Origin: Flagellimonas alvinocaridis
GTDB lineage: Bacteria; Bacteroidota; Bacteroidia; Flavobacteriales; Flavobacteriaceae
DNA length: 64,000 bases
Assembly: GCF_004916895.1 (NCBI RefSeq)
Contig: NZ_SNTZ01000001.1
Span: 280,263 to 344,262 of the forward strand
Direction: 5' to 3'
Position numbers and translations under genes: made by a program. Under the pieces are notes generated by a model, which was given only the letters and a program-made list of their open reading frames with translations, was not told where the DNA came from and made no database searches. This document shows positions 1-64,000 of the stretch, piece after piece. Numbering within the stretch: the first letter of the stretch is position 1; each line of letters begins with the position of its first letter.

Positions 1-322
1 AACTCAATGCTTCTTTGGGTCTGCCCTCGTCCCAAGAGAGAATCCCGTACACAATCCATATTCTGGCCCTGTAATAATCGTCATCCAAAGCTTCTGCTTC
101 ATTAAATGCCAATTCTGTATAATATCTGGCACTGTCCATATCTATGGAACGAAACTTCATTGCGATATCTTTCAATACTAGAATCCTATCCTCACCTTCC
201 TTGACTTCCAAGGTATCTTTCAACACATTGATGGCTTGTTGAATATCCTGCGCCTCAACAGTATGCAAAGACATTAGGCCGAAAAGGAAAATGGGGATCA
301 GGGTCTTCTGAAAAACGGTCAT
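1..322 (-). CDS. Secreted TPR-type protein, N-terminal part only
   Basis: Only the first 107 codons lie in the window; the gene runs off the left edge. The ATG is at 320-322. The protein starts with a hydrophobic signal peptide (about residues 1-25, ending VEAQ) and continues with helical sequence containing D-S-A-R-Y-Y-T-E-L-A and a following Y-x-x-A-R-x-W-x-x-Y-G helix, which is the pattern of tetratricopeptide repeats. In Bacteroidota such proteins are often sensor kinases or LuxR-type regulators with a TPR sensor region, but the C-terminal part is not visible, so the function cannot be fixed. It is followed upstream, on the same strand, by the gene at 392-1402. Confidence 0.6.
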   Translation of the reverse strand, partial: MTVFQKTLIPIFLFGLMSLHTVEAQDIQQAINVLKDTLEVKEGEDRILVLKDIAMKFRSIDMDSARYYTELAFNEAEALDDDYYRARIWIVYGILSWDEGRPKEALS

Positions 323-391
323 TAGAGAAAAAAATGGTTGGTGCTTAAAACTAATCCAATTGATTATATAATTTAAGTTTTTGCAGAAAAA

Positions 392-1402
392 TTAATTCGC
401 TTTGTCCACCAACTTCTCGATAGTGGCATCCAAAAAAGATGTAATGGCCAGTTCTGCACCTTTCTTATACGTTTCTGGGTCACATTTAACGACTGAGACA
501 TTTATGTCTTCCTTGTCCTCTACACGCCAGACGTGAAACACCCCAGCATCCATTCCTCTTCTGTCCACATCTGCCCCTTGGGAAGCATCAAACTTTTGCT
601 TTTCAAGAACCCCTTCTACCTCTACACCACGATTGGAAACCATCATGCCTATATTAAACTTATTGTAACTTTTTGAATCAATCTTAAAATCGGTCTCTGC
701 CTTTACCTGTGCATATCCGGCATGTCTGTTCAAGGCTCGTGTAGTTTCGCTCAATGCATTATCGAAAGCCAGTACGTTCAACACTACCTTATTGAATATA
801 AAATCAGTTTTTTGGTTGGATACCTTCATTTCGACTTGCTCTTCATAATTGGCTATTTTCAAGGGACCGGTCTTCTTATTTTCCATGGATTGCTTGTTCA
901 CAATAAATTTTTGACCGGTAGGACGCATCACGATGGCCCCGAACTCATCTCCTTTTTCCCCACCTTGACCTGACCTTAAATCCCATCGTTTCTCACGGTT
1001 TTTTTGATAGGTGCTATGGTTCCATAACTCTTCAATGGGAGCTATCTCAAATCCTTTGGAAACAAGGTCTGCCTTATATTGTTCAAAGAGCTTATCGGTT
1101 AGTTGCTGCAGCTCGTCCATATTGAGCCCATCCAACACCAAGGTCAAAGATGCCTTGGCATCACCTTTTATTCCACCTCTCCACAGTTTTCCGCCTTTTT
1201 TCTTGTCCTCTAATTGAAGTGCTGTTTGGAAATTGACTTGAAAATCGGAAATAACAATTCTCTTTGGGCTCTTTCTAAAATTCAAATTAGCGGGCCCCAA
1301 CATTTTGATTTTAAAATCCTTGACATTTTGGGCATTGACCTCTGGCAAGACACACATTAGGATCAATAAAAAAGAAAATACAGATAAATTGATACGTTTC
1401 AT
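392..1402 (-). CDS. Secreted protein of unknown function, 336 aa
   Basis: I do not recognise this family. The protein has a clear signal peptide (residues 1-24, ending VNA-Q) and no further membrane segment, so it is probably periplasmic or exported. It is rich in Lys, Asp and Glu, with a stretch around residues 140-155 of glycine-rich charged sequence. The start ATG (1400-1402) immediately precedes the signal peptide. The upstream region at 1453-1468 carries a 16-nt sequence that is repeated in front of the MORN-repeat gene at 2907-2922, suggesting shared regulation. Function open. Confidence 0.6.
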   Translation of the reverse strand: MKRINLSVFSFLLILMCVLPEVNAQNVKDFKIKMLGPANLNFRKSPKRIVISDFQVNFQTALQLEDKKKGGKLWRGGIKGDAKASLTLVLDGLNMDELQQLTDKLFEQYKADLVSKGFEIAPIEELWNHSTYQKNREKRWDLRSGQGGEKGDEFGAIVMRPTGQKFIVNKQSMENKKTGPLKIANYEEQVEMKVSNQKTDFIFNKVVLNVLAFDNALSETTRALNRHAGYAQVKAETDFKIDSKSYNKFNIGMMVSNRGVEVEGVLEKQKFDASQGADVDRRGMDAGVFHVWRVEDKEDINVSVVKCDPETYKKGAELAITSFLDATIEKLVDKAN

Positions 1403-1452
1403 ACTATTGGTTTAAAGTTTTGAACAAACCTAGTCTCCCAGTATCTTGGTTT

Positions 1453-1468
1453 CAATAGGGCAATTGTC
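1453..1468. repeat. Second copy of 16-nt operator-like sequence
   Basis: Exact copy of the left 16 nt of the palindrome at 2907-2928 (caatagggcaattgtc). It lies about 50 nt upstream of the ATG of the secreted protein gene 392-1402. The right inverted arm is not conserved here. Confidence 0.45.
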
Positions 1469-1499
1469 GTAAAATGAAGGAAAACCGACAGTTTTCATC

Positions 1500-1838
1500 T
1501 TAAATATCAAAATAAAGGAAGCTTACAAACCCCATCAATATTGTAGCCATTAACAAGGCGGTATTTATTTGTATCAACTTCGGGTTCAGATTTTTGCGGA
1601 CAGTATAAAGATGTAGTGCAAGTGCAAGAAGGAATACGGGCAAACTCAAATAGAGGTTAAACAGATAAAACCATAACCAACTTGTAAAAAAGGACCAAGC
1701 TGAAAGCGCCGATACTATTGCCGGAACCCATTGATCAAATCCATTGACATTCTCAACGGGAAAAAGATAATGTAGAAAAGTTGCCAAGAGTACCATAGGC
1801 CCTATCATCGCAATCAATAACAACACACTGCCGAGCAT
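1500..1838 (-). CDS. Small polytopic membrane protein, unknown
   Basis: The 112-residue protein is almost wholly hydrophobic, with about four membrane segments (near residues 3-25, 38-60, 62-80 and 92-110) and a short basic loop (V-R-K-N-L-N-P-K) between the last two. It lies 9 nt downstream of the membrane protein gene 1848-2858 on the same strand and is likely co-transcribed with it. No family recognised; a partner subunit or immunity-like role cannot be told from sequence. Confidence 0.55.
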   Translation of the reverse strand: MLGSVLLLIAMIGPMVLLATFLHYLFPVENVNGFDQWVPAIVSALSAWSFFTSWLWFYLFNLYLSLPVFLLALALHLYTVRKNLNPKLIQINTALLMATILMGFVSFLYFDI

Positions 1839-1847
1839 AACTAGCTT

Positions 1848-2858
1848 TTAGAGAAGATGGATTTCTTCACCATTGGGAAGCACTAAACTTAACGGTATAT
1901 TGCCATATTGGGTTTTATATAAAATTACCTTATCACGAACAGAAAGTTTATCGTACAAGACCGTACTTACCAATAGTGACCCTGTTGTAAGTACGATCCG
2001 ATTATTATTTGAATGTCGGTTAGAGGTATGGATAAATTTATCTTCCACTATCGCGGGCACGCCACGTTTATATGACCTATTCTTGTTCTTATTATAATTT
2101 CGGTAAACTGCGTAAAGTCTATATCCTTGATAAAGGGGTACGGCCCATAGCGGAAAAAGAACAACTACAAAACTCCAAAATCCATTTATGATCAATAGAA
2201 ATCCGATGGCTAGAAAAGGGCTGGATTTGACCAGACGATTTTTTATTTCAGCTTTCCATTTACGATTCAAAACCTCATGATCTTTTGGTGTATATCTAGC
2301 GTGGGGTACGTGCTTCTCCAAATGCTTTTCCTCTTCATCTTCTTTTGGAATACCATTGGTTTCATCAGCCTGCCGCACCACTTGAAAATCTAATGTAATT
2401 CCTGATTTGGGGGCACGGTCCAACTGCACCTCTGTACCTACCCTAGCTTTCGAGTAACAAGAGTAGTCCACTGCAAACTCATCATTATCAATATAGATAT
2501 AATATGAACTTGTGGTTTTTGTCCTATTTCTATGACCATGAACAGGTCTATCACTAACAGTGGACTTGTGCAGCCTCTTATCCGTAATCTTTCCAGAAAT
2601 CCGTGTTTTAACCCTTCTTTTTAAATCGATTGCTGTAGATGCAATGATATAGGCTATGACGCCAAAAAATAAAACCAAGAATGCCATCATCATATAAATG
2701 CCAAAGGCATCATTGGCAAAACTGGAATTGAACATAATAGAAAGGAACGACCAGAATATTCCAATCACGACTACCGGAAATAGCAACATGCCATATAACT
2801 GACGCCTAAGCTTAGTTTTATCTCCATGTTCTAAGGGCAATATTTCTAAAGTGGGCAT
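1848..2858 (-). CDS. Membrane protein with DUF3592-like soluble domain
   Basis: The 336-aa protein has two N-terminal membrane segments (about 22-45 and 52-75), a soluble portion (about 80-200) with a beta-rich stretch around I-S-G-K-I-T-D-K-R and S-S-Y-Y-I-Y-I-D-N-D, and a second pair of membrane segments near 212-245, followed by a beta-rich C-terminus. The soluble part resembles DUF3592-type domains found in membrane proteins of unknown role; this is a weak family assignment. It heads a two-gene unit with 1500-1838 and is transcribed divergently from the MORN-repeat gene, sharing the intergenic palindrome at 2907-2928. Confidence 0.5.
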   Translation of the reverse strand: MPTLEILPLEHGDKTKLRRQLYGMLLFPVVVIGIFWSFLSIMFNSSFANDAFGIYMMMAFLVLFFGVIAYIIASTAIDLKRRVKTRISGKITDKRLHKSTVSDRPVHGHRNRTKTTSSYYIYIDNDEFAVDYSCYSKARVGTEVQLDRAPKSGITLDFQVVRQADETNGIPKEDEEEKHLEKHVPHARYTPKDHEVLNRKWKAEIKNRLVKSSPFLAIGFLLIINGFWSFVVVLFPLWAVPLYQGYRLYAVYRNYNKNKNRSYKRGVPAIVEDKFIHTSNRHSNNNRIVLTTGSLLVSTVLYDKLSVRDKVILYKTQYGNIPLSLVLPNGEEIHLL

Positions 2859-2906
2859 GAGTCAGTTATTTTACAAACCCAAAATTAGAACCTGTACAAA
2901 TCCATA

Positions 2907-2928
2907 CAATAGGGCAATTGTCCTATTG
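2907..2928. promoter_or_regulatory. 22-nt palindrome, candidate operator
   Basis: Arms CAATAGG (2907-2913) and CCTATTG (2922-2928) are perfect inverted repeats around a centre containing the self-complementary CAATTG. It sits between two divergent genes (1848-2858 minus, 2982-4643 plus). The left 16 nt recur exactly at 1453-1468, upstream of the gene starting at 1402. Operator function is inferred from symmetry and recurrence only. Confidence 0.45.
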
Positions 2929-2981
2929 CACTACAGGTGGGGTTTCCGGTAGTTTTGCTGGGAACCAATCCATCAAAACAG

Positions 2982-4643
2982 ATGAATTCCAAAACCATTG
3001 TCAAAAAAGTCTCCACTGCCGTACTTATAATTCTTGCACACTTTTTTCATTACAACGGATCTGCTCAAAACCTGCACCTTAGCAATTTTGACATCAAGGA
3101 TGGACAGGTAAAAGCAATGTCCATCACCAAATATCATGTTATTGGAGCCCATTTATATAGTGAAAAGAATGAACTTCTGTTCGACTCCAATGGGTATTTG
3201 ATAGAGGATAAACTTTACTTGGACAACAATTATGAAACACGTATCTCCTATAATTACTTGGCCGATAGTTCAAAAGCCATTATGAAGAAGTTCAACTCAT
3301 CGGGAAAACAAGAAGGCCTCGACAAAACACTTTACATCTACAAAACACCCATTGGTATAATTTCGGATGACTTACCGGAAACCATAAAAAATGATGAAGG
3401 GCAATATATTGTTCTGGGTGGTTTAAAATATGGGGCCATCTTTAAATATCAAAAATATGTGATCGTTTATGAACTTGCCGAATCCAGCAATGGTAAGGCC
3501 ACGGTTTTCTATACGAGCAATTATTCCTACGATGGATTAAAATTACATGAATCATATAACCAAGATGACATACGCTACTTTCGGTACAATGACCAAAACC
3601 ATTTGGAGGAAGAATTGGGGATGTCCAATATATGGGAAAGCATTTTATACGATTATGTGTATGATGAATATGGCAATTGGATCAAAAGAACAAAATTCAA
3701 AGCATCTAACTATTCGGGAAGTAAGTATCAATGGAATATTGACGAAGTAAAATACAGGACCATCACCTACATTAACGGCACCATTAGCGGTAACGGTACA
3801 CCAACAACTCCAGAATTGGCTTATTCATCCAATCAGGGGAAATTACAAGACCTGCCAAAACTCAGCGACCCCATTTTAATGTCTAAATCCATGAAATTTC
3901 TTCAAGACATTACCAGGCTCAGAAATGACACTAAACAAGGGAAGGCTGAAGCGACCAAAAACGAGGTCACCACAACATGTTTAAATGGTGACTGTTCCAA
4001 TGGCTTTGGGAAAGCAGATTTTGGGACCTACACTATTGAAGGCTTTTTTAGCAATGGAAAGGCAAATGGGCAAGGAACTTTATTTTACAAGGACAATTCA
4101 GGATACTATCAGGGAAACTTTGTTGATGGATTTAGAGATGGATTTGGCATATACACATGGATAGACAGTAAGAACTATTACATTGGACAATGGGCAAAAG
4201 GGTATCAGAATGGCTATGGCTATATTAAAAACGGAGGTGAAATATTGCAGGCAGGCAAATACGAAAAAGGAAAGTTGGTTCAGGATTTCCTTACCGATGA
4301 TTACAAGAAGAAAATTGCACGGGGAAACTGTGTAGGTGACTGTCAGAATGGATTTGGGTACTACAAGTTTGACAATGGAGATAGCTATGTTGGATTTTTT
4401 ACCAATGGTAAAAGAGATCATGTAGGTGCTTATTCTTGGAAATCTGGAATGGCGCATATCGGAACAATTGTAAATGAACAGCATAACGGTTACGGTCAAG
4501 AATTCTATAGACCTAGCGGACAATATTATCTTGGTGATTTTTCACAAGGAAAACGCACTGGACTTGGCATTTTTTATAACAATGAGCATAAAATACTACA
4601 AAAAGGTATTTGGGGTGATGGACAATTGACAGATGAGTTCTAG
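2982..4643 (+). CDS. Secreted MORN-repeat protein
   Basis: An ATG at 2982 gives a 553-aa protein whose first 28 residues are a normal signal peptide (ending GSA-Q); a GTG at 2937 in frame would add 15 residues that spoil it. The N-terminal half has YD/RHS-like short beta repeats (K-N-E-L-L-F-D-S-N-G, Y-D-E-Y-G-N-W). The C-terminal half (about 350-553) carries MORN repeats (G-x-G-x-x-x-x-x-x-G-x-Y-Y-x-G-x-F), arranged as two larger modules each opened by a C-x-G-D-C-x-N-G-F-G motif. MORN repeats in bacteria are surface-exposed beta-hairpin scaffolds, often lipid or peptidoglycan linked; a precise role is not known. The gene stands alone. Confidence 0.7.
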   Translation: MNSKTIVKKVSTAVLIILAHFFHYNGSAQNLHLSNFDIKDGQVKAMSITKYHVIGAHLYSEKNELLFDSNGYLIEDKLYLDNNYETRISYNYLADSSKAIMKKFNSSGKQEGLDKTLYIYKTPIGIISDDLPETIKNDEGQYIVLGGLKYGAIFKYQKYVIVYELAESSNGKATVFYTSNYSYDGLKLHESYNQDDIRYFRYNDQNHLEEELGMSNIWESILYDYVYDEYGNWIKRTKFKASNYSGSKYQWNIDEVKYRTITYINGTISGNGTPTTPELAYSSNQGKLQDLPKLSDPILMSKSMKFLQDITRLRNDTKQGKAEATKNEVTTTCLNGDCSNGFGKADFGTYTIEGFFSNGKANGQGTLFYKDNSGYYQGNFVDGFRDGFGIYTWIDSKNYYIGQWAKGYQNGYGYIKNGGEILQAGKYEKGKLVQDFLTDDYKKKIARGNCVGDCQNGFGYYKFDNGDSYVGFFTNGKRDHVGAYSWKSGMAHIGTIVNEQHNGYGQEFYRPSGQYYLGDFSQGKRTGLGIFYNNEHKILQKGIWGDGQLTDEF

Positions 4644-4978
4644 AAAACTTGATTTTATGAAAAGCTTGCGCTACCCAAGATTCATTTAGTATTAAAAATC
4701 AAAATTTAGCGAGCGTAACGCAGTGAAGTGCTGCAAGCGTCCCAAAACTTACCCTTAACTAATACTACTGAGCGAGGTAATTTTATCCATTAATCCGATA
4801 TACTCTTCTCATCATTTGAGGTAATCCAACGGTCTGTTAGCCTCAATTTTATATTGTTCCAATCTCCATTCCGTTATTTTAAGCTTTAGACTGCTTCCAT
4901 AGGCCATTTTGTTTTTTCATCAAATTGTGTCAATTTTTTCGTCAAAAATTTCCAGGGCTTACAGGGCTTCCCAAAGGG

Positions 4979-5010
4979 TTTACTGTAGATTTAGGAAAAG
5001 TTTACTGTAG
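4979..5010. repeat. Direct repeat of TTTACTGTAG, 22-nt period
   Basis: Two identical 10-mers at 4979-4988 and 5001-5010. Helically phased direct repeats next to an integrase gene are typical of recombinase arm or excisionase sites; assignment is inference. Confidence 0.4.
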
Positions 5011-5126
5011 CCCCGATCTTTGTGAAGTATTACAAAATCAGGTCAATCAACTGGTTTTCAACTTGTTGAAGACCCGAAAACAACCATGATGGCGCAATCT
5101 GCGCATCACCCTCTTGCTATTCCTTT

Positions 5127-5144
5127 TTTCACGCAAGCGTGAAA
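5127..5144. terminator. Perfect 8-bp hairpin, possible integrase terminator
   Basis: TTTCACGC-AA-GCGTGAAA forms a perfect stem, flanked on the minus-strand 3' side by AAAAAGGAAT rather than a U-tract, so terminator function for the integrase gene ending at 5301 is doubtful. A protein-binding palindrome is an alternative. Confidence 0.3.
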
Positions 5145-5300
5145 ACCGAAATACCTTTCTTTGGTGTATAGAGTAACAATAAATTCAGTGGTTTTTGTTT
5201 ATTAGAAGCTGTTGAATGAATTTATCTTCCCGAACACTACAAAAACTCGATAGGAACCAAGCGCAAAAGTCTGGGTAAGATTGGGACTTGCAACACTACG

Positions 5301-6569
5301 TTACCCTTGGTTCGCTTTCTTCTTTAAATCTGATTCGGTTGCTACTTCTAATTTGCTTCTCAAAATCTCCATATCCTCACCAACCTTCCTTTCCAACACC
5401 TTTGCATAAATCTGGGTGGTGGTAAGTTTTCGATGTCCCAACATTTTTGAAATGGTTTCTATGGGTACACCATTGGTCAGGGTAACTGTCGTGGCGAACG
5501 TATGCCTTGCCATGTGAAATGTAAGATTCTTTTTAATTTTTGCTTCACTTGCAATCTCTTTCAAATAGGCGTTCATCTTTTGATTTGATATTCTTGGGAA
5601 CAGCGTATTATTTATTACTGATCTGGAATCTTGTTTATACCGTTCAATCAAATCCATAGCTTTTTTTAAAAGTGGTATTTTAACAGGGTTATGGGTTTTC
5701 TGCCTTTTAGTGATTATCCAATATTTTTTATCCAACCCCATTATTACGTTATCTTCGGTCAGAAGCATTAAATCAGTATAGCATATACCGGTATAGCAAC
5801 TGAATACAAAAAGATCTCTAACAGTTTTTAATCGCTTGGTTTGAAGCTCCAATTCTTCAATCGCTTGAAGTTCCTCGGAACCTAAATATTCTCTGTTCGT
5901 AGGGGTCAACCTTTGTTTAAACTGCCTAAACGGGTCTTTATCTATCCACTCCAGTCGATAGGCCAGAGAGACCATTTTCCTCAGTCTTTGAATATGCTTC
6001 ATTACAGCATTGTTACCAATTTGCTTCTGATAGTGATTAGGTTTATGCTTGCGAAGAAAATTTTCAAAGTCAAGGATAAACTTATAATTCAGTTCATCAA
6101 GTCTGATGTCTTCCAATTTTAATTTTGTTTTCAAGAATAAAAAGATATACTTCTGGCTTGTCAGGTAGAGTCTCGAGGTATTTCCGTGGAGCTTGGGAAA
6201 CATATTGGAATTATGGTAGGACACTAAGTCCTTCATGGTAAAATGTTGATTCTCCACTTCCTCATCCAGAAACCTGGCCTTTACACTCTTAGGAGTGATA
6301 TGTTTACCCTCTATTCGTAATTGTTGGAATGAATGAAACAAACCAGAGTAGAACCCATCAAGATATTGGTTGATGGATTTGGCATGTATGGAAGAATTTT
6401 TTACACGCTGTTTATTTGAATCCCATTCATTGATTGGAATCCTTCGCTTTAAACTGATGTTGAGCTTTTTTCCATTTACAGAAATCCTGGCATAAATGGG
6501 AGCTTTGCCATTTTTAGACCTACTGGAATAAAGCCAAAACAGGACGGAAAAAGTGGAATTTGACCTCAT
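5301..6569 (-). CDS. Tyrosine recombinase/integrase (Bacteroidota type)
   Basis: The 422-aa protein has an N-terminal arm-binding domain (about 1-60, K-A-P-I-Y-A-R-I-S-V-N-G-K), a SAM-like core-binding domain (about 105-205) and a C-terminal catalytic domain. Visible catalytic residues are K291, H352 and R355 (H-M-A-R-H-T-F-A-T), H379 (L-G-H-R) and nucleophile Y388 (T-Q-I-Y-A-K). The first catalytic Arg, normally T-G-L-R, is Cys263 here (T-G-I-C-Y-T-D); loss of this Arg is known in IntDOT-type Bacteroides integrases. It lies 231 nt from, and reads away from, the 3' end of tRNA-Arg(CCT), the usual arrangement of an element integrated in a tRNA gene. No other mobility genes are seen. Confidence 0.9.
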   Translation of the reverse strand: MRSNSTFSVLFWLYSSRSKNGKAPIYARISVNGKKLNISLKRRIPINEWDSNKQRVKNSSIHAKSINQYLDGFYSGLFHSFQQLRIEGKHITPKSVKARFLDEEVENQHFTMKDLVSYHNSNMFPKLHGNTSRLYLTSQKYIFLFLKTKLKLEDIRLDELNYKFILDFENFLRKHKPNHYQKQIGNNAVMKHIQRLRKMVSLAYRLEWIDKDPFRQFKQRLTPTNREYLGSEELQAIEELELQTKRLKTVRDLFVFSCYTGICYTDLMLLTEDNVIMGLDKKYWIITKRQKTHNPVKIPLLKKAMDLIERYKQDSRSVINNTLFPRISNQKMNAYLKEIASEAKIKKNLTFHMARHTFATTVTLTNGVPIETISKMLGHRKLTTTQIYAKVLERKVGEDMEILRSKLEVATESDLKKKANQG

Positions 6570-6800
6570 AATTGTCTTCTTTTAGTTAAATGTTTACGAA
6601 GACGAAAGTCAAATCAAATCGAGTATAACAACTAAATTACTGAATTTTAATTACTTATCTTAAAACAGCAACCTGAAAAATGTTGACGATTTGTGAACTC
6701 TAAAAGCCAAAATCAAAGGAATTCAATTAAAATCAAAAAATATTAAATATCTGATTTTCATTCATTTAATGATTTATTGAATCATTCAGAAGTCAAAAAG

Positions 6801-6872
6801 TAGCCCCGGCAAGAATCGAACTTGCATCTAAAGTTTAGGAAACTTCTATTCTATCCATTGAACTACGGGGCC
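6801..6872 (-). tRNA. tRNA-Arg (anticodon CCT)
   Basis: Cloverleaf on the minus strand: acceptor GGCCCCG pairs with CGGGGCT (one G-U), D arm GTTCAATGGATAGAAT, anticodon stem GAAGT/ACTTT enclosing loop TTCCTAA with anticodon CCT (plus-strand 6837-6839), T arm GCAAG-TTCGATT-CTTGC, discriminator A, no encoded CCA. It is the likely attachment site for the adjacent integrase. Confidence 0.95.
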
Positions 6873-6969
6873 ATCCTTAAAAATGGAATGCAAAAATATG
6901 TTTTTTTGAAAAACATTATGCAATTGCAGCAATCTAATTAGATTCTTTTCATCAGGAACAGGATAGGAA

Positions 6970-7377
6970 CTAAACAACACGCTTTTTCTCCTCTTCTTTC
7001 AAGATTTTTTCCAAATAGGAACGGGACAAAGGTTTATCAATATAACCAGCAATCAGACCGTGACCTTTGGCTATCGCTCGGTCCTTGGCATTGGTAAAGG
7101 CTGAAAGCACATAAACACTTGGCAGTTCATGTTTTTTGAATAGTGTCTGCAAATTTTCTAGAAAGTCCCAACCGTTCATCCCATCCATTACAAGGTCCAA
7201 AAAAATAATATCGGGCAATCTGTCGTGCTCCTCAATAGAACTCAAACAGGCGTTTATGCCTTCCTCTCCGCTGGAGCAAGTAACAATGTCAAAATTACCA
7301 TGGGATTGTTGTATGCAATACCGGGTCGCAAACTGCGACACCAAGTCATCGTCAATAATAAACGTGGTTAGCTTCAT
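6970..7377 (-). CDS. Single-domain response regulator (CheY-like)
   Basis: The 135-aa protein is one receiver domain: acidic pocket D9-D10-D11, phospho-acceptor D61 (F-L-D-L-V-M-D-G), switch residue S92 and conserved K115 (Y-I-D-K-P). There is no output domain, so it signals by protein contact or phosphotransfer. Bacteroidota carry many such stand-alone receivers partnered with hybrid kinases encoded elsewhere. No kinase gene is adjacent; the gene stands between tRNA-Arg and the end of the sulfur-related operon. Confidence 0.85.
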   Translation of the reverse strand: MKLTTFIIDDDLVSQFATRYCIQQSHGNFDIVTCSSGEEGINACLSSIEEHDRLPDIIFLDLVMDGMNGWDFLENLQTLFKKHELPSVYVLSAFTNAKDRAIAKGHGLIAGYIDKPLSRSYLEKILKEEEKKRVV

Positions 7378-7480
7378 GCAGGGTTAATTACGTAAGTTTT
7401 GGGACAGACAAAGAAAGAGGCTTGCGAGCAACAAACCATTCATAATCGTTGTTTGGCCCAAATATACCGTTCAATCAACC

Positions 7481-7894
7481 TTAGTGCGGTAATTTATTCC
7501 TTAATACACCATAGGTAAAAGCTCCTAAAATGGCTCCAATCAGCACGATAATGATAGACCAATAACCAGCGCCCACCAAAATATAAATGGGTCCTGGACA
7601 AGCTCCGGCCAATGCCCAGCCTAATCCAAAAAGGGTTCCGCCCACAATATATCGGGCAAAAGATTTTTCCTTGTCGGGTATGCTAATGGGTTCTCCTGAA
7701 AAGGATTTCACTTTTGATTTTTTAATCCATAAGACCAAAACAACCCCTAGGGCCAAAGCAGAACCGATTATGCCGTACATGTGGAATGAATCAAATTGGA
7801 ACATCTCATAAATTCTGAACCAAGAGGCCGCTTCCGATTTGTAAAGGACAATTCCCAAAAAAGTACCGATAAAAATATATGCCAAGTTCTTCAT
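7481..7894 (-). CDS. YeeE/YedE-family sulfur transport protein (C-terminal half type)
   Basis: The 137-aa membrane protein has four hydrophobic segments and the family hallmark G-x-x-x-G-L-G-W-A-L-A-G-A-C-P-G (around residues 94-112), with a cysteine in the pore-lining motif. YeeE/YedE proteins carry thiosulfate and perhaps other sulfane-sulfur species into the cytoplasm. Here the transporter is split in two: this gene overlaps the upstream partner 7891-8457 by 4 nt, and both belong to the minus-strand operon headed by the TolC-family gene at 14673. Function as sulfur permease is from the family; direction and substrate are inference. Confidence 0.8.
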   Translation of the reverse strand: MKNLAYIFIGTFLGIVLYKSEAASWFRIYEMFQFDSFHMYGIIGSALALGVVLVLWIKKSKVKSFSGEPISIPDKEKSFARYIVGGTLFGLGWALAGACPGPIYILVGAGYWSIIIVLIGAILGAFTYGVLRNKLPH

Positions 7895-8457
7895 GATCCA
7901 AAAATTAGGGGAAACAACAAGTGAACCATGATCAGTCCACCTATAAAAAATCCGATAACTGCAATGAGTGATGGTCGCTGTAAATTACTCAAGCCTGAAA
8001 TAGCATGTCCAGAAGTGCACCCACCGGCATAACGGGTTCCGAAGCCCACCAAAAAACCTGCAATCAACAGAATGATCCAAACCTTAGGATCGGACAACGA
8101 TTCCAAACTAAAAAGCTCCGTGGGCAAATAGGCTTTCCCAGCACTATCAAAGCCCAATTCTTGAAGTTTGGTTACGGTTTTGGGTGAAATATCCACGGTA
8201 GGATTGGGCGACAACCAATGTGCTCCCAAAAATCCTCCAATAACGGAGCCTAGAACCACCAATAGGTTCCAGCGTTTGGATTTTATATCAACTTTGAAGT
8301 AATCCGTGAATTTTCCTGCGCCTCCGATGGAACAAAACGTCTCGAGATTGGAGGACATTCCAAAGCGTTTGCCCATTAAAATGAGCAATGCCATAAGGAT
8401 GGCAATAAGGGGCCCGGCTACATACCAAGGCCAAGGTTGATAAAGCATTTTCTCCAA
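7891..8457 (-). CDS. YeeE/YedE-family sulfur transport protein (N-terminal half type)
   Basis: The 188-aa protein has about five membrane segments and the motif F-G-T-R-Y-A-G-G-C-T-S-G-H-A-I-S-G (around residues 140-156), the cysteine-bearing signature of YeeE/YedE sulfur transporters. It pairs with the 7481-7894 product; the stop/start overlap of 4 nt indicates translational coupling. Its other neighbour, 47 nt upstream, is a DUF2892 protein. The RND efflux genes further upstream on the same strand probably belong to the same transcript. Confidence 0.85.
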   Translation of the reverse strand: MEKMLYQPWPWYVAGPLIAILMALLILMGKRFGMSSNLETFCSIGGAGKFTDYFKVDIKSKRWNLLVVLGSVIGGFLGAHWLSPNPTVDISPKTVTKLQELGFDSAGKAYLPTELFSLESLSDPKVWIILLIAGFLVGFGTRYAGGCTSGHAISGLSNLQRPSLIAVIGFFIGGLIMVHLLFPLIFGS

Positions 8458-8504
8458 TTTATGACAAAGGTGGAGAAAATGCCTTAAATATCAAACCTAC
8501 GGTT

Positions 8505-8708
8505 TCAACAGCAACTCTTGTCCGAGTCGGAAACACCAAACTTTTTCAGGATATCTTCCAACAAACACCACTTGGTGAGGGAAGATTGCAACAAGTTGGC
8601 TCCTACAAATGCAGTGAACCAAAGCCAGTTGATATTCACATAAATGGCAAAGATCAAACTGATCAATATAAAGCTCCCTGCTACTCCTCTTACAATTCTA
8701 TTTCTCAT
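8505..8708 (-). CDS. DUF2892 (YgaP-type) inner membrane protein
   Basis: Starting at the internal ATG (8706-8708) gives 67 residues beginning M-R-N-R-I-V-R-G-V-A-G; an upstream ATG at 8735 would add 9 residues and overlap the preceding gene. The protein has two close membrane segments, the pattern R-x-V-R-x-x-A-G near its start and a cysteine pair at the extreme C-terminus (K-S-C-C). This is the membrane domain that is fused to rhodanese in E. coli YgaP, a family tied to sulfur and thiocyanate/persulfide handling. A second DUF2892 gene lies at 15170-15376. Confidence 0.7.
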   Translation of the reverse strand: MRNRIVRGVAGSFILISLIFAIYVNINWLWFTAFVGANLLQSSLTKWCLLEDILKKFGVSDSDKSCC

Positions 8709-8718
8709 TTTAAGTATT

Positions 8719-9024
8719 TCAAACGGTTCTTTCAATAGGGATTTCCACCGCCTTTATGGGATTGGTGGTCTCGCTCTCCTCATTAAACTGTTTCAAGAGT
8801 TTGAACAGTTCGGTTACTTTTTCCTCTTCGGTGAACGAGAAAAACATATTGGATGCGGCCCCACCTTTTTCACTGGGGAACCAACTGCTGGTATACATCA
8901 ATGGGGCGGCTCCTTTGTATCCATCGATATCGGAACCGCTAAAGCTTTCAACACCTGCCTTTTTAAAAATCTTCAAGACATCCTTTTTGTATTCTTCCAC
9001 CGTGGTAACAATGATCATTTTCAT
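8719..9024 (-). CDS. PII-like/CutA-like small protein of RND operon
   Basis: The chosen ATG (9022-9024) gives 101 residues beginning M-K-M-I-I-V-T-T-V-E-E-Y, a first beta strand as in PII and CutA folds; ATGs at 9057 and 9081 are in-frame alternatives, the latter overlapping the RND gene. Short PII-like proteins with ferredoxin fold are found next to heavy-metal or sulfur-linked RND pumps, where they may sense ligands and gate transport. Sequence includes a F-S-G-S-D-I-D-G-Y-K-G turn and an acidic C-terminus. Family call is moderate; function unproved. Confidence 0.55.
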   Translation of the reverse strand: MKMIIVTTVEEYKKDVLKIFKKAGVESFSGSDIDGYKGAAPLMYTSSWFPSEKGGAASNMFFSFTEEEKVTELFKLLKQFNEESETTNPIKAVEIPIERTV

Positions 9025-9058
9025 GTGTTTACTTTTATCGTTTTGCAAAGGTTCCATG

Positions 9059-12000
9059 CTAGTTGTAATTTTTTCGTTCAATCATATAATACACTAAGGG
9101 CACCACTAAGAGTGTCAATACGGTAGACACTATGGTTCCTCCCATAAGTGATATGGCCAACCCTTGGAAAATAGGGTCGAACAAGATCACAAAAGCTCCA
9201 ATAACCACGGTTCCCGCGGTCAACAAAATAGGTGTGGTACGTACGGCACCTGCTTCAATTACGGCTTGCTTTAGGGGAATTCCCTCATTCAACCGTAGGT
9301 TGATGAAGTCGATGAGCAATACCGAGTTCCGCACCATGATTCCCGCAAGGGCAATCATCCCGATAAAGGAGGTTGCGGTAAAAAATGCACCCAACATCCA
9401 GTGCCCCAACACAATCCCGATCAAGGAAAGTGGAATGGCCACCATCATTACCATTGGCGCTTTAAAGTTTTGGAACCATCCTACGATCAACATGTAAATG
9501 ATCACAATTACACCGAGGAACGCAATCCCCAGATCACGGAACACCTCAAGGGTTATTTGCCATTCCCCATCCCATTTTACCGTATAGTCATCTTCATACT
9601 GGGGTTGCTCCATGTAGAGCTCATTAATGGAATAACCTTGGGGCAATTCCAATTGATTTAACTTATCCGTCATGCCCAAAATGGCGTACACTGGGCTTTC
9701 CAATTCACCTGCCATATCGGACATCACATAAACCACTCGCTTTTGGTTTTTTCTATAGATGCTCTTGGCCTTTGTCCCCTCTTTAATGGAAACCAAATCA
9801 CCAACGGACACCATATTCCCTTGTTGGGATGTTATTTTTAATTGTTGAATCTGATCCAAGTTCGATTTGTCTTTTTCACTAACGGATAGCACAATTCCGA
9901 TTTGGTCAAATGCTTCTTCGCGATAAATATGGGAAACTGGCTGCTCACGGAAGGCCATGGCCATCACCTGTACAATTTGTTGTGGCGTTACGCCATAAAG
10001 CATAGCTTTCTCTTTATCCACCACAAAATCGTATTCCACTTGGTCGTCCTCAACCATCCAATCCACATCCACAACATCGGTGGTATTGTTCAAGATGCCT
10101 TTTACATCATCGGCCAATGCAATTTGCTTGTCGTAATCGGGCCCGTACACCTCAGCAACAATGGTGGACAATACAGGAGGTCCTGGTGGTACTTCAACAA
10201 TCTTGATGTTTGCATTGTACTTTTTGCCCAACTCCTGGATTTTAGGTCGCAACAACTTAGCAATATCGTGGCTTTGTTCGCTACGGTCGTGCTTGTCGGT
10301 AAGGTTTACTTGGATATCGGCCATGTTGCTTCCGCCACGTAGGTCATAGTGTCTCACCAATCCGTTGAACGTAATAGGTGCTGATGTGCCCACGTAGGTT
10401 TGATAGTTCACCACCTCAGGTCTTGTGGACAAGTAGGCCCCTACTTCTTTAGCGACTGCTGAAGTACGTTCCAGAGTAGATCCCTCAGGGAGGTCAATCA
10501 CCACTTGAAATTCGTTTTTGTTATCAAAAGGAAGCATTTTTACGGCTACCGATTTGGTAAAGAACATTCCAACTGAAGCAAATAACAACACCACAGTAAT
10601 GCCAATAAAAACCCATCGCTTCTTTCTACTTTCAATCAGTGGTTTTTCGAAACGTTCGTAGGCTTTATAAATAAAAGTGTCCTGAATTTCGACCGCCTCT
10701 TTTTCCTTTTTGTTCTTCTTTTTGTCCTTTTCTCTCAAGAAGATGAATCCCAAATAAGGGGTAATGGTCAAGGCCACAAACAAGGACAACAACATGGCAA
10801 TGGATGCTCCGATGGGCATTGGGGACATATAAGGTCCCATCAAACCAGATACAAACGCCATGGGCAATACCGATGCGATTACCGTAAAGGTGGCCAAGAT
10901 GGTCGGGTTTCCTACCTCATTGATGGCATAGAGTGCCGCATCCTTGAACGGCAGACGTTTCATCTTAAAGTGGCGGTGCATGTTCTCCGCAATAATAATG
11001 GAGTCGTCCACCACAATACCAGTTACAAACACCAAAGCAAACAAAGTGATTCGGTTCAAAGTGTAATCGAGCATGTAATAGCTCAATAAGGTCAAAGCAA
11101 ATGTGATCGGTACGGAAAGAAACACTACCAATCCACCCCTCCAACCCATGGCCAACATGACCACAAAGGTTACGGCGATGATTGCCCCGATCAAGTGCAT
11201 CAACAATTCGGATACTTTTTGCGAAGCTGTTTGACCGTAGTTACGGGTTACCTCAACATGTACATCATCGGGAATCAAATTTGATTTTAAATGCTCCACT
11301 TTGTCCAACACCACATCGGCAATCTTCATGGCATCGGCGCCTTTTCTTTTGGCAATGGAAATGGTTACCGCTGGGTATTCAGATTTAAAAGTTTCTGACT
11401 TCTCGCTTGCAGCTCCAAATCCAAGGGAAACATAATTTTTAGGCAATTCAGGCCCATCCAAAACGGTTGCTACCTGTTTTAGATAAATAGGTTGATTTTG
11501 TTTAGTGCCAACGATCAGATTTTCCAGATCTTCCTTACTTTCCAAAAAGTTCCCTGTGCTGATGTGGAACTCAGTATCGTTGGAAAGGAAATTCCCAGCA
11601 TCCATTTGTTGGTTGTTGGCCTGAATCATTTGGGCCACGGCCAACATATCGATACCTGATTCGGCCATTTTATCCTTATCCACAACCACCCTAAGCTGAC
11701 GGTTTCTTCCTCCAATTTTTTTGGTAATGGAAACCCCGTTTACTTTTTCAACCTCATTGATCAACTCTCCAGAAATCTCTCGTAATTGAAAGTCATCATA
11801 TTCATCGCTCCATAACGTTAGAGCAAGCATAGGCACATCATCAATAGCTCGGGTTTTTACCAACGGCATGGTAACCCCGTTGGGTATTTGGTCCATGTGC
11901 TTATTTATCTCATCATACAAACGCACCAATGATCTTTCGATATCTTCCCCAACATAGAACTGTACAATGGCCATCCCCTGCTCCTGCATGGAAGTGGTGT

Positions 12001-12256
12001 ACACGTACTCTACGCCTTTAATGTTGGATATGATTTTTTCAAGCGGTTTTGTGATCCTGGATTCCACCTCTGTTGGGCTGGCCCCAGGGTATCCCACAAA
12101 AATATCCGCCATGGGCACATCAATCTGTGGCTCCTCTTCCCTTGGGATCAAAAAAGAACTGTACACCCCAATGACCATGAACACGATCATTAAGAGCACC
12201 GTTAGTTTGGAGCTGATAAACCCTTTGGCTATTTTTCCTGCTAGTCCGTCTTTCAT
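9059..12256 (-). CDS. RND efflux transporter, inner membrane pump
   Basis: At 1065 aa it has the full RND length: N-terminal membrane helix (about 13-33), first periplasmic porter region, helices TM2-TM6 (about 345-510) with the proton-relay acidic pair in G-I-V-V-D-D-S-I-I-I-A-E-N-M, a cytosolic Lys/Glu-rich linker (about 512-525), second periplasmic region and TM8-TM12. It works with the membrane fusion protein (12273-13361) and TolC-family channel (13369-14673) encoded just upstream with 16- and 7-nt gaps. Being co-operonic with PII-like, DUF2892 and YeeE/YedE genes, and under the same operator as the sulfur genes, it probably exports a sulfur-related or sulfur-induced toxic compound rather than drugs. 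Substrate is inference. Confidence 0.9.
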   Translation of the reverse strand: MKDGLAGKIAKGFISSKLTVLLMIVFMVIGVYSSFLIPREEEPQIDVPMADIFVGYPGASPTEVESRITKPLEKIISNIKGVEYVYTTSMQEQGMAIVQFYVGEDIERSLVRLYDEINKHMDQIPNGVTMPLVKTRAIDDVPMLALTLWSDEYDDFQLREISGELINEVEKVNGVSITKKIGGRNRQLRVVVDKDKMAESGIDMLAVAQMIQANNQQMDAGNFLSNDTEFHISTGNFLESKEDLENLIVGTKQNQPIYLKQVATVLDGPELPKNYVSLGFGAASEKSETFKSEYPAVTISIAKRKGADAMKIADVVLDKVEHLKSNLIPDDVHVEVTRNYGQTASQKVSELLMHLIGAIIAVTFVVMLAMGWRGGLVVFLSVPITFALTLLSYYMLDYTLNRITLFALVFVTGIVVDDSIIIAENMHRHFKMKRLPFKDAALYAINEVGNPTILATFTVIASVLPMAFVSGLMGPYMSPMPIGASIAMLLSLFVALTITPYLGFIFLREKDKKKNKKEKEAVEIQDTFIYKAYERFEKPLIESRKKRWVFIGITVVLLFASVGMFFTKSVAVKMLPFDNKNEFQVVIDLPEGSTLERTSAVAKEVGAYLSTRPEVVNYQTYVGTSAPITFNGLVRHYDLRGGSNMADIQVNLTDKHDRSEQSHDIAKLLRPKIQELGKKYNANIKIVEVPPGPPVLSTIVAEVYGPDYDKQIALADDVKGILNNTTDVVDVDWMVEDDQVEYDFVVDKEKAMLYGVTPQQIVQVMAMAFREQPVSHIYREEAFDQIGIVLSVSEKDKSNLDQIQQLKITSQQGNMVSVGDLVSIKEGTKAKSIYRKNQKRVVYVMSDMAGELESPVYAILGMTDKLNQLELPQGYSINELYMEQPQYEDDYTVKWDGEWQITLEVFRDLGIAFLGVIVIIYMLIVGWFQNFKAPMVMMVAIPLSLIGIVLGHWMLGAFFTATSFIGMIALAGIMVRNSVLLIDFINLRLNEGIPLKQAVIEAGAVRTTPILLTAGTVVIGAFVILFDPIFQGLAISLMGGTIVSTVLTLLVVPLVYYMIERKNYN

Positions 12257-12272
12257 TGTTAGCTTTTTAGGG

Positions 12273-13361
12273 TTATTGAATGCTTACTTTAACGCCATTG
12301 TACAGCTTTCCTTCGGCTGATACGATGTATTGATCTCCTTTGGATAAACCGGACAATACTTCTACTTCCTCTCCATAATTCTCACCCAAACGCAACCAGC
12401 GAAGCAAGGCCACATTATCTTGTCCCAAGGTATACACCCCGGTCAATTGACCTTTATGCACCAGGGCCTTCGACGGAACCACAACCATGTCATTCCCATA
12501 ACCTTTTTGTTCCGTCTCCAGCCTTATGGTTGCATACATGCCTGACAAAATCTTGGCTTCTGTCTTGTCCAATGCCACCTTCATTATATATTGTCCTCCA
12601 GTATTTTGTGCCGAAGCACTCAGTTCGGATACTTCACCTGTAAGGGTGGTATCCAACGCTTTTACCAAAACTTGGGCTGTTGTACCTACTTTAATGGCAG
12701 AAATATTGTTTTCGGCTACTTTGGCCTCTACCTCAAAACCACCAGGGGATTCCACTGAAACCAAGGGAACACCTGGGTTGGCCATGGCCCCCTCATCGAT
12801 ATAGGTATTGGTGACCACCCCATTAAAAGGCGCCCTAATGTTGGCATAGGCGAACTGGGAATTCACCTCGTTCTTCATTTGATTGGCTGCTTCCAATCTG
12901 GCTTTGGCCATTTCGTAGCGCGCAGTCATATCATCCAATTCCTTTTGTGTGGCGCTGCTTTCCTTGAAAAGGTTCTGGAATCTTTCGTAATCTTTCTTTG
13001 CATTGTTGAAGGCTACCGTAGCCTCGGTAATAGAAGCTTCCACTTGTGCTTTTTTGGCCCGCAGATCCACATTGTTGATAGAAATAAGAAGGTCTCCCTT
13101 GTTTACTTTCTGACCAATTTTTACAGGTAATGACTCCACATAGCCCATCATTCGGGTACTCAAGGTTGCGCTGTTCACAGCTTTAATCTGACCACTTCCT
13201 GCCAAAATGGTGGAGCTATCTCCTGTATCCACATCGGCAACGGTTACCGGTACTGCTGCGGTTGTATCCGCAGTTTGCTTTTTATCACTTCCACAGCCCA
13301 TTAGGGTAAGACCCAAGGATGCAGTTAAAATGAAACTTTTATATATCGTAGTGTTTTTCAT
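12273..13361 (-). CDS. RND membrane fusion protein (periplasmic adaptor)
   Basis: The 362-aa lipoprotein has a lipobox (L-T-L-M-G-C, Cys23), a lipoyl/barrel-sandwich half motif (G-Y-V-E-S-L-P-V-K-I-G-Q-K-V-N-K-G-D-L-L), a helical hairpin of about residues 100-165 rich in Ala/Glu/Lys, the second lipoyl half (A-P-F-N-G-V-V-T-N-T-Y-I-D-E-G) and C-terminal beta domains. This is the adaptor linking pump and outer-membrane channel. It is the second gene of the operon, 7 nt after the TolC-family gene. Confidence 0.92.
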   Translation of the reverse strand: MKNTTIYKSFILTASLGLTLMGCGSDKKQTADTTAAVPVTVADVDTGDSSTILAGSGQIKAVNSATLSTRMMGYVESLPVKIGQKVNKGDLLISINNVDLRAKKAQVEASITEATVAFNNAKKDYERFQNLFKESSATQKELDDMTARYEMAKARLEAANQMKNEVNSQFAYANIRAPFNGVVTNTYIDEGAMANPGVPLVSVESPGGFEVEAKVAENNISAIKVGTTAQVLVKALDTTLTGEVSELSASAQNTGGQYIMKVALDKTEAKILSGMYATIRLETEQKGYGNDMVVVPSKALVHKGQLTGVYTLGQDNVALLRWLRLGENYGEEVEVLSGLSKGDQYIVSAEGKLYNGVKVSIQ

Positions 13362-13368
13362 GTTACAA

Positions 13369-14673
13369 TTATTCTTTGGTTAAAAATGTGAGTAGGGATT
13401 GGGCTTGATTGTATTCAAAAATGGTCTGATAGTAGGCCAATTGCTTTTCGGCATAAGTGGCCTCGGCCATTAATAAATCGGTTGTTTTTTCCAAGCCTTC
13501 CCCAAATCGGTTGGTACGTATCCTCAATGATTCTTCGGACTGTTCCATAGCCAATTTTGAGGTCTGGAGCCTGCTTTGCGCATCTTCGACCATCCGTTTG
13601 GTGCGTTGTAGCTCCATAGTGCTTTTGGCGACGTACTGTTCGTATTCTTGTTTTGCTTTTTCATAGTTTGTTTTGCTTTTTCCTGCTTTGGCAAATCGTT
13701 GGGAACCTTTGAACACGTCCCAGCTCAAACTTGCCCCGACTATGTATCCTTTGGCGTCTGCCTGAAAAATCTGGTCGTCGTACATTTCGTAACTGGCAAA
13801 TGCATTGAGCCTAGGCAAAAAGGTCATATTATCTGCCCTCATGTTTGCTTTATAGGCTTCGGACACCAAATCCATGGCTTTTACATCGGCCCTGTTTTCC
13901 AAGGAAACATGCATGTTTTCATCAAGGTTATCCGGAACCAGTTCTTCGGAGGGTTCATAGACCACGTTTCCCTGTTCGTTCATCAAGAAAGCCAAATAGT
14001 CCGATGCGTTTTGGACATTGCTCCTTGCCGTTTTCAGCTGATCGGAAACTTCGGTCACCCGCACTTTCACTTCCAATAAATCTGCTTTTTGAAGCAATCC
14101 CTGATCATAACTGTTCTGTGCCATATTCAAGTTGGCATTTGCCGCTTCATATGCTTTTTGCAGCACCGCCACGGCACGATGGGCCAATTGCAGTTGTCCA
14201 TAGGCTTTCTGGGCCTCAAAATCCAAATAATCCCGGGTTCTCATCGCCTGGAGCTCTTTGGCTTCCATGGTAGTTTTGGCCGCTTTGCGCTGGTAAAACC
14301 CATCCAGGTTGATCAAGGGTTGTTGCACCGATACCACGGTTGCATAGTTTTTGATCTCATCGGGGTCGTTCAGTAAAGCTGGATTGAAATCTGCCTGGGT
14401 CAAAACCTCTTGGTTTAATTTAGAACCAAAAGCCATCAATGGATTCGTGGTTGCCATTCCCGTGTGTGATACCGCAATCTGTGGCAAATAGATGGAATTG
14501 GAGAACCTATAATCGTATTTGGCCATTTTAGCATCCTGTTCAGATAACTTAATACTGGTATTGGATTCCTGTACTCTTATTAGGACATCTTCCAAGGAAA
14601 TCTTGACTTGCTCTTGGGCAAAAAATTGACCTTGAGCAAAAAAGAATATCATTAAAACATATAATCGCTTCAT
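13369..14673 (-). CDS. TolC-family outer membrane efflux channel
   Basis: The 434-aa protein has a signal peptide (ending FFA-Q) and two outer-membrane-efflux-protein repeats of long amphipathic helices with heptad-like patterning (for example A-Y-E-A-A-N-A-N-L-N-M-A-Q-N-S-Y-D-Q-G and the C-terminal R-T-N-R-F-G-E-G-L-E-K-T-T-D-L-L). It is first in the seven-gene operon running to 7481. The promoter at 14692-14735 carries a perfect GTAAC-N4-GTTAC palindrome and a TAATTTTG -7 element. Confidence 0.9.
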   Translation of the reverse strand: MKRLYVLMIFFFAQGQFFAQEQVKISLEDVLIRVQESNTSIKLSEQDAKMAKYDYRFSNSIYLPQIAVSHTGMATTNPLMAFGSKLNQEVLTQADFNPALLNDPDEIKNYATVVSVQQPLINLDGFYQRKAAKTTMEAKELQAMRTRDYLDFEAQKAYGQLQLAHRAVAVLQKAYEAANANLNMAQNSYDQGLLQKADLLEVKVRVTEVSDQLKTARSNVQNASDYLAFLMNEQGNVVYEPSEELVPDNLDENMHVSLENRADVKAMDLVSEAYKANMRADNMTFLPRLNAFASYEMYDDQIFQADAKGYIVGASLSWDVFKGSQRFAKAGKSKTNYEKAKQEYEQYVAKSTMELQRTKRMVEDAQSRLQTSKLAMEQSEESLRIRTNRFGEGLEKTTDLLMAEATYAEKQLAYYQTIFEYNQAQSLLTFLTKE

Positions 14674-14691
14674 ATCTCAGTTGATTTGAAG

Positions 14692-14735
14692 CAAAATTAG
14701 GATGGCGTAATTCCTCCCACAGTAACATTGGTTAC
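14692..14735 (-). promoter_or_regulatory. Crp/Fnr-type operator and promoter of RND-YeeE operon
   Basis: Perfect palindrome GTAACCAATGTTAC (minus-strand reading; 14722-14735) centred 29.5 nt upstream of the -7 element TAATTTTG (14692-14699), which lies 19 nt before the ATG at 14673. The geometry puts the operator near -41, as for class II activation by Crp/Fnr proteins. Four further promoters in the cluster have identical spacing. Confidence 0.85.
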
Positions 14736-14889
14736 CATTATCCTGTCACTGCTGTGTTGGAAAAAGAAAAGAAAACAGACGCATAGAGTTGCGTCCAAGA
14801 AAAGCTGGGTCATCTTTCCAAAACATGACTTGTTACGAACAAACCTATTTTGAAAGGGGATCCATATGAAGAAAAATAAGATTGAAAAA

Positions 14890-15018
14890 TTACTTTTTCC
14901 CGCTGTTCATCATCATTAGAACTGCCAGCACCAAAGCAACCACCACTGCACCAAATACAGCGATCATGATAATACCGTTGTCCCAGGAAACTAAGGGTAG
15001 AGCTAATAAAGTTTTCAT
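14890..15018 (-). CDS. Small single-pass membrane protein, 42 aa
   Basis: From the ATG at 15016-15018 the frame encodes 42 residues: a short N-terminal segment, then one long membrane helix (about residues 14-37, I-I-M-I-A-V-F-G-A-V-V-V-A-L-V-L-A-V-L) and a basic end N-S-G-K-K. An upstream in-frame ATG at 15075 would add 19 residues without a plausible signal. It lies between the RND operon and a DUF2892 gene. Its function is unknown; the short, well-formed membrane helix and isolated position favour a real small protein. Confidence 0.45.
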   Translation of the reverse strand: MKTLLALPLVSWDNGIIMIAVFGAVVVALVLAVLMMMNSGKK

Positions 15019-15117
15019 AGTTGCGTATTTTATATCCGCAAATATAGCGGCCTTATTAACCTTAAAGTATGACAATTCTCATAAAACAAGAATTCGGATA
15101 GCTATACCTCGATGCAC

Positions 15118-15145
15118 AAAAAAGCCACCCAAAAAGGGTGGCTTT
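15118..15145 (-). terminator. Rho-independent terminator
   Basis: Stem AAAGCCACCC / GGGTGGCTTT (15121-15130 and 15136-15145) with a 5-nt loop, followed on the minus strand by a run of U (TTTTTTTGTG). It ends the transcript of the DUF2892 gene 15170-15376. Confidence 0.85.
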
Positions 15146-15169
15146 GTCATCAACCAATCAAGAAAAAAC

Positions 15170-15376
15170 CTAATCCTTTGTTTTACATGTCTTAATTCCA
15201 AAAGGGACATACAAAGGACAAAAACCTACAAAACTTGTTAGAACAAATATGGCGGCCAATGCCATTAGGACATAGGCTAAAGTACCTGATATGACCCCAA
15301 AATAATAAAGGGAAAATACCACTAGCGCCACAACCAATCTTATTATGCGGTCCGAACCGCCCATGTTCTTTTTCAT
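15170..15376 (-). CDS. DUF2892 (YgaP-type) inner membrane protein
   Basis: The 68-aa protein begins M-K-K-N-M-G-G-S-D-R-I-I-R-L, the usual opening of DUF2892 proteins, followed by two membrane segments (about 13-30 and 33-52) and the characteristic G-F-C-P-L-Y-V-P-F-G-I-x-T-C ending with two cysteines. The family is the membrane part of YgaP-like rhodaneses and recurs in sulfur-oxidation loci. It is transcribed divergently from the sulfite dehydrogenase gene and ends at a clear terminator. Confidence 0.8.
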   Translation of the reverse strand: MKKNMGGSDRIIRLVVALVVFSLYYFGVISGTLAYVLMALAAIFVLTSFVGFCPLYVPFGIKTCKTKD

Positions 15377-15481
15377 ATAAATATGTTTTATGTGTCACCC
15401 AGAAAAACGCCGGATTCAGCAGTCTTTCAAAAACTATTATTCATTCAATATCAAAGATATAGCACATCTAAAAAGAATTCG

Positions 15482-15525
15482 GTAACATGGGTTACACAGT
15501 TCTATTTATTTTTATCATAGATTTA
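15482..15525 (+). promoter_or_regulatory. Crp/Fnr-type operator and promoter of sulfite dehydrogenase operon
   Basis: Perfect palindrome GTAACATGGGTTAC (15482-15495), centred 29.5 nt upstream of TAGATTTA (15518-15525), a -7 element differing from TAnnTTTG only in its last base. The ATG of the sulfite dehydrogenase gene follows 14 nt later. Confidence 0.8.
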
Positions 15526-15538
15526 GGATTGGTTTTTT

Positions 15539-16759
15539 ATGGAAAGAAGAAAGTTCACTCAAAAATTATCATTGGCCACCATGGCAGGCATTCTGGGAAC
15601 CGAAGTGGTCTTTGGTCACAAAATGCCCCAAAACTATTTCCCAGTGGGGCTCCAAGATCCAGACCCGTTTAAACTTTTCAACAAGGACAAGGAAATGGTT
15701 GTCCTGAATGACAAACCATGGAACATGGAGGCCAAGGCCCATTTGTTGAATGACGACATCACCCCCAACAAATACATGTTCATCCGAAACAATGGGAAAA
15801 TCCCAGAGAACATAGATGTTTCCACATGGGCTTTGACCATAGATGGGGAATCTGTGAAAAACCCAAAAACGTATACCTTGGATGAACTCAAACAACGATT
15901 TACAAAGCATACCTATCAACTCACCTTGGAATGTGGTGGAAATGGGCGAAGCGAGTTCAATCCACCCGCAAAGGGAAACCAATGGACCGTTGGGGCCGTC
16001 TCTTGTGCCGAATGGACCGGGGTACGACTTCGGGATGTACTTGAAGATGTGGGCATAAACCCAGATGCGGTATACATTGGGTACCATGCGGCCGACACCC
16101 ATTTAAGTGGTGACCCAAGAAAAGAACCTATTTCCAGAGGGGTTCCTATAGCAAAAGCAATGCAGAACGAAACGCTTTTGGCGTTTTCCATGAATGGCGA
16201 GGACATTCCATTGGCGCACGGATTTCCACTTCGGTTGGTGTGTGGTGGATGGCCAGCCTCCACATCGGGAAAATGGCTGACCCGTATCAGTGTGCGAAAC
16301 AAGGTACATGATGGTGAAAAAATGGGAGGAAGTTCTTACCGGGTTCCTTGTGAGACGGTTGCTCCCGGTACCAAAGTGGATGATGAAAATATGTGTATTA
16401 TTGAATCCATGCCCGTAAAATCCCTGATTACCTTTCCCAAGAGCGGGGCACTCATAAAAAATGGGCAGAACCTACAAATTAATGGTCATGCCTGGGCCGG
16501 GGAACTGGAGGTCTCCAAAATGGAATATTCCATAGATTTTGGAAGCACTTGGCACAACTGCTCTTTGAAAGAGTCTTCAAATCGACTTGCTTGGCAGCAT
16601 TTCAAGGCTTCAATATCATTTCCAAAAAAAGGCTATTACGAAGTTTGGGCAAGAGCCACGGATTCCCAAGGGCAATCCCAACCCATGGTTTTGCCCGGTT
16701 GGAACCCCAAGGGATACCTCAACAACGCCTGTCATAGAATAGCTGTTAAAATGGTATGA
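15539..16759 (+). CDS. Molybdenum sulfite dehydrogenase (SoxC/SorA-like)
   Basis: The 406-aa protein has the sulfite-oxidase fold: a molybdopterin-binding domain with the Mo-ligand cysteine C132 in L-T-L-E-C-G-G-N-G-R, the family motif W-T-G-V-R-L-R-D-V-L, G-Y-H-A-A-D, and H-G-F-P-L-R-L-V near residue 225, followed by a C-terminal dimerisation domain (about 285-400). The N-terminus M-E-R-R-K-F-T-Q-K-L-S-L resembles a Tat signal (RR-x-F), in line with export of a folded Mo enzyme. It oxidises sulfite to sulfate and passes electrons to the cytochrome c encoded by the overlapping next gene. Promoter carries the cluster operator. Confidence 0.88.
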   Translation: MERRKFTQKLSLATMAGILGTEVVFGHKMPQNYFPVGLQDPDPFKLFNKDKEMVVLNDKPWNMEAKAHLLNDDITPNKYMFIRNNGKIPENIDVSTWALTIDGESVKNPKTYTLDELKQRFTKHTYQLTLECGGNGRSEFNPPAKGNQWTVGAVSCAEWTGVRLRDVLEDVGINPDAVYIGYHAADTHLSGDPRKEPISRGVPIAKAMQNETLLAFSMNGEDIPLAHGFPLRLVCGGWPASTSGKWLTRISVRNKVHDGEKMGGSSYRVPCETVAPGTKVDDENMCIIESMPVKSLITFPKSGALIKNGQNLQINGHAWAGELEVSKMEYSIDFGSTWHNCSLKESSNRLAWQHFKASISFPKKGYYEVWARATDSQGQSQPMVLPGWNPKGYLNNACHRIAVKMV

Positions 16760-17214
16760 GCATGAAGCCTAATTTTGAAGAACAGATAAAGGCATTTGTA
16801 TCGGTTTTAGCCATCTTTCTATTACTGATGTTGGTCTTGTTCGGGGGACTCTTCTATGTTGCCAACAGGAAACCCAAATCGCATGTTGAAGAAGTTCCGG
16901 TAGAAGATTCCGTTGAGGATTTCGACAAAGTGGAAAACGGCATCCATGTGGCCACTGGTTTTATTGATGATGAAGGAATGCAGGTTACCGTTCAAAATTG
17001 TACCGCCTGTCATTCCGCAAAATTGGTCACCCAAAACCGAATGAGCCGGGAGGGCTGGAAAGCCACCATTGTATGGATGCAAGAAACCCAAAACCTATGG
17101 GATTTGGGTGTAAATGAAGAGCTTATTTTAAATTATCTGTCCAAAAACTACGCCCCTACCGACAAGGGAAGGCGGCAGAATTTGGAAGTTGCCGAATGGT
17201 ATGAATTAAATTGA
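16756..17214 (+). CDS. Membrane-anchored monohaem cytochrome c (SorB-like)
   Basis: The 152-aa protein has an N-terminal membrane anchor (about residues 13-36), an acidic linker and a single haem-binding motif C82-T-A-C85-H86 with following helices (R-M-S-R-E-G-W-K, L-N-Y-L-S-K-N-Y). Cytochromes of this kind accept electrons from sulfite dehydrogenases. The start codon overlaps the stop of the dehydrogenase gene (ATGA), and its own stop overlaps the next gene, so all three are translationally coupled. Confidence 0.87.
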   Translation: MSMKPNFEEQIKAFVSVLAIFLLLMLVLFGGLFYVANRKPKSHVEEVPVEDSVEDFDKVENGIHVATGFIDDEGMQVTVQNCTACHSAKLVTQNRMSREGWKATIVWMQETQNLWDLGVNEELILNYLSKNYAPTDKGRRQNLEVAEWYELN

Positions 17215-17216
17215 TC

Positions 17217-18098
17217 ATGGGAGAATATCTGGATGCTTTGCTGAACGGATTTTTGGGGACAGCTCAATGGACATGGAAATCCATTTTGTTCCAAGTGCCC
17301 TGGTACACCAACTATTTTTGGGGCCTCATTGCCATCTCACTTTTGGTATGGGCACTGGAAATCCTTTTCCCATGGCGGAAAGAACAGTCCGTTTTCAGAA
17401 AGGACTTTTGGTTGGACGCCTTTTACATGTTCTTCAACTTTTTCATTTTTGCCATCGTCATCAGTGGGGTGTACAAAGTGCTCGGGGTGCTCTTTTTGGA
17501 TATGGGAATCGGCTCCAAAAGTCTGGCCCTAGTAGATGTGACCCTATGGCCCCAATGGGTCCAATTGCTGGTTTTCTTTGTTGTGCTCGATTTTGTGCAG
17601 TGGTTCACCCATGTTCTCCTGCATAGGGTGCCGGCCTTTTGGGAATTCCACAAGGTACACCACAGTGTCAAGGAAATGGGGTTTGCCGCGCATCTGCGCT
17701 ACCATTGGATGGAAAACATCCTCTACAAACCCTTAAAGACCATAGGGGTCATGGTTCTTGGTGGATTTGAACCTGAGCAGGCTTATATTGTGCATTTTGT
17801 GGCCATCGCCATTGGGCATTTCAACCACTCCAACATAAAACTGACCTGGGGACCGTTGAAATATATTTTGAACAATCCCGTGATGCATTTATACCATCAT
17901 GCCTATGATCTTCCCAAAGAGCATCCCTATGGGATGAATTTTGGAATAAGCCTCAGTCTTTGGGATTATATTTTCCGTACCAGTTATGTTCCGGAAAGTG
18001 GTGGAAAGATACGGTTGGGGTTCCCTAGTGACGAAACCCTGCCCAAAGGGTTTTGGGGACAGCTAGTCCATGGATTTACAAAATCAAAAAGAAAATAG
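17217..18098 (+). CDS. Sterol desaturase/fatty acid hydroxylase family membrane protein
   Basis: From the ATG at 17217 (a TTG at 17211 is in frame) the protein has 293 residues with about four to five membrane segments and the di-iron histidine clusters of the family: H-V-L-L-H-R, H-K-V-H-H-S, H-F-N-H-S-N and H-L-Y-H-H-A-Y-D. Such enzymes hydroxylate or desaturate lipids using O2. It is the third gene of the sulfite dehydrogenase operon, an unusual companion; it may modify a lipid or quinone. It ends 16 nt from the convergent rhodanese gene, with no obvious terminator between. Confidence 0.8.
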   Translation: MGEYLDALLNGFLGTAQWTWKSILFQVPWYTNYFWGLIAISLLVWALEILFPWRKEQSVFRKDFWLDAFYMFFNFFIFAIVISGVYKVLGVLFLDMGIGSKSLALVDVTLWPQWVQLLVFFVVLDFVQWFTHVLLHRVPAFWEFHKVHHSVKEMGFAAHLRYHWMENILYKPLKTIGVMVLGGFEPEQAYIVHFVAIAIGHFNHSNIKLTWGPLKYILNNPVMHLYHHAYDLPKEHPYGMNFGISLSLWDYIFRTSYVPESGGKIRLGFPSDETLPKGFWGQLVHGFTKSKRK

Positions 18099-18114
18099 AT
18101 AGTGATCAATGTAA

Positions 18115-18453
18115 TTACCACATGCGATAACCCCCTCTTAGGTCATACACCTCACTGAAACCCATATCCACAAGTTTACGAGCCGCTTTTTGGCTTCTAT
18201 TCCCAGACTGACAGTACAGGTATATGGGTTCATCCTTCTTCATTTTTGAAAAGGCTTCACCAAACGCCGAAGATTTAAAATAGTCCACGTTACGGGCACC
18301 TTTAATATGCCCTGACCTGAACTCCCCAGCTGTTCTCACATCAATCAATTGTACCTTGGCTTTGGAAATGGCATTTTTATAGGCATCCCTATCCAAAATT
18401 TGGATGGCATCGGATTGATTTCCCTTTGGGAACAAAAAACTAAATATTGACAT
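18115..18453 (-). CDS. Single-domain rhodanese
   Basis: The 112-aa cytoplasmic protein is one rhodanese domain: L-I-D-V-R-T-A-G-E-F-R-S-G-H-I-K-G-A-R-N and the active-site loop Y-C-Q-S-G-N-R-S with the catalytic cysteine. It transfers sulfane sulfur between thiols, probably feeding the persulfide dioxygenase. It has its own promoter with the cluster operator (18474-18517) and is monocistronic, facing the sulfite dehydrogenase operon. Confidence 0.88.
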   Translation of the reverse strand: MSIFSFLFPKGNQSDAIQILDRDAYKNAISKAKVQLIDVRTAGEFRSGHIKGARNVDYFKSSAFGEAFSKMKKDEPIYLYCQSGNRSQKAARKLVDMGFSEVYDLRGGYRMW

Positions 18454-18473
18454 TTTATCCTGATTTATGCCAT

Positions 18474-18517
18474 CAAAAATACAGGGGATAAAAGCTATGG
18501 TCAGTAACGCGGGTTAC
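18474..18517 (-). promoter_or_regulatory. Crp/Fnr-type operator and promoter of rhodanese gene
   Basis: Perfect palindrome GTAACCCGCGTTAC (minus-strand reading; 18504-18517), centred 29.5 nt upstream of TATTTTTG (18474-18481), 21 nt before the ATG at 18453. Same geometry as the other four cluster promoters. Confidence 0.85.
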
Positions 18518-18530
18518 ACAACGTAAAGGG

Positions 18531-18914
18531 CTAGTCTTCTTTCTTCCAGTCGTCATACCCGCCGGAATAGTCATAAATCTGAGTGAATCCTTTGGTCTTG
18601 AGAATTTCCACAGCCTTATTGCTCCGTGCCCCTTTTTTGCAATAGACATACACAGGTTTCTCCTTGTCCAATCCCTCCAATTGGAAAGCAAAGGTTTCCG
18701 CATTGCTGATATCGAAGTTTACCGCATCATCTATGTGTCCCTCTTGATATTCCATTGGGGTCCTGACATCCACCAACTGAACATCCTTACCTATCACTTC
18801 AGCCTGCATGGTGGCCTTATCTATTTTTTTAACCAATTCCTTTTGTTGGGGAAGACAAGACATCATCCACAAAAAACTAAAAGTAAAGAGGGTAAATTTT
18901 AGTGCTTTTCGCAT
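18531..18914 (-). CDS. Exported rhodanese lipoprotein
   Basis: The 127-aa protein begins with a lipoprotein signal (L-W-M-M-S-C-L, Cys20), so it sits in the periplasm or outer membrane. The rhodanese domain shows D-V-R-T-P-M-E-Y-Q-E-G-H-I-D-D-A and active loop Y-C-K-K-G-A-R-S with the catalytic cysteine. It follows the CstB-like gene by 4 nt in the same operon, giving the cell a periplasmic sulfurtransferase besides the cytoplasmic one at 18115-18453. Confidence 0.85.
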   Translation of the reverse strand: MRKALKFTLFTFSFLWMMSCLPQQKELVKKIDKATMQAEVIGKDVQLVDVRTPMEYQEGHIDDAVNFDISNAETFAFQLEGLDKEKPVYVYCKKGARSNKAVEILKTKGFTQIYDYSGGYDDWKKED

Positions 18915-18918
18915 GTTG

Positions 18919-20328
18919 TTATTTTAAAGTAGTTGGACAAACGTAATCCGTTACAGGAATCCCTGCTGTTTTCATGGCACCAAAACCACCGGCCACATCA
19001 ATAAGATTATGTATTCCCCTACTCTTCAGGATAGAGGCCGCAATCATACTCCTATACCCTCCTGCACAGTGAATATAGAAGGTTTCATTCTCTGGATATT
19101 CTGCCAGATGGTCGTTTAAAAAGTCTAATGGGGTCAGTATGACATTCTCCGCATGTTCAGCCTGATATTCCGTTTCCTTTCTAACATCAAATACAGGGAC
19201 TTTTTCTTCCATGGCCTTTTTTAATTCATCAGCAGAAACACTTTTTACCGTATCCACTTCCTTGCCTGCTGCTTCCCACGCTTTCAATCCACCTTTCAAA
19301 TATCCCAAAGTACCATCGAACCCAACCCTGGAGAGACGGGTAATGGTCTCTTCTTCCCTGCCTTCCGGGACTACTAAAAGAATAGGTTGTTCCACATCTG
19401 CGATCAAAGCACCCACCCACGGAGCAAAACTTCCATCCAGTCCAATAAAAATAGATCGTGGCACATGTGCCTTAGCGAAATCGGCTTGGTGACGCACATC
19501 CAAAACCACAGCACCTGTTTCATTGGCTGCTGCTTCAAATGCATCTGGACCTAAGGCTTGGGTTCCTCTTTTTAGAACAGTATCTATATCCTCATACCCT
19601 TCCTTGTTCATTTTCACGTTCAATGGGAAATATTGGGGAGGAGGCAAAAGACCATCGGTGACTTCCTTGACGAATTCCTCCTTGGTCATATCTGCCCGTA
19701 AGGCATAGTTCATTTTCTTCTGATTGCCCAGAGTATCCACGGTTTCTTTCATCATGTTCTTTCCACAGGCAGAACCTGCACCGTGTGCCGGGTACACAAT
19801 AACGTCATCTGCCAAAGGCATGATTTTGTCTCTGAGGCTGTCAAACAACGTTCCTGCCAACTCTTCTTGGGTCATATGGGCAGCTTTTTGTGCCAAATCC
19901 GGACGTCCCACGTCGCCCAAGAACAGTGTATCGCCACTAAAAATGGCATGGTCCTTTCCATTTGCATCTCTTAACAAATAGGTGGTACTCTCCATGGTAT
20001 GTCCCGGAGTGTGTAGCGCTTTAATGATAATCTTACCGAGTTTAAACTCTTGGCCATCTTTGGCAATAATGGCATCAAAAGAAGGTTGGGCGGTAGGGCC
20101 ATAAACAATGGGAGCCCCGGTCTCTTTCGACAAGGTCACGTGACCACTTACAAAATCGGCATGGAAATGGGTCTCAAAAATATATTTTATGGTTGCCCCT
20201 CGGGCCTTGGCCTTTTTAATATAGGGGCTTACCTCCCTTAGAGGGTCCACAATGGCCACTTCGCCTTCACTTTCTATATAATATGCCCCTTGGGCCAAAC
20301 ATCCGGTATATATTTGTTCTATTTTCAT
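18919..20328 (-). CDS. CstB-like persulfide dioxygenase-rhodanese fusion
   Basis: The 469-aa protein starts with a metallo-beta-lactamase-fold persulfide dioxygenase domain (about 1-245; H54-F-H56-A-D58, H-T-P-G-H and S-G-D-T-L iron ligands), then two rhodanese domains. The middle one (about 255-360) has lost its catalytic cysteine (loop V-P-E-G-R-E), while the last (about 365-460) keeps it in I-H-C-A-G-G-Y-R-S. This is the order of staphylococcal CstB (MBL, pseudo-rhodanese, rhodanese), which converts low-molecular-weight persulfides to thiosulfate or sulfite. It heads the operon with the lipoprotein rhodanese and carries the cluster operator. Confidence 0.88.
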   Translation of the reverse strand: MKIEQIYTGCLAQGAYYIESEGEVAIVDPLREVSPYIKKAKARGATIKYIFETHFHADFVSGHVTLSKETGAPIVYGPTAQPSFDAIIAKDGQEFKLGKIIIKALHTPGHTMESTTYLLRDANGKDHAIFSGDTLFLGDVGRPDLAQKAAHMTQEELAGTLFDSLRDKIMPLADDVIVYPAHGAGSACGKNMMKETVDTLGNQKKMNYALRADMTKEEFVKEVTDGLLPPPQYFPLNVKMNKEGYEDIDTVLKRGTQALGPDAFEAAANETGAVVLDVRHQADFAKAHVPRSIFIGLDGSFAPWVGALIADVEQPILLVVPEGREEETITRLSRVGFDGTLGYLKGGLKAWEAAGKEVDTVKSVSADELKKAMEEKVPVFDVRKETEYQAEHAENVILTPLDFLNDHLAEYPENETFYIHCAGGYRSMIAASILKSRGIHNLIDVAGGFGAMKTAGIPVTDYVCPTTLK

Positions 20329-20345
20329 CTCATTTAGGTTTTTGC

Positions 20346-20389
20346 CAAAAATACAGTTCTGTAATCAACCATACAGTCACCAAAGTTAC
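20346..20389 (-). promoter_or_regulatory. Crp/Fnr-type operator and promoter of CstB-like operon
   Basis: Palindrome GTAACTTTGGTGAC (minus-strand reading; 20376-20389; one mismatch in the proximal arm), centred 29.5 nt upstream of TATTTTTG (20346-20353), 18 nt before the ATG. Between operator and -7 it shares the string AGAAC-GTATTTTTG-type sequence with the SulP promoter. Confidence 0.8.
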
Positions 20390-22119
20390 AAACTCTTTGT
20401 TTTGGATTGTAGCGAGACCCTTCTCTGAACTCCGGTTCTTTCCTTGTGATCGGAGCAGTAATCCACGGCCTCAAAGGTTTGGACAAAAAGGTTTTCCTCC
20501 CCAATAATATCGATAAGTCCACTGTGGTACAAAATGTCCCTTGTTGGACCAATGGCTCCTGTTATCAACAATTGGATCCCCTTTTCCCGTAAATCCAAAA
20601 TGATGCGTTCCAAAAGGGTCGTCGCACTACTATCAATATAATTGATGGCCTCCGCATTAAGGATGATATACTTCAACCCACTTCCCTTTTTTTCTATTTG
20701 TTGATAAAGCTGTTTTTTGAAATAATCCTTGTTGCCAAAATACAGTTGGGCATCAAATCGAATGATGAGCTTGTCAGTCTCTACCTCCACTTCTTCCGGA
20801 AACCGGTTCACATTCTTAAAATAATCAGTGCCCTTTATCCGTCCCAAAACGGCAATATGGGGATTGGAAATTCGGTATACCAACAACAACAAGGAAAGCA
20901 ACACGCCCAAAAGGATTCCTTCGATCAACCCTATGAAAAGGGTCAATAAAAAGGTAGCGACCAACAACATGAACTCATCCTTTCTGCTCTTGAAAAGCAT
21001 TGCGGGATATTTTAAATCTATCAGTCCAAAAACCGATACAATAATGATTGCTCCCAATGCTGCCGCTGGCAAATCATGGAACAAGGGTGTTAAAAACAAA
21101 AGGACACCAGCAATCAACAGGGCACTAAAAATAAGTGCCATTCCTGTTTTCGCCCCGGCCTGATCATTGACCGCAGTACGTGAAAAACTTCCTGAAACGG
21201 GAAAAGACTGAAAAAAAGAGCCTATGAGATTGGAAAAACCCAAGGCACGAAGTTCTTGGTTGGCATCCAGCTCATATTCCGTATGTTTTTCTTCGATGGT
21301 CTTGGCAATAGAAATGGATTCCATGAACCCGAATAGGGCCACCGTAATGGCTATGGGCAATAATTGTCCTATTAGTTCCCATTGCAATACTGGCATTTGA
21401 AAATTGGGCAATCCTTTGGGGACTTCTCCCACCACCTGAATTCCTTTGGTCTCCAAACTCAAAAATAATACTGCCAAAATTCCCATAATTACAATGACCA
21501 ACGGAGTAGGTATTTTTTTGCTTACTCGGTTCATGATCAAGATTAGGATGATAGCCACAATGCCCAATATCAATGTGTACGAATTAATCTGTCCCAAATT
21601 GTCAAAAATATTCCCGAGCAGAAGGTGAATTTTGCTGGACTGCGTTATCTGAACCCCAAAAATATGCTTCAGTTGGCCCAATCCAATCAAAATGGCCGCA
21701 GCAGAAGTAAATCCGCTAATGACGGGTTTGGACAAAAAATTGACAAAAAATCCCATTCTAAAAAAACCCAATACCAATTGAACACCCCCTATAAGAAGAG
21801 CTAAAAGAAGTACGGCTGCAATATAATCTTGGGTGTTGGCAAGTTGTAAAGCGCCTACTCCTGCCGCCACCAATAGGGAATCCATGGCCACCGGACCCAC
21901 TGCCAACTGGCGTGATGTACCTGTCAACGCATAAACAATCTGCGGAACCAGTGCAGCGTAAAGTCCATAAATGGGTGGCATTCCGGCAATCATGGCATAG
22001 GCCATCCCTTGAGGCACCAACATGACCCCCAAGGTGAGTCCCGCAATGAGATCCCCATAAAGGAGTGAACGATTATAGGTCTTCAACCACGATAAAAAGG
22101 GAAAAAACCGTTTAAGCAT
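20386..22119 (-). CDS. SulP-family anion transporter with STAS domain
   Basis: The ATG at 22117-22119 is chosen because the -7 element of the promoter overlaps the earlier in-frame ATG at 22137. This gives 577 aa: about 14 membrane segments (G-D-L-I-A-G-L-T-L-G-V-M-L-V-P-Q-G-M-A-Y-A and the signature around P-P-I-Y-G-L-Y-A-A), then a C-terminal STAS domain (about 440-560, with Y-I-D-S-S-A-T-T). SulP proteins carry sulfate, bicarbonate or related anions. In this cluster a role in sulfate or sulfite movement is likely; the substrate is not shown by sequence. Confidence 0.85.
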   Translation of the reverse strand: MLKRFFPFLSWLKTYNRSLLYGDLIAGLTLGVMLVPQGMAYAMIAGMPPIYGLYAALVPQIVYALTGTSRQLAVGPVAMDSLLVAAGVGALQLANTQDYIAAVLLLALLIGGVQLVLGFFRMGFFVNFLSKPVISGFTSAAAILIGLGQLKHIFGVQITQSSKIHLLLGNIFDNLGQINSYTLILGIVAIILILIMNRVSKKIPTPLVIVIMGILAVLFLSLETKGIQVVGEVPKGLPNFQMPVLQWELIGQLLPIAITVALFGFMESISIAKTIEEKHTEYELDANQELRALGFSNLIGSFFQSFPVSGSFSRTAVNDQAGAKTGMALIFSALLIAGVLLFLTPLFHDLPAAALGAIIIVSVFGLIDLKYPAMLFKSRKDEFMLLVATFLLTLFIGLIEGILLGVLLSLLLLVYRISNPHIAVLGRIKGTDYFKNVNRFPEEVEVETDKLIIRFDAQLYFGNKDYFKKQLYQQIEKKGSGLKYIILNAEAINYIDSSATTLLERIILDLREKGIQLLITGAIGPTRDILYHSGLIDIIGEENLFVQTFEAVDYCSDHKERTGVQRRVSLQSKTKSL

Positions 22120-22134
22120 AGGGTTGGTTTTGAA

Positions 22135-22178
22135 CAAAAATACGGTTCTGTGTATTGCTTTACAGTAACCAAAAGCAC
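22135..22178 (-). promoter_or_regulatory. Crp/Fnr-type operator and promoter of SulP gene
   Basis: Degenerate palindrome GTGCTTTTGGTTAC (minus-strand reading; 22165-22178): proximal arm GTTAC perfect, distal arm poor. It is centred 29.5 nt upstream of TATTTTTG (22135-22142), exactly as at the other four promoters, and 16 nt separate the -7 element from the ATG at 22119. Confidence 0.7.
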
Positions 22179-22182
22179 AGAC

Positions 22183-22815
22183 CTATAGATCTAAAATCTG
22201 GATATAGTTCCGGTGAAGGACCAATTTCTTCATTTTCTCGAGCTTTTTCAACAAGCGTGATATCACTACCCTCGAGGTGTGCAGGTCATAGGCAATCTCT
22301 TGATGGGTACTTCGTATCTGATTGTCGTTGGTCACCTCAATCTTCTTTTTGAGATAGTCCACCAAACGTTGATCTAAATTTTTAAAGGCAATACTGTCCA
22401 CCGTCTGCAACAGTTCATTCAATCGGTTATGATAGCTTTCGAACACATAATTGCGCCATCCTTTGTACTTGGCCATCCATTCTTCCATTTTTTGGACGGG
22501 CACCATCATAATTTTGGCATCGGTCTCGGCAATGGCCCTAATCTCACTTTGGGTGTGACCCATACAACAGGCCATGGTCACGGAACAGGTCTCCCCTTGT
22601 TCCAGATAGTAAAGCAACAATTCATCGCCCTCATCATCTTCCCGCAATACTTTAATGGCTCCGGAAAGCAGCAATGGAATACTTCTGATATAGTTTCCGA
22701 TATCCATGATGGTCTCGCCAGCAGGGACTTCCATGCACTTGCCCACTTCAATAATCTCATCAATAAGGGGTTGCTCAAAATGGGAACTGAATATTCCTAA
22801 AAGTTCTTCTTTCAT
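22183..22815 (-). CDS. Crp/Fnr-family regulator, probable regulator of the sulfur cluster
   Basis: From the ATG at 22813-22815 the protein has 210 aa; an upstream ATG at 22926 would cross a terminator hairpin and is unlikely. Residues 1-125 are a cyclic-nucleotide-type beta-roll; residues about 160-205 hold a winged helix-turn-helix (S-T-H-Q-E-I-A-Y-D-L-H-T-S-R-V-V-I-S-R-L-L-K-K-L-E). The sensor domain carries cysteines C27, C77 and the pair C83-C84 (G-E-T-C-S-V-T-M-A-C-C-M-G-H), which could sense persulfide, redox state or bind a metal centre. Its position and the five matching operators make it the best candidate regulator of the cluster. No full operator precedes its own gene; a GTAAC half-site lies at 22838-22842. 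Confidence 0.88.
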   Translation of the reverse strand: MKEELLGIFSSHFEQPLIDEIIEVGKCMEVPAGETIMDIGNYIRSIPLLLSGAIKVLREDDEGDELLLYYLEQGETCSVTMACCMGHTQSEIRAIAETDAKIMMVPVQKMEEWMAKYKGWRNYVFESYHNRLNELLQTVDSIAFKNLDQRLVDYLKKKIEVTNDNQIRSTHQEIAYDLHTSRVVISRLLKKLEKMKKLVLHRNYIQILDL

Positions 22816-22890
22816 ATGATAGTTATACCCCTCTAAGGTAACCATTTTAGGTAAAAACACCCATGACCGGGCCAAGATGAAAATCCATAA

Positions 22891-22921
22891 AAAGCAAGGG
22901 CCCGCACTTTGTGCGGGCCCT
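22891..22921 (-). terminator. Strong rho-independent terminator of the SusCD operon
   Basis: An 11-bp GC-rich stem AGGGCCCGCAC / GTGCGGGCCCT (22897-22907, 22911-22921) with a 3-nt loop is followed on the minus strand by TGCTTTTT. It closes the seven-gene operon that ends at 22967. Confidence 0.9.
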
Positions 22922-22966
22922 GACAAACTAACTCAAACTAATTAACTGAAAATAAAACTGACGTTC

Positions 22967-24040
22967 TTATAATTTTAAAGGACTCCCCTTGATTTCTTTT
23001 ACCATAGGAATATCCAAGAGCTGTAGCACCGTGGGGGCAATCTGATTGGAGTATAACTGTTCATTTTCCATCTCTCCCAATGCTCTGACATCTTTTCCAA
23101 AGGCAATCAACCAAACTTGGCCTGCCCCATTGATCTTACTTCCATGACTTCTCCAAGTATCCAAGGGTTGGGTGCCCCTACCATGATCGGTGGTGATCAA
23201 AAAGACGGTTTGGCCCTTATAGAATTCATCTTCTTGGGCAAACTCCCAAAGTTCCTTGATCAGGGCATCGGTGTTGTGGGCCGATTTCAAATAGGACTGA
23301 TAGTCCCCATCATGCGCAAAATCGTCGGTTTCCCCGTAGGAAATGTAGACCAGATTGGGATGCTCTTTTTTCATATGTTCCAAGGCATAATGGTGGGTAA
23401 AGGCATCCAACCGAACACTGCCCCAAGGGCTGGGAATCTGTTCCTGCAATTGGTTAAGGAATTTTTCGCGCTCATTCAAATTTTTGGTGGCTGACTCAAA
23501 ACCGGCATTTACCGGAATCCCTGATCGTTCTTCGTTGATGATGTACGGAAACACATCCCAACTCCCAAATGCGGCAACCTTTCCCTTCCCTTTGGGCGAA
23601 TTGTGGTACCGTTCCAAAATGGTGGTATTGGGATTGTTCATCTTATCGTTACTGGTGATTCTGGCATCGTCCGCGGTACCGGTAAGTATCTCGTTATAGC
23701 CTGGATAGGAGAACCACATGGTATTGGTAAGGTTCACTTTACTATCCAAATTCCGGTTGCCGTGCAATTGGCCCATTTTGGACACTTGGCCCCATACAAA
23801 TGGTAAAAGCACCTCTCTCCGCTCTTTTGGGGTGTCCCTCCAGTAGGTATTCTTCAACATATCCGGATTGTGGACATACTCCTTGTTCGTCACCAAAAGG
23901 GAGTCTGCACCCGTAAAGAGTTCTTGCCAACGGAACCCATCCAACGTAATTAAAATTACCTTGGTGTTGTTCGAGTCTTGGGCATTCCCTATTTGCATCG
24001 CCACCAATGCCATAATCAAAAGCAAAATCCTGTTCTTCAT
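22967..24040 (-). CDS. Secreted alkaline-phosphatase-superfamily enzyme
   Basis: The 357-aa protein has a signal peptide (ending GNA-Q) and the metal-binding signature of phosphodiesterase/sulfatase-like enzymes: L-I-T-L-D-G-F-R near residue 32, a nucleophile region N-T-M-W-F-S-Y-P-G-Y-N-E-I-L-T-G, D-D-F-A-H-D-G and T-T-D-H-G-R-G. It would cleave a phospho-mono- or diester or phosphonate ester in the periplasm. It is the last gene of the SusC operon, 3 nt after the phosphoesterase gene. Confidence 0.8.
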   Translation of the reverse strand: MKNRILLLIMALVAMQIGNAQDSNNTKVILITLDGFRWQELFTGADSLLVTNKEYVHNPDMLKNTYWRDTPKERREVLLPFVWGQVSKMGQLHGNRNLDSKVNLTNTMWFSYPGYNEILTGTADDARITSNDKMNNPNTTILERYHNSPKGKGKVAAFGSWDVFPYIINEERSGIPVNAGFESATKNLNEREKFLNQLQEQIPSPWGSVRLDAFTHHYALEHMKKEHPNLVYISYGETDDFAHDGDYQSYLKSAHNTDALIKELWEFAQEDEFYKGQTVFLITTDHGRGTQPLDTWRSHGSKINGAGQVWLIAFGKDVRALGEMENEQLYSNQIAPTVLQLLDIPMVKEIKGSPLKL

Positions 24041-24043
24041 GTT

Positions 24044-25633
24044 TTATTTGGTTTTAAAGGATGTTATTTGGGACCAGTCGCTCCAATTCAGGTTTTGGTC
24101 CCGGTATCTTACTCGCCAAAAATACGTGGTATTTGGTTTTAGACGCCTGGTCTTTTCATCCGTAAGATCATCATCTTTTTGTCTGTTTTCCTTATAGTAC
24201 CAGTTTTCATGCTGCTTCCAGCTCTCAAAGGCCAACTTTTCGAAGTCCTTGGCTTCTGAAACCTGCCAATGCGATGCCGCATGGAATGTTCCCTGATGGC
24301 TACTTTCAAACGCTCCGGCTTTAAGTGTGGTCCCTTCAATACTTACCACTTCATCTTCTTTTGGGGTCAAAGGCATGGGTGCAGCTGGCTTCCGTTCCTT
24401 TCTCCAGATGGTAATGCTATCGCGAAGCTCATTATTCCTAAAATCTTCTTCATTTCCCCTACTGATGCGTTTAATGGTAAATCTGGGGTCTTCCCGGTCA
24501 CCATCCACTTCAACCATTACAAATCCGTATTCGTCCTGGGTCACGGTAAACTCATCATAATCCCTACCTTCAAACTCGCCCCAGTTGTCTATGGCTCCAC
24601 CTGCCGATGCCACATTGACCCACAAATGCTTATGGTTGCGGGACTGTCCCCGGGAATAGCCGTGTGTATGTCCAAAAAAGTGGATGCTGGGTTTTCCGGT
24701 CTTGGTGGAAAACGCTTCCAACATCTTCACCACTTTTCCGGTTGATTCTTCCTCTCCGGGAATCCAAAGTTCCGATTTATGGGGATGGTGCAGTTGGGCA
24801 AAAACAAAGTCAATGGCATCATTTTTCTCGGTTTCGGTCAAGAGGTTTTCCAACCATTCATACTGCTCTCTCAAATCCCGATAGCCTTCATTGGAGTTCA
24901 ATCCAATGACCCGAGTATTGCCGTAGTCCTTATACCACCAATGTTCGGCATAGGCCGGTGTACCATTCTCAGGAAGACTAAAGTATTTGAAATAGAACAC
25001 TGAGTTCCGCTCATGGTTGCCCAGAACGGGATATACGGGAACCTGTGCAAAAAGTTTTTGGGCCGGATCAAAGAAGTGGTTCTTCCACTGGCTGTAATTG
25101 CTTCCTGTGGCCACCAAATCCCCGGGAATCATCACCAAGGCCAAATTTTCGGGCAACTTGCCTTCAAATTCCTGTTCCAAGTACTGTATCACCCCTTCAT
25201 TCACCATTTCGGAAAACTTGTTGGGGTTTTGACTATCATACTGCATATCGCTCATGGCCACAATGTTGAACGATTCTTGGTCGCTAGCAAAAGGCGGGGT
25301 CTTAAACTGGAAAATATCCGATTTCACCTTGCCCGTCTTTACCCGATAATAGTATTCGGTAAACCGTTGCAGACCGGTCAACTTTACCTCATGGATCCTC
25401 GTATCCGAAAAGTTGACATCATAGGCTATCCCTTGGGTCTTCTTGCCCAATTTTTCCGTGGTTCCCCATTCCACAATGCTCTCCTCACCGCTACTGGTCT
25501 CCCATTTGATGATGATGGAGTTGGGTTGCGCATCCTGTAGATAGGGCTGCACCAAAATTTGGGGCTGTTCCTGGGCCACGGCTAGGACCGTACCCGCAAA
25601 AAAATAGAATAAAAGTTGGTTGATTTTTTTCAT
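24044..25633 (-). CDS. Purple-acid-phosphatase-like metallophosphoesterase
   Basis: The 529-aa protein has a signal peptide (ending AVA-Q), an N-terminal fibronectin-III-like domain (about 25-110; I-V-E-W-G-T-T, Y-Y-Y-R-V-K-T) typical of purple acid phosphatases, the metallophosphoesterase motifs M-S-D-M-Q-Y, P-G-D-L-V, G-N-H-E-R and F-G-H-T-H-G-Y-S-R-G, and a C-terminal Fn3-like domain (Y-F-W-R-V-R-Y-R-D near 505). It hydrolyses phosphoesters outside the cytoplasm. Its start overlaps the stop of the PLP-enzyme gene by one base, so they are coupled. Confidence 0.85.
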   Translation of the reverse strand: MKKINQLLFYFFAGTVLAVAQEQPQILVQPYLQDAQPNSIIIKWETSSGEESIVEWGTTEKLGKKTQGIAYDVNFSDTRIHEVKLTGLQRFTEYYYRVKTGKVKSDIFQFKTPPFASDQESFNIVAMSDMQYDSQNPNKFSEMVNEGVIQYLEQEFEGKLPENLALVMIPGDLVATGSNYSQWKNHFFDPAQKLFAQVPVYPVLGNHERNSVFYFKYFSLPENGTPAYAEHWWYKDYGNTRVIGLNSNEGYRDLREQYEWLENLLTETEKNDAIDFVFAQLHHPHKSELWIPGEEESTGKVVKMLEAFSTKTGKPSIHFFGHTHGYSRGQSRNHKHLWVNVASAGGAIDNWGEFEGRDYDEFTVTQDEYGFVMVEVDGDREDPRFTIKRISRGNEEDFRNNELRDSITIWRKERKPAAPMPLTPKEDEVVSIEGTTLKAGAFESSHQGTFHAASHWQVSEAKDFEKLAFESWKQHENWYYKENRQKDDDLTDEKTRRLKPNTTYFWRVRYRDQNLNWSDWSQITSFKTK

Positions 25634-27003
25634 TAGACGATTGCGTTGGTTTTAAGAAAAGCTTCATTCAATATTTCCAAGGCTTTTTCCAATTCTTCTT
25701 GTGATATGGTCAATGGGGGTGACAATTGCAGAACGTTTCCTTTGGAAACCTTAAAGCTCAATCCCATTTTTAGACATTCGTACATGATCTCCTCGGCCTC
25801 CACAACGGCTTTTTCCTTGGTGGTCCTGTTGGTGACCAATTCTATACCCCAAAGTAGGCCCATGCCCCTTACATCCCCGATCAAGGAATATTTACGGTGC
25901 AATTTGTAGAGTGCATTTTTCAGAAAGGCTTCATGGGTCTTTACCTTGTCCAAAAGGTTCTCTTCTTCGATAATATCAAGAACCGTCAAGCCTGCCATGG
26001 CCCCCAATGGGCTTTTCTCGTGGGTGTAATGCCCCAAGGAGATATGCCCAAAAGTGTTGTATTCATCCCGGGTTACGATAGCAGCTTGGGGAATGATCCC
26101 TCCTCCCAATCCCTTGCCAAGACAAAGAATGTCAGGTTCAATACCATAGTGTTCAAAAGCGAACATTTTCCCGGTCCTTCCCAAGGCGATTGGGATTTCA
26201 TCCAAAATCAATAACACCCCATGCTTGGTACAGAGCTCCCGCGCCCCTTTCCAAAATTTTTCCGAAGGAATCTGCACATCGGTATTCCTGATGGTCTCCG
26301 CCAACAAGGCCCCTATCTGGTTGTCCTTGGAAAGGACATACTCCAAATACTCCAAAGCCTTATCCTCATTCCCCTCAAAAATGCCCCGATAGGTAATGGG
26401 GGGTGGAATGCGTTCCACACCGGGCATCAAAGGACCCATGTGCTCCCTAAAAACCGATTCGCCCCCTACGCTGATCGCATCCAGTGAAGCCCCATGGAAG
26501 GAATCCCAAAATGAAACCACCTTGTGCTTTCCCGTAACGGCCCGTGCCAATTTCAAGGCAATGCCAATGGCTGAGCTTCCGTTTGGGGTGAGCAACACCC
26601 TATTGAGTCCTTTTGGACAGACCGAGACCAACTTTTCAGCAAATTGTATGGCCACCTCATTGGTGTACCTTCGGGTAGAAAAGGTCAATCCTTGTAATTG
26701 TTCCGTCAACCGACCCACCAATTTGGGGTTGGAAAACCCAATTTGATGCACATTGTTTCCGTGGAAGTCGAGGTATTTTTTACCTGAAATGCTTTCAATA
26801 TATGAGCCTTCGCAGTTTTTCAACACATCCAAACAGGGTGTGGACATGGACTGATGCAAAAAGTACTTGGCGTCCTTTTCCAATAGTTCCTTGGTTTGTT
26901 CGTTCACATCGCCTTCTACCCACTTCCCTCTCGCGGAGGTTAGGTTGATGTCTCCTTCCACAACATATTCCCCGCTGTGCTTATCTTGCTTTGTATGGTC
27001 CAT
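25633..27003 (-). CDS. Class III PLP enzyme, PbfA-like (hydroxy-AEP lyase family)
   Basis: The ATG at 27001-27003 (M-D-H-T-K-Q-D-K-H) gives 456 aa; earlier ATGs would lie deep in the upstream gene. It shows class III aminotransferase features: G-S-S-A-I-G-I-A-L-K-L-A-R, F-W-D-S-F-H-G, L-I-L-D-E-I-P-I-A-L-G-R-T-G and the PLP lysine in L-G-K-G-L-G-G-G. The opening G-D-I-N-L-T-S-A-R and F-L-H-Q-S-M-S-T-P-C-L-D-V-L resemble (R)-1-hydroxy-2-aminoethylphosphonate ammonia-lyase (PbfA), which yields phosphonoacetaldehyde. That subfamily call is from memory of the motif and fits the HAD hydrolase at 35512; another amine or amino-acid substrate is possible. It has no signal peptide, unlike its neighbours. 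Confidence 0.65.
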   Translation of the reverse strand: MDHTKQDKHSGEYVVEGDINLTSARGKWVEGDVNEQTKELLEKDAKYFLHQSMSTPCLDVLKNCEGSYIESISGKKYLDFHGNNVHQIGFSNPKLVGRLTEQLQGLTFSTRRYTNEVAIQFAEKLVSVCPKGLNRVLLTPNGSSAIGIALKLARAVTGKHKVVSFWDSFHGASLDAISVGGESVFREHMGPLMPGVERIPPPITYRGIFEGNEDKALEYLEYVLSKDNQIGALLAETIRNTDVQIPSEKFWKGARELCTKHGVLLILDEIPIALGRTGKMFAFEHYGIEPDILCLGKGLGGGIIPQAAIVTRDEYNTFGHISLGHYTHEKSPLGAMAGLTVLDIIEEENLLDKVKTHEAFLKNALYKLHRKYSLIGDVRGMGLLWGIELVTNRTTKEKAVVEAEEIMYECLKMGLSFKVSKGNVLQLSPPLTISQEELEKALEILNEAFLKTNAIV

Positions 27004-28252
27004 ATTTTGCTCGTATTTTACGTTCTTCGGATGTATCGTCCAGTACATAAATATCGTACATGTTTCCGTTATCGTACACCCGAACCACAATGTGTCCTTC
27101 CTGACTCTTATATTGATCTACTCTGCCTCCTATGACATCCTTGGTACCCTGAAGCATAATGGTGGAGAAAATATCCCTCTCTCCAGGGTAAAGTCGTTTT
27201 GAGGTGATTCTTCGCAGTACCTCCTCCCCCGGATGGTCCGCCGTCCAGTTTTGTTGGATCCAAACCCGCGGCCTAATGGTACGAACATAATAGGGGTTCT
27301 GGGAATCCCGGTTGCCATGATGATTCAACGTGGCCACATCCACCGGGCCAATGACGGGCGCCACATGCGATTCAAGGGCGTTGATATCCGTTTGCCCAAA
27401 CCCATCGATTCCCGCAATATCCCCTCCGGCAAAATAGTTGAATTTCCCATAATCTATCCTGATGCAATTGCTCAAAGGGTTTTCGCCGGGGTACTCACCT
27501 ACTTTAAAAAGAGAATGGGTTTTAGTATCCTCTCCAGTCCAGATCACCCCATTGGAGGCAATGTTCCGAACGAAAAAATCAGGATAATCCTTTGGATTAT
27601 GTTTCAAAACGATTTGGTTCACGGCTCCCACTTTCAAGGCTTCATTTTCCAATCCGTTTTCTTTGGATTGATAGGCAATAAACTTCCAGTATTCCTTCAA
27701 GGTTGGAACCAGGCCGTATGTATCCTTGGAGAAACGTTCCCTGGATTGCACCTTGGCATCCTTTAAATCCAAGGGGAAATCAAATCCGCGATCAATCAGT
27801 TTTTTGATGGGCAACAACGAACCCACCTCCATAATCCCAGTCAACTGATACCCTCCAGATGCCTTTCTTCGCAGGGAGTCCACCTCACCAAAGTGATCAT
27901 CGTGGTAATGGGTGATCAAGGCATAATCCAACTGCCCATTTTGGTTTTTGGGTATGAATTGATCTATGTAATCCACAATCCATTCAGGGGCAGTTTTTGA
28001 CCGGTTGGGAACCAACTTGGCATTTCTACTTGATGTGGTCCTTGGGTGGGTTTCGGACATATCGCCGGCGTCCACCAAGAATGTTGTCCCATCCGGAAAC
28101 ACCATGAAAGCGGCATCTCCCCTACCCGTGTTGATGTGGTGGATATCCAAAAAACCAGGCTTCCAATCAGGTAATTGCGTGTCCTGTCCATGTGAAATCC
28201 AAACAGACAGGGCAAACATCAAAAAACCCAATTTTTTAAGGTTGAGGAACAT
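26981..28252 (-). CDS. Secreted metallo-beta-lactamase-fold hydrolase
   Basis: The 423-aa protein has a signal peptide (ending SHG-Q) and the MBL motif T-H-Y-H-D-D-H-F-G near residue 115, with further ligands in V-D-A-G-D and N-H-H-G-N (about residue 312). The layout resembles ComEC-type or phosphorylcholine-type periplasmic MBL hydrolases. Substrate unknown, but its place between an alkaline-phosphatase-type enzyme and a PbfA-like enzyme suggests a phospho- or phosphonate ester. The next gene starts inside its last 23 nt. Confidence 0.75.
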   Translation of the reverse strand: MFLNLKKLGFLMFALSVWISHGQDTQLPDWKPGFLDIHHINTGRGDAAFMVFPDGTTFLVDAGDMSETHPRTTSSRNAKLVPNRSKTAPEWIVDYIDQFIPKNQNGQLDYALITHYHDDHFGEVDSLRRKASGGYQLTGIMEVGSLLPIKKLIDRGFDFPLDLKDAKVQSRERFSKDTYGLVPTLKEYWKFIAYQSKENGLENEALKVGAVNQIVLKHNPKDYPDFFVRNIASNGVIWTGEDTKTHSLFKVGEYPGENPLSNCIRIDYGKFNYFAGGDIAGIDGFGQTDINALESHVAPVIGPVDVATLNHHGNRDSQNPYYVRTIRPRVWIQQNWTADHPGEEVLRRITSKRLYPGERDIFSTIMLQGTKDVIGGRVDQYKSQEGHIVVRVYDNGNMYDIYVLDDTSEERKIRAKYGPYKAR

Positions 28253-28255
28253 CTA

Positions 28256-29917
28256 TTACTTGACTCTGTATAATTTATTTGCAGGCATAATCTGCTTGGG
28301 AACATCTTTCCCTTGATACTTTACATCCAAATGGTAGCCGCCACCGCCATTGAAGAACTCCACACGTACCTCATGACGTCCCTTGGCCAATTCCAAGGTT
28401 CCGCTACGTTCCATAACGCCATGGTCCCCATCGTTGTCCACTACCAATATCCCATCCACATAGAGTTTGCTACCATCATCACTATTGGTGAAGAAGCGAT
28501 ACTTTCCTTCCTCTTCGATTTCCAAATAGCTTATCAACACCAAGGCCACCTGATCTTGTTGAATGTCCGGACTCAAGGCCTGCTTATGGGAGAACTCCGT
28601 TACATACCCCTCCTTGACAGGTTTTAGGGTTGAGAAATCCGGAAGCTTTTCCATTTTTTCCCCATAGAATATCTGAAACTTTACGGGGTCCTCCTTGCTT
28701 TTTGGGACAATTCTAAAATTGGCCTCGGCCATGGTGCTTGCCATGGCTCCATTTTGAAAAACAGCAGCTTTCAACACCGCCGTTTCCTTCAGATAGAAGG
28801 TGTCTTGGTACACCGAGCTGTTGGCTGCCGTTGGCACCTCACCCCCCAACACATAGCGAATTTCCCCACTATTGTTCGGGTTTTGTATCACCACTGCTAC
28901 GGAATCGGCCTTGAAAACTCCGCCTGCCGGCTCATAATGGCCCGCATCGGGAAGAATCTTAGGTTGGGTAATCTGCTCTTTTCGCTTGTAGGTCAGTTTG
29001 GGTTTTTTATTTCCTATAAAAGCCCCTTTTACAGGTCTGCCAATCCATGCTTGTGGTGTTTGCAGTCCCATGGCGTAGGCCACCGTGGGGGCATTGTCGT
29101 ATTGGTATACGGTTTCTTCAATTTCATAGCCCTTCTTCACCCCGGCTCCGTACATGATGAAGGGAATAGTCATTTCGGCCAAACTCTCCCCACCATGTCC
29201 GTAACCCAATCCTCCATGATCCGCAGATACAATGAAAAGGGTCTTTTCAAACATCCCGGCATCTTTGGTGGCTTTTACGATCTCAGTGATCAAGGAATCC
29301 GCTTTTGCCACAGAAGTGTAGTACTCCGGACTGCCATGGCCCATACTGTGCCCAGCATGATCCACATGGTCCAGATGCACAAACGTAAACTTGGGCGTGT
29401 GTTCCTTGATGTAGGTTATTGCATCTGTGGTAGTCCCGTCTTCGTGGTCGCCATTGATATCAAAGTCAACATCGTCCTTTTCAAACAATCGTCCAAAACC
29501 GTCCCAATCGTAAATGGCACCCACATGGGCTTCTGGTTGTTGGTCCTTGAACAAAGTGAAAATGGTAGGGAAAGTACCGTTCTTGGTGGCCACGACCGGG
29601 GGCAATTGATGGTCAAATTTTTCCCATCCGTTGGAAGTGATCCCATGCTGCTCCGTATCGGCACCCATGATCATACTGGCCCAATTGGGACTGGAACTTG
29701 AAGGGAGGACCGACCTTGCTTGCATGGTTGCGGCTCCATTTTGAACCATGGAATCCAACATAGGAGTGCTGGCTTTTCGGATACCATCCGGACTCATCCC
29801 ATCCACTCCAATCACAACCACGTGATCTATGGCGAATTCTTTTTTATCCGTTTTGTCACAGGCAAAAACCAAGACGGTCAACAGAGCCAAACTAAGTACT
29901 TTTTTTATCATGATCAT
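28256..29917 (-). CDS. Alkaline-phosphatase-superfamily lipoprotein with PA14 domain
   Basis: From the ATG at 29915-29917 the 553-aa protein has a lipobox (V-F-A-C, Cys20). An alkaline phosphatase/phosphodiesterase domain follows (about 28-310: V-V-I-G-V-D-G-M-S, nucleophile loop S-S-S-S-P-N-W-A-S-M, H-L-D-H-V-D-H-A-G-H and S-A-D-H-G-G), then a short chitobiase/Fn3-like domain, then a C-terminal PA14 domain (about 425-550: S-D-D-G-S-K-L-Y-V-D-G-I, F-F-N-G-G-G-G). PA14 domains bind carbohydrates, so this surface enzyme may act on glycan-borne phosphate or phosphonate. It follows SusD and precedes the MBL gene by 3 nt. Confidence 0.82.
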   Translation of the reverse strand: MIMIKKVLSLALLTVLVFACDKTDKKEFAIDHVVVIGVDGMSPDGIRKASTPMLDSMVQNGAATMQARSVLPSSSSPNWASMIMGADTEQHGITSNGWEKFDHQLPPVVATKNGTFPTIFTLFKDQQPEAHVGAIYDWDGFGRLFEKDDVDFDINGDHEDGTTTDAITYIKEHTPKFTFVHLDHVDHAGHSMGHGSPEYYTSVAKADSLITEIVKATKDAGMFEKTLFIVSADHGGLGYGHGGESLAEMTIPFIMYGAGVKKGYEIEETVYQYDNAPTVAYAMGLQTPQAWIGRPVKGAFIGNKKPKLTYKRKEQITQPKILPDAGHYEPAGGVFKADSVAVVIQNPNNSGEIRYVLGGEVPTAANSSVYQDTFYLKETAVLKAAVFQNGAMASTMAEANFRIVPKSKEDPVKFQIFYGEKMEKLPDFSTLKPVKEGYVTEFSHKQALSPDIQQDQVALVLISYLEIEEEGKYRFFTNSDDGSKLYVDGILVVDNDGDHGVMERSGTLELAKGRHEVRVEFFNGGGGYHLDVKYQGKDVPKQIMPANKLYRVK

Positions 29918-29989
29918 AACTCTTAAATAGCAAAGGCTGCCCCGTTCAAAGGGCAACCGTTTGCTCGCTGAAATGAATGAATTCTTCTA

Positions 29990-31438
29990 CTAATACCGGG
30001 TTCCGGTTTCCCACCAGCCTTTGGTATTTATGTTGTCTCCCGCTCCGCCCATGGCACTTACGGCACCGTCATAATTGGCCTTGTTCAGGGTTTGTTCCGA
30101 TGAAGGATAAAGGAAACGAACGGGATACAATCCTCCGTTCAAATCGTCTTGACCTGTTTCCAATGCAGGCATGCCTGTTCTTCTGTAATCCATCCAACCT
30201 TGATAGTCCACATTCCAAAGGGCAATGGTCTTTTGGGTCAACAGAAGTTCCAAGGTGCCATCATATTGTACTTCGGATTCCAACAAATAGGCTTCAATGT
30301 CGGCATCATCAACACCCCAATAGGAAAGGCTTGCCCTAATACCTTCATTGTAATAGCTCTCCGCACTTCCAGTAATGATGCCTCTTTCGGCAGCTTCCGC
30401 CAAAATAAATTGTACTTCTGAGTTTTTCATGATGAAAGCTTCGGCTTGAGTGGCAGAAAAGTAAAACAACTCCACATCCAACCTGCTTGGACTAAACTCG
30501 TCATCATAGGCACGGGCATTGTCCTGGTTCAGGCCAATAGGGATACCTACCCAATCACCATCGCTGTTTCTATCGAACCAAATGTCCAAACGTGGGTCAT
30601 TAAAACGTTCAAAATAATCCAACAAGGTGGTGCACAAGCTTTTTTCATCAAAGCCTCCGATACGGCCAGTACTCTCGGGCCAAGAATCGGTGTTGGAAGT
30701 TCCGCTGTACACCAATGTAGCATTGTCCTCATTGGAATCGATATAGTTTCCTGCATTGACAATGGACTGCATGTCGGCAGAAACATCCCTACGTTTTGAA
30801 ATCCGCATTAAATAGCGCAGTCTCAATGAGTTTGCCAACCTTCTCCATTTGGTGGCATCCCCATTATAAATCACATCTCCTGAAGAACCTGCAATTGCCT
30901 CTCCTTTTGCCAGTGCAGCATCTGCGTCGGCCAAATCTTGCAACACCCCATTATATACGGTCTCTTGATCATCATATACTGGAGTAAATATTCCATCAGA
31001 CTTACCGGACATGGCTTCGGAGTAAGGAACATGTCCGTACAAGTCGGTCAGGTTGGCAAAACTAAGGGCCCTCATGGTAAGGGCTATCCCTTCATAGGTT
31101 GCATTTTGGGTGCCCTCTGCCCTGGATATTTCCAAAATATCGTTGATTTCCGGCAAGTAATTGTAGAAGAAATTCCACATGCCTTGATCTCCCCAATCAA
31201 ATTGGCTAAACCCAGGAAAGTTGTTCTTGGCCATCAATTGGGTAATGGTGTTTCCATCGCTGTAGCCCTCTTGTGTAAGTGTTCTGGTAATTTCCGAGGT
31301 CACGGTGGATACCAGTAAGTTGGCACTTACCTGCTCCGGGGCATTGGGGTTCATATTGATTTCTTCAAAGTTTTCGGTACAGGACACCATTAGGGTTCCC
31401 GCTAGAAATATTGACGCTATGATGTTTGATGTCTTCAT
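29990..31438 (-). CDS. SusD/RagB-like surface nutrient-binding lipoprotein
   Basis: The 482-aa protein has a lipobox (L-M-V-S-C, Cys20) and the SusD-like helical TPR scaffold: N-M-N-P-N-A-P-E-Q near the N-terminus, Y-G-H-V-P-Y-S-E-A and L-R-L-R-Y-L-M-R-I-S. It belongs to the SusD-2/RagB-like branch rather than the starch SusD. It forms the lid of the TonB-dependent SusC transporter encoded 20 nt upstream. With phosphatase-type enzymes and no glycoside hydrolases nearby, its ligand is likely a phosphorus-containing compound (inference). Confidence 0.88.
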   Translation of the reverse strand: MKTSNIIASIFLAGTLMVSCTENFEEINMNPNAPEQVSANLLVSTVTSEITRTLTQEGYSDGNTITQLMAKNNFPGFSQFDWGDQGMWNFFYNYLPEINDILEISRAEGTQNATYEGIALTMRALSFANLTDLYGHVPYSEAMSGKSDGIFTPVYDDQETVYNGVLQDLADADAALAKGEAIAGSSGDVIYNGDATKWRRLANSLRLRYLMRISKRRDVSADMQSIVNAGNYIDSNEDNATLVYSGTSNTDSWPESTGRIGGFDEKSLCTTLLDYFERFNDPRLDIWFDRNSDGDWVGIPIGLNQDNARAYDDEFSPSRLDVELFYFSATQAEAFIMKNSEVQFILAEAAERGIITGSAESYYNEGIRASLSYWGVDDADIEAYLLESEVQYDGTLELLLTQKTIALWNVDYQGWMDYRRTGMPALETGQDDLNGGLYPVRFLYPSSEQTLNKANYDGAVSAMGGAGDNINTKGWWETGTRY

Positions 31439-31458
31439 CTTTTTTTCGTCTTGACTAT

Positions 31459-34400
31459 TTAAAATTCTACATTAAGGTTCAGTCCAAAACTTCTGGTACT
31501 GGGCAGGGCCATGTCTTCTACACCGGGCACAATATTGCCTCCGGAGAAAGAAATGGTCTCAGGATCTACGTGGTCATTTTCTGTCCACAAAGCAAGGTTT
31601 CGGCCAACCAGTGAAATGGTAGCTGACCTAATTGGGGTTCTTTCCAACAATTTACTTGGGAAGGTATATCCCAACTTCACTTCACGAAGTTTCACATAGG
31701 TTGCATCGAACATTGAGCTTTGCTCATTGCCTCTGTTATACACATGGGAATAGTAGTTGGATGCAGCCACACTCTGCGTATTGGGCGTATAGCTTCCATT
31801 ACCATTATCAATTACACCTTGTGCAACGATACCAGTCTCACGTCCTGGCACTGTAAAATCCAACATCCCAGTTGTACCTCCAATGGCAACGGTCCTTGAG
31901 TGGTACACCCCACCTTGTCTCCAATCGAAAAGGAATCCGAACCTGAAGTTCTTATACTGGAAACTGTTTTGGAAACCTACCATGAAATCTGGATTGTAGT
32001 TTCCAAGATTGCGTAGTTCATTGCTTCGGATAGGCAAGCCTGAACCCTCATCAATGATCCACTGTCCATAGTAGGGGCTGCTCTTATCGGTTACCTGCTC
32101 AAATCCAGTCCCGTATAAATCTCCCATTCGCTCACCCACTTCGGCCACCACTTGCAGGTAGTTCTCTTTTACCAAATAGCTGGTAAGTCCATCGGTAAGT
32201 TCCTTTACTTCACCACGGTTGGCGGTAAAGTTGATATTGGTATCCCAGCTAAAGCTATCGGTCTTTACAGGAGTTGCGCTCAATGTAACCTCAATACCTT
32301 TATTCTCCACCTCACCGGCGTTGATGATCCTTGACCCATATCCTGAAGTGTTGGAGACTGGAAGGGAAAGAATCTGGTTATCGGTAACAGATTTGTAAGC
32401 AGCAACATCCAAGCCTAGACGACTTTGGAAGAATCGCAGATCGGCACCCACTTCAAAGGAGTTGGTTCTTTCCGGTTTTAGGTCTGCCAATTTCAATTCT
32501 GAAGGTGAATACGCCCTAGAGAATCCATTAAAGGTATTTCCAAATCCATAGGTGGCAGCCAAGTTGTAAGGATCGGTATCGTTCCCCACGGTGGCCCATC
32601 CTCCTCGGATTTTGGCAAAACTGATGGCTTTTGGCATCTCAAACATATCGGAAAGGATAAAACTCATTCCAACCGAAGGGTAGAAATAGCTATTGTTTCC
32701 ATCAGGCAAAGTGGACGACCAATCGTTACGGGCCGTTACATCCAAGAAGGCATAGTCCTTATAGGAAACGTTCGAAAAGGCATAGAGACTGTTCACCGTA
32801 AACTTGCTATCGTAATCGCTCTGTGTCAAAGGCTCGGCGGCATTACCAAAATTGTAGATGTCGGGAATGGACAATGAGTTGGCGCTTATGCGCTGATATC
32901 TGTTCTTTGCCGAACGATGGTTGGCCCCCATGGAGATCCCAAAGTCAAAATCCTCGTTCAACTCCTTGTTATAGGCCAAAAGAAAATCTGTGTTCTGCTC
33001 ATAAGCATAAATGTAGTCTTCACGATACTGCCCATTTGGGAATCGCTGGGTTGAAAAAGCCCTTTTACGCATATCCAGTTCATTGGAATAATCAAACCCG
33101 GAGCGCAACATAAAGCTCAAATCCTTGGTCAACTTCAAATCGGCCCGCAAGTTGGTAATCACACGGTCCTTGTTAAAGGCGTTTGTGTTTTCAAAAACCG
33201 TAAAGAACGGGTTGTCATGGTAGTTATAGTTGTAATTGTACTGTTGTACATTTTCCAAACCAGGCTGCCAGTAATCCCTTAGTCCGTTCATGTCTATATG
33301 ACGACCGAACCAGATCCATAGGTACATTACGTTTTCCGTTCCATAAGAGTTGTTGGGACGGTTCCTTGAATTGGAATTGACGTAGTTCATAGATCCCGTC
33401 ACCTTCAACCAATCAGTCAGGTTATAGGTTCCGTTCACTTGGTAGGAACGTCTTTTGAAGTTGGAGTTCGGAATAACGCTCTCGCTCTGCAAATCGGTGA
33501 AAGACACCCTGAAATTTCCATCCTCATTACCGCCGGTCAATGCAATGTTATTGCTCATGGTAAAGCCGGTTCTGAAGAAGTCATCAATATTACTTGAATG
33601 CGGTGAAAAAGGAGTCGCAATGATTTCATCCGCAAAAGTGCCATCAGGATTTCTAGGTCGTACATGCACATCCCCAGCACGCAATCCGCTAGTGGTTGGG
33701 CTATCGTGCTGTGGAATCAGTTGCCCATCCAAGGCAGGACCCCAGCTTTCATCCACATGGTCATTGATCCCTCCGGTCAAGGAACGGTTCTGACCTCCAT
33801 CATTAAAGGCAAACTGTCCACCAGATCCCTGTCCGTATCTGTTTTGATACTTAGGCAAGGTCAACAAGTCCTCAAAAGTGGTGTTATTGGTATATGAAAC
33901 CCCGATACCTCTTGCGCCTCTTCCTGATTTTGTAGTGATAAGGACAACCCCATTGGCTCCCCTTGAACCGTAAAGTGCGGTTGCATTGGGACCTTTCAAT
34001 ACGGTCATGGTCTCCACATCATCCGGGTTGATGTCCATGGCGCCATTACCGTAATCTACTTCCATGTTACCTTCGGAACCACGGCTGCTCACATTATTAT
34101 TAATAGGAATACCATCCACCACAAATAAAGGAGAGTTGGCATTGGGGCTAGGATTCAATGAATTTTCCCCACGGATGATGATCTGAGAGGACGATCCCAC
34201 ACCAGAATTCCCTCCAGTGACCTGAACCCCCGCCATTTTACCGGCAAGTGAGTTCACCACGTTGGTTTCCTTTGCTTCAGAAATCTCTTCCCCGGAAACT
34301 TTTTGAACGGCATAGGCCAATTTTTTGGTTTCCCTTTTGATACCCAAAGCCGTAACCACTACTTCATCCAATTGCTGTGAATCGGGTTGGAGCATAATGG

Positions 34401-34668
34401 TTGCCATGGTCTTTCCGGAAGGATCAAATTCTTGGGCAATATACCCTATATAGGAAACCACCAAAATTCCACCTTCCTGGGGAATTCCAATTTCAAAGTT
34501 TCCATCAAAATCTGCAGCCACCCCTACGGTGCTACCTTTCACAACAACCGATGCCCCAGGCAACGGTACACTGTTTTCATCCACAACCGTACCTGAAAAT
34601 GTGGTTTGGGAATAGCCGACAATACTTACGGTAAAGGCAAGTATAAACGCTACGAATGCTTTTTTCAT
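31459..34668 (-). CDS. SusC/RagA-type TonB-linked outer membrane transporter
   Basis: The 1069-aa protein has a signal peptide (ending GYS-Q), a carboxypeptidase-regulatory-like domain (about 23-105; G-T-V-V-D-E-N-S-V-P-L-P-G-A-S-V), the plug domain with the SusC hallmark L-A-G-K-M-A-G-V-Q-V and L-F-V-V-D-G-I-P-I, and a 22-strand barrel ending in aromatic F. It imports the substrate captured by SusD. It opens the operon that runs to 22967. The leader region 34669-34948 separates it from the divergent XRE-cupin regulator. Confidence 0.93.
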   Translation of the reverse strand: MKKAFVAFILAFTVSIVGYSQTTFSGTVVDENSVPLPGASVVVKGSTVGVAADFDGNFEIGIPQEGGILVVSYIGYIAQEFDPSGKTMATIMLQPDSQQLDEVVVTALGIKRETKKLAYAVQKVSGEEISEAKETNVVNSLAGKMAGVQVTGGNSGVGSSSQIIIRGENSLNPSPNANSPLFVVDGIPINNNVSSRGSEGNMEVDYGNGAMDINPDDVETMTVLKGPNATALYGSRGANGVVLITTKSGRGARGIGVSYTNNTTFEDLLTLPKYQNRYGQGSGGQFAFNDGGQNRSLTGGINDHVDESWGPALDGQLIPQHDSPTTSGLRAGDVHVRPRNPDGTFADEIIATPFSPHSSNIDDFFRTGFTMSNNIALTGGNEDGNFRVSFTDLQSESVIPNSNFKRRSYQVNGTYNLTDWLKVTGSMNYVNSNSRNRPNNSYGTENVMYLWIWFGRHIDMNGLRDYWQPGLENVQQYNYNYNYHDNPFFTVFENTNAFNKDRVITNLRADLKLTKDLSFMLRSGFDYSNELDMRKRAFSTQRFPNGQYREDYIYAYEQNTDFLLAYNKELNEDFDFGISMGANHRSAKNRYQRISANSLSIPDIYNFGNAAEPLTQSDYDSKFTVNSLYAFSNVSYKDYAFLDVTARNDWSSTLPDGNNSYFYPSVGMSFILSDMFEMPKAISFAKIRGGWATVGNDTDPYNLAATYGFGNTFNGFSRAYSPSELKLADLKPERTNSFEVGADLRFFQSRLGLDVAAYKSVTDNQILSLPVSNTSGYGSRIINAGEVENKGIEVTLSATPVKTDSFSWDTNINFTANRGEVKELTDGLTSYLVKENYLQVVAEVGERMGDLYGTGFEQVTDKSSPYYGQWIIDEGSGLPIRSNELRNLGNYNPDFMVGFQNSFQYKNFRFGFLFDWRQGGVYHSRTVAIGGTTGMLDFTVPGRETGIVAQGVIDNGNGSYTPNTQSVAASNYYSHVYNRGNEQSSMFDATYVKLREVKLGYTFPSKLLERTPIRSATISLVGRNLALWTENDHVDPETISFSGGNIVPGVEDMALPSTRSFGLNLNVEF

Positions 34669-34948
34669 TTGTTGAATATTTGTAAAATTTGGTTAATTAT
34701 TTATCAACAAATATCCAACACAAGCGTTAAGGCACGCAGTTGAACAGATTAAAAAAAAGATATGGAAAGGTTAAAAGAATCGCCATAATGTTAGCTAAAC
34801 ATTATTTACAAATATTCAATTTTTATGGTATCTTGCACCAAGTGAACACCTTAATATATTACTGTTTAACAATAGGTTAAGAAACATACTTTATTTGTTC
34901 CTTTTTCCAAAATATTATAAATACTAAAATACACGAGGTTAAGTTATC
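34669..34948. promoter_or_regulatory. Divergent control region of SusC and XRE-cupin genes
   Basis: The 280-nt AT-rich gap contains repeated GTTAA strings and an imperfect inverted repeat TGTTTAAC / GTTAAGAAACA (34863-34886). It must hold the SusC promoter and long leader on the minus strand and the regulator promoter on the plus strand; I could not place either -7 element with certainty. Confidence 0.35.
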
Positions 34949-35515
34949 ATGGATGATTATCTGATAGGCATTGGCAAACGCATCAAGGAAATACGGAGAG
35001 GCAACAAAAAGACGATCAGCGATGTTGCCATCCAAGCTGGAGTTACCGCTGGGTTGATTTCACGCATAGAAAATGGCAGGACCATCCCTTCCTTACCCGT
35101 TTTTTTAAAAATCGTGGGGGCTTTGGAAACCGAGATGATCGATTTCTTTGATGGTATGCCCAAGGTCAACGGGCACAACTTTTTGGTGTCGCGGAAAGAA
35201 GAACAGACCATCATTGAAAAAGAGGACGAAGCCATTGGATTTACCTACAATTACATCTTTGGAAAACAATTGAACTCCGTTGGTTTTGAAAGTGTACTCT
35301 TGGAGGTGCAGCCCAACTCCGAACGGGAAAAAGTAATTACAGATGCCTTTGAGTTCAAATACATTCTAACCGGTGAGTGTGCATACGTCATTGGGGACCA
35401 AGAAGTACTTTTGAAGGAAGGAGATTCCATCTTTTTTGATGGGAGAATCCCCCATGTACCCATCAACAGGGGCAAAGTACCTTCAAAGATGTTGGTGGTC
35501 TACTTCTTTATCTAA
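34949..35515 (+). CDS. XRE-family regulator with cupin domain
   Basis: The 188-aa protein has an N-terminal helix-turn-helix (about 9-63: I-S-D-V-A-I-Q-A-G-V-T-A-G-L-I-S-R-I-E-N-G) and a C-terminal cupin (about 110-185: E-F-K-Y-I-L-T-G-E, G-D-S-I-F-F-D-G-R-I-P-H). Such proteins bind a small ligand in the cupin and regulate catabolic genes, often for amines or phosphonate-related compounds. It is transcribed divergently from SusC and ends in a 4-nt convergent overlap with the HAD hydrolase, so it lies between the two operons it likely controls. Confidence 0.85.
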   Translation: MDDYLIGIGKRIKEIRRGNKKTISDVAIQAGVTAGLISRIENGRTIPSLPVFLKIVGALETEMIDFFDGMPKVNGHNFLVSRKEEQTIIEKEDEAIGFTYNYIFGKQLNSVGFESVLLEVQPNSEREKVITDAFEFKYILTGECAYVIGDQEVLLKEGDSIFFDGRIPHVPINRGKVPSKMLVVYFFI

Positions 35516-36186
35516 TCCTTGAACAGGATTTCTTTCAGGTCACTTAATGAGTCCAAGATATAGGTTGGCTCGGCTTTCTCCAACTGTACCCTGGTCTGTG
35601 CCCCGGTAAGGACCCCAACGGTAATCCCACAGTTGGCATTTTTTCCTTCCTCAATATCAATTTCAGAATCACCAGCTTTCAGCACTTGCTCTGGATCGGT
35701 AATATTGAATAGGGCCATGGCCTTATCGATCATTTCGGAAGAAGGCCTTCCAACTTCCACGTCATCTGCCGTGATCAAGGCATCTATTTGGTCGCCTGGT
35801 TTCCAACCCAATTTTTGCAACAATGATTGCGCCGTATTGGAATCGTACCCCGTGTTCAACACCACTTTGATTCCATGGGACCGCAAGGTTTCAAAAAGCT
35901 GTTCCACTCCTTCATAAGTGGTCACCTCCAACTCGGCATAAGCTTGTTTGAGCATTTCCTTGAAACAGGCATGTACTTCCTTGGCATCCACAGTGGCATT
36001 TACCTGTTCAACAATGTCCAGAATGGCTTGATATTTCTCCTTCCCAGCCCCATGTTCCAATACTTGGTCCAAGCTAACATCAACCCCCGCATTGTTCAGT
36101 GCCTTTTGTACTGTTTTGTAAACAACATTGTCCTCGTTCACCGTAGTTCCGGCCATATCAAACACAACTAGTTTCATATCTTTCAT
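35512..36186 (-). CDS. Phosphonatase-like HAD hydrolase (phosphonoacetaldehyde hydrolase family)
   Basis: The 224-aa HAD protein has nucleophile D10 in F-D-M-A-G-T-T, where the general acid Asp is replaced by Ala12 as in PhnX (D-W-A-G-T-T); K49 in G-A-G-K-E-K-Y at the position of the PhnX Schiff-base lysine; motif II N-T-G-Y-D; V-G-R-P-S; and G-D-S-E-I-D-I-E-E-G-K-N-A. These match phosphonoacetaldehyde hydrolases, which split phosphonoacetaldehyde into acetaldehyde and phosphate. It may instead belong to the related phosphonatase-like family whose substrate is less sure. It is the last gene of the operon with the FAD oxidoreductase (9-nt gap). Confidence 0.78.
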   Translation of the reverse strand: MKDMKLVVFDMAGTTVNEDNVVYKTVQKALNNAGVDVSLDQVLEHGAGKEKYQAILDIVEQVNATVDAKEVHACFKEMLKQAYAELEVTTYEGVEQLFETLRSHGIKVVLNTGYDSNTAQSLLQKLGWKPGDQIDALITADDVEVGRPSSEMIDKAMALFNITDPEQVLKAGDSEIDIEEGKNANCGITVGVLTGAQTRVQLEKAEPTYILDSLSDLKEILFKD

Positions 36187-36195
36187 AAGCGATTT

Positions 36196-37353
36196 CTATC
36201 GATTTAAAATTTTGGCAATATTCTTTTTTGAAAACCCGGCACTCCCTGTCATGCCCTTGCCTCCAATACCGGTAACGATATGGATATCTTCATCAATGAT
36301 CTTTTTGAAGATATCACTGGTCTTACATTGCGAATACATTCCGTACCACCTACGCTGAATTTCATAGTTGGGCAATTGAATGATCTTTTTGGCTTCCTGC
36401 ACCATAAAATTATCAATATCCATATCAAGATCATAGCCTAGATCGTCCGCATGTGCAGCATCGGCGTACTGATGTGAATCTCCCAAGATCACCGAGCCAT
36501 CCAAGGCTTGTTTGAACAAAATGTGCACGCCCCAATTTTTCTGCGGCGTATCCGGTAGTTCCTTGGCCTTTATTTCGTGATAGGATGGACACTCATAAAA
36601 TGCCTCATACCTTCTGATAGACCATCCGGTTAAAATGGACCCTTTCAAGGTATAATTTTCTTGGGGTTTGGTCTGCATCATCTGAAGCTTGGAAACTTCC
36701 AAATCGCTTTGGGCAAACAATTCCGGATAAAGATTCTTAAAATCGCTGCCGTTGCAAATGATAACCTTTTTGCCAAAGATACTTTCACCCATTGAGCTCC
36801 GTACTTCTATCCCGCTCCCCGTTCTCTCACAGGAAGAAACCAAAAATCCTGTTTTGATCTCCAATCCTTTTTGGGCCACCAGATATTCCTGAAGCCTATG
36901 GATCATGGTCCTTGGCTCAACGGTCACCTCATCCGGAAAGAAAAGTCCGGCCTTTACATAATCCCTACGCAATCCGGGATACCGCTCCAAACATTCGCTC
37001 TTCGTCAACATCTTGGAACTATACTCATTATTGTTGTTGATGGCCCGCAGCTCTACCAACAATTGCTCCTCTTCTTCATTGGATGCCAGGTACACGGTTC
37101 CATTTTGACGAATGCTGATATCAAACTGGGATTGGATCTCTTTATAGATCCGAAGGCTTTCCCGCCCGTACTTTTGCCATTTGGTGTTCATCCCGGATGG
37201 AACTACCTGTCCAAAGTTTTGAGTGGTGGCGCCCTTGGGATAATTATCCTTTTCAACCAAACAGACCTTCATCCCCAATTCCATGGCATGATAGGCATGA
37301 AAAGTGCCCAAAATACCGCCTCCTACAACAACTACATCATATTTATTGTCCAT
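36196..37353 (-). CDS. FAD-dependent (DAO-type) oxidoreductase of phosphonate loci
   Basis: The 385-aa protein has an N-terminal dinucleotide motif V-V-V-G-G-G-I-L-G-T-F-H-A and V-E-K-D, G-A-T-T-Q-N-F-G-Q (flavin contact) and a C-terminal T-G-I-G-G-K-G-M-T-G-S-A-G. It is a D-amino-acid-oxidase-type flavoenzyme of the branch that neighbours phosphonatase-like hydrolases and is thought to deaminate or demethylate aminophosphonates (for example PbfC/PbfD-type enzymes). It overlaps the transporter gene by 11 nt and precedes the HAD gene by 9 nt. Exact substrate unproved. Confidence 0.75.
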   Translation of the reverse strand: MDNKYDVVVVGGGILGTFHAYHAMELGMKVCLVEKDNYPKGATTQNFGQVVPSGMNTKWQKYGRESLRIYKEIQSQFDISIRQNGTVYLASNEEEEQLLVELRAINNNNEYSSKMLTKSECLERYPGLRRDYVKAGLFFPDEVTVEPRTMIHRLQEYLVAQKGLEIKTGFLVSSCERTGSGIEVRSSMGESIFGKKVIICNGSDFKNLYPELFAQSDLEVSKLQMMQTKPQENYTLKGSILTGWSIRRYEAFYECPSYHEIKAKELPDTPQKNWGVHILFKQALDGSVILGDSHQYADAAHADDLGYDLDMDIDNFMVQEAKKIIQLPNYEIQRRWYGMYSQCKTSDIFKKIIDEDIHIVTGIGGKGMTGSAGFSKKNIAKILNR

Positions 37354-38638
37354 AATCCAATTCCTGGTTCAATTTTCCTGATTTATACCTTGCCCCAAAA
37401 TGGACAAAAAGCACCACTGATATACAAATACCGATTACGGCCACGGCGTATGTGCCATATACAAAGAAGTTGAGCCATGAAAGGTTGGCCTGACCAAAGT
37501 TTTTATAGAGAAGCACCAAAACACTGCCCACATATCCAAAAGCATCGGCAATGTAAATCAAGAACCCTGAATTACCCTTTATCTTGAATGCCGCAATGAA
37601 ACGATCAAAGAACAAGCAGTTGAACGGCACATAGCAGATGTAGAGTCCAAAACCGGTACAGACCATCCAAACAAAGGGGTTCATCAAACCCATTTGGAAC
37701 ATGAGGGTGGAAACACCCAGCACCACGGTTCCCAATATCAACAGTAAATGATACGTCAACAATGCCCTAAAGTTATCCTTCACATAAAAAATGGAGCCTA
37801 TGATCAAGAGCACAATAATGGCAATGATGATTTCCGATGTGGAAAAGACGGAAATATCGCCTTGATACCCCATACTATCCCACAATTCCCGGGCAAAATT
37901 GTCTCGGAAATCCCTAAACGCGGTCAAGAAGGTGTAAAAGATGACCACCAACAAAAGCGGGAAAAAGAATTTCTTCACAAGGGCTTTACGATCTTGCTTG
38001 GTCATGGGAACACGTTCGGTACGCTGCTCCATATCCAAAGCTGTGGGCGGGGGCACCCGTTGTAAAAAGTAGGAAGACAACAACAGGGGAAGTACAAAAA
38101 GTGCCCCGGTCACCGAAGGCATCCATAGCTCACTTACTCCCCAATTATTCATTACATAGAGCCCAACGGATTTTACCACACCGCTCGAGACAATAAAACT
38201 CGCACACAAGATCACCCCTAAAACATCGGTGAACCTTCTTCCCTCAACATAAGAAAATACAATGCCCCAAACCATTCCTAGGGGAATGCCGTTCAAAAAC
38301 ATAAAAATAATATTATAGGGGGCCGGCAGGGTTGCAAACCCGATCAATGCCATCTCGGCCAAAAAGATCAGGGAAATCAAGAGCAACAACCTTCGGTTGG
38401 GTTTTAGTTCAGAAATGACCTTGATGCCAATAAATTTGGAAAGGGCATATCCCAAAACCTGGGCAATGATCAACAATATTTTGTAATCCACCCCAAAGTA
38501 AGCCAGCCCGTCAAACGTAGCCACGGTGAAAGGCTTCCGAAAGGCATACATACAAAAGTATGTGCCAAAAGCAGCAAGGGAGGCATGCAGGACGAATACT
38601 AGGGAAGACCGTCTTTTATGGGTGTTTTGGGTTGACAC
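37343..38638 (-). CDS. DUF5690-family MFS transporter
   Basis: The 431-aa protein has about 12 membrane segments and MFS-like architecture, with the N-terminal F-G-T-Y-F-C-M-Y-A-F-R-K-P-F motif and the F-R-D-F-R-D-N-F loop typical of DUF5690 proteins of Bacteroidota. As first gene of the FAD-HAD operon it probably carries the aminophosphonate or its precursor over the inner membrane after SusCD uptake. Substrate is inference; the gene is divergent from xylB. Confidence 0.75.
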   Translation of the reverse strand: MSTQNTHKRRSSLVFVLHASLAAFGTYFCMYAFRKPFTVATFDGLAYFGVDYKILLIIAQVLGYALSKFIGIKVISELKPNRRLLLLISLIFLAEMALIGFATLPAPYNIIFMFLNGIPLGMVWGIVFSYVEGRRFTDVLGVILCASFIVSSGVVKSVGLYVMNNWGVSELWMPSVTGALFVLPLLLSSYFLQRVPPPTALDMEQRTERVPMTKQDRKALVKKFFFPLLLVVIFYTFLTAFRDFRDNFARELWDSMGYQGDISVFSTSEIIIAIIVLLIIGSIFYVKDNFRALLTYHLLLILGTVVLGVSTLMFQMGLMNPFVWMVCTGFGLYICYVPFNCLFFDRFIAAFKIKGNSGFLIYIADAFGYVGSVLVLLYKNFGQANLSWLNFFVYGTYAVAVIGICISVVLFVHFGARYKSGKLNQELDYGQ

Positions 38639-38831
38639 AATGTTTACAAATAATAAAATAAAGTTTCAAATTACTCACTTTTTTTGGAAAACAATTCGCT
38701 TTTTTAGTTTAAATAATCGTTAGCAAAAAATTATTCCTGTTCCATCCTAAATTGCTCTTGATCATGATTCTTGGATGACATTTAATTTTTAATGCTATTT
38801 TAATTGAATATTTGAAGCGCTCGACAACAAC

Positions 38832-40322
38832 ATGGTTAAATATTGGTTAGGTTTTGATATTGGCAGTTCATCCATTAAGGCAGCCCTGATACAAAATGAA
38901 GATGGAAGAGTGGTGGATGTTGTACAACAACCCGAAAAGGAAATGCCCATCATGGCCCCAAATCCAGGATGGGGAGAGCAAGACCCTGAACTCTGGTGGA
39001 AACACCTTTGTACTACGGTACGTGAGTTGATTTCCAAAAATGGGATTTCCAAAGAAGACATCAAAGGCATAGGCATATCGTACCAAATGCACGGTTTGGT
39101 CGTGGTGGATAAGTCCCATAAACCTATCCGGCCATCTATAATTTGGTGCGATAGTAGAGCCGTGGAAACCGGGGAAGAGCTGTTCAACAAGGCCGGTAAA
39201 GAAAAGTGTGTGGAACATCTCCTCAACTCCCCCGGAAATTTCACACTTTCCAAACTAAAATGGGTCAAGGACCATGAACCTGAAATCTTTAAGAAGATCC
39301 ATAAGTTCATGTTGCCCGGCGACTATATTGCCCTAAAACTATCCGGCTCCTGCGTTACCACACCATCCGGGCTTTCCGAAGGAATTTTATGGGATTTTAA
39401 AACCAATGAAGTGGCCACATGGTTATTGAAGGAAGCTGGTATAGACCCTTCCTTGGTCTCTGAAATACGTCCCACTTTTTCGGAACAGGGTTTTGTGAGC
39501 AAACAAGGTGCTTTGGAATCCGGACTTCCCGAAGGTATTCCAATTCTTTACCGATCTGGCGACCAACCCAACAACGCCCTATCCCTGAATGTCATGGAGC
39601 CCGGACAAATAGCGGCCACAGGAGGTACTTCAGGAGTGGTATATGCCCTATCCGATAAAGAAACTACCCAAGAACACACCCGCATCAATAGCTTTGCCCA
39701 CGTTAACCATACGCCCAAGGACCCAAGAATCGGCAAATTACTTTGCATCAACGGTACGGGAATCCAATATAGCTGGATCAGGAACGAACTGACCCAAGGT
39801 CTTTCCTATCACCAAATGAACCAAATGGCGGCATCCATCCCCATTGGTGCCCAAGGGTTGAGCATTCTTCCCTTCGGGAATGGCACGGAACGTATGCTGA
39901 ACAATTTTGGAAAAGGCTCACGAATCTTGAACCTTCGGTTTAACCTGCACAAAGCTCCCCATATTTTCAGGGCGGCCTTGGAAGGCATTGCATTCTCCTT
40001 TGTATACGGCATGGAAATCCTACAAAACGACGGGGTGGACATCACCTCCATCAAAGCAGGCAATGACAATCTCTTTCGGGCGGGTATATTTTCCAAGACC
40101 ATTGCCTCACTGACCAACAGCCGTATTGATATTGTGGAGACCACCGGGGCCGTTGGCGCAGCTAGGGCGGCAGCTTATGCCCACGGGGATTTTGACAGTA
40201 TCACTGAAGCTACGGCCACGGATGCCGTTCAGTTGACGTATGAACCGGACGCTAACACTGAAAACTATCAGGAAGCCTATCAGAACTGGAAAAAAGAACT
40301 AAAAACATATCTAGAACATTGA
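38832..40322 (+). CDS. xylB: Xylulokinase
   Basis: The 496-aa FGGY kinase begins [15 protein letters not shown] and contains [10 protein letters not shown] (sugar site), [18 protein letters not shown] and the C-terminal signature [11 protein letters not shown]. It phosphorylates D-xylulose. It is first in the xylB-xylA-symporter operon (13- and 34-nt gaps). Upstream 193 nt are shared with the divergent DUF5690 gene. Confidence 0.92.
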
Positions 40323-40335
40323 ACATTATAAAATT

Positions 40336-41661
40336 ATGATCACAAAAGGAGATACAGAGTTTTTCAAAGGAATTGGAAAAATACAGTTTGAAGGAAAGGA
40401 ATCCCATAATCCCATGGCCTTTAAATATTATGATGAGAACAGATTAGTGGGAGGCAAGACCATGAAGGACCATTTTAAGTTTGCCATTGCCTATTGGCAT
40501 ACCTTCACCGGTGTAGGGGCCGATCCTTTCGGGGCGCCTACCCAAGAATTTCCTTGGTTGACCAGTGCAGACCCCATTCAACAGGCCAAGGACAAAATGG
40601 ATGCCGCTTTTGAATTCATCACCAAAATTGGGGCTCCCTACTATTGTTTCCACGATTTTGACCTGATTGCCGAAGGGAATTCATTGACCGAATCTGAAAA
40701 ACGATTGGAAATCATTACCGATTACGCCCAAGAAAAAATGAAGGCTTCCGGGGTAAAGCTATTGTGGGGAACCGCAAATTGCTTTAGCAACCCCAAATAC
40801 ATGAACGGGGCGGCCACCAATCCCGACTTTGATGTAGTGGCCCATGCCGGGGCACAAGTGAAAAACGCCTTGGATGCCACCATTAAACTAAATGGAGAAA
40901 ATTATGTGTTCTGGGGAGGTCGTGAAGGGTATATGTCCCTATTGAACACCGATATGGGCCGCGAACAGGACCATATGGCCCGGTTCCTGCACATGGCCAA
41001 GGACTATGCCAGAAAACAAGGGTTCAAGGGAACTTTCTTTATTGAACCTAAACCCATGGAGCCTTCCAAACACCAATATGATTTTGATGCCGCCACGGTC
41101 ATCGGTTTCCTAACCAAGTATGACCTTTTGGACGATTTCAAACTCAATATCGAAGTCAACCACGCCACCTTGGCCCTGCATACTTTCGAACATGAACTCC
41201 AGATTGCGGCAGACAATGGGATGTTAGGAAGCATCGATGCCAACCGGGGCGATTATCAAAACGGATGGGATACCGATCAGTTCCCCGTGGATGTGTATGA
41301 GCTGGCCCAAGCCATGCTGGTTATTCTACAAGCAGGTGGTTTTCAGGGCGGTGGAATCAATTTTGACGCAAAGATCCGAAGAAACTCGACCGACCTTGAG
41401 GACATCTTTCATGCCCACATCGGTGGAATGGATGCTTTTGCAAGAGCCTTATTGGCCGCCAACGACATATTGGAAAATTCCAATTATATTAGCATGAGGA
41501 GGGACCGATATAGCTCGTTTGATTCCGGCACCGGAAAAGCCTTTGAAGATGGTACGCTTTCCTTGATAGACCTATATGCACACGCTTCTAAAAACCCAGA
41601 AATCAAAAAGCGTAGTGGAAAACAGGAATTGTTTGAGAACATAATCAATCAGTACATATAA
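40336..41661 (+). CDS. xylA: Xylose isomerase
   Basis: The 441-aa protein carries both family signatures: [16 protein letters not shown] and the metal-site [15 protein letters not shown], plus F-H-D-F-D-L near residue 105 and the class II N-terminal extension. It converts D-xylose to D-xylulose for the kinase encoded 13 nt upstream. Confidence 0.97.
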
Positions 41662-41695
41662 ACTAACTTAACTAAGCAAACAAACCAATTTAATT

Positions 41696-43348
41696 ATGGA
41701 ATCAGTTTTAGAAAGGCCCGACTGGATTGTTCTGGGCATTTACTTCTTGGCCCTGATCGGAGTGGCCGTTTGGGTGGTGGCCCAGAAAAACAAAAACACC
41801 GAGGACTATTTTCTGGCAGGTAGAAATGTGGGGTGGTTCGTAATCGGCGCCTCGATTTTTGCATCAAACATAGGCTCGGAACACGTAGTTGGCTTGGCAG
41901 GAACCGGATTTGAATCGGGCACACCCATGGCCCATTATGAGCTTCATGCCTGGATTGTTCTACTGCTAGGGTGGCTGTTCCTTCCCTTTTATATACGTAG
42001 TGGAGCCTTTACCATGCCCGAGTTCCTCGAAAAACGTTTTGATAGCCGATCGCGCTGGTTCCTATCTATATTTTCATTGGTGGCCTATGTGCTCACCAAG
42101 GTTTCCGTGACCATTTATGCAGGAGGAATTGTGGTTTCCGAACTGCTTGGGATTCCATTTTGGTATGGGGCCATTGGAGTAGTGGTCTTTACCGGAATCT
42201 ATACTGTTGTAGGTGGAATGAAAGCGGTGATCTACACGGAAACCCTACAGACCGTTATCCTGATTTTGGGTTCCTTGATCATTACCTATTTGGGGCTTCA
42301 GGAAGTTGGAGGCTGGGGACAGCTTCGGGAAACCGTGACCTCGGTTAGCCCAGACCACTTTAACATGTGGCGCCCCATGAGCGATCCAGATTTTCCGTGG
42401 ACCGGTCTTTTGATCGGGGGAACCATTGTAGGAATCTGGTATTGGTGTACCGACCAATATATTGTACAGCGAACCTTAGCTGCCAACAACATTAAAATAG
42501 GTAGACGTGGGGCCATTTTTGGAGCCTATCTAAAATTGATGCCTATCCTGATTTTCTTGATACCCGGTATCATTGCCTTTGCCCTCACCATTCAAAACCC
42601 TGAAGTATTTAGTGTGGAACGTGCCGACAGGGCTTTCCCCATGTTGGTAAAGACCCTTCTACCAGTTGGGTTGAAGGGCTTGGTGGCTGGTGGGCTTATG
42701 GCCGCATTGATGAGTTCCCTGGCCTCTGTGTTCAATTCATGTTCCACCATTTTCACCATCGATATCTATAAAAAGCTTCGCCCAGAAAAATCAGAACGGG
42801 AACTACTCACCATTGGAAAAATCGCAACGGGCATCATCGTGGTGCTTGGTATTGTTTGGATTCCCATTATGGACAAAATCGGGGGTGGGGTCATGTACCA
42901 ATACCTTCAAAATGTACAATCCTATATTGCACCTCCCGTAACCACAGTGTTCCTTTTGGGAATCATCTGGAAACGGGTCAATTCAAAGGCGGCCATCACC
43001 ACACTTTTGGCAGGTCTGGTACTTTTGGTGCTCCGTTTGGGCTCCGAAATTTATTATCAGCCCCAAATCAACTCGGGTGAAGAAGTGTCGGGCTTCCTAT
43101 TTCAATTCGCCACCGTGAACTTTGCCCACATGGCCATTTTTATGTTCATATTTTCGGTAGCCCTATGTATTGCGGTCACTCTGGCCACGGCCCCTCCAAA
43201 TTACGCATTGATAAAGGGTCTTTCCTTTGGCACCTTGACTGCAGAGGACCGAGCCGCCACCAAGGGAAGCTATAGCACTGTGGATGTGGTGCTTTCTGTG
43301 CTCCTGGTAGTAATTGTGATTGCCATTTTATCCTATTTTACCGGGTAG
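41696..43348 (+). CDS. Sodium/sugar symporter (SSS/SglT family), likely xylose
   Basis: The 550-aa protein has about 14 membrane segments and SSS motifs: E-D-Y-F-L-A-G-R-N-V-G-W-F, G-S-E-H-V-V-G-L-A-G-T-G, G-I-Y-T-V-V-G-G-M-K-A-V and W-Y-W-C-T-D-Q-Y-I-V-Q-R. These are typical of sodium-glucose/galactose/xylose symporters. As third gene of the xylose operon it probably imports xylose or xylosides. A terminator follows at 43371-43397. Confidence 0.9.
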   Translation: MESVLERPDWIVLGIYFLALIGVAVWVVAQKNKNTEDYFLAGRNVGWFVIGASIFASNIGSEHVVGLAGTGFESGTPMAHYELHAWIVLLLGWLFLPFYIRSGAFTMPEFLEKRFDSRSRWFLSIFSLVAYVLTKVSVTIYAGGIVVSELLGIPFWYGAIGVVVFTGIYTVVGGMKAVIYTETLQTVILILGSLIITYLGLQEVGGWGQLRETVTSVSPDHFNMWRPMSDPDFPWTGLLIGGTIVGIWYWCTDQYIVQRTLAANNIKIGRRGAIFGAYLKLMPILIFLIPGIIAFALTIQNPEVFSVERADRAFPMLVKTLLPVGLKGLVAGGLMAALMSSLASVFNSCSTIFTIDIYKKLRPEKSERELLTIGKIATGIIVVLGIVWIPIMDKIGGGVMYQYLQNVQSYIAPPVTTVFLLGIIWKRVNSKAAITTLLAGLVLLVLRLGSEIYYQPQINSGEEVSGFLFQFATVNFAHMAIFMFIFSVALCIAVTLATAPPNYALIKGLSFGTLTAEDRAATKGSYSTVDVVLSVLLVVIVIAILSYFTG

Positions 43349-43370
43349 GATTTAAAAATATCCAATAGGA

Positions 43371-43397
43371 AAGGCCCGAAAATTCGGGCCTTTTTAT
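43371..43397 (+). terminator. Terminator of the xylose operon
   Basis: Perfect stem AAGGCCCGAA / TTCGGGCCTT (43371-43380, 43383-43392) followed by TTTATTTC. It lies between the convergent xylose operon and the LytTR regulator gene and may work in both directions. Confidence 0.88.
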
Positions 43398-43420
43398 TTC
43401 AAGAGCAATGTTGTTCTGGA

Positions 43421-44116
43421 TTACAATATGCTATTCAGAAAGTTTTCCTTGTAGGCACGTCCAATAGGGATTTTTGCTCCATTGGTCAAGTACACAAGAT
43501 TACCGGAGATCTTATCAATTTTTTTGGTGTTGATGATGTGTGATTTGTGCACTTGAAAAAACTGTGGAGGCTCCAATACACTTACCCAATGGCGCAGGGG
43601 TTCGTTGGACAGTATCTTTCGGTGTTCCAATCGGATTTCAGTATAATCGGAATCAGACGAAATGGTCAGAATATCATCCACCGCGACCTTGATGTGTTCA
43701 TGGCTGGACTTTACATAAATCTCTTGGACCGCACTTGATAAAGTTCCTCCATTCTTCAAATCCGTATCTGGTTTTTTGTTCACTTTGTTCACAGCTTGCA
43801 AAAAACGTTGGAAAGAAAACGGTTTTAGTAGATAGTCCACCACATTAAGATCATATCCTTCAAGCGCATATTCAGAAAATGCGGTGGTAAGTATCACATT
43901 GGGAGGGTCTTGGATACTTTTTAGAAAGTCGATTCCATTGATTTTGGGCAAATGGATATCCAAGAACATCAAATCCACAGATGCATTCTTTAAAAACTCC
44001 AGGGCCTGTAACCCATCAGAAAAAGTCCCTACCAGTTCAAGGGAATTTACATCCTTTATGAATTTCTGTAGGATGCGTTGGGCGGGTGGTTGGTCTTCAA
44101 CAATAATACATCTCAT
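43421..44116 (-). CDS. LytTR-family response regulator
   Basis: The 231-aa protein has a receiver domain (E7-D8, phospho-acceptor D53 in F-L-D-I-H-L-P, K-P near residue 103) and a C-terminal LytTR DNA-binding domain (about 130-230; H-K-S-H-I-I-N-T-K-K-I, G-R-A-Y-K). It pairs with the LytS-type kinase encoded 3 nt upstream. Target genes are unknown; the neighbouring xylose operon and the YceI gene are candidates. Confidence 0.92.
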   Translation of the reverse strand: MRCIIVEDQPPAQRILQKFIKDVNSLELVGTFSDGLQALEFLKNASVDLMFLDIHLPKINGIDFLKSIQDPPNVILTTAFSEYALEGYDLNVVDYLLKPFSFQRFLQAVNKVNKKPDTDLKNGGTLSSAVQEIYVKSSHEHIKVAVDDILTISSDSDYTEIRLEHRKILSNEPLRHWVSVLEPPQFFQVHKSHIINTKKIDKISGNLVYLTNGAKIPIGRAYKENFLNSIL

Positions 44117-44119
44117 ACC

Positions 44120-45118
44120 CTATGCCTTTTCGAGTTCCAACCTCAAGTATACGTTATAACTTTTATTTTCTTCCTTTATTTCCAGACGATGTTTGTTCGG
44201 GTACAACAATTGCAATCTTTTTTGAACGTTTTGAAGCCCAATTCCCTTGGCAACCGTATCCAAGCTGGGCACTACTTCAAAATTGTTCTTACAACGAAAC
44301 TCTAATACAGAGCCTTCCATTTTTATGGAAATATCTATCTCAATATCCGATGATTGTCCGGATTGACTATGCTTAAAAGCATTCTCTACGAACACAATCA
44401 AAATCAATGGAGCAATTCTATGGCCACCATTAATGTTGCTTGTCTTAAAATTAACGTGCCCTCTGGATTCAATCTGAAGCTTGTACAGTTTTATAAAATT
44501 GTCCAGATGTTCCAACTCTTTTTTGAGAGGGACAAACTGCTCCTTGGACTCATAGAGCATGTAACGCAATACCCCACTCATCTCTAAAATTATCTCCGGG
44601 GTCTTGGGAGAGTTCTGCAATGCATAGGAATATAGATTGTTCAAATTATTGAACAGAAAATGCGGATTGATCTGTGATCGCAAAAACTGAAGCTCGCTTT
44701 CTTGAATGGTACTCTGAAGCTCATCTATTTCGGCCTGTTTCTGCAAAGCGTCCCATCCAAATTTACATCCGGACAAAATGGTCATAACGGGCAATACCCC
44801 CAATAAGGATAGATACACGCCCGGGAAAGAGGTCCCCCGCTTGGTATTGGGAAACATCAGGGGTTCCAGCACCAATTCTTCCAACAAAATCACAACGGTA
44901 ACAACAAGGCCAAAAGCAATAAAGAACTGCCAGTACTTCTTCTTGTATAGGTATTTGGGCATTAGAAAATAGGTGATAATGACCGTAGCCGCACTGTAAA
45001 ACAACAGAAAGATGGCTCGATCTATATCAATACCACCCTCATGTTTGTCAAAAGAGAAAAACAAGAGCACAATAACGTGCAGTACAACCTGAAATAGAAG
45101 TTCCTTTCTTGAAATCAA
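44120..45118 (-). CDS. LytS-type sensor histidine kinase
   Basis: The 332-aa protein has four N-terminal membrane helices (about 8-28, 33-52, 62-82, 105-123), then a HisKA-family (PF06580-type) phosphoacceptor region with the His in S-Q-I-N-P-H-F-L-F-N-N-L-N, and an ATPase domain with V-F-V-E-N-A-F-K-H-S and G-I-G-L-Q-N-V. No extracellular sensor domain. It forms a two-component pair with the LytTR regulator. Confidence 0.92.
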   Translation of the reverse strand: MISRKELLFQVVLHVIVLLFFSFDKHEGGIDIDRAIFLLFYSAATVIITYFLMPKYLYKKKYWQFFIAFGLVVTVVILLEELVLEPLMFPNTKRGTSFPGVYLSLLGVLPVMTILSGCKFGWDALQKQAEIDELQSTIQESELQFLRSQINPHFLFNNLNNLYSYALQNSPKTPEIILEMSGVLRYMLYESKEQFVPLKKELEHLDNFIKLYKLQIESRGHVNFKTSNINGGHRIAPLILIVFVENAFKHSQSGQSSDIEIDISIKMEGSVLEFRCKNNFEVVPSLDTVAKGIGLQNVQKRLQLLYPNKHRLEIKEENKSYNVYLRLELEKA

Positions 45119-45361
45119 GACGTTGTAATTTATTAAAGGTCAAAACTATGTATAATCCACATTTAATGGAAAATTGTTTTGCCAACAACAAAATTTACCC
45201 CTTGAACGACAGTTTAGTTAAAATTTTCATAAAACCTGCTGATGACATGCCCACTCCTACCGTTTACGGAAAAATCATAGAGGCACTCATTTGATTTGAC
45301 CATATTAGTAGTTATCAATCTCAAAAACAAAAACATCACTAACATTCTAAATGAATCAATC

Positions 45362-45922
45362 ATGAAAAAAACAGCACTGATTTTTTCCCTTCTTGTGGGA
45401 TCTATGGTATCTGCACAGTCCACTTGGAAATCGGACGGCGCCCACTCCAAAGTTGGATTTGCCATTACCCACCTTATGATCTCTGAAGTGGAAGGCCATT
45501 TTGGCGATTTTGACATTACTGCCACTGCTACCGATACTTTTGACGAAGCTCAATTTTCGGTCGATATTAAAACCACCAGTATCGACACAGACAACACCAA
45601 CCGGGACAACCATTTGCGAAGTGATGATTTTTTTGCCGCCGAGACCCATCCTGCCATCACCTTTAAAAGCAACACCTTTGAAAAGACGGGGGACAAAACC
45701 TTTAAACTTACAGGAGACCTTAGCATGCATGGCGTAACCAAGACGGTTACTCTTGATGGAAAGGTAAACGGAATCATTACGGACCAACGCAGCCAAAAGC
45801 TCAAAGCGGGACTTAAACTCACCGGCACCGTCAACCGATTGGATTTTGGTGTGGGCGGTGAAACGGCTTCCCTGGGCAATGAAGTTGACCTTACCATTAA
45901 TCTGGAGATGGCGCAACAATAG
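45362..45922 (+). CDS. YceI-family periplasmic lipid-binding protein
   Basis: The ATG at 45362 gives 186 aa with a short signal peptide (ending VSA-Q). The YceI lipocalin-like barrel shows S-T-W-K-S-D-G-A-H-S-K-V-G-F, N-R-D-N-H-L-R-S-D-D-F-F, H-P-A-I-T-F-K-S and L-D-F-G-V-G. These proteins bind isoprenoids or amphiphiles in the periplasm. The start 66 nt upstream in the same frame lacks a signal peptide and is rejected. The PepSY-type gene follows 44 nt later. Confidence 0.9.
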   Translation: MKKTALIFSLLVGSMVSAQSTWKSDGAHSKVGFAITHLMISEVEGHFGDFDITATATDTFDEAQFSVDIKTTSIDTDNTNRDNHLRSDDFFAAETHPAITFKSNTFEKTGDKTFKLTGDLSMHGVTKTVTLDGKVNGIITDQRSQKLKAGLKLTGTVNRLDFGVGGETASLGNEVDLTINLEMAQQ

Positions 45923-45966
45923 ACGTATATTTGGGCCCGAAAACAATTTAAAAACAGACCTCCTTC

Positions 45967-46476
45967 ATGGGAAGAAAATCGGAAAACACGTTTCGGGAAA
46001 TCCACAGATATCTTGGATTTTTCTTGGCCGGAATCATGGCAGTATATGCCATTAGTGGCATTGTACTTACGTTTAGAAATACGGACTACATGAAAAGTGA
46101 CGTCCAGATCAGTACAACCTTGGAGCCCAACCTCAATGAGGAAACGCTCGGCGCTGCTTTGCGCAAAAGAGGATTCAAGGTAAACCGTACCGAAGGAGAC
46201 CTATTCTATTTCAGCGGAGGCACTTACAACCAAAAAACAGGGGAAGCTTCCTATACCGAAAAACGTTTGCCCAAGATCCTGGACAACATGAACAAACTCC
46301 ACAAAATGCACTCCGGCCATCCTTTGTTCTGGCTGGGCATTTTCTTTGGTGTGGCGCTTTTGTTCTTTGCCGTTTCTGCTTTTTTTATGTTTCGTCCCAA
46401 GGCCCCCATTTATAAAAACGGGCTGTACTTTGCCGCAGCAGGCTTTGTACTCACCGTGATATTGCTTTTTGTATAG
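45967..46476 (+). CDS. PepSY-associated membrane protein
   Basis: The 169-aa protein opens with F-R-E-I-H-R-Y-L-G-F-F-L-A-G-I-M-A-V-Y-A-I-S-G, the usual start of PepSY-associated transmembrane proteins, has a periplasmic PepSY-like segment (about 42-105) and then H-K-M-H-S-G-H before two further membrane helices. The paired histidines suggest haem binding or electron transfer, as in ferric-reductase-type relatives, but this short form is not a full reductase. It is followed by a terminator. Confidence 0.75.
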   Translation: MGRKSENTFREIHRYLGFFLAGIMAVYAISGIVLTFRNTDYMKSDVQISTTLEPNLNEETLGAALRKRGFKVNRTEGDLFYFSGGTYNQKTGEASYTEKRLPKILDNMNKLHKMHSGHPLFWLGIFFGVALLFFAVSAFFMFRPKAPIYKNGLYFAAAGFVLTVILLFV

Positions 46477-46502
46477 AAAATCTGTACCACTTATATGGAT
46501 TG

Positions 46503-46528
46503 GCCACCCTTTTGGGTGGCTTTTTTTA
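46503..46528 (+). terminator. Rho-independent terminator
   Basis: Stem GCCACCC / GGGTGGC (46503-46509, 46514-46520) with TTTT loop and a T7 run. It ends the YceI-PepSY transcript. Confidence 0.9.
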
Positions 46529-46598
46529 TGAAATAGTATCGGTTATCCCGTGTTGCGTAACCTTTGATTATCCTTAATTTCCTCTTTTTAGGTGATTC

Positions 46599-46645
46599 TT
46601 AACCCTCTTAACCCTTCCTTAACCCTTCTTATTTTTCCTTAATCC
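46599..46645. repeat. Short TTAACCC direct repeats upstream of barrel gene
   Basis: TTAACCC occurs at 46599-46605, 46608-46614 and 46619-46625, followed by TTAATCC at 46639-46645. The 9- to 20-nt spacing is close to helical phasing. A GTAACCTTTG string lies at 46556-46565. They lie about 120 nt before the gene at 46762; a role as a regulator-binding array is possible but not shown. Confidence 0.4.
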
Positions 46646-46761
46646 GTTCGTTAGCGCCTTACTTCTATTTTAGCCCGCGGCATGACCAAACGACCATCAT
46701 ATCAATCATAAAATAGGTTCAGAGTCATTGCCTTGACCTTATTTCCAATCAAAACTAAATA

Positions 46762-47775
46762 ATGATTCCATTAAACAACACTTCTAAAAAGGGTTCTACA
46801 GTTGGGTCCAGATTTTCTTGGCCTTATCTGGTGGTCACCCTAACGCTATTTTGCATCTGGTTCCCGAACCCGCTTCAGGCGCAGACCCCCAGTGATGCCT
46901 TGATGATGCCCTCCAAGAACATATGCGTCTTGTTTGCCTATGACATGGGCAGCTTTGACCGCTATTGGGAAGGCGGCTATCTACGGTCCAACGAGACCAT
47001 CGCCACGGTAGACCGTAACACGGTATTGCCCATGGCGGCCATTGGTATTCTGGACGACCTCAACTTTTATATTGGCCTGCCCTTTATCAGTACGGATTCT
47101 TCGGAACCCAATGGAGGAAAGTTTACTGGGGCAAGAGGGTTTCAGGATATTGGCTTCGCCTTAAAGTATAGGGCCGTTCAAAAAACCTTGGGCAATGGGG
47201 AGCTATCCGTCTTGACCACGGCCGGATTTTCAACTCCCCTCACCAATTATCTGTCCGATTACAAACCCTACAGCATCGGTTCGGGCGCTCCGGAGTTTTC
47301 ACTGCGGGCCATAAGCCAGTACCAATTGTCCAACGGTTGGTTCGTAAGAGGTTCCTTGGCCCATCTTTGGCGTGGGTATACCGAAGCCGAAAGGGATTAC
47401 TATTACAACAACGGCAGCTACTATACCGCTTGGATGGATGTCCCCAACGCTTGGACCTATGAGGGTATCGTTGGAAAGTGGTTCTTTGACTACTCGTTCA
47501 AGTTGGAATTCAACTATACCGGATTGGATTCTACCAGCGGGGACGATATCAGGGCCTATAATGCCGCACAGCCCACCAATAAGGTAAAGTTTGACCGCAT
47601 TGGGCTTTCGGCACAATACTATTTTAAATCCTTGAAGGGATTGGGCGTTGTGGCCTACCACAACAGGATCATTGATGGGCGAAACATGCCCAAACTTAGC
47701 AATACCGGCTTTGGTATTACCTATCAGTTCAACCCATTCAAAAAACCAATTGAAGTAACCGATGATGTACAATAA
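46762..47775 (+). CDS. Outer membrane beta-barrel protein (transporter/MetA-pathway type)
   Basis: The 337-aa protein has a long N-terminal region with a hydrophobic signal (about 22-41, ending LQA-Q), then alternating beta strands rich in Tyr/Trp/Gly (F-Y-I-G-L-P-F-I, R-G-F-Q-D-I-G-F-A-L-K-Y) and a C-terminal T-G-F-G-I-T-Y-Q-F. This resembles the phenol-degradation/MetA-type barrel proteins. Its last 14 nt overlap the haloperoxidase-like gene, so the two are coupled and probably act together at the cell surface. Confidence 0.7.
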   Translation: MIPLNNTSKKGSTVGSRFSWPYLVVTLTLFCIWFPNPLQAQTPSDALMMPSKNICVLFAYDMGSFDRYWEGGYLRSNETIATVDRNTVLPMAAIGILDDLNFYIGLPFISTDSSEPNGGKFTGARGFQDIGFALKYRAVQKTLGNGELSVLTTAGFSTPLTNYLSDYKPYSIGSGAPEFSLRAISQYQLSNGWFVRGSLAHLWRGYTEAERDYYYNNGSYYTAWMDVPNAWTYEGIVGKWFFDYSFKLEFNYTGLDSTSGDDIRAYNAAQPTNKVKFDRIGLSAQYYFKSLKGLGVVAYHNRIIDGRNMPKLSNTGFGITYQFNPFKKPIEVTDDVQ

Positions 47776-49306
47776 GATATCCACCCTACTTTGGGCCATC
47801 GCCCTTGTGGTTTTGGCCTCCTGCGAGAAAGACACCCCGCGCTACCTTCCCTATGAAAGTTATGCGTATTCCGAACTTGATGAAAACGGTGGGGACTGGA
47901 CCCCTGTGCTCCATGATTCCGGGGCCTCGATACCCGTGGATGCGCCCGAGTCTTCCGATTCCCAAGCCTATCAAGCGGAGCTGGCAGACCTGAAAGCCGA
48001 TATGCAAAGCATGACCTCTGAACAGAAAAAAGCCGTAAAGTATTGGACCAACAATCCGACCATTCGCTGGAACGAGGTTGCCTTGGAACTCATTGCCAAG
48101 TACAACCTCATCCCCGGTCCCAATGCCGATGGCACCTATACCCTGCCCAATCCATCCAACCCAGAAGGGCCACCGGCCTTTCCTTTTGCTCATCCACCTT
48201 ATGCGTGTAGGGCATTGGCCTACATGTCCGTGGCTCAGTTTGATGGCCTCATCAGTGCATGGCATTACAAATACCAATACAACCGGGCAGCACCCTATCA
48301 GCAGGATGGGGACATCGATTTTGCGTATGAGGAGAATGCCATCCCTTCCTATCCCTCGGATGGAGCGGTGATCGCAAGGGCCTCACGGAACATCCTTACA
48401 GCCATGTTTCCTTTGGAAGCAGAGTATCTGCAAGGTTTGGAAGAAGAACATTTAGAAAGTCTCCGATTGTCCGGCGGACATGTGATGAGCGATGTCACCG
48501 CAGGCGTTGCCATTGGTGATGTGGTCTCGGCCACTGCCTTGGCACGGGCTTCCACCGACGGCATGAGCAAAGCGCAGACCCCAAAAGCCGTTTCCGATTC
48601 CATTAAACAAGCCGCCTATGACCGTTTTGGTTGGGCTTGGGACAACTTGGAAATACCAGTACGTCCTGTGGGGTTGACACCTCTTTTTGGAAAAGTGACC
48701 ATGTGGAGCATTGACGATGTGGAAAGTGTACGCCCCATTGCACCGCCGCAACTGGACTCACAGGAATTTTTGGACGATGTGGAACTGCTTAAGGACTACG
48801 CCCGCAACATGACGGACGAACATCGCCGGATCGCCAACTTTTGGCAAGATGGACTGGGCACCTACACCCCTCCAGGGCACTGGAACCGCATTGCCAACGA
48901 ATTTATCGTGGATTATAGATTGAATCCACTTCAGACCACCCGTACCCTAGCCTATATGAACATGGCCATTATGGACTCCGGGATCAGTTGTTGGGATGCC
49001 AAATACTATTACCATTATCCCAGACCCATCCAGATGATCGAAGGGTTTGAGACCATCGCCGGAACCCCCAACTTCCCCAGCTACACCTCGGGACACAGTG
49101 TGTTTTCGGCAGCGGCATCGGAAGTATTGGCCTATGTTTTCCCGGAAGAGGCCAGTAAGTTCAGGGGTTGGGCCGAAGAGGCCGCCATATCACGAGTGTA
49201 CGGTGGAATCCATTGGAGTTTTGACGCCACCGTGGGTACCGACCAAGGCCGCGCAGTGGCACAGTATACCATTGATCGCGCCATGGCCGATGGTGCTGAC
49301 CAATAA
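47762..49306 (+). CDS. Vanadium haloperoxidase/PAP2-type lipoprotein
   Basis: The 514-aa lipoprotein (L-A-S-C, Cys21) contains a PAP2/vanadate-binding site in its C-terminal third: K-Y-Y-Y-H-Y-P-R-P, P-S-Y-T-S-G-H-S-V-F-S and S-R-V-Y-G-G-I-H-W-S-F-D. These are the motifs K-x6-RP, PSGH-like and SR-x5-H shared by vanadium-dependent haloperoxidases and PAP2 acid phosphatases. Length and lipoprotein anchor match Bacteroidota vanadium-peroxidase-like proteins more than membrane PAP2 enzymes. Whether it oxidises halide or hydrolyses phosphate cannot be read from sequence. Confidence 0.8.
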   Translation: MMYNKISTLLWAIALVVLASCEKDTPRYLPYESYAYSELDENGGDWTPVLHDSGASIPVDAPESSDSQAYQAELADLKADMQSMTSEQKKAVKYWTNNPTIRWNEVALELIAKYNLIPGPNADGTYTLPNPSNPEGPPAFPFAHPPYACRALAYMSVAQFDGLISAWHYKYQYNRAAPYQQDGDIDFAYEENAIPSYPSDGAVIARASRNILTAMFPLEAEYLQGLEEEHLESLRLSGGHVMSDVTAGVAIGDVVSATALARASTDGMSKAQTPKAVSDSIKQAAYDRFGWAWDNLEIPVRPVGLTPLFGKVTMWSIDDVESVRPIAPPQLDSQEFLDDVELLKDYARNMTDEHRRIANFWQDGLGTYTPPGHWNRIANEFIVDYRLNPLQTTRTLAYMNMAIMDSGISCWDAKYYYHYPRPIQMIEGFETIAGTPNFPSYTSGHSVFSAAASEVLAYVFPEEASKFRGWAEEAAISRVYGGIHWSFDATVGTDQGRAVAQYTIDRAMADGADQ

Positions 49307-49393
49307 AATGGAAGACGCCCTGTAAGCCAAGGGGCAATCTTCCCGACCAACAACATCAGATCAAAACAATCTGAAAAACTAGCTTTACAGGAA

Positions 49394-49422
49394 AGAGCCC
49401 GCCGATATCGGTGGGCTTTTTT
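49394..49422 (+). terminator. Rho-independent terminator
   Basis: Inverted repeat AGCCC-CCGATATCGG-GGGCT with single opposed G/T bases, followed by six T. It ends the barrel-haloperoxidase operon. Confidence 0.85.
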
Positions 49423-49437
49423 ACTGCAAACAACCCT

Positions 49438-49878
49438 TTAGGGTTGGGCCACACCTTGCCGTTCCACCTGCTTTATATGTATAGGATTCACATAACAATG
49501 CTGTACCAAGATATGGAGTTTGGGGTCAGGGGCCTCAATGGTAAACTGTAGGTCCAGTTCATCGGTGTTGATCTGCAAAAAACCACGGGCCAAGGGCCTT
49601 GGCATGCCCAGTGCATTGCTCTCGAATGGGAATTTAGAAGTGGGTAGCCCAAACCAAAAGGAAAACTGAAACACCAGATGGTCCAACACCTCCATTTGGG
49701 GCATCCCAGGCGATGGTGGGGTGTGGATGCGAAGTTTGGCATTCTCTCGAACGATCCTGTTGAGCAACTTGTTCTCATTGAACAAATGGATGTCCAGATA
49801 TGCGAAGGTAATTTCCAGGGAAGCATTGGGGCGTTGGTCCAAAAAATGTTGGATCTCCCCCAATAGATCAATAGACAT
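49438..49878 (-). CDS. Hypothetical protein, 146 aa
   Basis: From the ATG at 49876-49878 (M-S-I-D-L-L-G-E-I-Q-H-F-L) the protein has 146 residues; an earlier ATG at 49926 would add 16. No signal peptide or membrane helix. It contains a proline-rich turn (T-P-P-S-P-G-M-P) near residue 77 and ends V-E-R-Q-G-V-A-Q-P. No family recognised. It is divergent from the XRE gene cluster, about 120 nt away. Confidence 0.5.
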   Translation of the reverse strand: MSIDLLGEIQHFLDQRPNASLEITFAYLDIHLFNENKLLNRIVRENAKLRIHTPPSPGMPQMEVLDHLVFQFSFWFGLPTSKFPFESNALGMPRPLARGFLQINTDELDLQFTIEAPDPKLHILVQHCYVNPIHIKQVERQGVAQP

Positions 49879-49997
49879 GGCAAAGAGATTACAGTTCAGG
49901 GGGTTATGCCGGAATTTCTGTAACAATGATACGAAAAATAATTAAAATACCCCATCGAGGGTGTCAATATTTTATTAAACTATAGGCAACTTGGCAT

Positions 49998-50237
49998 GTG
50001 CTCAATACCTACACACAAGAAGACAAGGAAATCATGAAGTCGGTTGGTCAGAGAATCCAACAACTTCGCAATGCGAAAGGGCTGACCCAATTCCAACTTT
50101 CCATAGAAGCAGATATCACCAAAAATCAGATTGGGAGAATTGAACGTGCAGAACGCAACACCAGTTTGGTTACCCTCAACCGAATTGCCAGTGCCTTGGG
50201 AGTTCCCTTGCACACCTTATTTTTGAAAGAGGGTTAG
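49998..50237 (+). CDS. Small XRE-family regulator (copy 1 of 3)
   Basis: A GTG at 49998 gives 79 aa; an ATG at 50034 is also possible, but alignment with copy 2 (Y-T-Q-E-x-x-x-I-x-K at the same place) supports the longer start. The protein is a single helix-turn-helix: L-T-Q-F-Q-L-S-I-E-A-D-I-T-K-N-Q-I-G-R-I-E-R. Three such genes stand in tandem. Confidence 0.8.
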   Translation: MLNTYTQEDKEIMKSVGQRIQQLRNAKGLTQFQLSIEADITKNQIGRIERAERNTSLVTLNRIASALGVPLHTLFLKEG

Positions 50238-50241
50238 AATC

Positions 50242-50475
50242 ATGCGAAGAAACTACACCCAAGAAGAGTTACAAATCTTAAAAGATTTTGGACTACGGGT
50301 TCGAGATTTAAGGGAAGCGGCCGGACTGTCCCAGGCTGCTTTGGAAACAGATGCGAAGATGTCCAAAAATCAGGTTGGGAGAATAGAACGTGGAGAGATC
50401 AGTACTTCCATTGTCAATCTCCATCTTTTGGCACAAGCACTGGATGTGCCGATAAAAGATTTTTTTCAATCATAA
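50242..50475 (+). CDS. Small XRE-family regulator (copy 2 of 3)
   Basis: The 77-aa helix-turn-helix protein (L-S-Q-A-A-L-E-T-D-A-K-M-S-K-N-Q-V-G-R-I-E-R-G) begins 4 nt after copy 1. The shared N-Q-[IV]-G-R-I-E-R and [ST]-S-[LI]-V-[TN]-L show it arose by tandem duplication with copy 1. It lacks any sensor domain. Confidence 0.85.
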   Translation: MRRNYTQEELQILKDFGLRVRDLREAAGLSQAALETDAKMSKNQVGRIERGEISTSIVNLHLLAQALDVPIKDFFQS

Positions 50476-50485
50476 TCCAACACAA

Positions 50486-50737
50486 ATGGGATTTTATGAA
50501 AGCGAGCTTGAAAGGCAGGAAAACGAGTTCAAAAAACAGCTTGGTGAAAAAATCAAGGGTCATAGGTCCGCAATCGGGTTATCCCAACATCAATTGGCGT
50601 TGGAGGCCAACATCAGCAGAACCCAAATCAGTAGATTGGAGAATGGGGAGGTCAATACCAGTGTCATTAGTTTACTTAGGGTGGCTAGAGCACTTAACCT
50701 AAGTAAGGAGCAATTGTTGGATTTATTGGAAAGGTAA
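50486..50737 (+). CDS. Small XRE-family regulator (copy 3 of 3)
   Basis: The 83-aa helix-turn-helix protein (L-S-Q-H-Q-L-A-L-E-A-N-I-S-R-T-Q-I-S-R-L-E-N-G-E) starts 10 nt after copy 2. It is more diverged (R-T-Q-I-S-R-L-E-N-G) and has an extended charged N-terminus. The gene ends 4 nt before the unknown protein at 50742. Confidence 0.85.
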   Translation: MGFYESELERQENEFKKQLGEKIKGHRSAIGLSQHQLALEANISRTQISRLENGEVNTSVISLLRVARALNLSKEQLLDLLER

Positions 50738-50741
50738 AAAA

Positions 50742-51143
50742 ATGAAAAATCCATTTAGAAGAAAGAAAAAACCACAGGTGGAATTTCCGAACGATGAAGT
50801 TTTTTGGATTCCTGGAAATTGGAACGATAGAAGTGAAATAGTGGGGTCAATTGCAAAGAACAACATGAATGAATTTGTTTTCGCAGGATATATAATGTTG
50901 AATATGAACACTCAAGAATCATTTGGAATTCAAATTCTTGAAAAGTCAGATTTTGACAATTTAGATTTTTTTGGAAAGTTCAAGGATTCCGATTTTTTTA
51001 TCAGAATGGATTTAACCGAAAGTGAATACAATCAACAAGAATCAATAATTAAAGCGGGAAACGCGATTCTAAAAGCCGGGGGACTCTCAATTTTTGCTGA
51101 AAAAAGCAGTTTAATCTATTCAGCAGAGTCTTGGAATACCTGA
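50742..51143 (+). CDS. Hypothetical protein, 133 aa, with XRE cluster
   Basis: The 133-aa protein begins with a basic stretch (K-N-P-F-R-R-K-K-K-P) and then has mixed alpha/beta sequence (F-W-I-P-G-N-W-N-D-R-S, F-G-I-Q-I-L-E-K). No family recognised and no membrane segment. It has a lower-GC, AT-rich composition than the genes around it. It begins 4 nt after XRE copy 3, so the four genes look like one unit. It could be the effector or the controlled target of the small regulators. Confidence 0.55.
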   Translation: MKNPFRRKKKPQVEFPNDEVFWIPGNWNDRSEIVGSIAKNNMNEFVFAGYIMLNMNTQESFGIQILEKSDFDNLDFFGKFKDSDFFIRMDLTESEYNQQESIIKAGNAILKAGGLSIFAEKSSLIYSAESWNT

Positions 51144-51210
51144 AAAACGTATGATGCTCTCCAACTTTGCATTTGATTTCTCTTCCTATTGGTTTTGTTC
51201 ATAAACGTCC

Positions 51211-52314
51211 TTACACTTTAAAATAGACTTTCTTCCGGTCCAAGAAATAGGTGAGGTGCCAAAAGATAAAGAGCACGAGCAAGGCATTGATTACCATGAT
51301 CCAATCTTGGGGCAGGCCGATCGGGGCCAAGAGCCCTTCGGTCCAAATCTTTCCAAAATCCTGAAACCATTGCACCCCCACGGTCTCCGCAAACAAATAG
51401 ATAAAGATGGAGTTGGTGCCCACTACGGAGAATATTTTCAACCAATTGGCCTTATAACCCTTAACATCGATCCCCCAATAGAACAAGGCCAATACCAGAA
51501 TGGCAATGCCCCCAGAGGCCAAGGTAAAGGAGGTGGTGGCAATCCTTTTGATCATCGGGGTGATGTCCAGCACGTCCATGGCCAGGCCAAGCACCAGAAT
51601 CCCCAGTCCCCAAATGACGAATGCCTTTAGTTTTTCCTTCGCATCCCTATTGGAGAGCAAAACCTGTCCGCAGACCACGCCCCAAATGGTGTGGGCTGCC
51701 GTAGGGATAAAATTGATGAAGACCCAATAACCACTATTGGTCTTTCCCATTACCAGCATATCTACCCAAGAACCAAAACTTTCGCCTTGGTTGTATGGGT
51801 TTTCGGGATTGTAGGCCCGGTACAACACTTCGGTCAATACCAAAAGTGCTGCGGATATGGCGAGTTGAACTTTATGGGGAAGCTGCATGATGGCGTAGGC
51901 AATCAGTATGGTGAACGCCAACTGCACCAGAACGTTCCAAAGTTCCCAGACCAGTTTATGACTGTAGACACAGTGCAACAGCACCCCAAAACTGAACAGT
52001 AGGAAACACCTTTTCAAGATATGGCGGGTCACTGCGCGCTTGTCCCCGTTGGCCAGTCGCTTACGTTTTGAAAAAGGCATGGCCACTCCCACAATGAACA
52101 TGAAAAAGGGCTGGATCAAGTCCCAAAACCGAAGCCCGTTCCAAGGGTGATGGTGTAATTGATGGGCAAGCCCTTCCAACCAAGTGCCTTCGGCCAAGGC
52201 TGAAAAATTAGCGTGAAATCCGGCAGCTTCGGCAATCAATAGGAACATGGTCAATCCCCGGAATACATCCAAGGAAAAAAGACGTTGGGAAACGTTGGTG
52301 GTAGATGGCGACAT
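51211..52314 (-). CDS. DUF5009/acyltransferase-type membrane protein
   Basis: The 367-aa protein has about 10 membrane segments and the family opening S-L-D-V-F-R-G-L-T-M-F-L-L-I-A-E-A-A-G, W-D-L-I-Q-P-F-F-M-F-I-V-G-V-A-M-P and H-H-P-W-N-G. This is the HGSNAT-like DUF5009 family, related to heparan-alpha-glucosaminide N-acetyltransferase, and is often linked to sulfated or amino glycan use. It is divergent from a sulfatase gene, which supports such a role. Confidence 0.8.
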   Translation of the reverse strand: MSPSTTNVSQRLFSLDVFRGLTMFLLIAEAAGFHANFSALAEGTWLEGLAHQLHHHPWNGLRFWDLIQPFFMFIVGVAMPFSKRKRLANGDKRAVTRHILKRCFLLFSFGVLLHCVYSHKLVWELWNVLVQLAFTILIAYAIMQLPHKVQLAISAALLVLTEVLYRAYNPENPYNQGESFGSWVDMLVMGKTNSGYWVFINFIPTAAHTIWGVVCGQVLLSNRDAKEKLKAFVIWGLGILVLGLAMDVLDITPMIKRIATTSFTLASGGIAILVLALFYWGIDVKGYKANWLKIFSVVGTNSIFIYLFAETVGVQWFQDFGKIWTEGLLAPIGLPQDWIMVINALLVLFIFWHLTYFLDRKKVYFKV

Positions 52315-52453
52315 AGATGGTTGGTTGGATACTCGCTACAAGATAGCCCATTTGTCATACATCCCAATGGCACCAAAGCATGAACTAACCCACAAAATGA
52401 CTTGCGAATTGTATCTTAGTAAGGTCATCAATGAAAAATCAAACCAAACCTTC

Positions 52454-53851
52454 ATGAGGTCAACTCTCTGCATTGCTTTTGTTCTTCTGATACTTTGTAT
52501 CAGTGCTTGCGATAACCCTTCCCCTACCGTGGAACGGCCTAACATCTTGATCATCAATGTGGATGATATGGGCTGGAAAGATGTGGGCTTTATGGGCAGC
52601 ACCTATTACGAAACCCCACATATTGATGCGCTCTCGACCCAAGGCATGGTGTTCAGCAATGGCTATGCAGGTGCATCCAACTGTGCCCCGAGCAGGGCCA
52701 GTCTTCTTACAGGACAATGGACGCCCCGTCATGGCATCTATACCGTCAATTCCTCCGAGAGGGGTACATCGAAAGACCGAAAGCTCATTCCCATCCGAAA
52801 CACGACCACACTGGCCCAGACCCATACCACCTTTTCCAAAATATTGCACAAGAACGGCTATGCTACCTGCCATTCGGGCAAATGGCACATCAGCGACAAC
52901 CCCCTGGATTATGGTTTTGAACTGAACATTGGTGGCGGGCACAATGGGCATCCCAGCAGTTATTACCCGCCATATCAAAATGTAGATCTAAATACAGATG
53001 GCGATTGCTACCTTACCGATGTAATCATGGAAAAGACCCTAAAATTTGTGGACACCGTGACCCAACCCTTTCTCCTATATTATGCTCCTTATGCAGTGCA
53101 CACTCCCATACAGCCTGTGGCAGATCTATTGGGAAAATACCAGCAAAAATCTGGCTCCAACGGACAACACAATGCCGAATATGCCACCATGGTGGAGAAT
53201 TTGGACAGGAATATTGGGCTATTGATCTCAAAATTGAAGGAAAAGGGTGTTTTTGACCGTACGCTGATCGTTTTTACTTCGGACAATGGCGGACTCTACG
53301 GCATTACCCAACAACAACCACTACGGGCAGGTAAGGGAAGCTATTACGAAGGGGGTATCCGCGTACCCTTTTTCTTTGTGATGAAGGACAACATCCCCGC
53401 CCATTCCAAAAGCGATGTTCCCATCACCAACTTAGACCTTTTCCCGACCCTGATGCACTATGCCGGAATCCAAGAGGGCCAAAAGGAGTTGGATGGCCAT
53501 GACCTCTCTCCTATTTTAGAGGGAAAAACCAGTTCATTGGACCGCGAGTTATATTGGCATTTCCCCATTTACTTGGAAGCCTACAATGCCTCAGACAATA
53601 AAAACAGGGATAGTTTGTTCCGAACAAGGCCAGGCTCCGTAATACGAAAAGGGGACTGGAAACTGCACTATTATTTTGAAAATGACGAAATTGAACTCTT
53701 TAATCTGACAACAGATCGTAGTGAAAGGAACAATTTGGCTTCGCAGGAGCCTGAAAAAAAGGAGGAGCTGCTCAAAGACCTTAAAACATGGTGGGAAGAA
53801 ACAAAAGCTCCCATTCCTACAACACTGAACCCTGAATATGAAAACAAATAA
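52454..53851 (+). CDS. Sulfatase lipoprotein (formylglycine, Cys type)
   Basis: The ATG at 52454 gives 465 aa with a lipobox (I-S-A-C, Cys19); the longer reading frame to 52247 overlaps the divergent gene. Sulfatase features: N-V-D-D-M-G-W (metal ligands), the formylglycine motif C77-A-P-S-R, H-S-G-K-W-H, A-V-H-T-P-I and S-D-N-G-G. Bacteria need an anaerobic or aerobic maturase for it. It acts on a sulfated glycan or ester outside the cell. The VOC gene follows 6 nt later. Confidence 0.92.
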   Translation: MRSTLCIAFVLLILCISACDNPSPTVERPNILIINVDDMGWKDVGFMGSTYYETPHIDALSTQGMVFSNGYAGASNCAPSRASLLTGQWTPRHGIYTVNSSERGTSKDRKLIPIRNTTTLAQTHTTFSKILHKNGYATCHSGKWHISDNPLDYGFELNIGGGHNGHPSSYYPPYQNVDLNTDGDCYLTDVIMEKTLKFVDTVTQPFLLYYAPYAVHTPIQPVADLLGKYQQKSGSNGQHNAEYATMVENLDRNIGLLISKLKEKGVFDRTLIVFTSDNGGLYGITQQQPLRAGKGSYYEGGIRVPFFFVMKDNIPAHSKSDVPITNLDLFPTLMHYAGIQEGQKELDGHDLSPILEGKTSSLDRELYWHFPIYLEAYNASDNKNRDSLFRTRPGSVIRKGDWKLHYYFENDEIELFNLTTDRSERNNLASQEPEKKEELLKDLKTWWEETKAPIPTTLNPEYENK

Positions 53852-53857
53852 GAACCT

Positions 53858-54265
53858 ATGAAACCTAGAATCAGTATGGTCTCTTTGGGGGTCGCCGACC
53901 TAGGAAAATCCATTGAATTTTATCGCGATGGGCTGGGACTGCCCATGCTCCCCTCTCCTCCCGGCGTTGCCTTTTTTAACCTGAACGGTACATGGCTTGG
54001 GCTTTCGGAGCGTGAAAGTTTGGCAGCCGATGCCGGTGTTCCTCCCGAAGGGAGCGGATATACGGGAATAAATTTAGCCCATAACGTAGCTTCGGAAAAC
54101 GAAGTTATCGAAGTCTTGGAACAGGCCATCAACGCAGGTGCCGTATTGGTGAAATCTGCCCAAAGAGCAGATTGGGGCGGTTTCCATGGCTATTTTAAAG
54201 ACTTGGACGGTCACCTCTGGGAAGTGGCCCACAATCCGTTTGCTTGGGTGGGTCCCGAGGATTAA
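53858..54265 (+). CDS. VOC/glyoxalase-family protein
   Basis: The 135-aa protein has two beta-alpha-beta-beta-beta modules of the vicinal-oxygen-chelate fold: V-S-L-G-V-A-D-L-G-K-S-I-E-F-Y-R-D-G-L-G and G-G-F-H-G-Y-F-K-D-L-D-G-H-L-W-E-V-A-H-N. The second carries D-x-D-G-x-x-x-E metal-ligand pattern. It could be a glyoxalase, dioxygenase or antibiotic-resistance-type enzyme. Gene follows the sulfatase gene closely. Confidence 0.85.
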   Translation: MKPRISMVSLGVADLGKSIEFYRDGLGLPMLPSPPGVAFFNLNGTWLGLSERESLAADAGVPPEGSGYTGINLAHNVASENEVIEVLEQAINAGAVLVKSAQRADWGGFHGYFKDLDGHLWEVAHNPFAWVGPED

Positions 54266-54323
54266 ACTAGACTTGTAAGGTGATTTCAGTTCAAAGTAAT
54301 CCTTATACCAACAACCAAGATAA

Positions 54324-55349
54324 ATGACATCAAAAATCTGCATCCACCTTTTGGCCTCAATCTTGTTATTCCTCTTTTTTTCTTGCAAACAGAAAGAGAA
54401 ACAAGTTTCTGCACAAATTTATACAGCGAACAATGTTTCTATAGAAAACAACTATAGCTATGCTATCTTGGTGTCCAAGAATGGGGAATTGGTTTTTGAA
54501 GAGTACTACAACCAAAAGACCAAGGACAGCTTGTGCAATGTGCAATCGTTGACAAAAGGCATTATGAGTGTCCTGATTGGCATAGCAGTTGACAAGGGCT
54601 ATATAAAAAGTGTGGATGAGCCCATCGTAAACTACTTCCCAACAGAATTTGAAACACTTTCCGATTCCAATAAACGTTCCATCACCATTAAGCATGTATT
54701 AAACCAAACTTCAGGACTTGCATGGAAAGGTTATTTGGAACATGGGGCGTGGTTGCAAAGTGAAGACCCCATTGGTTTTGTCCTAAAAAAACCACTTCTG
54801 AATGCCCCGGGCACCACCTACAACTACAATTCTGGTGCTACGCATTTGCTGTCCGCGATCATTAGTAGAACTACTGGAATATCTACCGCTGCATTTGCAA
54901 ATAAGGTACTGTTTACGCCTTTGCGCATAGATGAGGTTGATTGGCAGAGGAGAAATGATGGCCATTATGATGGTAGCGGTCTGGGCCTAAAAATGAAACC
55001 TATGGATCTTATGAAAATTGGCCTACTTTTGGAAAACAAGGGCAGACACAATGGGGTTTCCTTAATATCCGAAACTTGGGTGAATACCCTTTTTGATCCC
55101 ATCGAGAAAAAGCCCACGCAATGGGGGTTAAAAAATTCCAGTCATGGGTATTGCTGGTATAAAGCAACCCTTAATGGTGACCTTATTGATTATGGTATGG
55201 GTTATGGGGGGCAGTTTATTATTATGGTCCCTGCCAAGAAGCTTATTGTTGTTTCTACCCACAACCATGACACACCTAACGGAATAGAACAACAAATTGA
55301 ATTTTTAAATGTGCGTTTGCCCAAATTGATTGACAGATACGGTAGTTAG
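54324..55349 (+). CDS. Serine hydrolase lipoprotein (beta-lactamase/esterase family)
   Basis: The 341-aa lipoprotein (F-F-S-C, Cys21) belongs to the class C beta-lactamase/DD-peptidase-like family: catalytic S75-L-T-K78 and Y-N-Y-N-S-G near residue 172, with W-x-x-x-x-x-H-G-Y-C-W-Y near 275. It is probably an esterase or peptidase acting on peptidoglycan or a peptide ester. It is monocistronic and follows the VOC gene by 58 nt. Confidence 0.87.
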   Translation: MTSKICIHLLASILLFLFFSCKQKEKQVSAQIYTANNVSIENNYSYAILVSKNGELVFEEYYNQKTKDSLCNVQSLTKGIMSVLIGIAVDKGYIKSVDEPIVNYFPTEFETLSDSNKRSITIKHVLNQTSGLAWKGYLEHGAWLQSEDPIGFVLKKPLLNAPGTTYNYNSGATHLLSAIISRTTGISTAAFANKVLFTPLRIDEVDWQRRNDGHYDGSGLGLKMKPMDLMKIGLLLENKGRHNGVSLISETWVNTLFDPIEKKPTQWGLKNSSHGYCWYKATLNGDLIDYGMGYGGQFIIMVPAKKLIVVSTHNHDTPNGIEQQIEFLNVRLPKLIDRYGS

Positions 55350-55496
55350 TATGGTTGCTTTGATTGGAATAGAATCTATTAAAGCTTGAGCAATCTCAAA
55401 AAACCAGTAATTTAGTACTTATCAGGCTTTTTCTTTTTTGTTACCATTCGGATTGGCCCAAGATAAAGTTATTGCAAAAGACAGTAGTGTAAAAAT

Positions 55497-55527
55497 GAGA
55501 AAAGCCACACTTTCGTATGGCTTTCTT
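55497..55527 (-). terminator. Probable terminator of tRNA-Asn transcript
   Basis: Inverted repeat AAAGCCACAC / GTATGGCTTT with a 4-nt loop, one mismatch, and a T-rich run on the minus strand (TCTCATTTTT). It lies just past the 3' end of the tRNA-Asn gene. Confidence 0.55.
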
Positions 55528-55535
55528 CGCTTTTG

Positions 55536-55609
55536 CTCCCCCTCTTGGGCTCGAACCAAGGACCCTCTGATTAACAGTCAGATGCTCTAACCAACTGAGC
55601 TAAGGAGGA
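55536..55609 (-). tRNA. tRNA-Asn (anticodon GTT)
   Basis: Cloverleaf on the minus strand: acceptor TCCTCCT / AGGGGGA (one T-G), D arm AGCTCAGTTGGTTAGAGC, anticodon stem enclosing loop CTGTTAA with anticodon GTT, T arm CTTGG-TTCGAGC-CCAAG, discriminator G, no encoded CCA. Confidence 0.95.
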
Positions 55610-55678
55610 ATATTTTACCTTAAGCGGGTGCAAATATAGCAGATTCTTTAATACACTACAAAGAAAAAAACCGCTTTT

Positions 55679-57058
55679 CTATTTAAAAAGCCATTTGTAC
55701 AAATCATTACCGTTCGCAAACAGCAATAAACCAATCAATAGGAAGAAGCCCACCATCTGGGCATACTCCAAAAACTTGTCGCTTGGCTTGCGCCCAGTGA
55801 CCATTTCGTATAATAGGAATGCTACATGCCCCCCATCCAAAGCAGGTATGGGCAAGATGTTCATAAAGGCCAACATAATGGATATAAATGCTGTGGTGGA
55901 CCAAAAGGTTGCCCAATTCCAGGTATCAGGAAATAGACTACCGATAGCTGCAAATCCTCCAACTCCTTTATATGCCCCAGTTTCTGGGTTAAATATTTTC
56001 TTGAGTTGTTTCACATAGCTGGACAAGGTATTTACACCCTTGTTTATACCAGCAGGTATCGCTTCGACAAAAGAATAGTTTTGGGTCTTTATGGAAAAAT
56101 ATCCTTCGTCTTCAAGGTCTTCCATGGTATAACCTCCAACTTCCAAGCCCAACATACCCTCATCATTTACTTGGGCGGTAACATCAGCCTTGGAGCCATC
56201 TTCCCTTTGTACCGTTACATTGATTTCCTGACCCTTGTTCTTCTCCAAGAAGTCAATCACTTCATCTCTATATTCGGCTGCTTGACCATTGACGGCCACG
56301 AACTTGTCCTTGGCACTAAAGCCAGCATCTTTGTTGTGCGAACTCTTGGGAACCTTATTTACTACAAAAGGAACCCTAAAACTCAAAAACCGTATTTTAT
56401 CCTCATCTTCAAGCAAGGTGGCAATGAAATCCACTGGGATTTCTTTTTCAATCTGCTGACCATTGCGCTCAATGGTGATGTTGTTCCCATTGATCAACTC
56501 ACCAAAAACCTTATCAAAAGATTCCAACTCCTTACCATCTACCGCAAGGATTTTGTCTCCTGTTTGTATGCCTAGTTTATCTCCAATACTCTTTTCGGTG
56601 ACCCAAACCCCGTCCTTAAGGCTCTCCATGGGAATATACTGATCCCCATAGGAATAAGCCATTCCAATGTATATGATTACCGCTAGAATAAAGTTAACCG
56701 TGACCCCACCCAGCATTATGATCAGACGTTGCCACGCCGGTTTACTGCGAAATTCCCACGGTTTGGGCTCTTCCTTCATCTGCTCGGTGTCCATACTTTC
56801 ATCGATCATCCCGGAAATTTTCACATAACCTCCTAAGGGCAGCCACCCAATACCATATACGGTCTCCCCAATTTTCTTCTTGAAAAGGGAAAACTTTACA
56901 TCAAAAAAGAGGTAGAATTTTTCAACCCGGGTCTTAAAAATCTTAGCGGGAATAAAGTGCCCAAGCTCATGAAGTACAATGAGCAAGGATAAACTAAGAA
57001 AGAATTGTATGGTCTTTATAAGTATGGGACTCATCCGAAGTGTTTTGTTAAAACTCAC
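55679..57058 (-). CDS. rseP: RIP metalloprotease RseP (site-2 protease)
   Basis: The 459-aa membrane protease has the zinc motif H-E-L-G-H in its first helix (about residue 26), two PDZ domains between the first and second transmembrane clusters (I-Q-T-G-D-K-I-L-A-V-D-G-K-E-L and F-S-A-K-D-K-F-V-A-V-N-G), and the second metal-ligand helix motif N-I-L-P-I-P-A-L-D-G-G-H. It performs intramembrane cleavage of anti-sigma factors and signal peptides. An ATG at 57034 is an equally possible start. Confidence 0.95.
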   Translation of the reverse strand: MSFNKTLRMSPILIKTIQFFLSLSLLIVLHELGHFIPAKIFKTRVEKFYLFFDVKFSLFKKKIGETVYGIGWLPLGGYVKISGMIDESMDTEQMKEEPKPWEFRSKPAWQRLIIMLGGVTVNFILAVIIYIGMAYSYGDQYIPMESLKDGVWVTEKSIGDKLGIQTGDKILAVDGKELESFDKVFGELINGNNITIERNGQQIEKEIPVDFIATLLEDEDKIRFLSFRVPFVVNKVPKSSHNKDAGFSAKDKFVAVNGQAAEYRDEVIDFLEKNKGQEINVTVQREDGSKADVTAQVNDEGMLGLEVGGYTMEDLEDEGYFSIKTQNYSFVEAIPAGINKGVNTLSSYVKQLKKIFNPETGAYKGVGGFAAIGSLFPDTWNWATFWSTTAFISIMLAFMNILPIPALDGGHVAFLLYEMVTGRKPSDKFLEYAQMVGFFLLIGLLLFANGNDLYKWLFK

Positions 57059-57185
57059 AAAAGTAACCTTTTACCAAGTGATATAAAAACAGCTTTTTGG
57101 GCAGAGGTTTGTTTTAAGAAAGATTTAGCAACAAAAACTGGGTTTCACCTTGAAGAATCCTCTTGACAGCCGTAATTTTGCAGCT

Positions 57186-57860
57186 ATGCTTTCCTTCTTT
57201 TCAAAATACAAGTTTTTTGGGGCAGTACTATTGATGCTTTCTTCGGTTATCATCTATCTGTTTTACAATGCGCTACAACCCCAAAAAATGCTTCCCGTTT
57301 ACCAACCTTCCATGGTAGACCCTACCCTTGTTGACAGTACTCTGCACTACAAAAAGAAGTACCATAAGATTGCCGATTTTGAACTCACCAACCAAAACGG
57401 AAAAACTGTTACCCAAGAGAATTACAAAGATAAAATCTACGTGGCGGACTTTTTCTTTACCACCTGCCCCACCATTTGTCCTATCATGACAAAAAACATG
57501 GCCGAAATACAAGATGCCATTATGGACGATGATGAAGTTATGTTACTCTCCCATTCCGTGACGCCAGTGATAGACTCCGTACCCCAATTGAAAAAGTATG
57601 CTTTGGAAAAAGGAGTGGTGGATCGTAAATGGAATTTGGTCACTGGTGATAAAAAACAGATTTATGAGCTGGCCAGAAAATCCTATTTGGCTGTAAAAAC
57701 GGATGGTGACGGAGGCGCATATGACATGATTCATACAGAAAACTTCATTCTTGTGGATAAAGAACGAAGAATCCGCGGATTTTACGATGGCACTAACAGG
57801 GAAGAGATCAACAAACTGCTCGAAGACCTCAAGACTTTAAAAGCCAGTTATGCAGAATAG
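57186..57860 (+). CDS. SCO1/SenC-family copper chaperone
   Basis: The ATG at 57186 (M-L-S-F-F-S-K-Y-K-F-F-G) gives 224 aa with an N-terminal membrane anchor; a start at 57150 is in frame. The thioredoxin-like domain has the copper site F-F-F-T-T-C-P-T-I-C-P and the distal histidine in D-M-I-H-T-E. It delivers copper to the CuA site of cytochrome oxidase or reduces its cysteines. Confidence 0.92.
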   Translation: MLSFFSKYKFFGAVLLMLSSVIIYLFYNALQPQKMLPVYQPSMVDPTLVDSTLHYKKKYHKIADFELTNQNGKTVTQENYKDKIYVADFFFTTCPTICPIMTKNMAEIQDAIMDDDEVMLLSHSVTPVIDSVPQLKKYALEKGVVDRKWNLVTGDKKQIYELARKSYLAVKTDGDGGAYDMIHTENFILVDKERRIRGFYDGTNREEINKLLEDLKTLKASYAE

Positions 57861-57888
57861 TTCCAATGGGATCATTTCCTTTTGCATA

Positions 57889-57917
57889 TTGTATTATGTC
57901 TTTTTTACGTATTTTTG
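57889..57917 (+). promoter_or_regulatory. Bacteroidota promoter of feoAB
   Basis: -7 element TATTTTTG at 57910-57917 with TTG at 57889-57891, 18 nt between. It lies about 31 nt before the GTG of feoA. No Fur-type box recognised. Confidence 0.65.
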
Positions 57918-57948
57918 ACGCTAATTAAAATCAATCTAAATAAAAACA

Positions 57949-58191
57949 GTGGCAACAGTAGCGGATCTTGTACATGGGCAGAAAGGGGTAATCAAAGAGT
58001 TTTCCGAACATACCCTTCCCATAAAGCTTTTGGAATTGGGATGTTTGCCCGGCAATATTGTAGAATTGGTACAAGTTGCCCCGCTAAAAGACCCTATTTA
58101 CATCAACCTGAGTGGAAGTCACATTGCCATTAGACGATCATTGGCCCGGTGTATTGAGTTGGACATTATTGAAGATACCTCGGCCATATGA
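57949..58191 (+). CDS. feoA: FeoA ferrous iron transport accessory protein
   Basis: The 80-aa SH3-like protein (G-Q-K-G-V-I-K-E-F, P-I-K-L-L-E-L-G-C-L-P-G, A-P-L-K-D-P) starts at GTG and overlaps feoB by 4 nt. It supports FeoB in ferrous iron uptake. Confidence 0.93.
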   Translation: MATVADLVHGQKGVIKEFSEHTLPIKLLELGCLPGNIVELVQVAPLKDPIYINLSGSHIAIRRSLARCIELDIIEDTSAI

Positions 58192-60410
58192 GCAAGAACA
58201 TAAATGTTGCCCTGATCGGCAATCCCAATACTGGAAAGACCTCTGTTTTTAATCAATTAACCGGTCTTAAACAAAAGGTCGGTAACTATCCCGGCATCAC
58301 TGTGGAGAAAAAGGAGGGAATCTGTAAACTTCCTCGAGGTGTTAAAGCCCATATTCTTGATCTTCCAGGCACATACAGCCTTAATACCACCTCTTTGGAT
58401 GAAAGTGTGGCTGTGGAATTGTTGCTCAACAAAAATAATAAGGACTATCCAGATGTTGCTGTGGTGATCAGCGATGTTGAAAACCTAAAAAGAAACCTCC
58501 TTCTTTTTACGCAGATCAAAGACCTTCGCATACCTACCATTCTTGCCATAAACATGGCCGATCGTATGTCACGAAAAGGAATTACCCTTGACATAGCGGC
58601 CTTGGAAGAAAAGCTGGACACTAAGATTGCCTTGGTAAGTACCAGAAAAGGGAATGGCATTGATCAGCTAAAGCAACATATTGCGGACTATAAAAGCTTA
58701 TCCACCAAGCCTAATCTGGATACTACCCGTATAGCACCAGTCTATTTTGGTGGACTACAAAAGGCTTTCCCCAATGAAGACCTTTACAAATTATGGCTGG
58801 TCATTACACAGGACGTAAACTTTATGTCCATTGAAAAAAACCGAATAGAAGCCGCCACATCATTTTCCCTTAAATCCAAGGAAGAACTCAAAAGGCTCCA
58901 GCATAAGGAAACGGTATTGCGATATCAATTTATCAATAATGCCCTCAAGGAAACCTATAAAGTAGACTTCCAGAATGCCAAAGGGTTCCGAGGCTCCATA
59001 GATAAGGTTCTAACACACAAAGTTTTTGGATACTTGATATTTTTTGCCATTCTACTGCTCATATTCCAAGCTATTTTTGATTGGAGCAGCTATCCCATGG
59101 ATTATATTGATGAACAATTTGCTGCTGGCAGTGAATGGTTAAAAAACACCTTGCCCCCTGGAGTGCTCACAGATTTGTTGGCGGAAGGTATTTTGGCCGG
59201 AATTGGGGGCATTGTCATCTTTATTCCTCAAATCGCTTTTTTGTTCCTTTTCATTTCCTTGCTTGAAGAGTCCGGATATATGAGTCGGGTTGTATTCTTG
59301 ATGGACCGACTTATGCGCCCCTTTGGGCTAAGCGGGAAAAGTGTGGTCCCCCTGATTTCTGGAACGGCCTGCGCCATTCCTGCGGTAATGGCCACTAGGA
59401 CCATTGAAAATTGGAAAGAACGCTTGATCACAATTTTGGTTACTCCATTTACCACTTGTTCAGCACGCTTACCCGTTTATCTTATTCTCATTGCCTTGGT
59501 GATTCCCGAAGGCTCCCTTTTGGGACTTAGTTATCAAGCTTTGACTTTAATGTTGCTTTACCTAATTGGTTTTGGTATGGCCATTTTTTCGGCCATGGTG
59601 TTGAACAAAATCATGAGAATAAAGAGTAGGTCACTTTTTCTGGTGGAAATGCCCACCTATCGGATTCCTCTTTTTAAAAATGTAGCCTATACCGTATTGG
59701 AAAAAACAAAAAGTTTTGTCTTTGGAGCTGGTAAAATCATCCTGGCCATCTCCATTGTACTTTGGTTTTTGGGATCCAATGGGTTCTCAGATGATTTTCA
59801 TGATGCTGAAAACATTGTCAACAACCGGATTGAAGCGCAAGGTCTAACCACTTACAGCAAAAATTACATTCAGAACAACATCTCCGATTATACAACTGGC
59901 CTAACAGCTGAGCATGAGGGGATTTCCCAAGAAGCTGTACAAGATTCCATTCAGGTTCGTACCGCAGATTTAATTGAACGAGCCAAAGCCCAAGAAATAG
60001 CCAGCCATAAATTGGAACATTCATACATTGGCTATGCCGGAAAAGCATTTGAGCCCTTGGTAAGACCTTTGGGCTATGACTGGAAAATTGGAATTGCCGT
60101 TCTGACTTCCTTTGCGGCCCGTGAAGTGTTTGTAGGTACCCTTGCCACTATTTACAGTGTAGGTAGTGATGAGGAAGAGACCATAAAGAACCGCATGGCC
60201 GCTGAACTGAGTCCTTCGGGAAAACCTTTGTTCAATCTGGCCTCAGGGATCTCTTTAATGTTGTTCTATGCCTTTGCCATGCAGTGCATGAGCACCTTGG
60301 CCATTGTAAAACGGGAGACCAATTCATGGAAATGGCCGTTGCTCCAGCTCACTTTTATGAGCATATTTGCGTATCTTACTGCTATGATCGCCTATCAAAT
60401 CCTCAGCTAA
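58188..60410 (+). CDS. feoB: FeoB ferrous iron transporter
   Basis: The 740-aa protein has an N-terminal G domain (G1 G-N-P-N-T-G-K-T-S, G3 D-L-P-G-T-Y-S, G4 N-M-A-D), a helical spacer, and a membrane part with two gate regions (P-F-G-L-S-G-K-S-V-V-P-L-I-S-G and the second E-V-F-V-G-T-L-A-T). It imports Fe2+ in the cytoplasmic membrane. The next gene starts in its stop codon (TAATG). Confidence 0.96.
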   Translation: MSKNINVALIGNPNTGKTSVFNQLTGLKQKVGNYPGITVEKKEGICKLPRGVKAHILDLPGTYSLNTTSLDESVAVELLLNKNNKDYPDVAVVISDVENLKRNLLLFTQIKDLRIPTILAINMADRMSRKGITLDIAALEEKLDTKIALVSTRKGNGIDQLKQHIADYKSLSTKPNLDTTRIAPVYFGGLQKAFPNEDLYKLWLVITQDVNFMSIEKNRIEAATSFSLKSKEELKRLQHKETVLRYQFINNALKETYKVDFQNAKGFRGSIDKVLTHKVFGYLIFFAILLLIFQAIFDWSSYPMDYIDEQFAAGSEWLKNTLPPGVLTDLLAEGILAGIGGIVIFIPQIAFLFLFISLLEESGYMSRVVFLMDRLMRPFGLSGKSVVPLISGTACAIPAVMATRTIENWKERLITILVTPFTTCSARLPVYLILIALVIPEGSLLGLSYQALTLMLLYLIGFGMAIFSAMVLNKIMRIKSRSLFLVEMPTYRIPLFKNVAYTVLEKTKSFVFGAGKIILAISIVLWFLGSNGFSDDFHDAENIVNNRIEAQGLTTYSKNYIQNNISDYTTGLTAEHEGISQEAVQDSIQVRTADLIERAKAQEIASHKLEHSYIGYAGKAFEPLVRPLGYDWKIGIAVLTSFAAREVFVGTLATIYSVGSDEEETIKNRMAAELSPSGKPLFNLASGISLMLFYAFAMQCMSTLAIVKRETNSWKWPLLQLTFMSIFAYLTAMIAYQILS

Positions 60411-60556
60411 TGGAAATTCAGCAACTATTGGTATATGTTATAGTGGCCGTAGCCATAGCCTACTTGGTCTGGAAATTTATATTGCCGAAATCCATGGCCT
60501 TTGGCAAAAAGAAAGGTTCCAAATCCTGTGGACAGGACAATTGTGGTTGCGGCTGA
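60410..60556 (+). CDS. FeoB-associated Cys-rich membrane peptide
   Basis: The 48-aa peptide has one N-terminal membrane helix (about 5-25) and a tail K-K-K-G-S-K-S-C-G-Q-D-N-C-G-C-G with three cysteines. It overlaps feoB by one base, as do FeoB-associated cysteine-rich proteins in other Bacteroidota, which may bind iron next to FeoB or replace FeoC. A longer start in the same frame lies inside feoB and is rejected. Confidence 0.8.
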   Translation: MEIQQLLVYVIVAVAIAYLVWKFILPKSMAFGKKKGSKSCGQDNCGCG

Positions 60557-60634
60557 GATTTTTTAGTCCACTTTTCTTTTTAAAAATTACTTAGTTCGCT
60601 AAAAATTAATAGCTTGTAGGGTAATTGCACCACT

Positions 60635-61036
60635 ATGAAACAGCTATTTACCCTCAGTATTTTGTTCCTTATTTTCTTCTTGGTTAGCTGTTCAGGAACC
60701 AAAAGCACAGGTTACAATCCAGAAATCGCCAAAGAGCTTGAGCAACGGAACAAAGGAAACATGAGTCTTCTGCAACGCATACGACAACTTCCGGGTGTAA
60801 CCTTAAGAAATGGCGTGCCCTACTTTATTAAAGCCTCCAATCAAATTTATGGAGAAAAAGCAACGGAACCTTTGTATGTCCTCAACGGATATATTGTGGG
60901 CAACTCCTTTCGGTCCGTGGACCAACTCATCGACAGTTTCCTTGTTGAAAGCATTGAGGCCATCACAGGTGCTCAAGCCGCTGAGTATGGAGTAAGGGGA
61001 TCTAGTGGGGTCATCAAGATCAAAACTATCCAATAA
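60635..61036 (+). CDS. Lipoprotein with TonB-plug-like domain only
   Basis: The 133-aa lipoprotein (L-V-S-C, Cys19) consists of little more than a TonB-receptor plug domain: I-R-Q-L-P-G-V-T-L, L-Y-V-L-N-G-Y-I-V and A-A-E-Y-G-V-R-G-S-S-G-V-I-K-I-K-T. These are the signatures of the plug of SusC/RagA-type receptors, but there is no barrel. It stands alone 92 nt before an ECF sigma gene. Function unknown; it may be a decoy or interaction module. Confidence 0.8.
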   Translation: MKQLFTLSILFLIFFLVSCSGTKSTGYNPEIAKELEQRNKGNMSLLQRIRQLPGVTLRNGVPYFIKASNQIYGEKATEPLYVLNGYIVGNSFRSVDQLIDSFLVESIEAITGAQAAEYGVRGSSGVIKIKTIQ

Positions 61037-61071
61037 ATGAAATGATATTATTCACATTTTTTTCTTCGTAT

Positions 61072-61104
61072 GTGTAACCTTTTTCAATTTCCTGACTATA
61101 TAGG
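61072..61104 (+). promoter_or_regulatory. Candidate ECF sigma promoter (autoregulation)
   Basis: GTAACCTTTTT at 61074-61084 and TGACTATATAGG from 61093 resemble -35 and -10 elements of ECF sigma factors in Bacteroidota. They stand directly upstream of the ECF sigma gene, which suggests autoregulation. Confidence 0.5.
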
Positions 61105-61128
61105 ATAAACACCAACTAAAAACAGCAT

Positions 61129-61647
61129 TTGGAAGCGCTTTCAGATGAAATACTGATGCAAAAGGTGGCTGAGGGCAATTTGGATGTGCTCAAGGTCCTA
61201 TTTGACCGACATCACAAACACGTGTACAATTTTTTGTACAAGATGTCCGGCGATAGCATGTTGAGTGAGGATTTGACACAAGATATTTTTTATAAGCTCA
61301 TCAAATACAGAAGTTCCTATAACAATGGCTCGTTCGTTTCCTGGTTGTTCACCATAGCCCGGAATAGTCTAAAAAGTCATTTTACGAGAAATCACAAGTA
61401 TCATGATGGTTTGGATGTCCTTGAATACAAATCCGATGGAGATGAAGGTGTGGAAGATTATTCCCAATTACAGCAAGCCCTTAACCAGTTGGACCCTGAA
61501 GATCGCGAGCTGATCATCCTAAACCGATTCAAGGAGATACGGTACGAAGAGCTAGCGGAAATCATGGGAAGTACCCCCGGAGCGATGAAGACCAAGGTCT
61601 GCCGTATCCTTAAAAAATTGAAGAAAATTTATTTAGAAAGTTTATAG
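61129..61647 (+). CDS. ECF-type RNA polymerase sigma factor
   Basis: The 172-aa protein, with a TTG start at 61129, has sigma-2 (L-F-D-R-H-H-K-H-V-Y-N-F-L-Y-K, D-L-T-Q-D-I-F-Y-K-L) and sigma-4 (L-D-P-E-D-R-E-L-I-I-L-N-R-F, Y-E-E-L-A-E-I-M-G-S-T-P-G-A-M-K-T-K) regions. It is coupled to an anti-sigma gene 2 nt downstream. Confidence 0.92.
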   Translation: MEALSDEILMQKVAEGNLDVLKVLFDRHHKHVYNFLYKMSGDSMLSEDLTQDIFYKLIKYRSSYNNGSFVSWLFTIARNSLKSHFTRNHKYHDGLDVLEYKSDGDEGVEDYSQLQQALNQLDPEDRELIILNRFKEIRYEELAEIMGSTPGAMKTKVCRILKKLKKIYLESL

Positions 61648-61649
61648 CC

Positions 61650-62438
61650 ATGAAGAATAATCACATTTCGGACTTAATTCCGGCCTATTTGGATGGCATT
61701 CTTGATGAAAATACCCTGAAAAAGGTAGAAGAGCATCTATCCCAATGCCCCAACTGTCAAAAAGAATTGGAAGAGATGAAAACGCTGTTCAAGGCTTTTG
61801 ATGATGACGTTCCCCGTGTACCTACAGATCGACTCAGGAACAAATTTGAGGAAGCTTTGCATGCCGAAAAAGAAAATCTGGGAAAAGTGGTTCCGTTGGC
61901 GCCGAAGAAAAAATCCAATTGGGCCACCAATCTGCTCAAAGTTGCCGCCAGCATCGCTCTTTTAGTGGCTTCTTTTCAAATGGGAAGCCTCTTTCAACAA
62001 AAAAAGGTCGATGGGGACATTACCGCTTTAAAAGACGAAACCCTTCAAATGAAACAGACCGCCATGCTTTCCTTGATGGAAAACCAATCCGCCAGCAAAC
62101 GCATACAAGGCGTCAATTATATTGAAGAGTTTGAACATCCGGATGAAGCCATCATACAGGCGTTGGCCAATCGTTTGCTCCATGATGAAAATGACAATGT
62201 GCGCCTTACCGCTTTTGAGGCCCTTTCAAAATTCAGCGCATCGGATACCGTAAAGAGTGTTTTCATCAAGGCCCTAGGGAAGGAAAAAAACCCAAGCATC
62301 CAGATTGGCATCATTGAGATGTTGGTACAGATACAGGAGAAAAAAGCGATCGCTCCCATGAAAAAACTGTTGGAGCAAGAAGATACGCAGCCTTTCATCA
62401 AAGAACAGATCAAAGCAGTATTACCCAAAATAACATAA
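61650..62438 (+). CDS. zf-HC2 anti-sigma factor with C-terminal HEAT repeats
   Basis: The 262-aa protein has an N-terminal anti-sigma zinc finger (H-L-S-Q-C-P-N-C around residue 29-36), a membrane helix (about 92-112) and C-terminal HEAT-like helical repeats (about 165-260: A-I-I-Q-A-L-A-N-R-L-L-H-D-E-N-D-N-V-R-L-T-A-F-E-A-L, then K-A-L-G-K-E-K-N-P-S-I-Q-I). The zinc finger binds the sigma factor in the cytoplasm and the HEAT part presumably senses a signal outside. It lies in an operon with two DUF4097 genes. Confidence 0.87.
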   Translation: MKNNHISDLIPAYLDGILDENTLKKVEEHLSQCPNCQKELEEMKTLFKAFDDDVPRVPTDRLRNKFEEALHAEKENLGKVVPLAPKKKSNWATNLLKVAASIALLVASFQMGSLFQQKKVDGDITALKDETLQMKQTAMLSLMENQSASKRIQGVNYIEEFEHPDEAIIQALANRLLHDENDNVRLTAFEALSKFSASDTVKSVFIKALGKEKNPSIQIGIIEMLVQIQEKKAIAPMKKLLEQEDTQPFIKEQIKAVLPKIT

Positions 62439-62457
62439 ACATCAAAAAACGAAAATC

Positions 62458-63210
62458 ATGAAAAAAATGACATTTCTTTTCACGGCCCTTATCTTAAGTG
62501 CCATGGGCCATGCACAAAACGATTACACCAAATCCCTCAACGGGATAGAATGGGTGAAGATCGAGTCCAAGGCAGACATCACCGTTAGAACGTACGCGTC
62601 CAATGAGATTTTGATCAAAGCCGGTGACCGGCATGAGGTTTCAGAACGTGCGAAAGGGCTCCGCCTAGTGGGAGAAGGCGGAAACGACAATACCGAAGTC
62701 GGGTTTTATGTGGTACAGGATGGGAACACCTTGATCGTAAAAAACTTGAGGAAATCGGAAGGTGCCGAGATCTTTTTGCCCAAAAACCAAAATGTGGCCG
62801 TAAAGAGTACCTGGAACGGAAACATAGAAATTGATGGTTTCGCGGGCGAAATAGAGGCAGACGCCCAACTCAATGGCAGTATTGAAATTTTGGATGTGAA
62901 CGGTCCTGTTACCGCCAACACCTTAAATGGCGAAGTCACCGTGGGGTTTGGAACCGTCAAGCAAAATTCCCCCATTTCCATTTATTCCACCAATGGCGCT
63001 GTGGACGTCACCATGCCTGGAAACACCCCTGCAGACCTTTCCCTAAGTTCGGTGAACGGGGACATCTACACCAATTTTGATCTAAAACGCGAAGAAAAGG
63101 ATGGGCTTAAATCCGTTTCGGGCCGTAAAGTCAATGCAGCCATAAACAATGGCGGCGTGAACATCTCCCTAAAATCCACCAATGGCAACATCTACCTAAG
63201 AAAGCAATAA
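62458..63210 (+). CDS. DUF4097-family exported protein
   Basis: The 250-aa protein has a signal peptide (ending GHA-Q) and DUF4097 parallel beta-helix-like repeats with N-G-x-[IV] turns (T-W-N-G-N-I-E-I, A-Q-L-N-G-S-I-E-I, L-N-G-E-V-T-V, V-N-G-D-I-Y-T, S-T-N-G-N-I-Y-L). It follows the anti-sigma gene and probably is a sigma target or signal generator of this system. Confidence 0.87.
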   Translation: MKKMTFLFTALILSAMGHAQNDYTKSLNGIEWVKIESKADITVRTYASNEILIKAGDRHEVSERAKGLRLVGEGGNDNTEVGFYVVQDGNTLIVKNLRKSEGAEIFLPKNQNVAVKSTWNGNIEIDGFAGEIEADAQLNGSIEILDVNGPVTANTLNGEVTVGFGTVKQNSPISIYSTNGAVDVTMPGNTPADLSLSSVNGDIYTNFDLKREEKDGLKSVSGRKVNAAINNGGVNISLKSTNGNIYLRKQ

Positions 63211-63240
63211 TTGAATTCATCATCTTAAAAACGAATCCTC

Positions 63241-63954
63241 ATGAAAAATGTAATGACCCTAGTATTGATGGGCCTCCTGTGTCTGTCCCTCAATGCGCAG
63301 AAAATCATTGAGAAAAACATTTCCTACACCAATCAATTCATAGAATTGGATGTGAAGTTTGCCTATAAAATCGAAGTCAAGACTTGGGAAAAGTCCTCGG
63401 TGTATTTTAAGGCGGACATCACTACGGAAGACGGAAAATATTTGGATAAATATAAATTGGACATTGATGAGAGTAACAGTTCCATTACCATCACCTCCAA
63501 CCCGCAGGATGTTTTTGATGCCTTTCATGACGAGTGGAACAAAAACCGCCCGGAAGGGGAACGGCGCTATTACCATACGCATGAGACCTATCGGTTCAAC
63601 TATGTGCTCTACGTTCCCAAGAATGCCATTTTCAAAGTGAGCAGCATCAATGGCGATCTAAATGCCGACCTTATCGAGGGAGACTTTACCGCCGACCTTA
63701 TCAATGGGAATATTGAAATTAAAAAATATGCTGGTGATATGAACCTGAAGACCATCAATGGTGAAATTGACCTAGTCATGAAAAACTCCCGTCTGGTGGC
63801 CGAAACCATCCATGGAAATATTTATGCCGATGAACATCTGGAACTGCAAGTGACGGACCGGCATGTAGGTCAAAAAGTGGAAGGCAAATTTGACAACGCC
63901 ACCCATCGGCTTCGTTTGAACACCATCAATGGAAATATGTACTTAAGGCTTTAG
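63241..63954 (+). CDS. DUF4097-family exported protein (second copy)
   Basis: The 237-aa protein has a signal peptide (ending LNA-Q) and the same N-G-x-[IVL] beta repeats (S-S-I-N-G-D-L-N-A, L-I-N-G-N-I-E-I, T-I-N-G-E-I-D-L, T-I-N-G-N-M-Y-L). It is a diverged paralogue of the preceding gene, 30 nt apart. Confidence 0.87.
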   Translation: MKNVMTLVLMGLLCLSLNAQKIIEKNISYTNQFIELDVKFAYKIEVKTWEKSSVYFKADITTEDGKYLDKYKLDIDESNSSITITSNPQDVFDAFHDEWNKNRPEGERRYYHTHETYRFNYVLYVPKNAIFKVSSINGDLNADLIEGDFTADLINGNIEIKKYAGDMNLKTINGEIDLVMKNSRLVAETIHGNIYADEHLELQVTDRHVGQKVEGKFDNATHRLRLNTINGNMYLRL

Positions 63955-63957
63955 GTC

Positions 63958-64000
63958 ATGAAGATTTTCTATTTGGGATTGCTATGGATTGGCGGAACGG
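63958..64000 (+). CDS. Start of a further gene in the DUF4097 operon
   Basis: ATG at 63958, one base past the stop of the second DUF4097 gene, opens a hydrophobic signal-like sequence M-K-I-F-Y-L-G-L-L-W-I-G-G-T before the window ends. Only 14 codons visible. Confidence 0.5.
   Translation, partial: MKIFYLGLLWIGGT

Follow-up and report, generated by a model that had tools for sequence, protein, structure and literature searches.

Introduction

Class II promoters of Escherichia coli CRP carry a short palindrome with TGTGA arms at -41.5. Genes for persulfide dioxygenase, rhodanese, SQR or TauE are controlled by CstR, SqrR, BigR and FisR, which are of the CsoR, ArsR and sigma-54-type families and of which CstR, SqrR and BigR are repressors. 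These four proteins have been named as sulfide or sulfane-sulfur sensors (PMC11211675, PMC7315123), and in Acinetobacter baumannii persulfidation has been found on a Crp-like protein (PMC7315123). NtcA recognises GTAN8TAC centred at -41.5, and in one cited case a -10 box follows after 22 nt (PMC3898017); its contacts with 2-oxoglutarate are listed as Arg87, Arg128 and Glu133 in the S. elongatus numbering (PMC6243067; PMC12937710, numbered one higher). In Flavobacterium, the element TAnnTTTG was assigned to -12 to -5 (PMC9723704). No description of a Crp/Fnr sulfur regulon in Bacteroidota, or of a Bacteroidota regulator that senses sulfide or reactive sulfur, was found in the open-access literature, in agreement with the initial annotation of the present DNA, which had not recognised its sulfur regulon as a described one.

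The gene cluster considered here lies in a 64,000-nucleotide stretch of Flagellimonas alvinocaridis DNA (the window). It resembles the NtcA system of cyanobacteria in the GTA-N8-TAC core, the centre at -41.5, the 22 nt to the -10 box of the described case and a similar recognition helix, and NtcA chains were among the best PDB matches of the regulator, by sequence and by fold; it differs in serving sulfur instead of nitrogen genes, in the longer operator GTAAC-N4-GTTAC and in the Bacteroidota TAnnTTTG box. The Crp/Fnr fold and the short palindrome centred at -41.5 are shared with the class II promoters of E. coli CRP, whereas the arms are GTAAC and not TGTGA, and the residues of the cAMP cassette are missing. 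The gene content is like that controlled by CstR, SqrR, BigR and FisR, but the regulator is a Crp/Fnr protein and belongs to none of their families. Its best PDB match by sequence and fold was 3dv8, an uncharacterised Crp/Fnr protein from Eubacterium rectale, which also has cysteines at the positions of Cys77 and Cys83, with Ile at that of Cys84; the sequence match spans residues 35-209. The promoter architecture is one already known, and the activator is probably a protein not previously described. From sequence evidence, the protein encoded at 22183-22815 is proposed to be a dedicated Crp/Fnr class II activator of a sulfide/sulfane-sulfur regulon, with a probability of about 0.82.

Organisation of the Cluster

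The five operators reported by the initial annotation were all located at the coordinates it gave (Table 1); three are perfect, one has a single mismatch and operator E has three, every one in the upstream arm. The identical operator-to-box distance claimed for the five promoters was borne out, with 22 nt from the operator end to the first T of TAnnTTT and the centre 29.5 nt upstream of that T in each case. Since TAnnTTTG occupies -12 to -5, the operator centre falls at -41.5, the class II position. An ATG was indeed found near each box, but the distances of 14–21 nt given for it were recounted, from the box end, as 18, 13, 20, 17 and 15 nt for promoters A, B (sulfite dehydrogenase), C, D and E, respectively. 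The SulP start was placed at the ATG at 22119, as a longer mechanical open reading frame begins within the -7 box. A sixth promoter, absent from the earlier description, uses the operator at 15482 in the opposite direction, on the minus strand, and its TATCTTTG box is located 75 nt before the ATG of the small DUF2892 gene.

Table 1. Genes, operators and promoter boxes of the cluster (window coordinates).
Feature	Position	Strand	Basis or remark
Two YeeE/YedE-type halves	7891-8457, 7481-7894	-	Pfam Sulf_transp over cut-off, both halves
Small protein	8719-9081	-	No Pfam match
RND permease	9059-12256	-
Membrane fusion protein	12273-13361	-
TolC	13369-14673	-	First gene of the 7481..14673 set
-7 box TAATTTTG	14692..14699	-	TolC-MFP-RND-YeeE promoter; 22 nt from operator A
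Operator A, GTAACCAATGTTAC	14722..14735	-	Perfect; motif and spacing scan
YgaP-like transmembrane (DUF2892) protein, 68 aa	15170..15376	-	Pfam PF11127, E 4.5e-23
-7 box TATCTTTG	15452..15459	-	DUF2892/YgaP-like gene promoter; 22 nt from operator B
Operator B, GTAACATGGGTTAC	15482..15495	.	Perfect; common to two divergent promoters
-7 box TAGATTTA	15518..15525	+	Sulfite dehydrogenase promoter
SorA-like molybdopterin sulfite dehydrogenase	15539..16759	+	Pfam over cut-off
Small protein, membrane-anchored-looking, one CxxCH haem motif	16756..17214	+	Sequence; Pfam haem-binding match weak, under cut-off
Fatty acid hydroxylase/sterol desaturase family protein	17217..18098	+	Pfam
Single-domain rhodanese	18115..18453	-	Pfam
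-7 box TATTTTTG	18474..18481	-	Rhodanese promoter
Operator C, GTAACCCGCGTTAC	18504..18517	-	Perfect
Second rhodanese	18531..18914	-	Pfam; downstream of MBL-rhodanese gene, codirectional
Metallo-beta-lactamase (MBL) fold protein with two rhodanese domains	18919..20328	-	Pfam
-7 box TATTTTTG	20346..20353	-	MBL-rhodanese promoter
Operator D, GTAACTTTGGTGAC	20376..20389	-	One mismatch
SulP-family anion transporter with STAS domain	20386..22119	-	Pfam
-7 box TATTTTTG	22135..22142	-	SulP promoter
Operator E, GTGCTTTTGGTTAC	22165..22178	-	Upstream arm degenerate, downstream arm perfect
Crp/Fnr regulator, 210 aa	22183..22815	-	Proposed activator of all six promoters; Pfam, alignment, co-occurrence

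The TolC, membrane fusion, RND, small-protein and YeeE genes are all codirectional and would form one operon; the TsuA model matched one YeeE half, far under its own cut-off. The NCBIfam SorA model matched the sulfite dehydrogenase with an E value of 9.5e-71, yet under the curated cut-off, and the Blh (sulfur transferase/dioxygenase) model matched the MBL-rhodanese protein with an E value of 2.3e-16, also under cut-off. The domain architecture of the latter suggests a persulfide-dioxygenase/CstB-like protein. The window's genome holds no close SQR, the only match being partial (35% identity, E 1.6e-5).

Conservation and Target Genes

Within the genus, the palindrome was kept at the orthologous promoters of the persulfide-dioxygenase-like, TolC, SulP, DUF2892 and SorA genes, as expected from the earlier proposal, but not at that of the rhodanese. 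A perfect site was present at 22 nt upstream of TolC in 14/14 same-genus loci holding a TolC match, and sites at 22 nt preceded the sulfite dehydrogenase gene in 5/6 and the DUF2892 gene (at exactly this distance) in 17/19 of the loci with the gene. With up to two mismatches allowed, the site of operator D was found at 22 nt in 21/22 loci and that of operator E, never perfect, in 19/22. The site of operator C preceded the 18115..18453 rhodanese at 22 nt in only 4/18 loci with this gene.

First genes chosen by the pattern (n = 29) comprised OEP/TolC (9), rhodanese (5), MBL (4), SulP (2), AhpC/TSA (2) and TauE (1), and those near the Crp gene (110 of 155 scanned) included rhodanese (32), MBL (29), TauE (14), the type III SQR model (11), Crp (8) and peroxiredoxin (7). 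The downstream families in the pattern-chosen samples support the sulfur regulon that had been suggested, and the tie of the motif to sulfur genes held genome-wide, copies standing at the same gene families in 21/29 cases (own tally). The gene set is best read as one for the handling of sulfide and sulfane sulfur.

The Regulator and Its Possible Signal

Two Pfam matches over cut-off, PF00027 (E 4e-9) and PF13545 (E 5.5e-7), give the regulator the N-terminal cNMP-binding-type barrel and C-terminal Crp winged HTH of the Crp/Fnr superfamily. Its predicted structure (pLDDT 86, pTM 0.64) matched Crp/Fnr chains with E values down to 2.4e-15, although most fold matches had a TM of only about 0.5–0.6 with large rmsd, the domain arrangement of the model being unsure. 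The CRP phosphate-binding cassette consists of Gly-Glu and Arg-Ser; here the aligned GEL reads SVT (78-80) and the Arg reads Gln89, with Ser90 kept, and the cAMP-CRP cassette is not present. FNR (4Fe-4S) has N-terminal cluster-binding cysteines, which the regulator lacks, the only cysteine before residue 77 being Cys27, a cysteine in 1/85 sequences. Among the NtcA contacts with 2-oxoglutarate, Arg87 is replaced by Ser90 and Glu133 by Leu136 in an ungapped alignment, and Arg128 is kept as Arg131 (85/85); the full set of contacts is not present.

A persulfide-sensing regulator would be expected to have a conserved pair of reactive cysteines. In the effector-pocket region of the present protein lie Cys77, Cys83 and Cys84. 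Cys77, which corresponds to NtcA Phe74 next to the pocket, was found in 85/85 aligned sequences, Cys83 in 84/85 and Cys84 in 82/85, counts that leave out five distant rows (L078, L080-L083), in which Cys77 was present in 5/5 and Cys83 in 3/5. Since Cys77 occurs in these five relatives without sites, and L077 keeps a perfect site yet lacks Cys83 and Cys84, the cysteines are not tied to the regulon. Cys77 was also observed in relatives with other gene neighbourhoods.

It is possible, though less likely than not, that the protein is a class II activator answering to another signal (NO, peroxide, oxygen or a small pocket ligand), with the sulfur genes forming part of a wider thiol/redox stress response. 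The presence of the same site at promoters of peroxiredoxin, thioredoxin, DsbD, cytochrome bd, di-haem peroxidase and, in one case, prismane genes would agree with such a response, as would the wide occurrence of Cys77, but sulfur-transfer and sulfide-oxidation families are the commonest targets, and in two of the five relatives without sites the neighbours are rhodanese/thioredoxin/DUF983 (L078) or TauE/MBL/YeeE (L083) genes.

Spacing and Probable Mode of Action

The search of relatives for the motif at fixed spacing, proposed with the initial annotation, gave 126 promoters with perfect operators at 22 nt in 60 related loci and 163 in 80 named loci (which share some genomes with the 60); no other spacing (0–49 nt in the first set) was represented by more than 5. 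The reversed-palindrome control yielded 4 against 335 operators in the 60 loci, strand-counted. Perfect operators serving both sides numbered 22/228 in 83 related loci, and the position matrix of the sites contained no separate -33 element. These histograms and the centre at -41.5 favour the class II Crp/Fnr reading made earlier, and the invariant distance to a -10-type box is that expected of a predicted class II promoter.

The same protein could instead bind the operators mainly as a repressor lifted by a sulfur signal, as several persulfide-sensing regulators do. Repression is the mode of CstR, SqrR and BigR, and a site at -41.5 covers the -33 region; a repressor site should, however, tolerate shifts, whereas a single spacing was seen in the 126 and 163 cases, no separate -33 element was seen and divergent promoters in mirror-image arrangement can share a single operator, which together make repression improbable.

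Co-Occurrence of Motif and Regulator

Of the 233 perfect copies in the 60 genomes, 129 fell in the roughly 20 kb surrounding the Crp gene, a region that makes up about 0.5% of the genome, and 55/60 loci had at least one. The motif was present in 215/253 genomes with Crp (E up to 1e-30) and in 4/46 without it, one copy each (Fisher P 2.6e-24). A perfect site was absent in 38/253 Crp-positive genomes, among them one of the window's own genus (G020), which has 1-mismatch sites instead (L071). Crp orthologs at 39–49% identity (L078, L080-L083) had no convincing sites nearby, apart from two 2-mismatch matches in L082, and no alternative perfect 5-4-5 palindrome was found at 22 nt in these five loci.

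The recognition helix, TSRVVISRLL, aligns to STRVTVTRLL of NtcA, and an Arg-Val-x-x-Thr/Ser-Arg helix is thus paired with a predicted site of the NtcA type, GTAN8TAC. Used as query on its own genome, the protein retrieved only itself at E values up to 0.001, and none of the other 13 of the 14 cNMP-domain proteins has the same helix. The co-occurrence, the helix and the survey of cNMP-domain proteins uphold the earlier link between the operators and the 22183-22815 protein. That a different transcription factor binds them, the Crp/Fnr gene being merely a neighbour, appears very unlikely: binding by the Crp/Fnr protein is deduced, and no site lies upstream of the crp gene (and hence no sign of autoregulation) in the window or in 22 genus loci, but motif and gene co-occur across 299 genomes, the helix fits an operator containing GTAN8TAC, crp itself is the first gene behind the site in 8/110 cases in other genera, and this helix was not seen in any further cNMP-domain protein, the only family surveyed.

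Tests against Chance

The window holds three perfect GTAACN4GTTAC palindromes, where 0.02 would be expected, and five full promoter patterns (at most one mismatch), where 0.01 would be; neither count was reached in any of 100 dinucleotide shuffles. The whole genome contains four perfect copies of the pattern, all within this cluster. At two mismatches, the palindrome alone was at background level in the window (21 found, 17.6 expected), so the signal resides in near-perfect arms plus spacing. The 2-mismatch promoter search of the genome gave 16 matches against 52 for the backwards control, and this list is therefore mostly noise. Two of its entries lie at a plausible distance before genes, one before a DUF983 gene (C1:1145074, L017), the other before a ferritin-like gene taken to encode Dps (C2:386520, L018); a third, C102:108639, was rejected as unlike a promoter. 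That chance or copied promoter DNA produced the repeated pattern can practically be dismissed, for although 2-mismatch palindromes and promoter patterns show no excess, the near-perfect pattern, the shuffles and the fixed spacing in related loci rule out chance, and the operator-to-box spacers differ among the window promoters and hold almost no information over 237 sites.

Proposed Mechanism and Significance

Sequence establishes the motif together with its spacing, conservation and gene set. Operator binding by the 22183-22815 protein, activation and a sulfide/persulfide signal through Cys77 are what we infer from them. A regulator dimer would bind GTAAC-N4-GTTAC via its NtcA-like recognition helix (SRVV[IV]SR), sit at -41.5 in place of a -33 element and recruit sigma-A RNA polymerase to TAnnTTTG by class II activation. 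Six promoters would be served in the window, the two divergent ones from one operator, giving a regulon of MBL-rhodanese, rhodaneses, sulfite dehydrogenase, SulP, TolC/RND/YeeE and DUF2892, to which relatives would add SQR-like proteins, TauE, peroxiredoxin and cytochrome bd. Some other genera would include the regulator gene as well. The signal may be sulfide or persulfide, sensed in what was the nucleotide pocket by Cys77 together with Cys83/84.

Among marine heterotrophs, the Flavobacteriaceae are a major group. With a single operator, a single spacing and a candidate gene for the activator, sulfide sensing in Bacteroidota becomes directly testable, and the site offers a handle on poorly known members such as DUF983, DUF2892, the sterol-desaturase-like protein and the RND-YeeE genes. 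The mirror-image divergent promoters offer a natural test of whether a single class II dimer can serve two polymerases. More tentatively, and with somewhat less than an even chance, this Crp/Fnr branch of the class Bacteroidia may be a dedicated sulfane-sulfur sensor, in which a Cys77-persulfide, alone or linked to Cys83/84, replaces the effector and switches the activator on. If true, the class Bacteroidia would have in it a general switch for the sulfide response, and it would be, to our knowledge, the first Crp/Fnr protein working as a primary persulfide sensor.

Operators, promoters and spacing

The five operators (GTAAC-N4-GTTAC) that the initial annotation had placed in the window were all recovered, each with 22 nt between its end and the first T of a TAnnTTT box. 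Coincidence, which the annotation had called very unlikely, was excluded: five full promoters (≤1 mismatch) were found against 0.01 expected, and three perfect palindromes against 0.02. The palindrome without the box, with two mismatches allowed, gave a weak signal (21 in the window, 17.6 expected). Operator B is flanked by boxes in both directions, each 22 nt away, and so also faces a divergent 68-aa YgaP-like/DUF2892 gene (Pfam E = 4.5e-23) that had not been listed. This two-sided arrangement occurs in 22 of the 228 perfect operators of 83 related loci. Genome-wide (3.7 Mb, 120 contigs), the zero-mismatch promoter matches were four, every one inside the window's cluster; the list with two mismatches is mostly noise, because its 16 matches fall below the 52 of the backwards control.

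Features of the window
Feature	Position	Remark
RND efflux system (TolC-MFP-RND)	7481-14673	co-directional with split YeeE/YedE sulfur-transport-like halves
Operator A	14722-14735	
Operator B	15482-15495	
Mirror-image -7 boxes	15452-15525	around operator B, each at 22 nt
Sterol desaturase/fatty acid hydroxylase-like protein	17217-18098	retained in the sulfur cluster of 22/22 genus loci
Operator C	18504-18517	
Operator D	20376-20389	
Operator E	22165-22178	
Crp/Fnr protein	22183-22815 (-)	

A sample of 60 loci, 1.17 Mb drawn from 57 other genera, contained 335 perfect operators, counted by strand, against 4 for the reversed palindrome; 126 promoters had spacing 22, and any other spacing from 0 to 49 had ≤5. 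The 80 named loci, which share some genomes with this sample, contained 163 promoters with the 22-nt spacing and no more than 5 with any other; 70 of the 80 loci have at least one promoter. In the position matrix, built from 237 sites, tnTGTAACNNNNGTTACtg is followed by an uninformative spacer and then by TAnnTTT[G/A]; the arms and TA/TTT were imposed by site selection, and only the flanks and G/A are free evidence. The upstream flank of the operator favours T at -1 (0.78) and -3 (0.72), with no mirror image downstream, and this one-sided preference could represent an alpha-subunit contact. Transcription start mapping in Flavobacterium psychrophilum (PMC9723704) assigns TAnnTTTG to -12 to -5, which would therefore centre the operator at -41.5.

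The proposed regulator and its possible signal

Relatives of the 210-aa Crp/Fnr protein (E ≤1e-30) were found in 253 of 299 Flavobacteriaceae genomes and the perfect promoter in 219, with 215/253 Crp-positive versus 4/46 Crp-negative genomes carrying it (Fisher P = 2.6e-24, a contrast exaggerated by the many small or incomplete genomes in the Crp-negative group). About 20 kb around the Crp gene holds 129 of the 233 genome-wide copies in 60 sampled genomes. The recognition helix, SRVV[IV]SR in 83 of 85 orthologs (the exceptions being one SREV and one SARVV form), aligns to TRVTVTR of NtcA and is absent from the other 13 cNMP-domain proteins of the window's genome. NtcA is described (PMC3898017) as a class II activator bound to GTAN8TAC at -41.5, with one case of 22 nt to the -10 box; GTAAC-N4-GTTAC likewise includes GTAN8TAC. 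A contig labelled Candidatus Rokubacteria (L279), perhaps mis-binned, carries a Flavobacteriaceae-like Crp at 60% identity.

Cys77 was conserved in 85/85 orthologs, Cys83 in 84/85 and Cys84 in 82/85, counts that omit five distant rows, all of which keep Cys77. Ungapped alignment to NtcA pairs Cys77 with Phe74 and Ser78 with Gly75. Two of three tested 2-oxoglutarate contacts of NtcA are replaced and the CRP cassette is absent; the pocket is therefore cysteine-bearing and without known ligand chemistry. Together with the gene set, this altered pocket suggests persulfide sensing, and persulfide may be the signal, at a little under even odds. Against this reading, Cys77 also occurs in relatives without sites, and one locus (L077) lacks Cys83/84 yet keeps a perfect site.

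Gene set and conservation

The nearest relatives, from named matches, were Flagellimonas/Allomuricauda. In 22 same-genus loci, counting sites exactly 22 nt from the box with ≤2 mismatches, a site precedes the MBL-rhodanese gene in 21/22, SulP in 19/22, DUF2892 in 17/19, SorA in 5/6 and TolC in all 14 loci that contain it, perfect every time for TolC. The SulP site is perfect in none, its degenerate upstream arm being typical, and two of the three loci without a counted SulP site show a 3-mismatch form at 22 nt. The hydroxylase gene lies directly behind the site in 13/22 loci, those without intervening SorA. Two results count against the pattern: the operator C rhodanese has a site in just 4/18 loci, and none of the 22 has one before the crp gene.

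Among 29 first genes chosen genome-wide by the pattern, nine encode outer membrane efflux proteins 54-64% identical to the window's TolC, followed by rhodanese (5) and MBL (4), partly the same proteins, SulP (2), AhpC/TSA (2), TauE (1), hydroxylase (1) and others; by our tally, regulon families account for 21. Near Crp, 110 of 155 first genes were scanned: rhodanese 32, MBL 29, TauE 14, Pyr_redox_2 10, Crp 8, peroxiredoxin 7, SulP 6, DUF983 6, OEP 5, YgaP-like 5, SorA-type 4, hydroxylase 4 and cytochrome bd 2. The NCBIfam type III SQR model matched 11 proteins (E ≤1e-10) among first genes near Crp; the one SQR-type protein tested by itself scores far below the model's cut-off, and no close SQR was found in the genome of the window. 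A fully palindromic GTGAC-N4-GTCAC, possibly the same regulator's site differently tuned, stands at 22 nt before the SQR-type gene in five genus loci (L055:10238, L056, L057, L061, L062), two of which also have a cytochrome bd gene with GTAAC-N4-GTAAC at 22 nt. Elsewhere in the window's genome, GTGAC-N4-GTCAC lies 22 nt from the -7 box of a ferritin-like gene (C2:386520, L018), presumably Dps, and GTGAC-N4-ATTAC at the same distance before a DUF983 gene (C1:1145074, L017); both are candidate further members, from a list not above its control.

Beyond the family

The perfect promoter with TAnnTTTG was found in 33 genomes of a sample of 198 from the class, six of these 198 being from the window's family, against two genomes for the backwards control. 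Outside the family, 17 of 28 promoter loci have a window-cluster gene homologue and two more begin with TauE or DUF983; of the other nine, one, a secretion-tail protein, looks like chance, and the rest are prismane, DUF2492, two DsbD, a Pyr_redox protein, thioredoxin and two di-haem peroxidases. Prismane, DsbD and di-haem peroxidase genes stand behind the same promoter in other Bacteroidia families (L290, L292, L293, L314, L315).

In the open-access papers searched, this candidate regulator, the operator it would bind and a sulfur regulon extending past the family appear to be undescribed. The promoter architecture is of a known kind, class II Crp/Fnr and NtcA-like, and the fixed 22-nt spacing, motif-Crp co-occurrence, gene set and NtcA-like helix bear out the annotation's main interpretation of a class II Crp/Fnr sulfur regulon.
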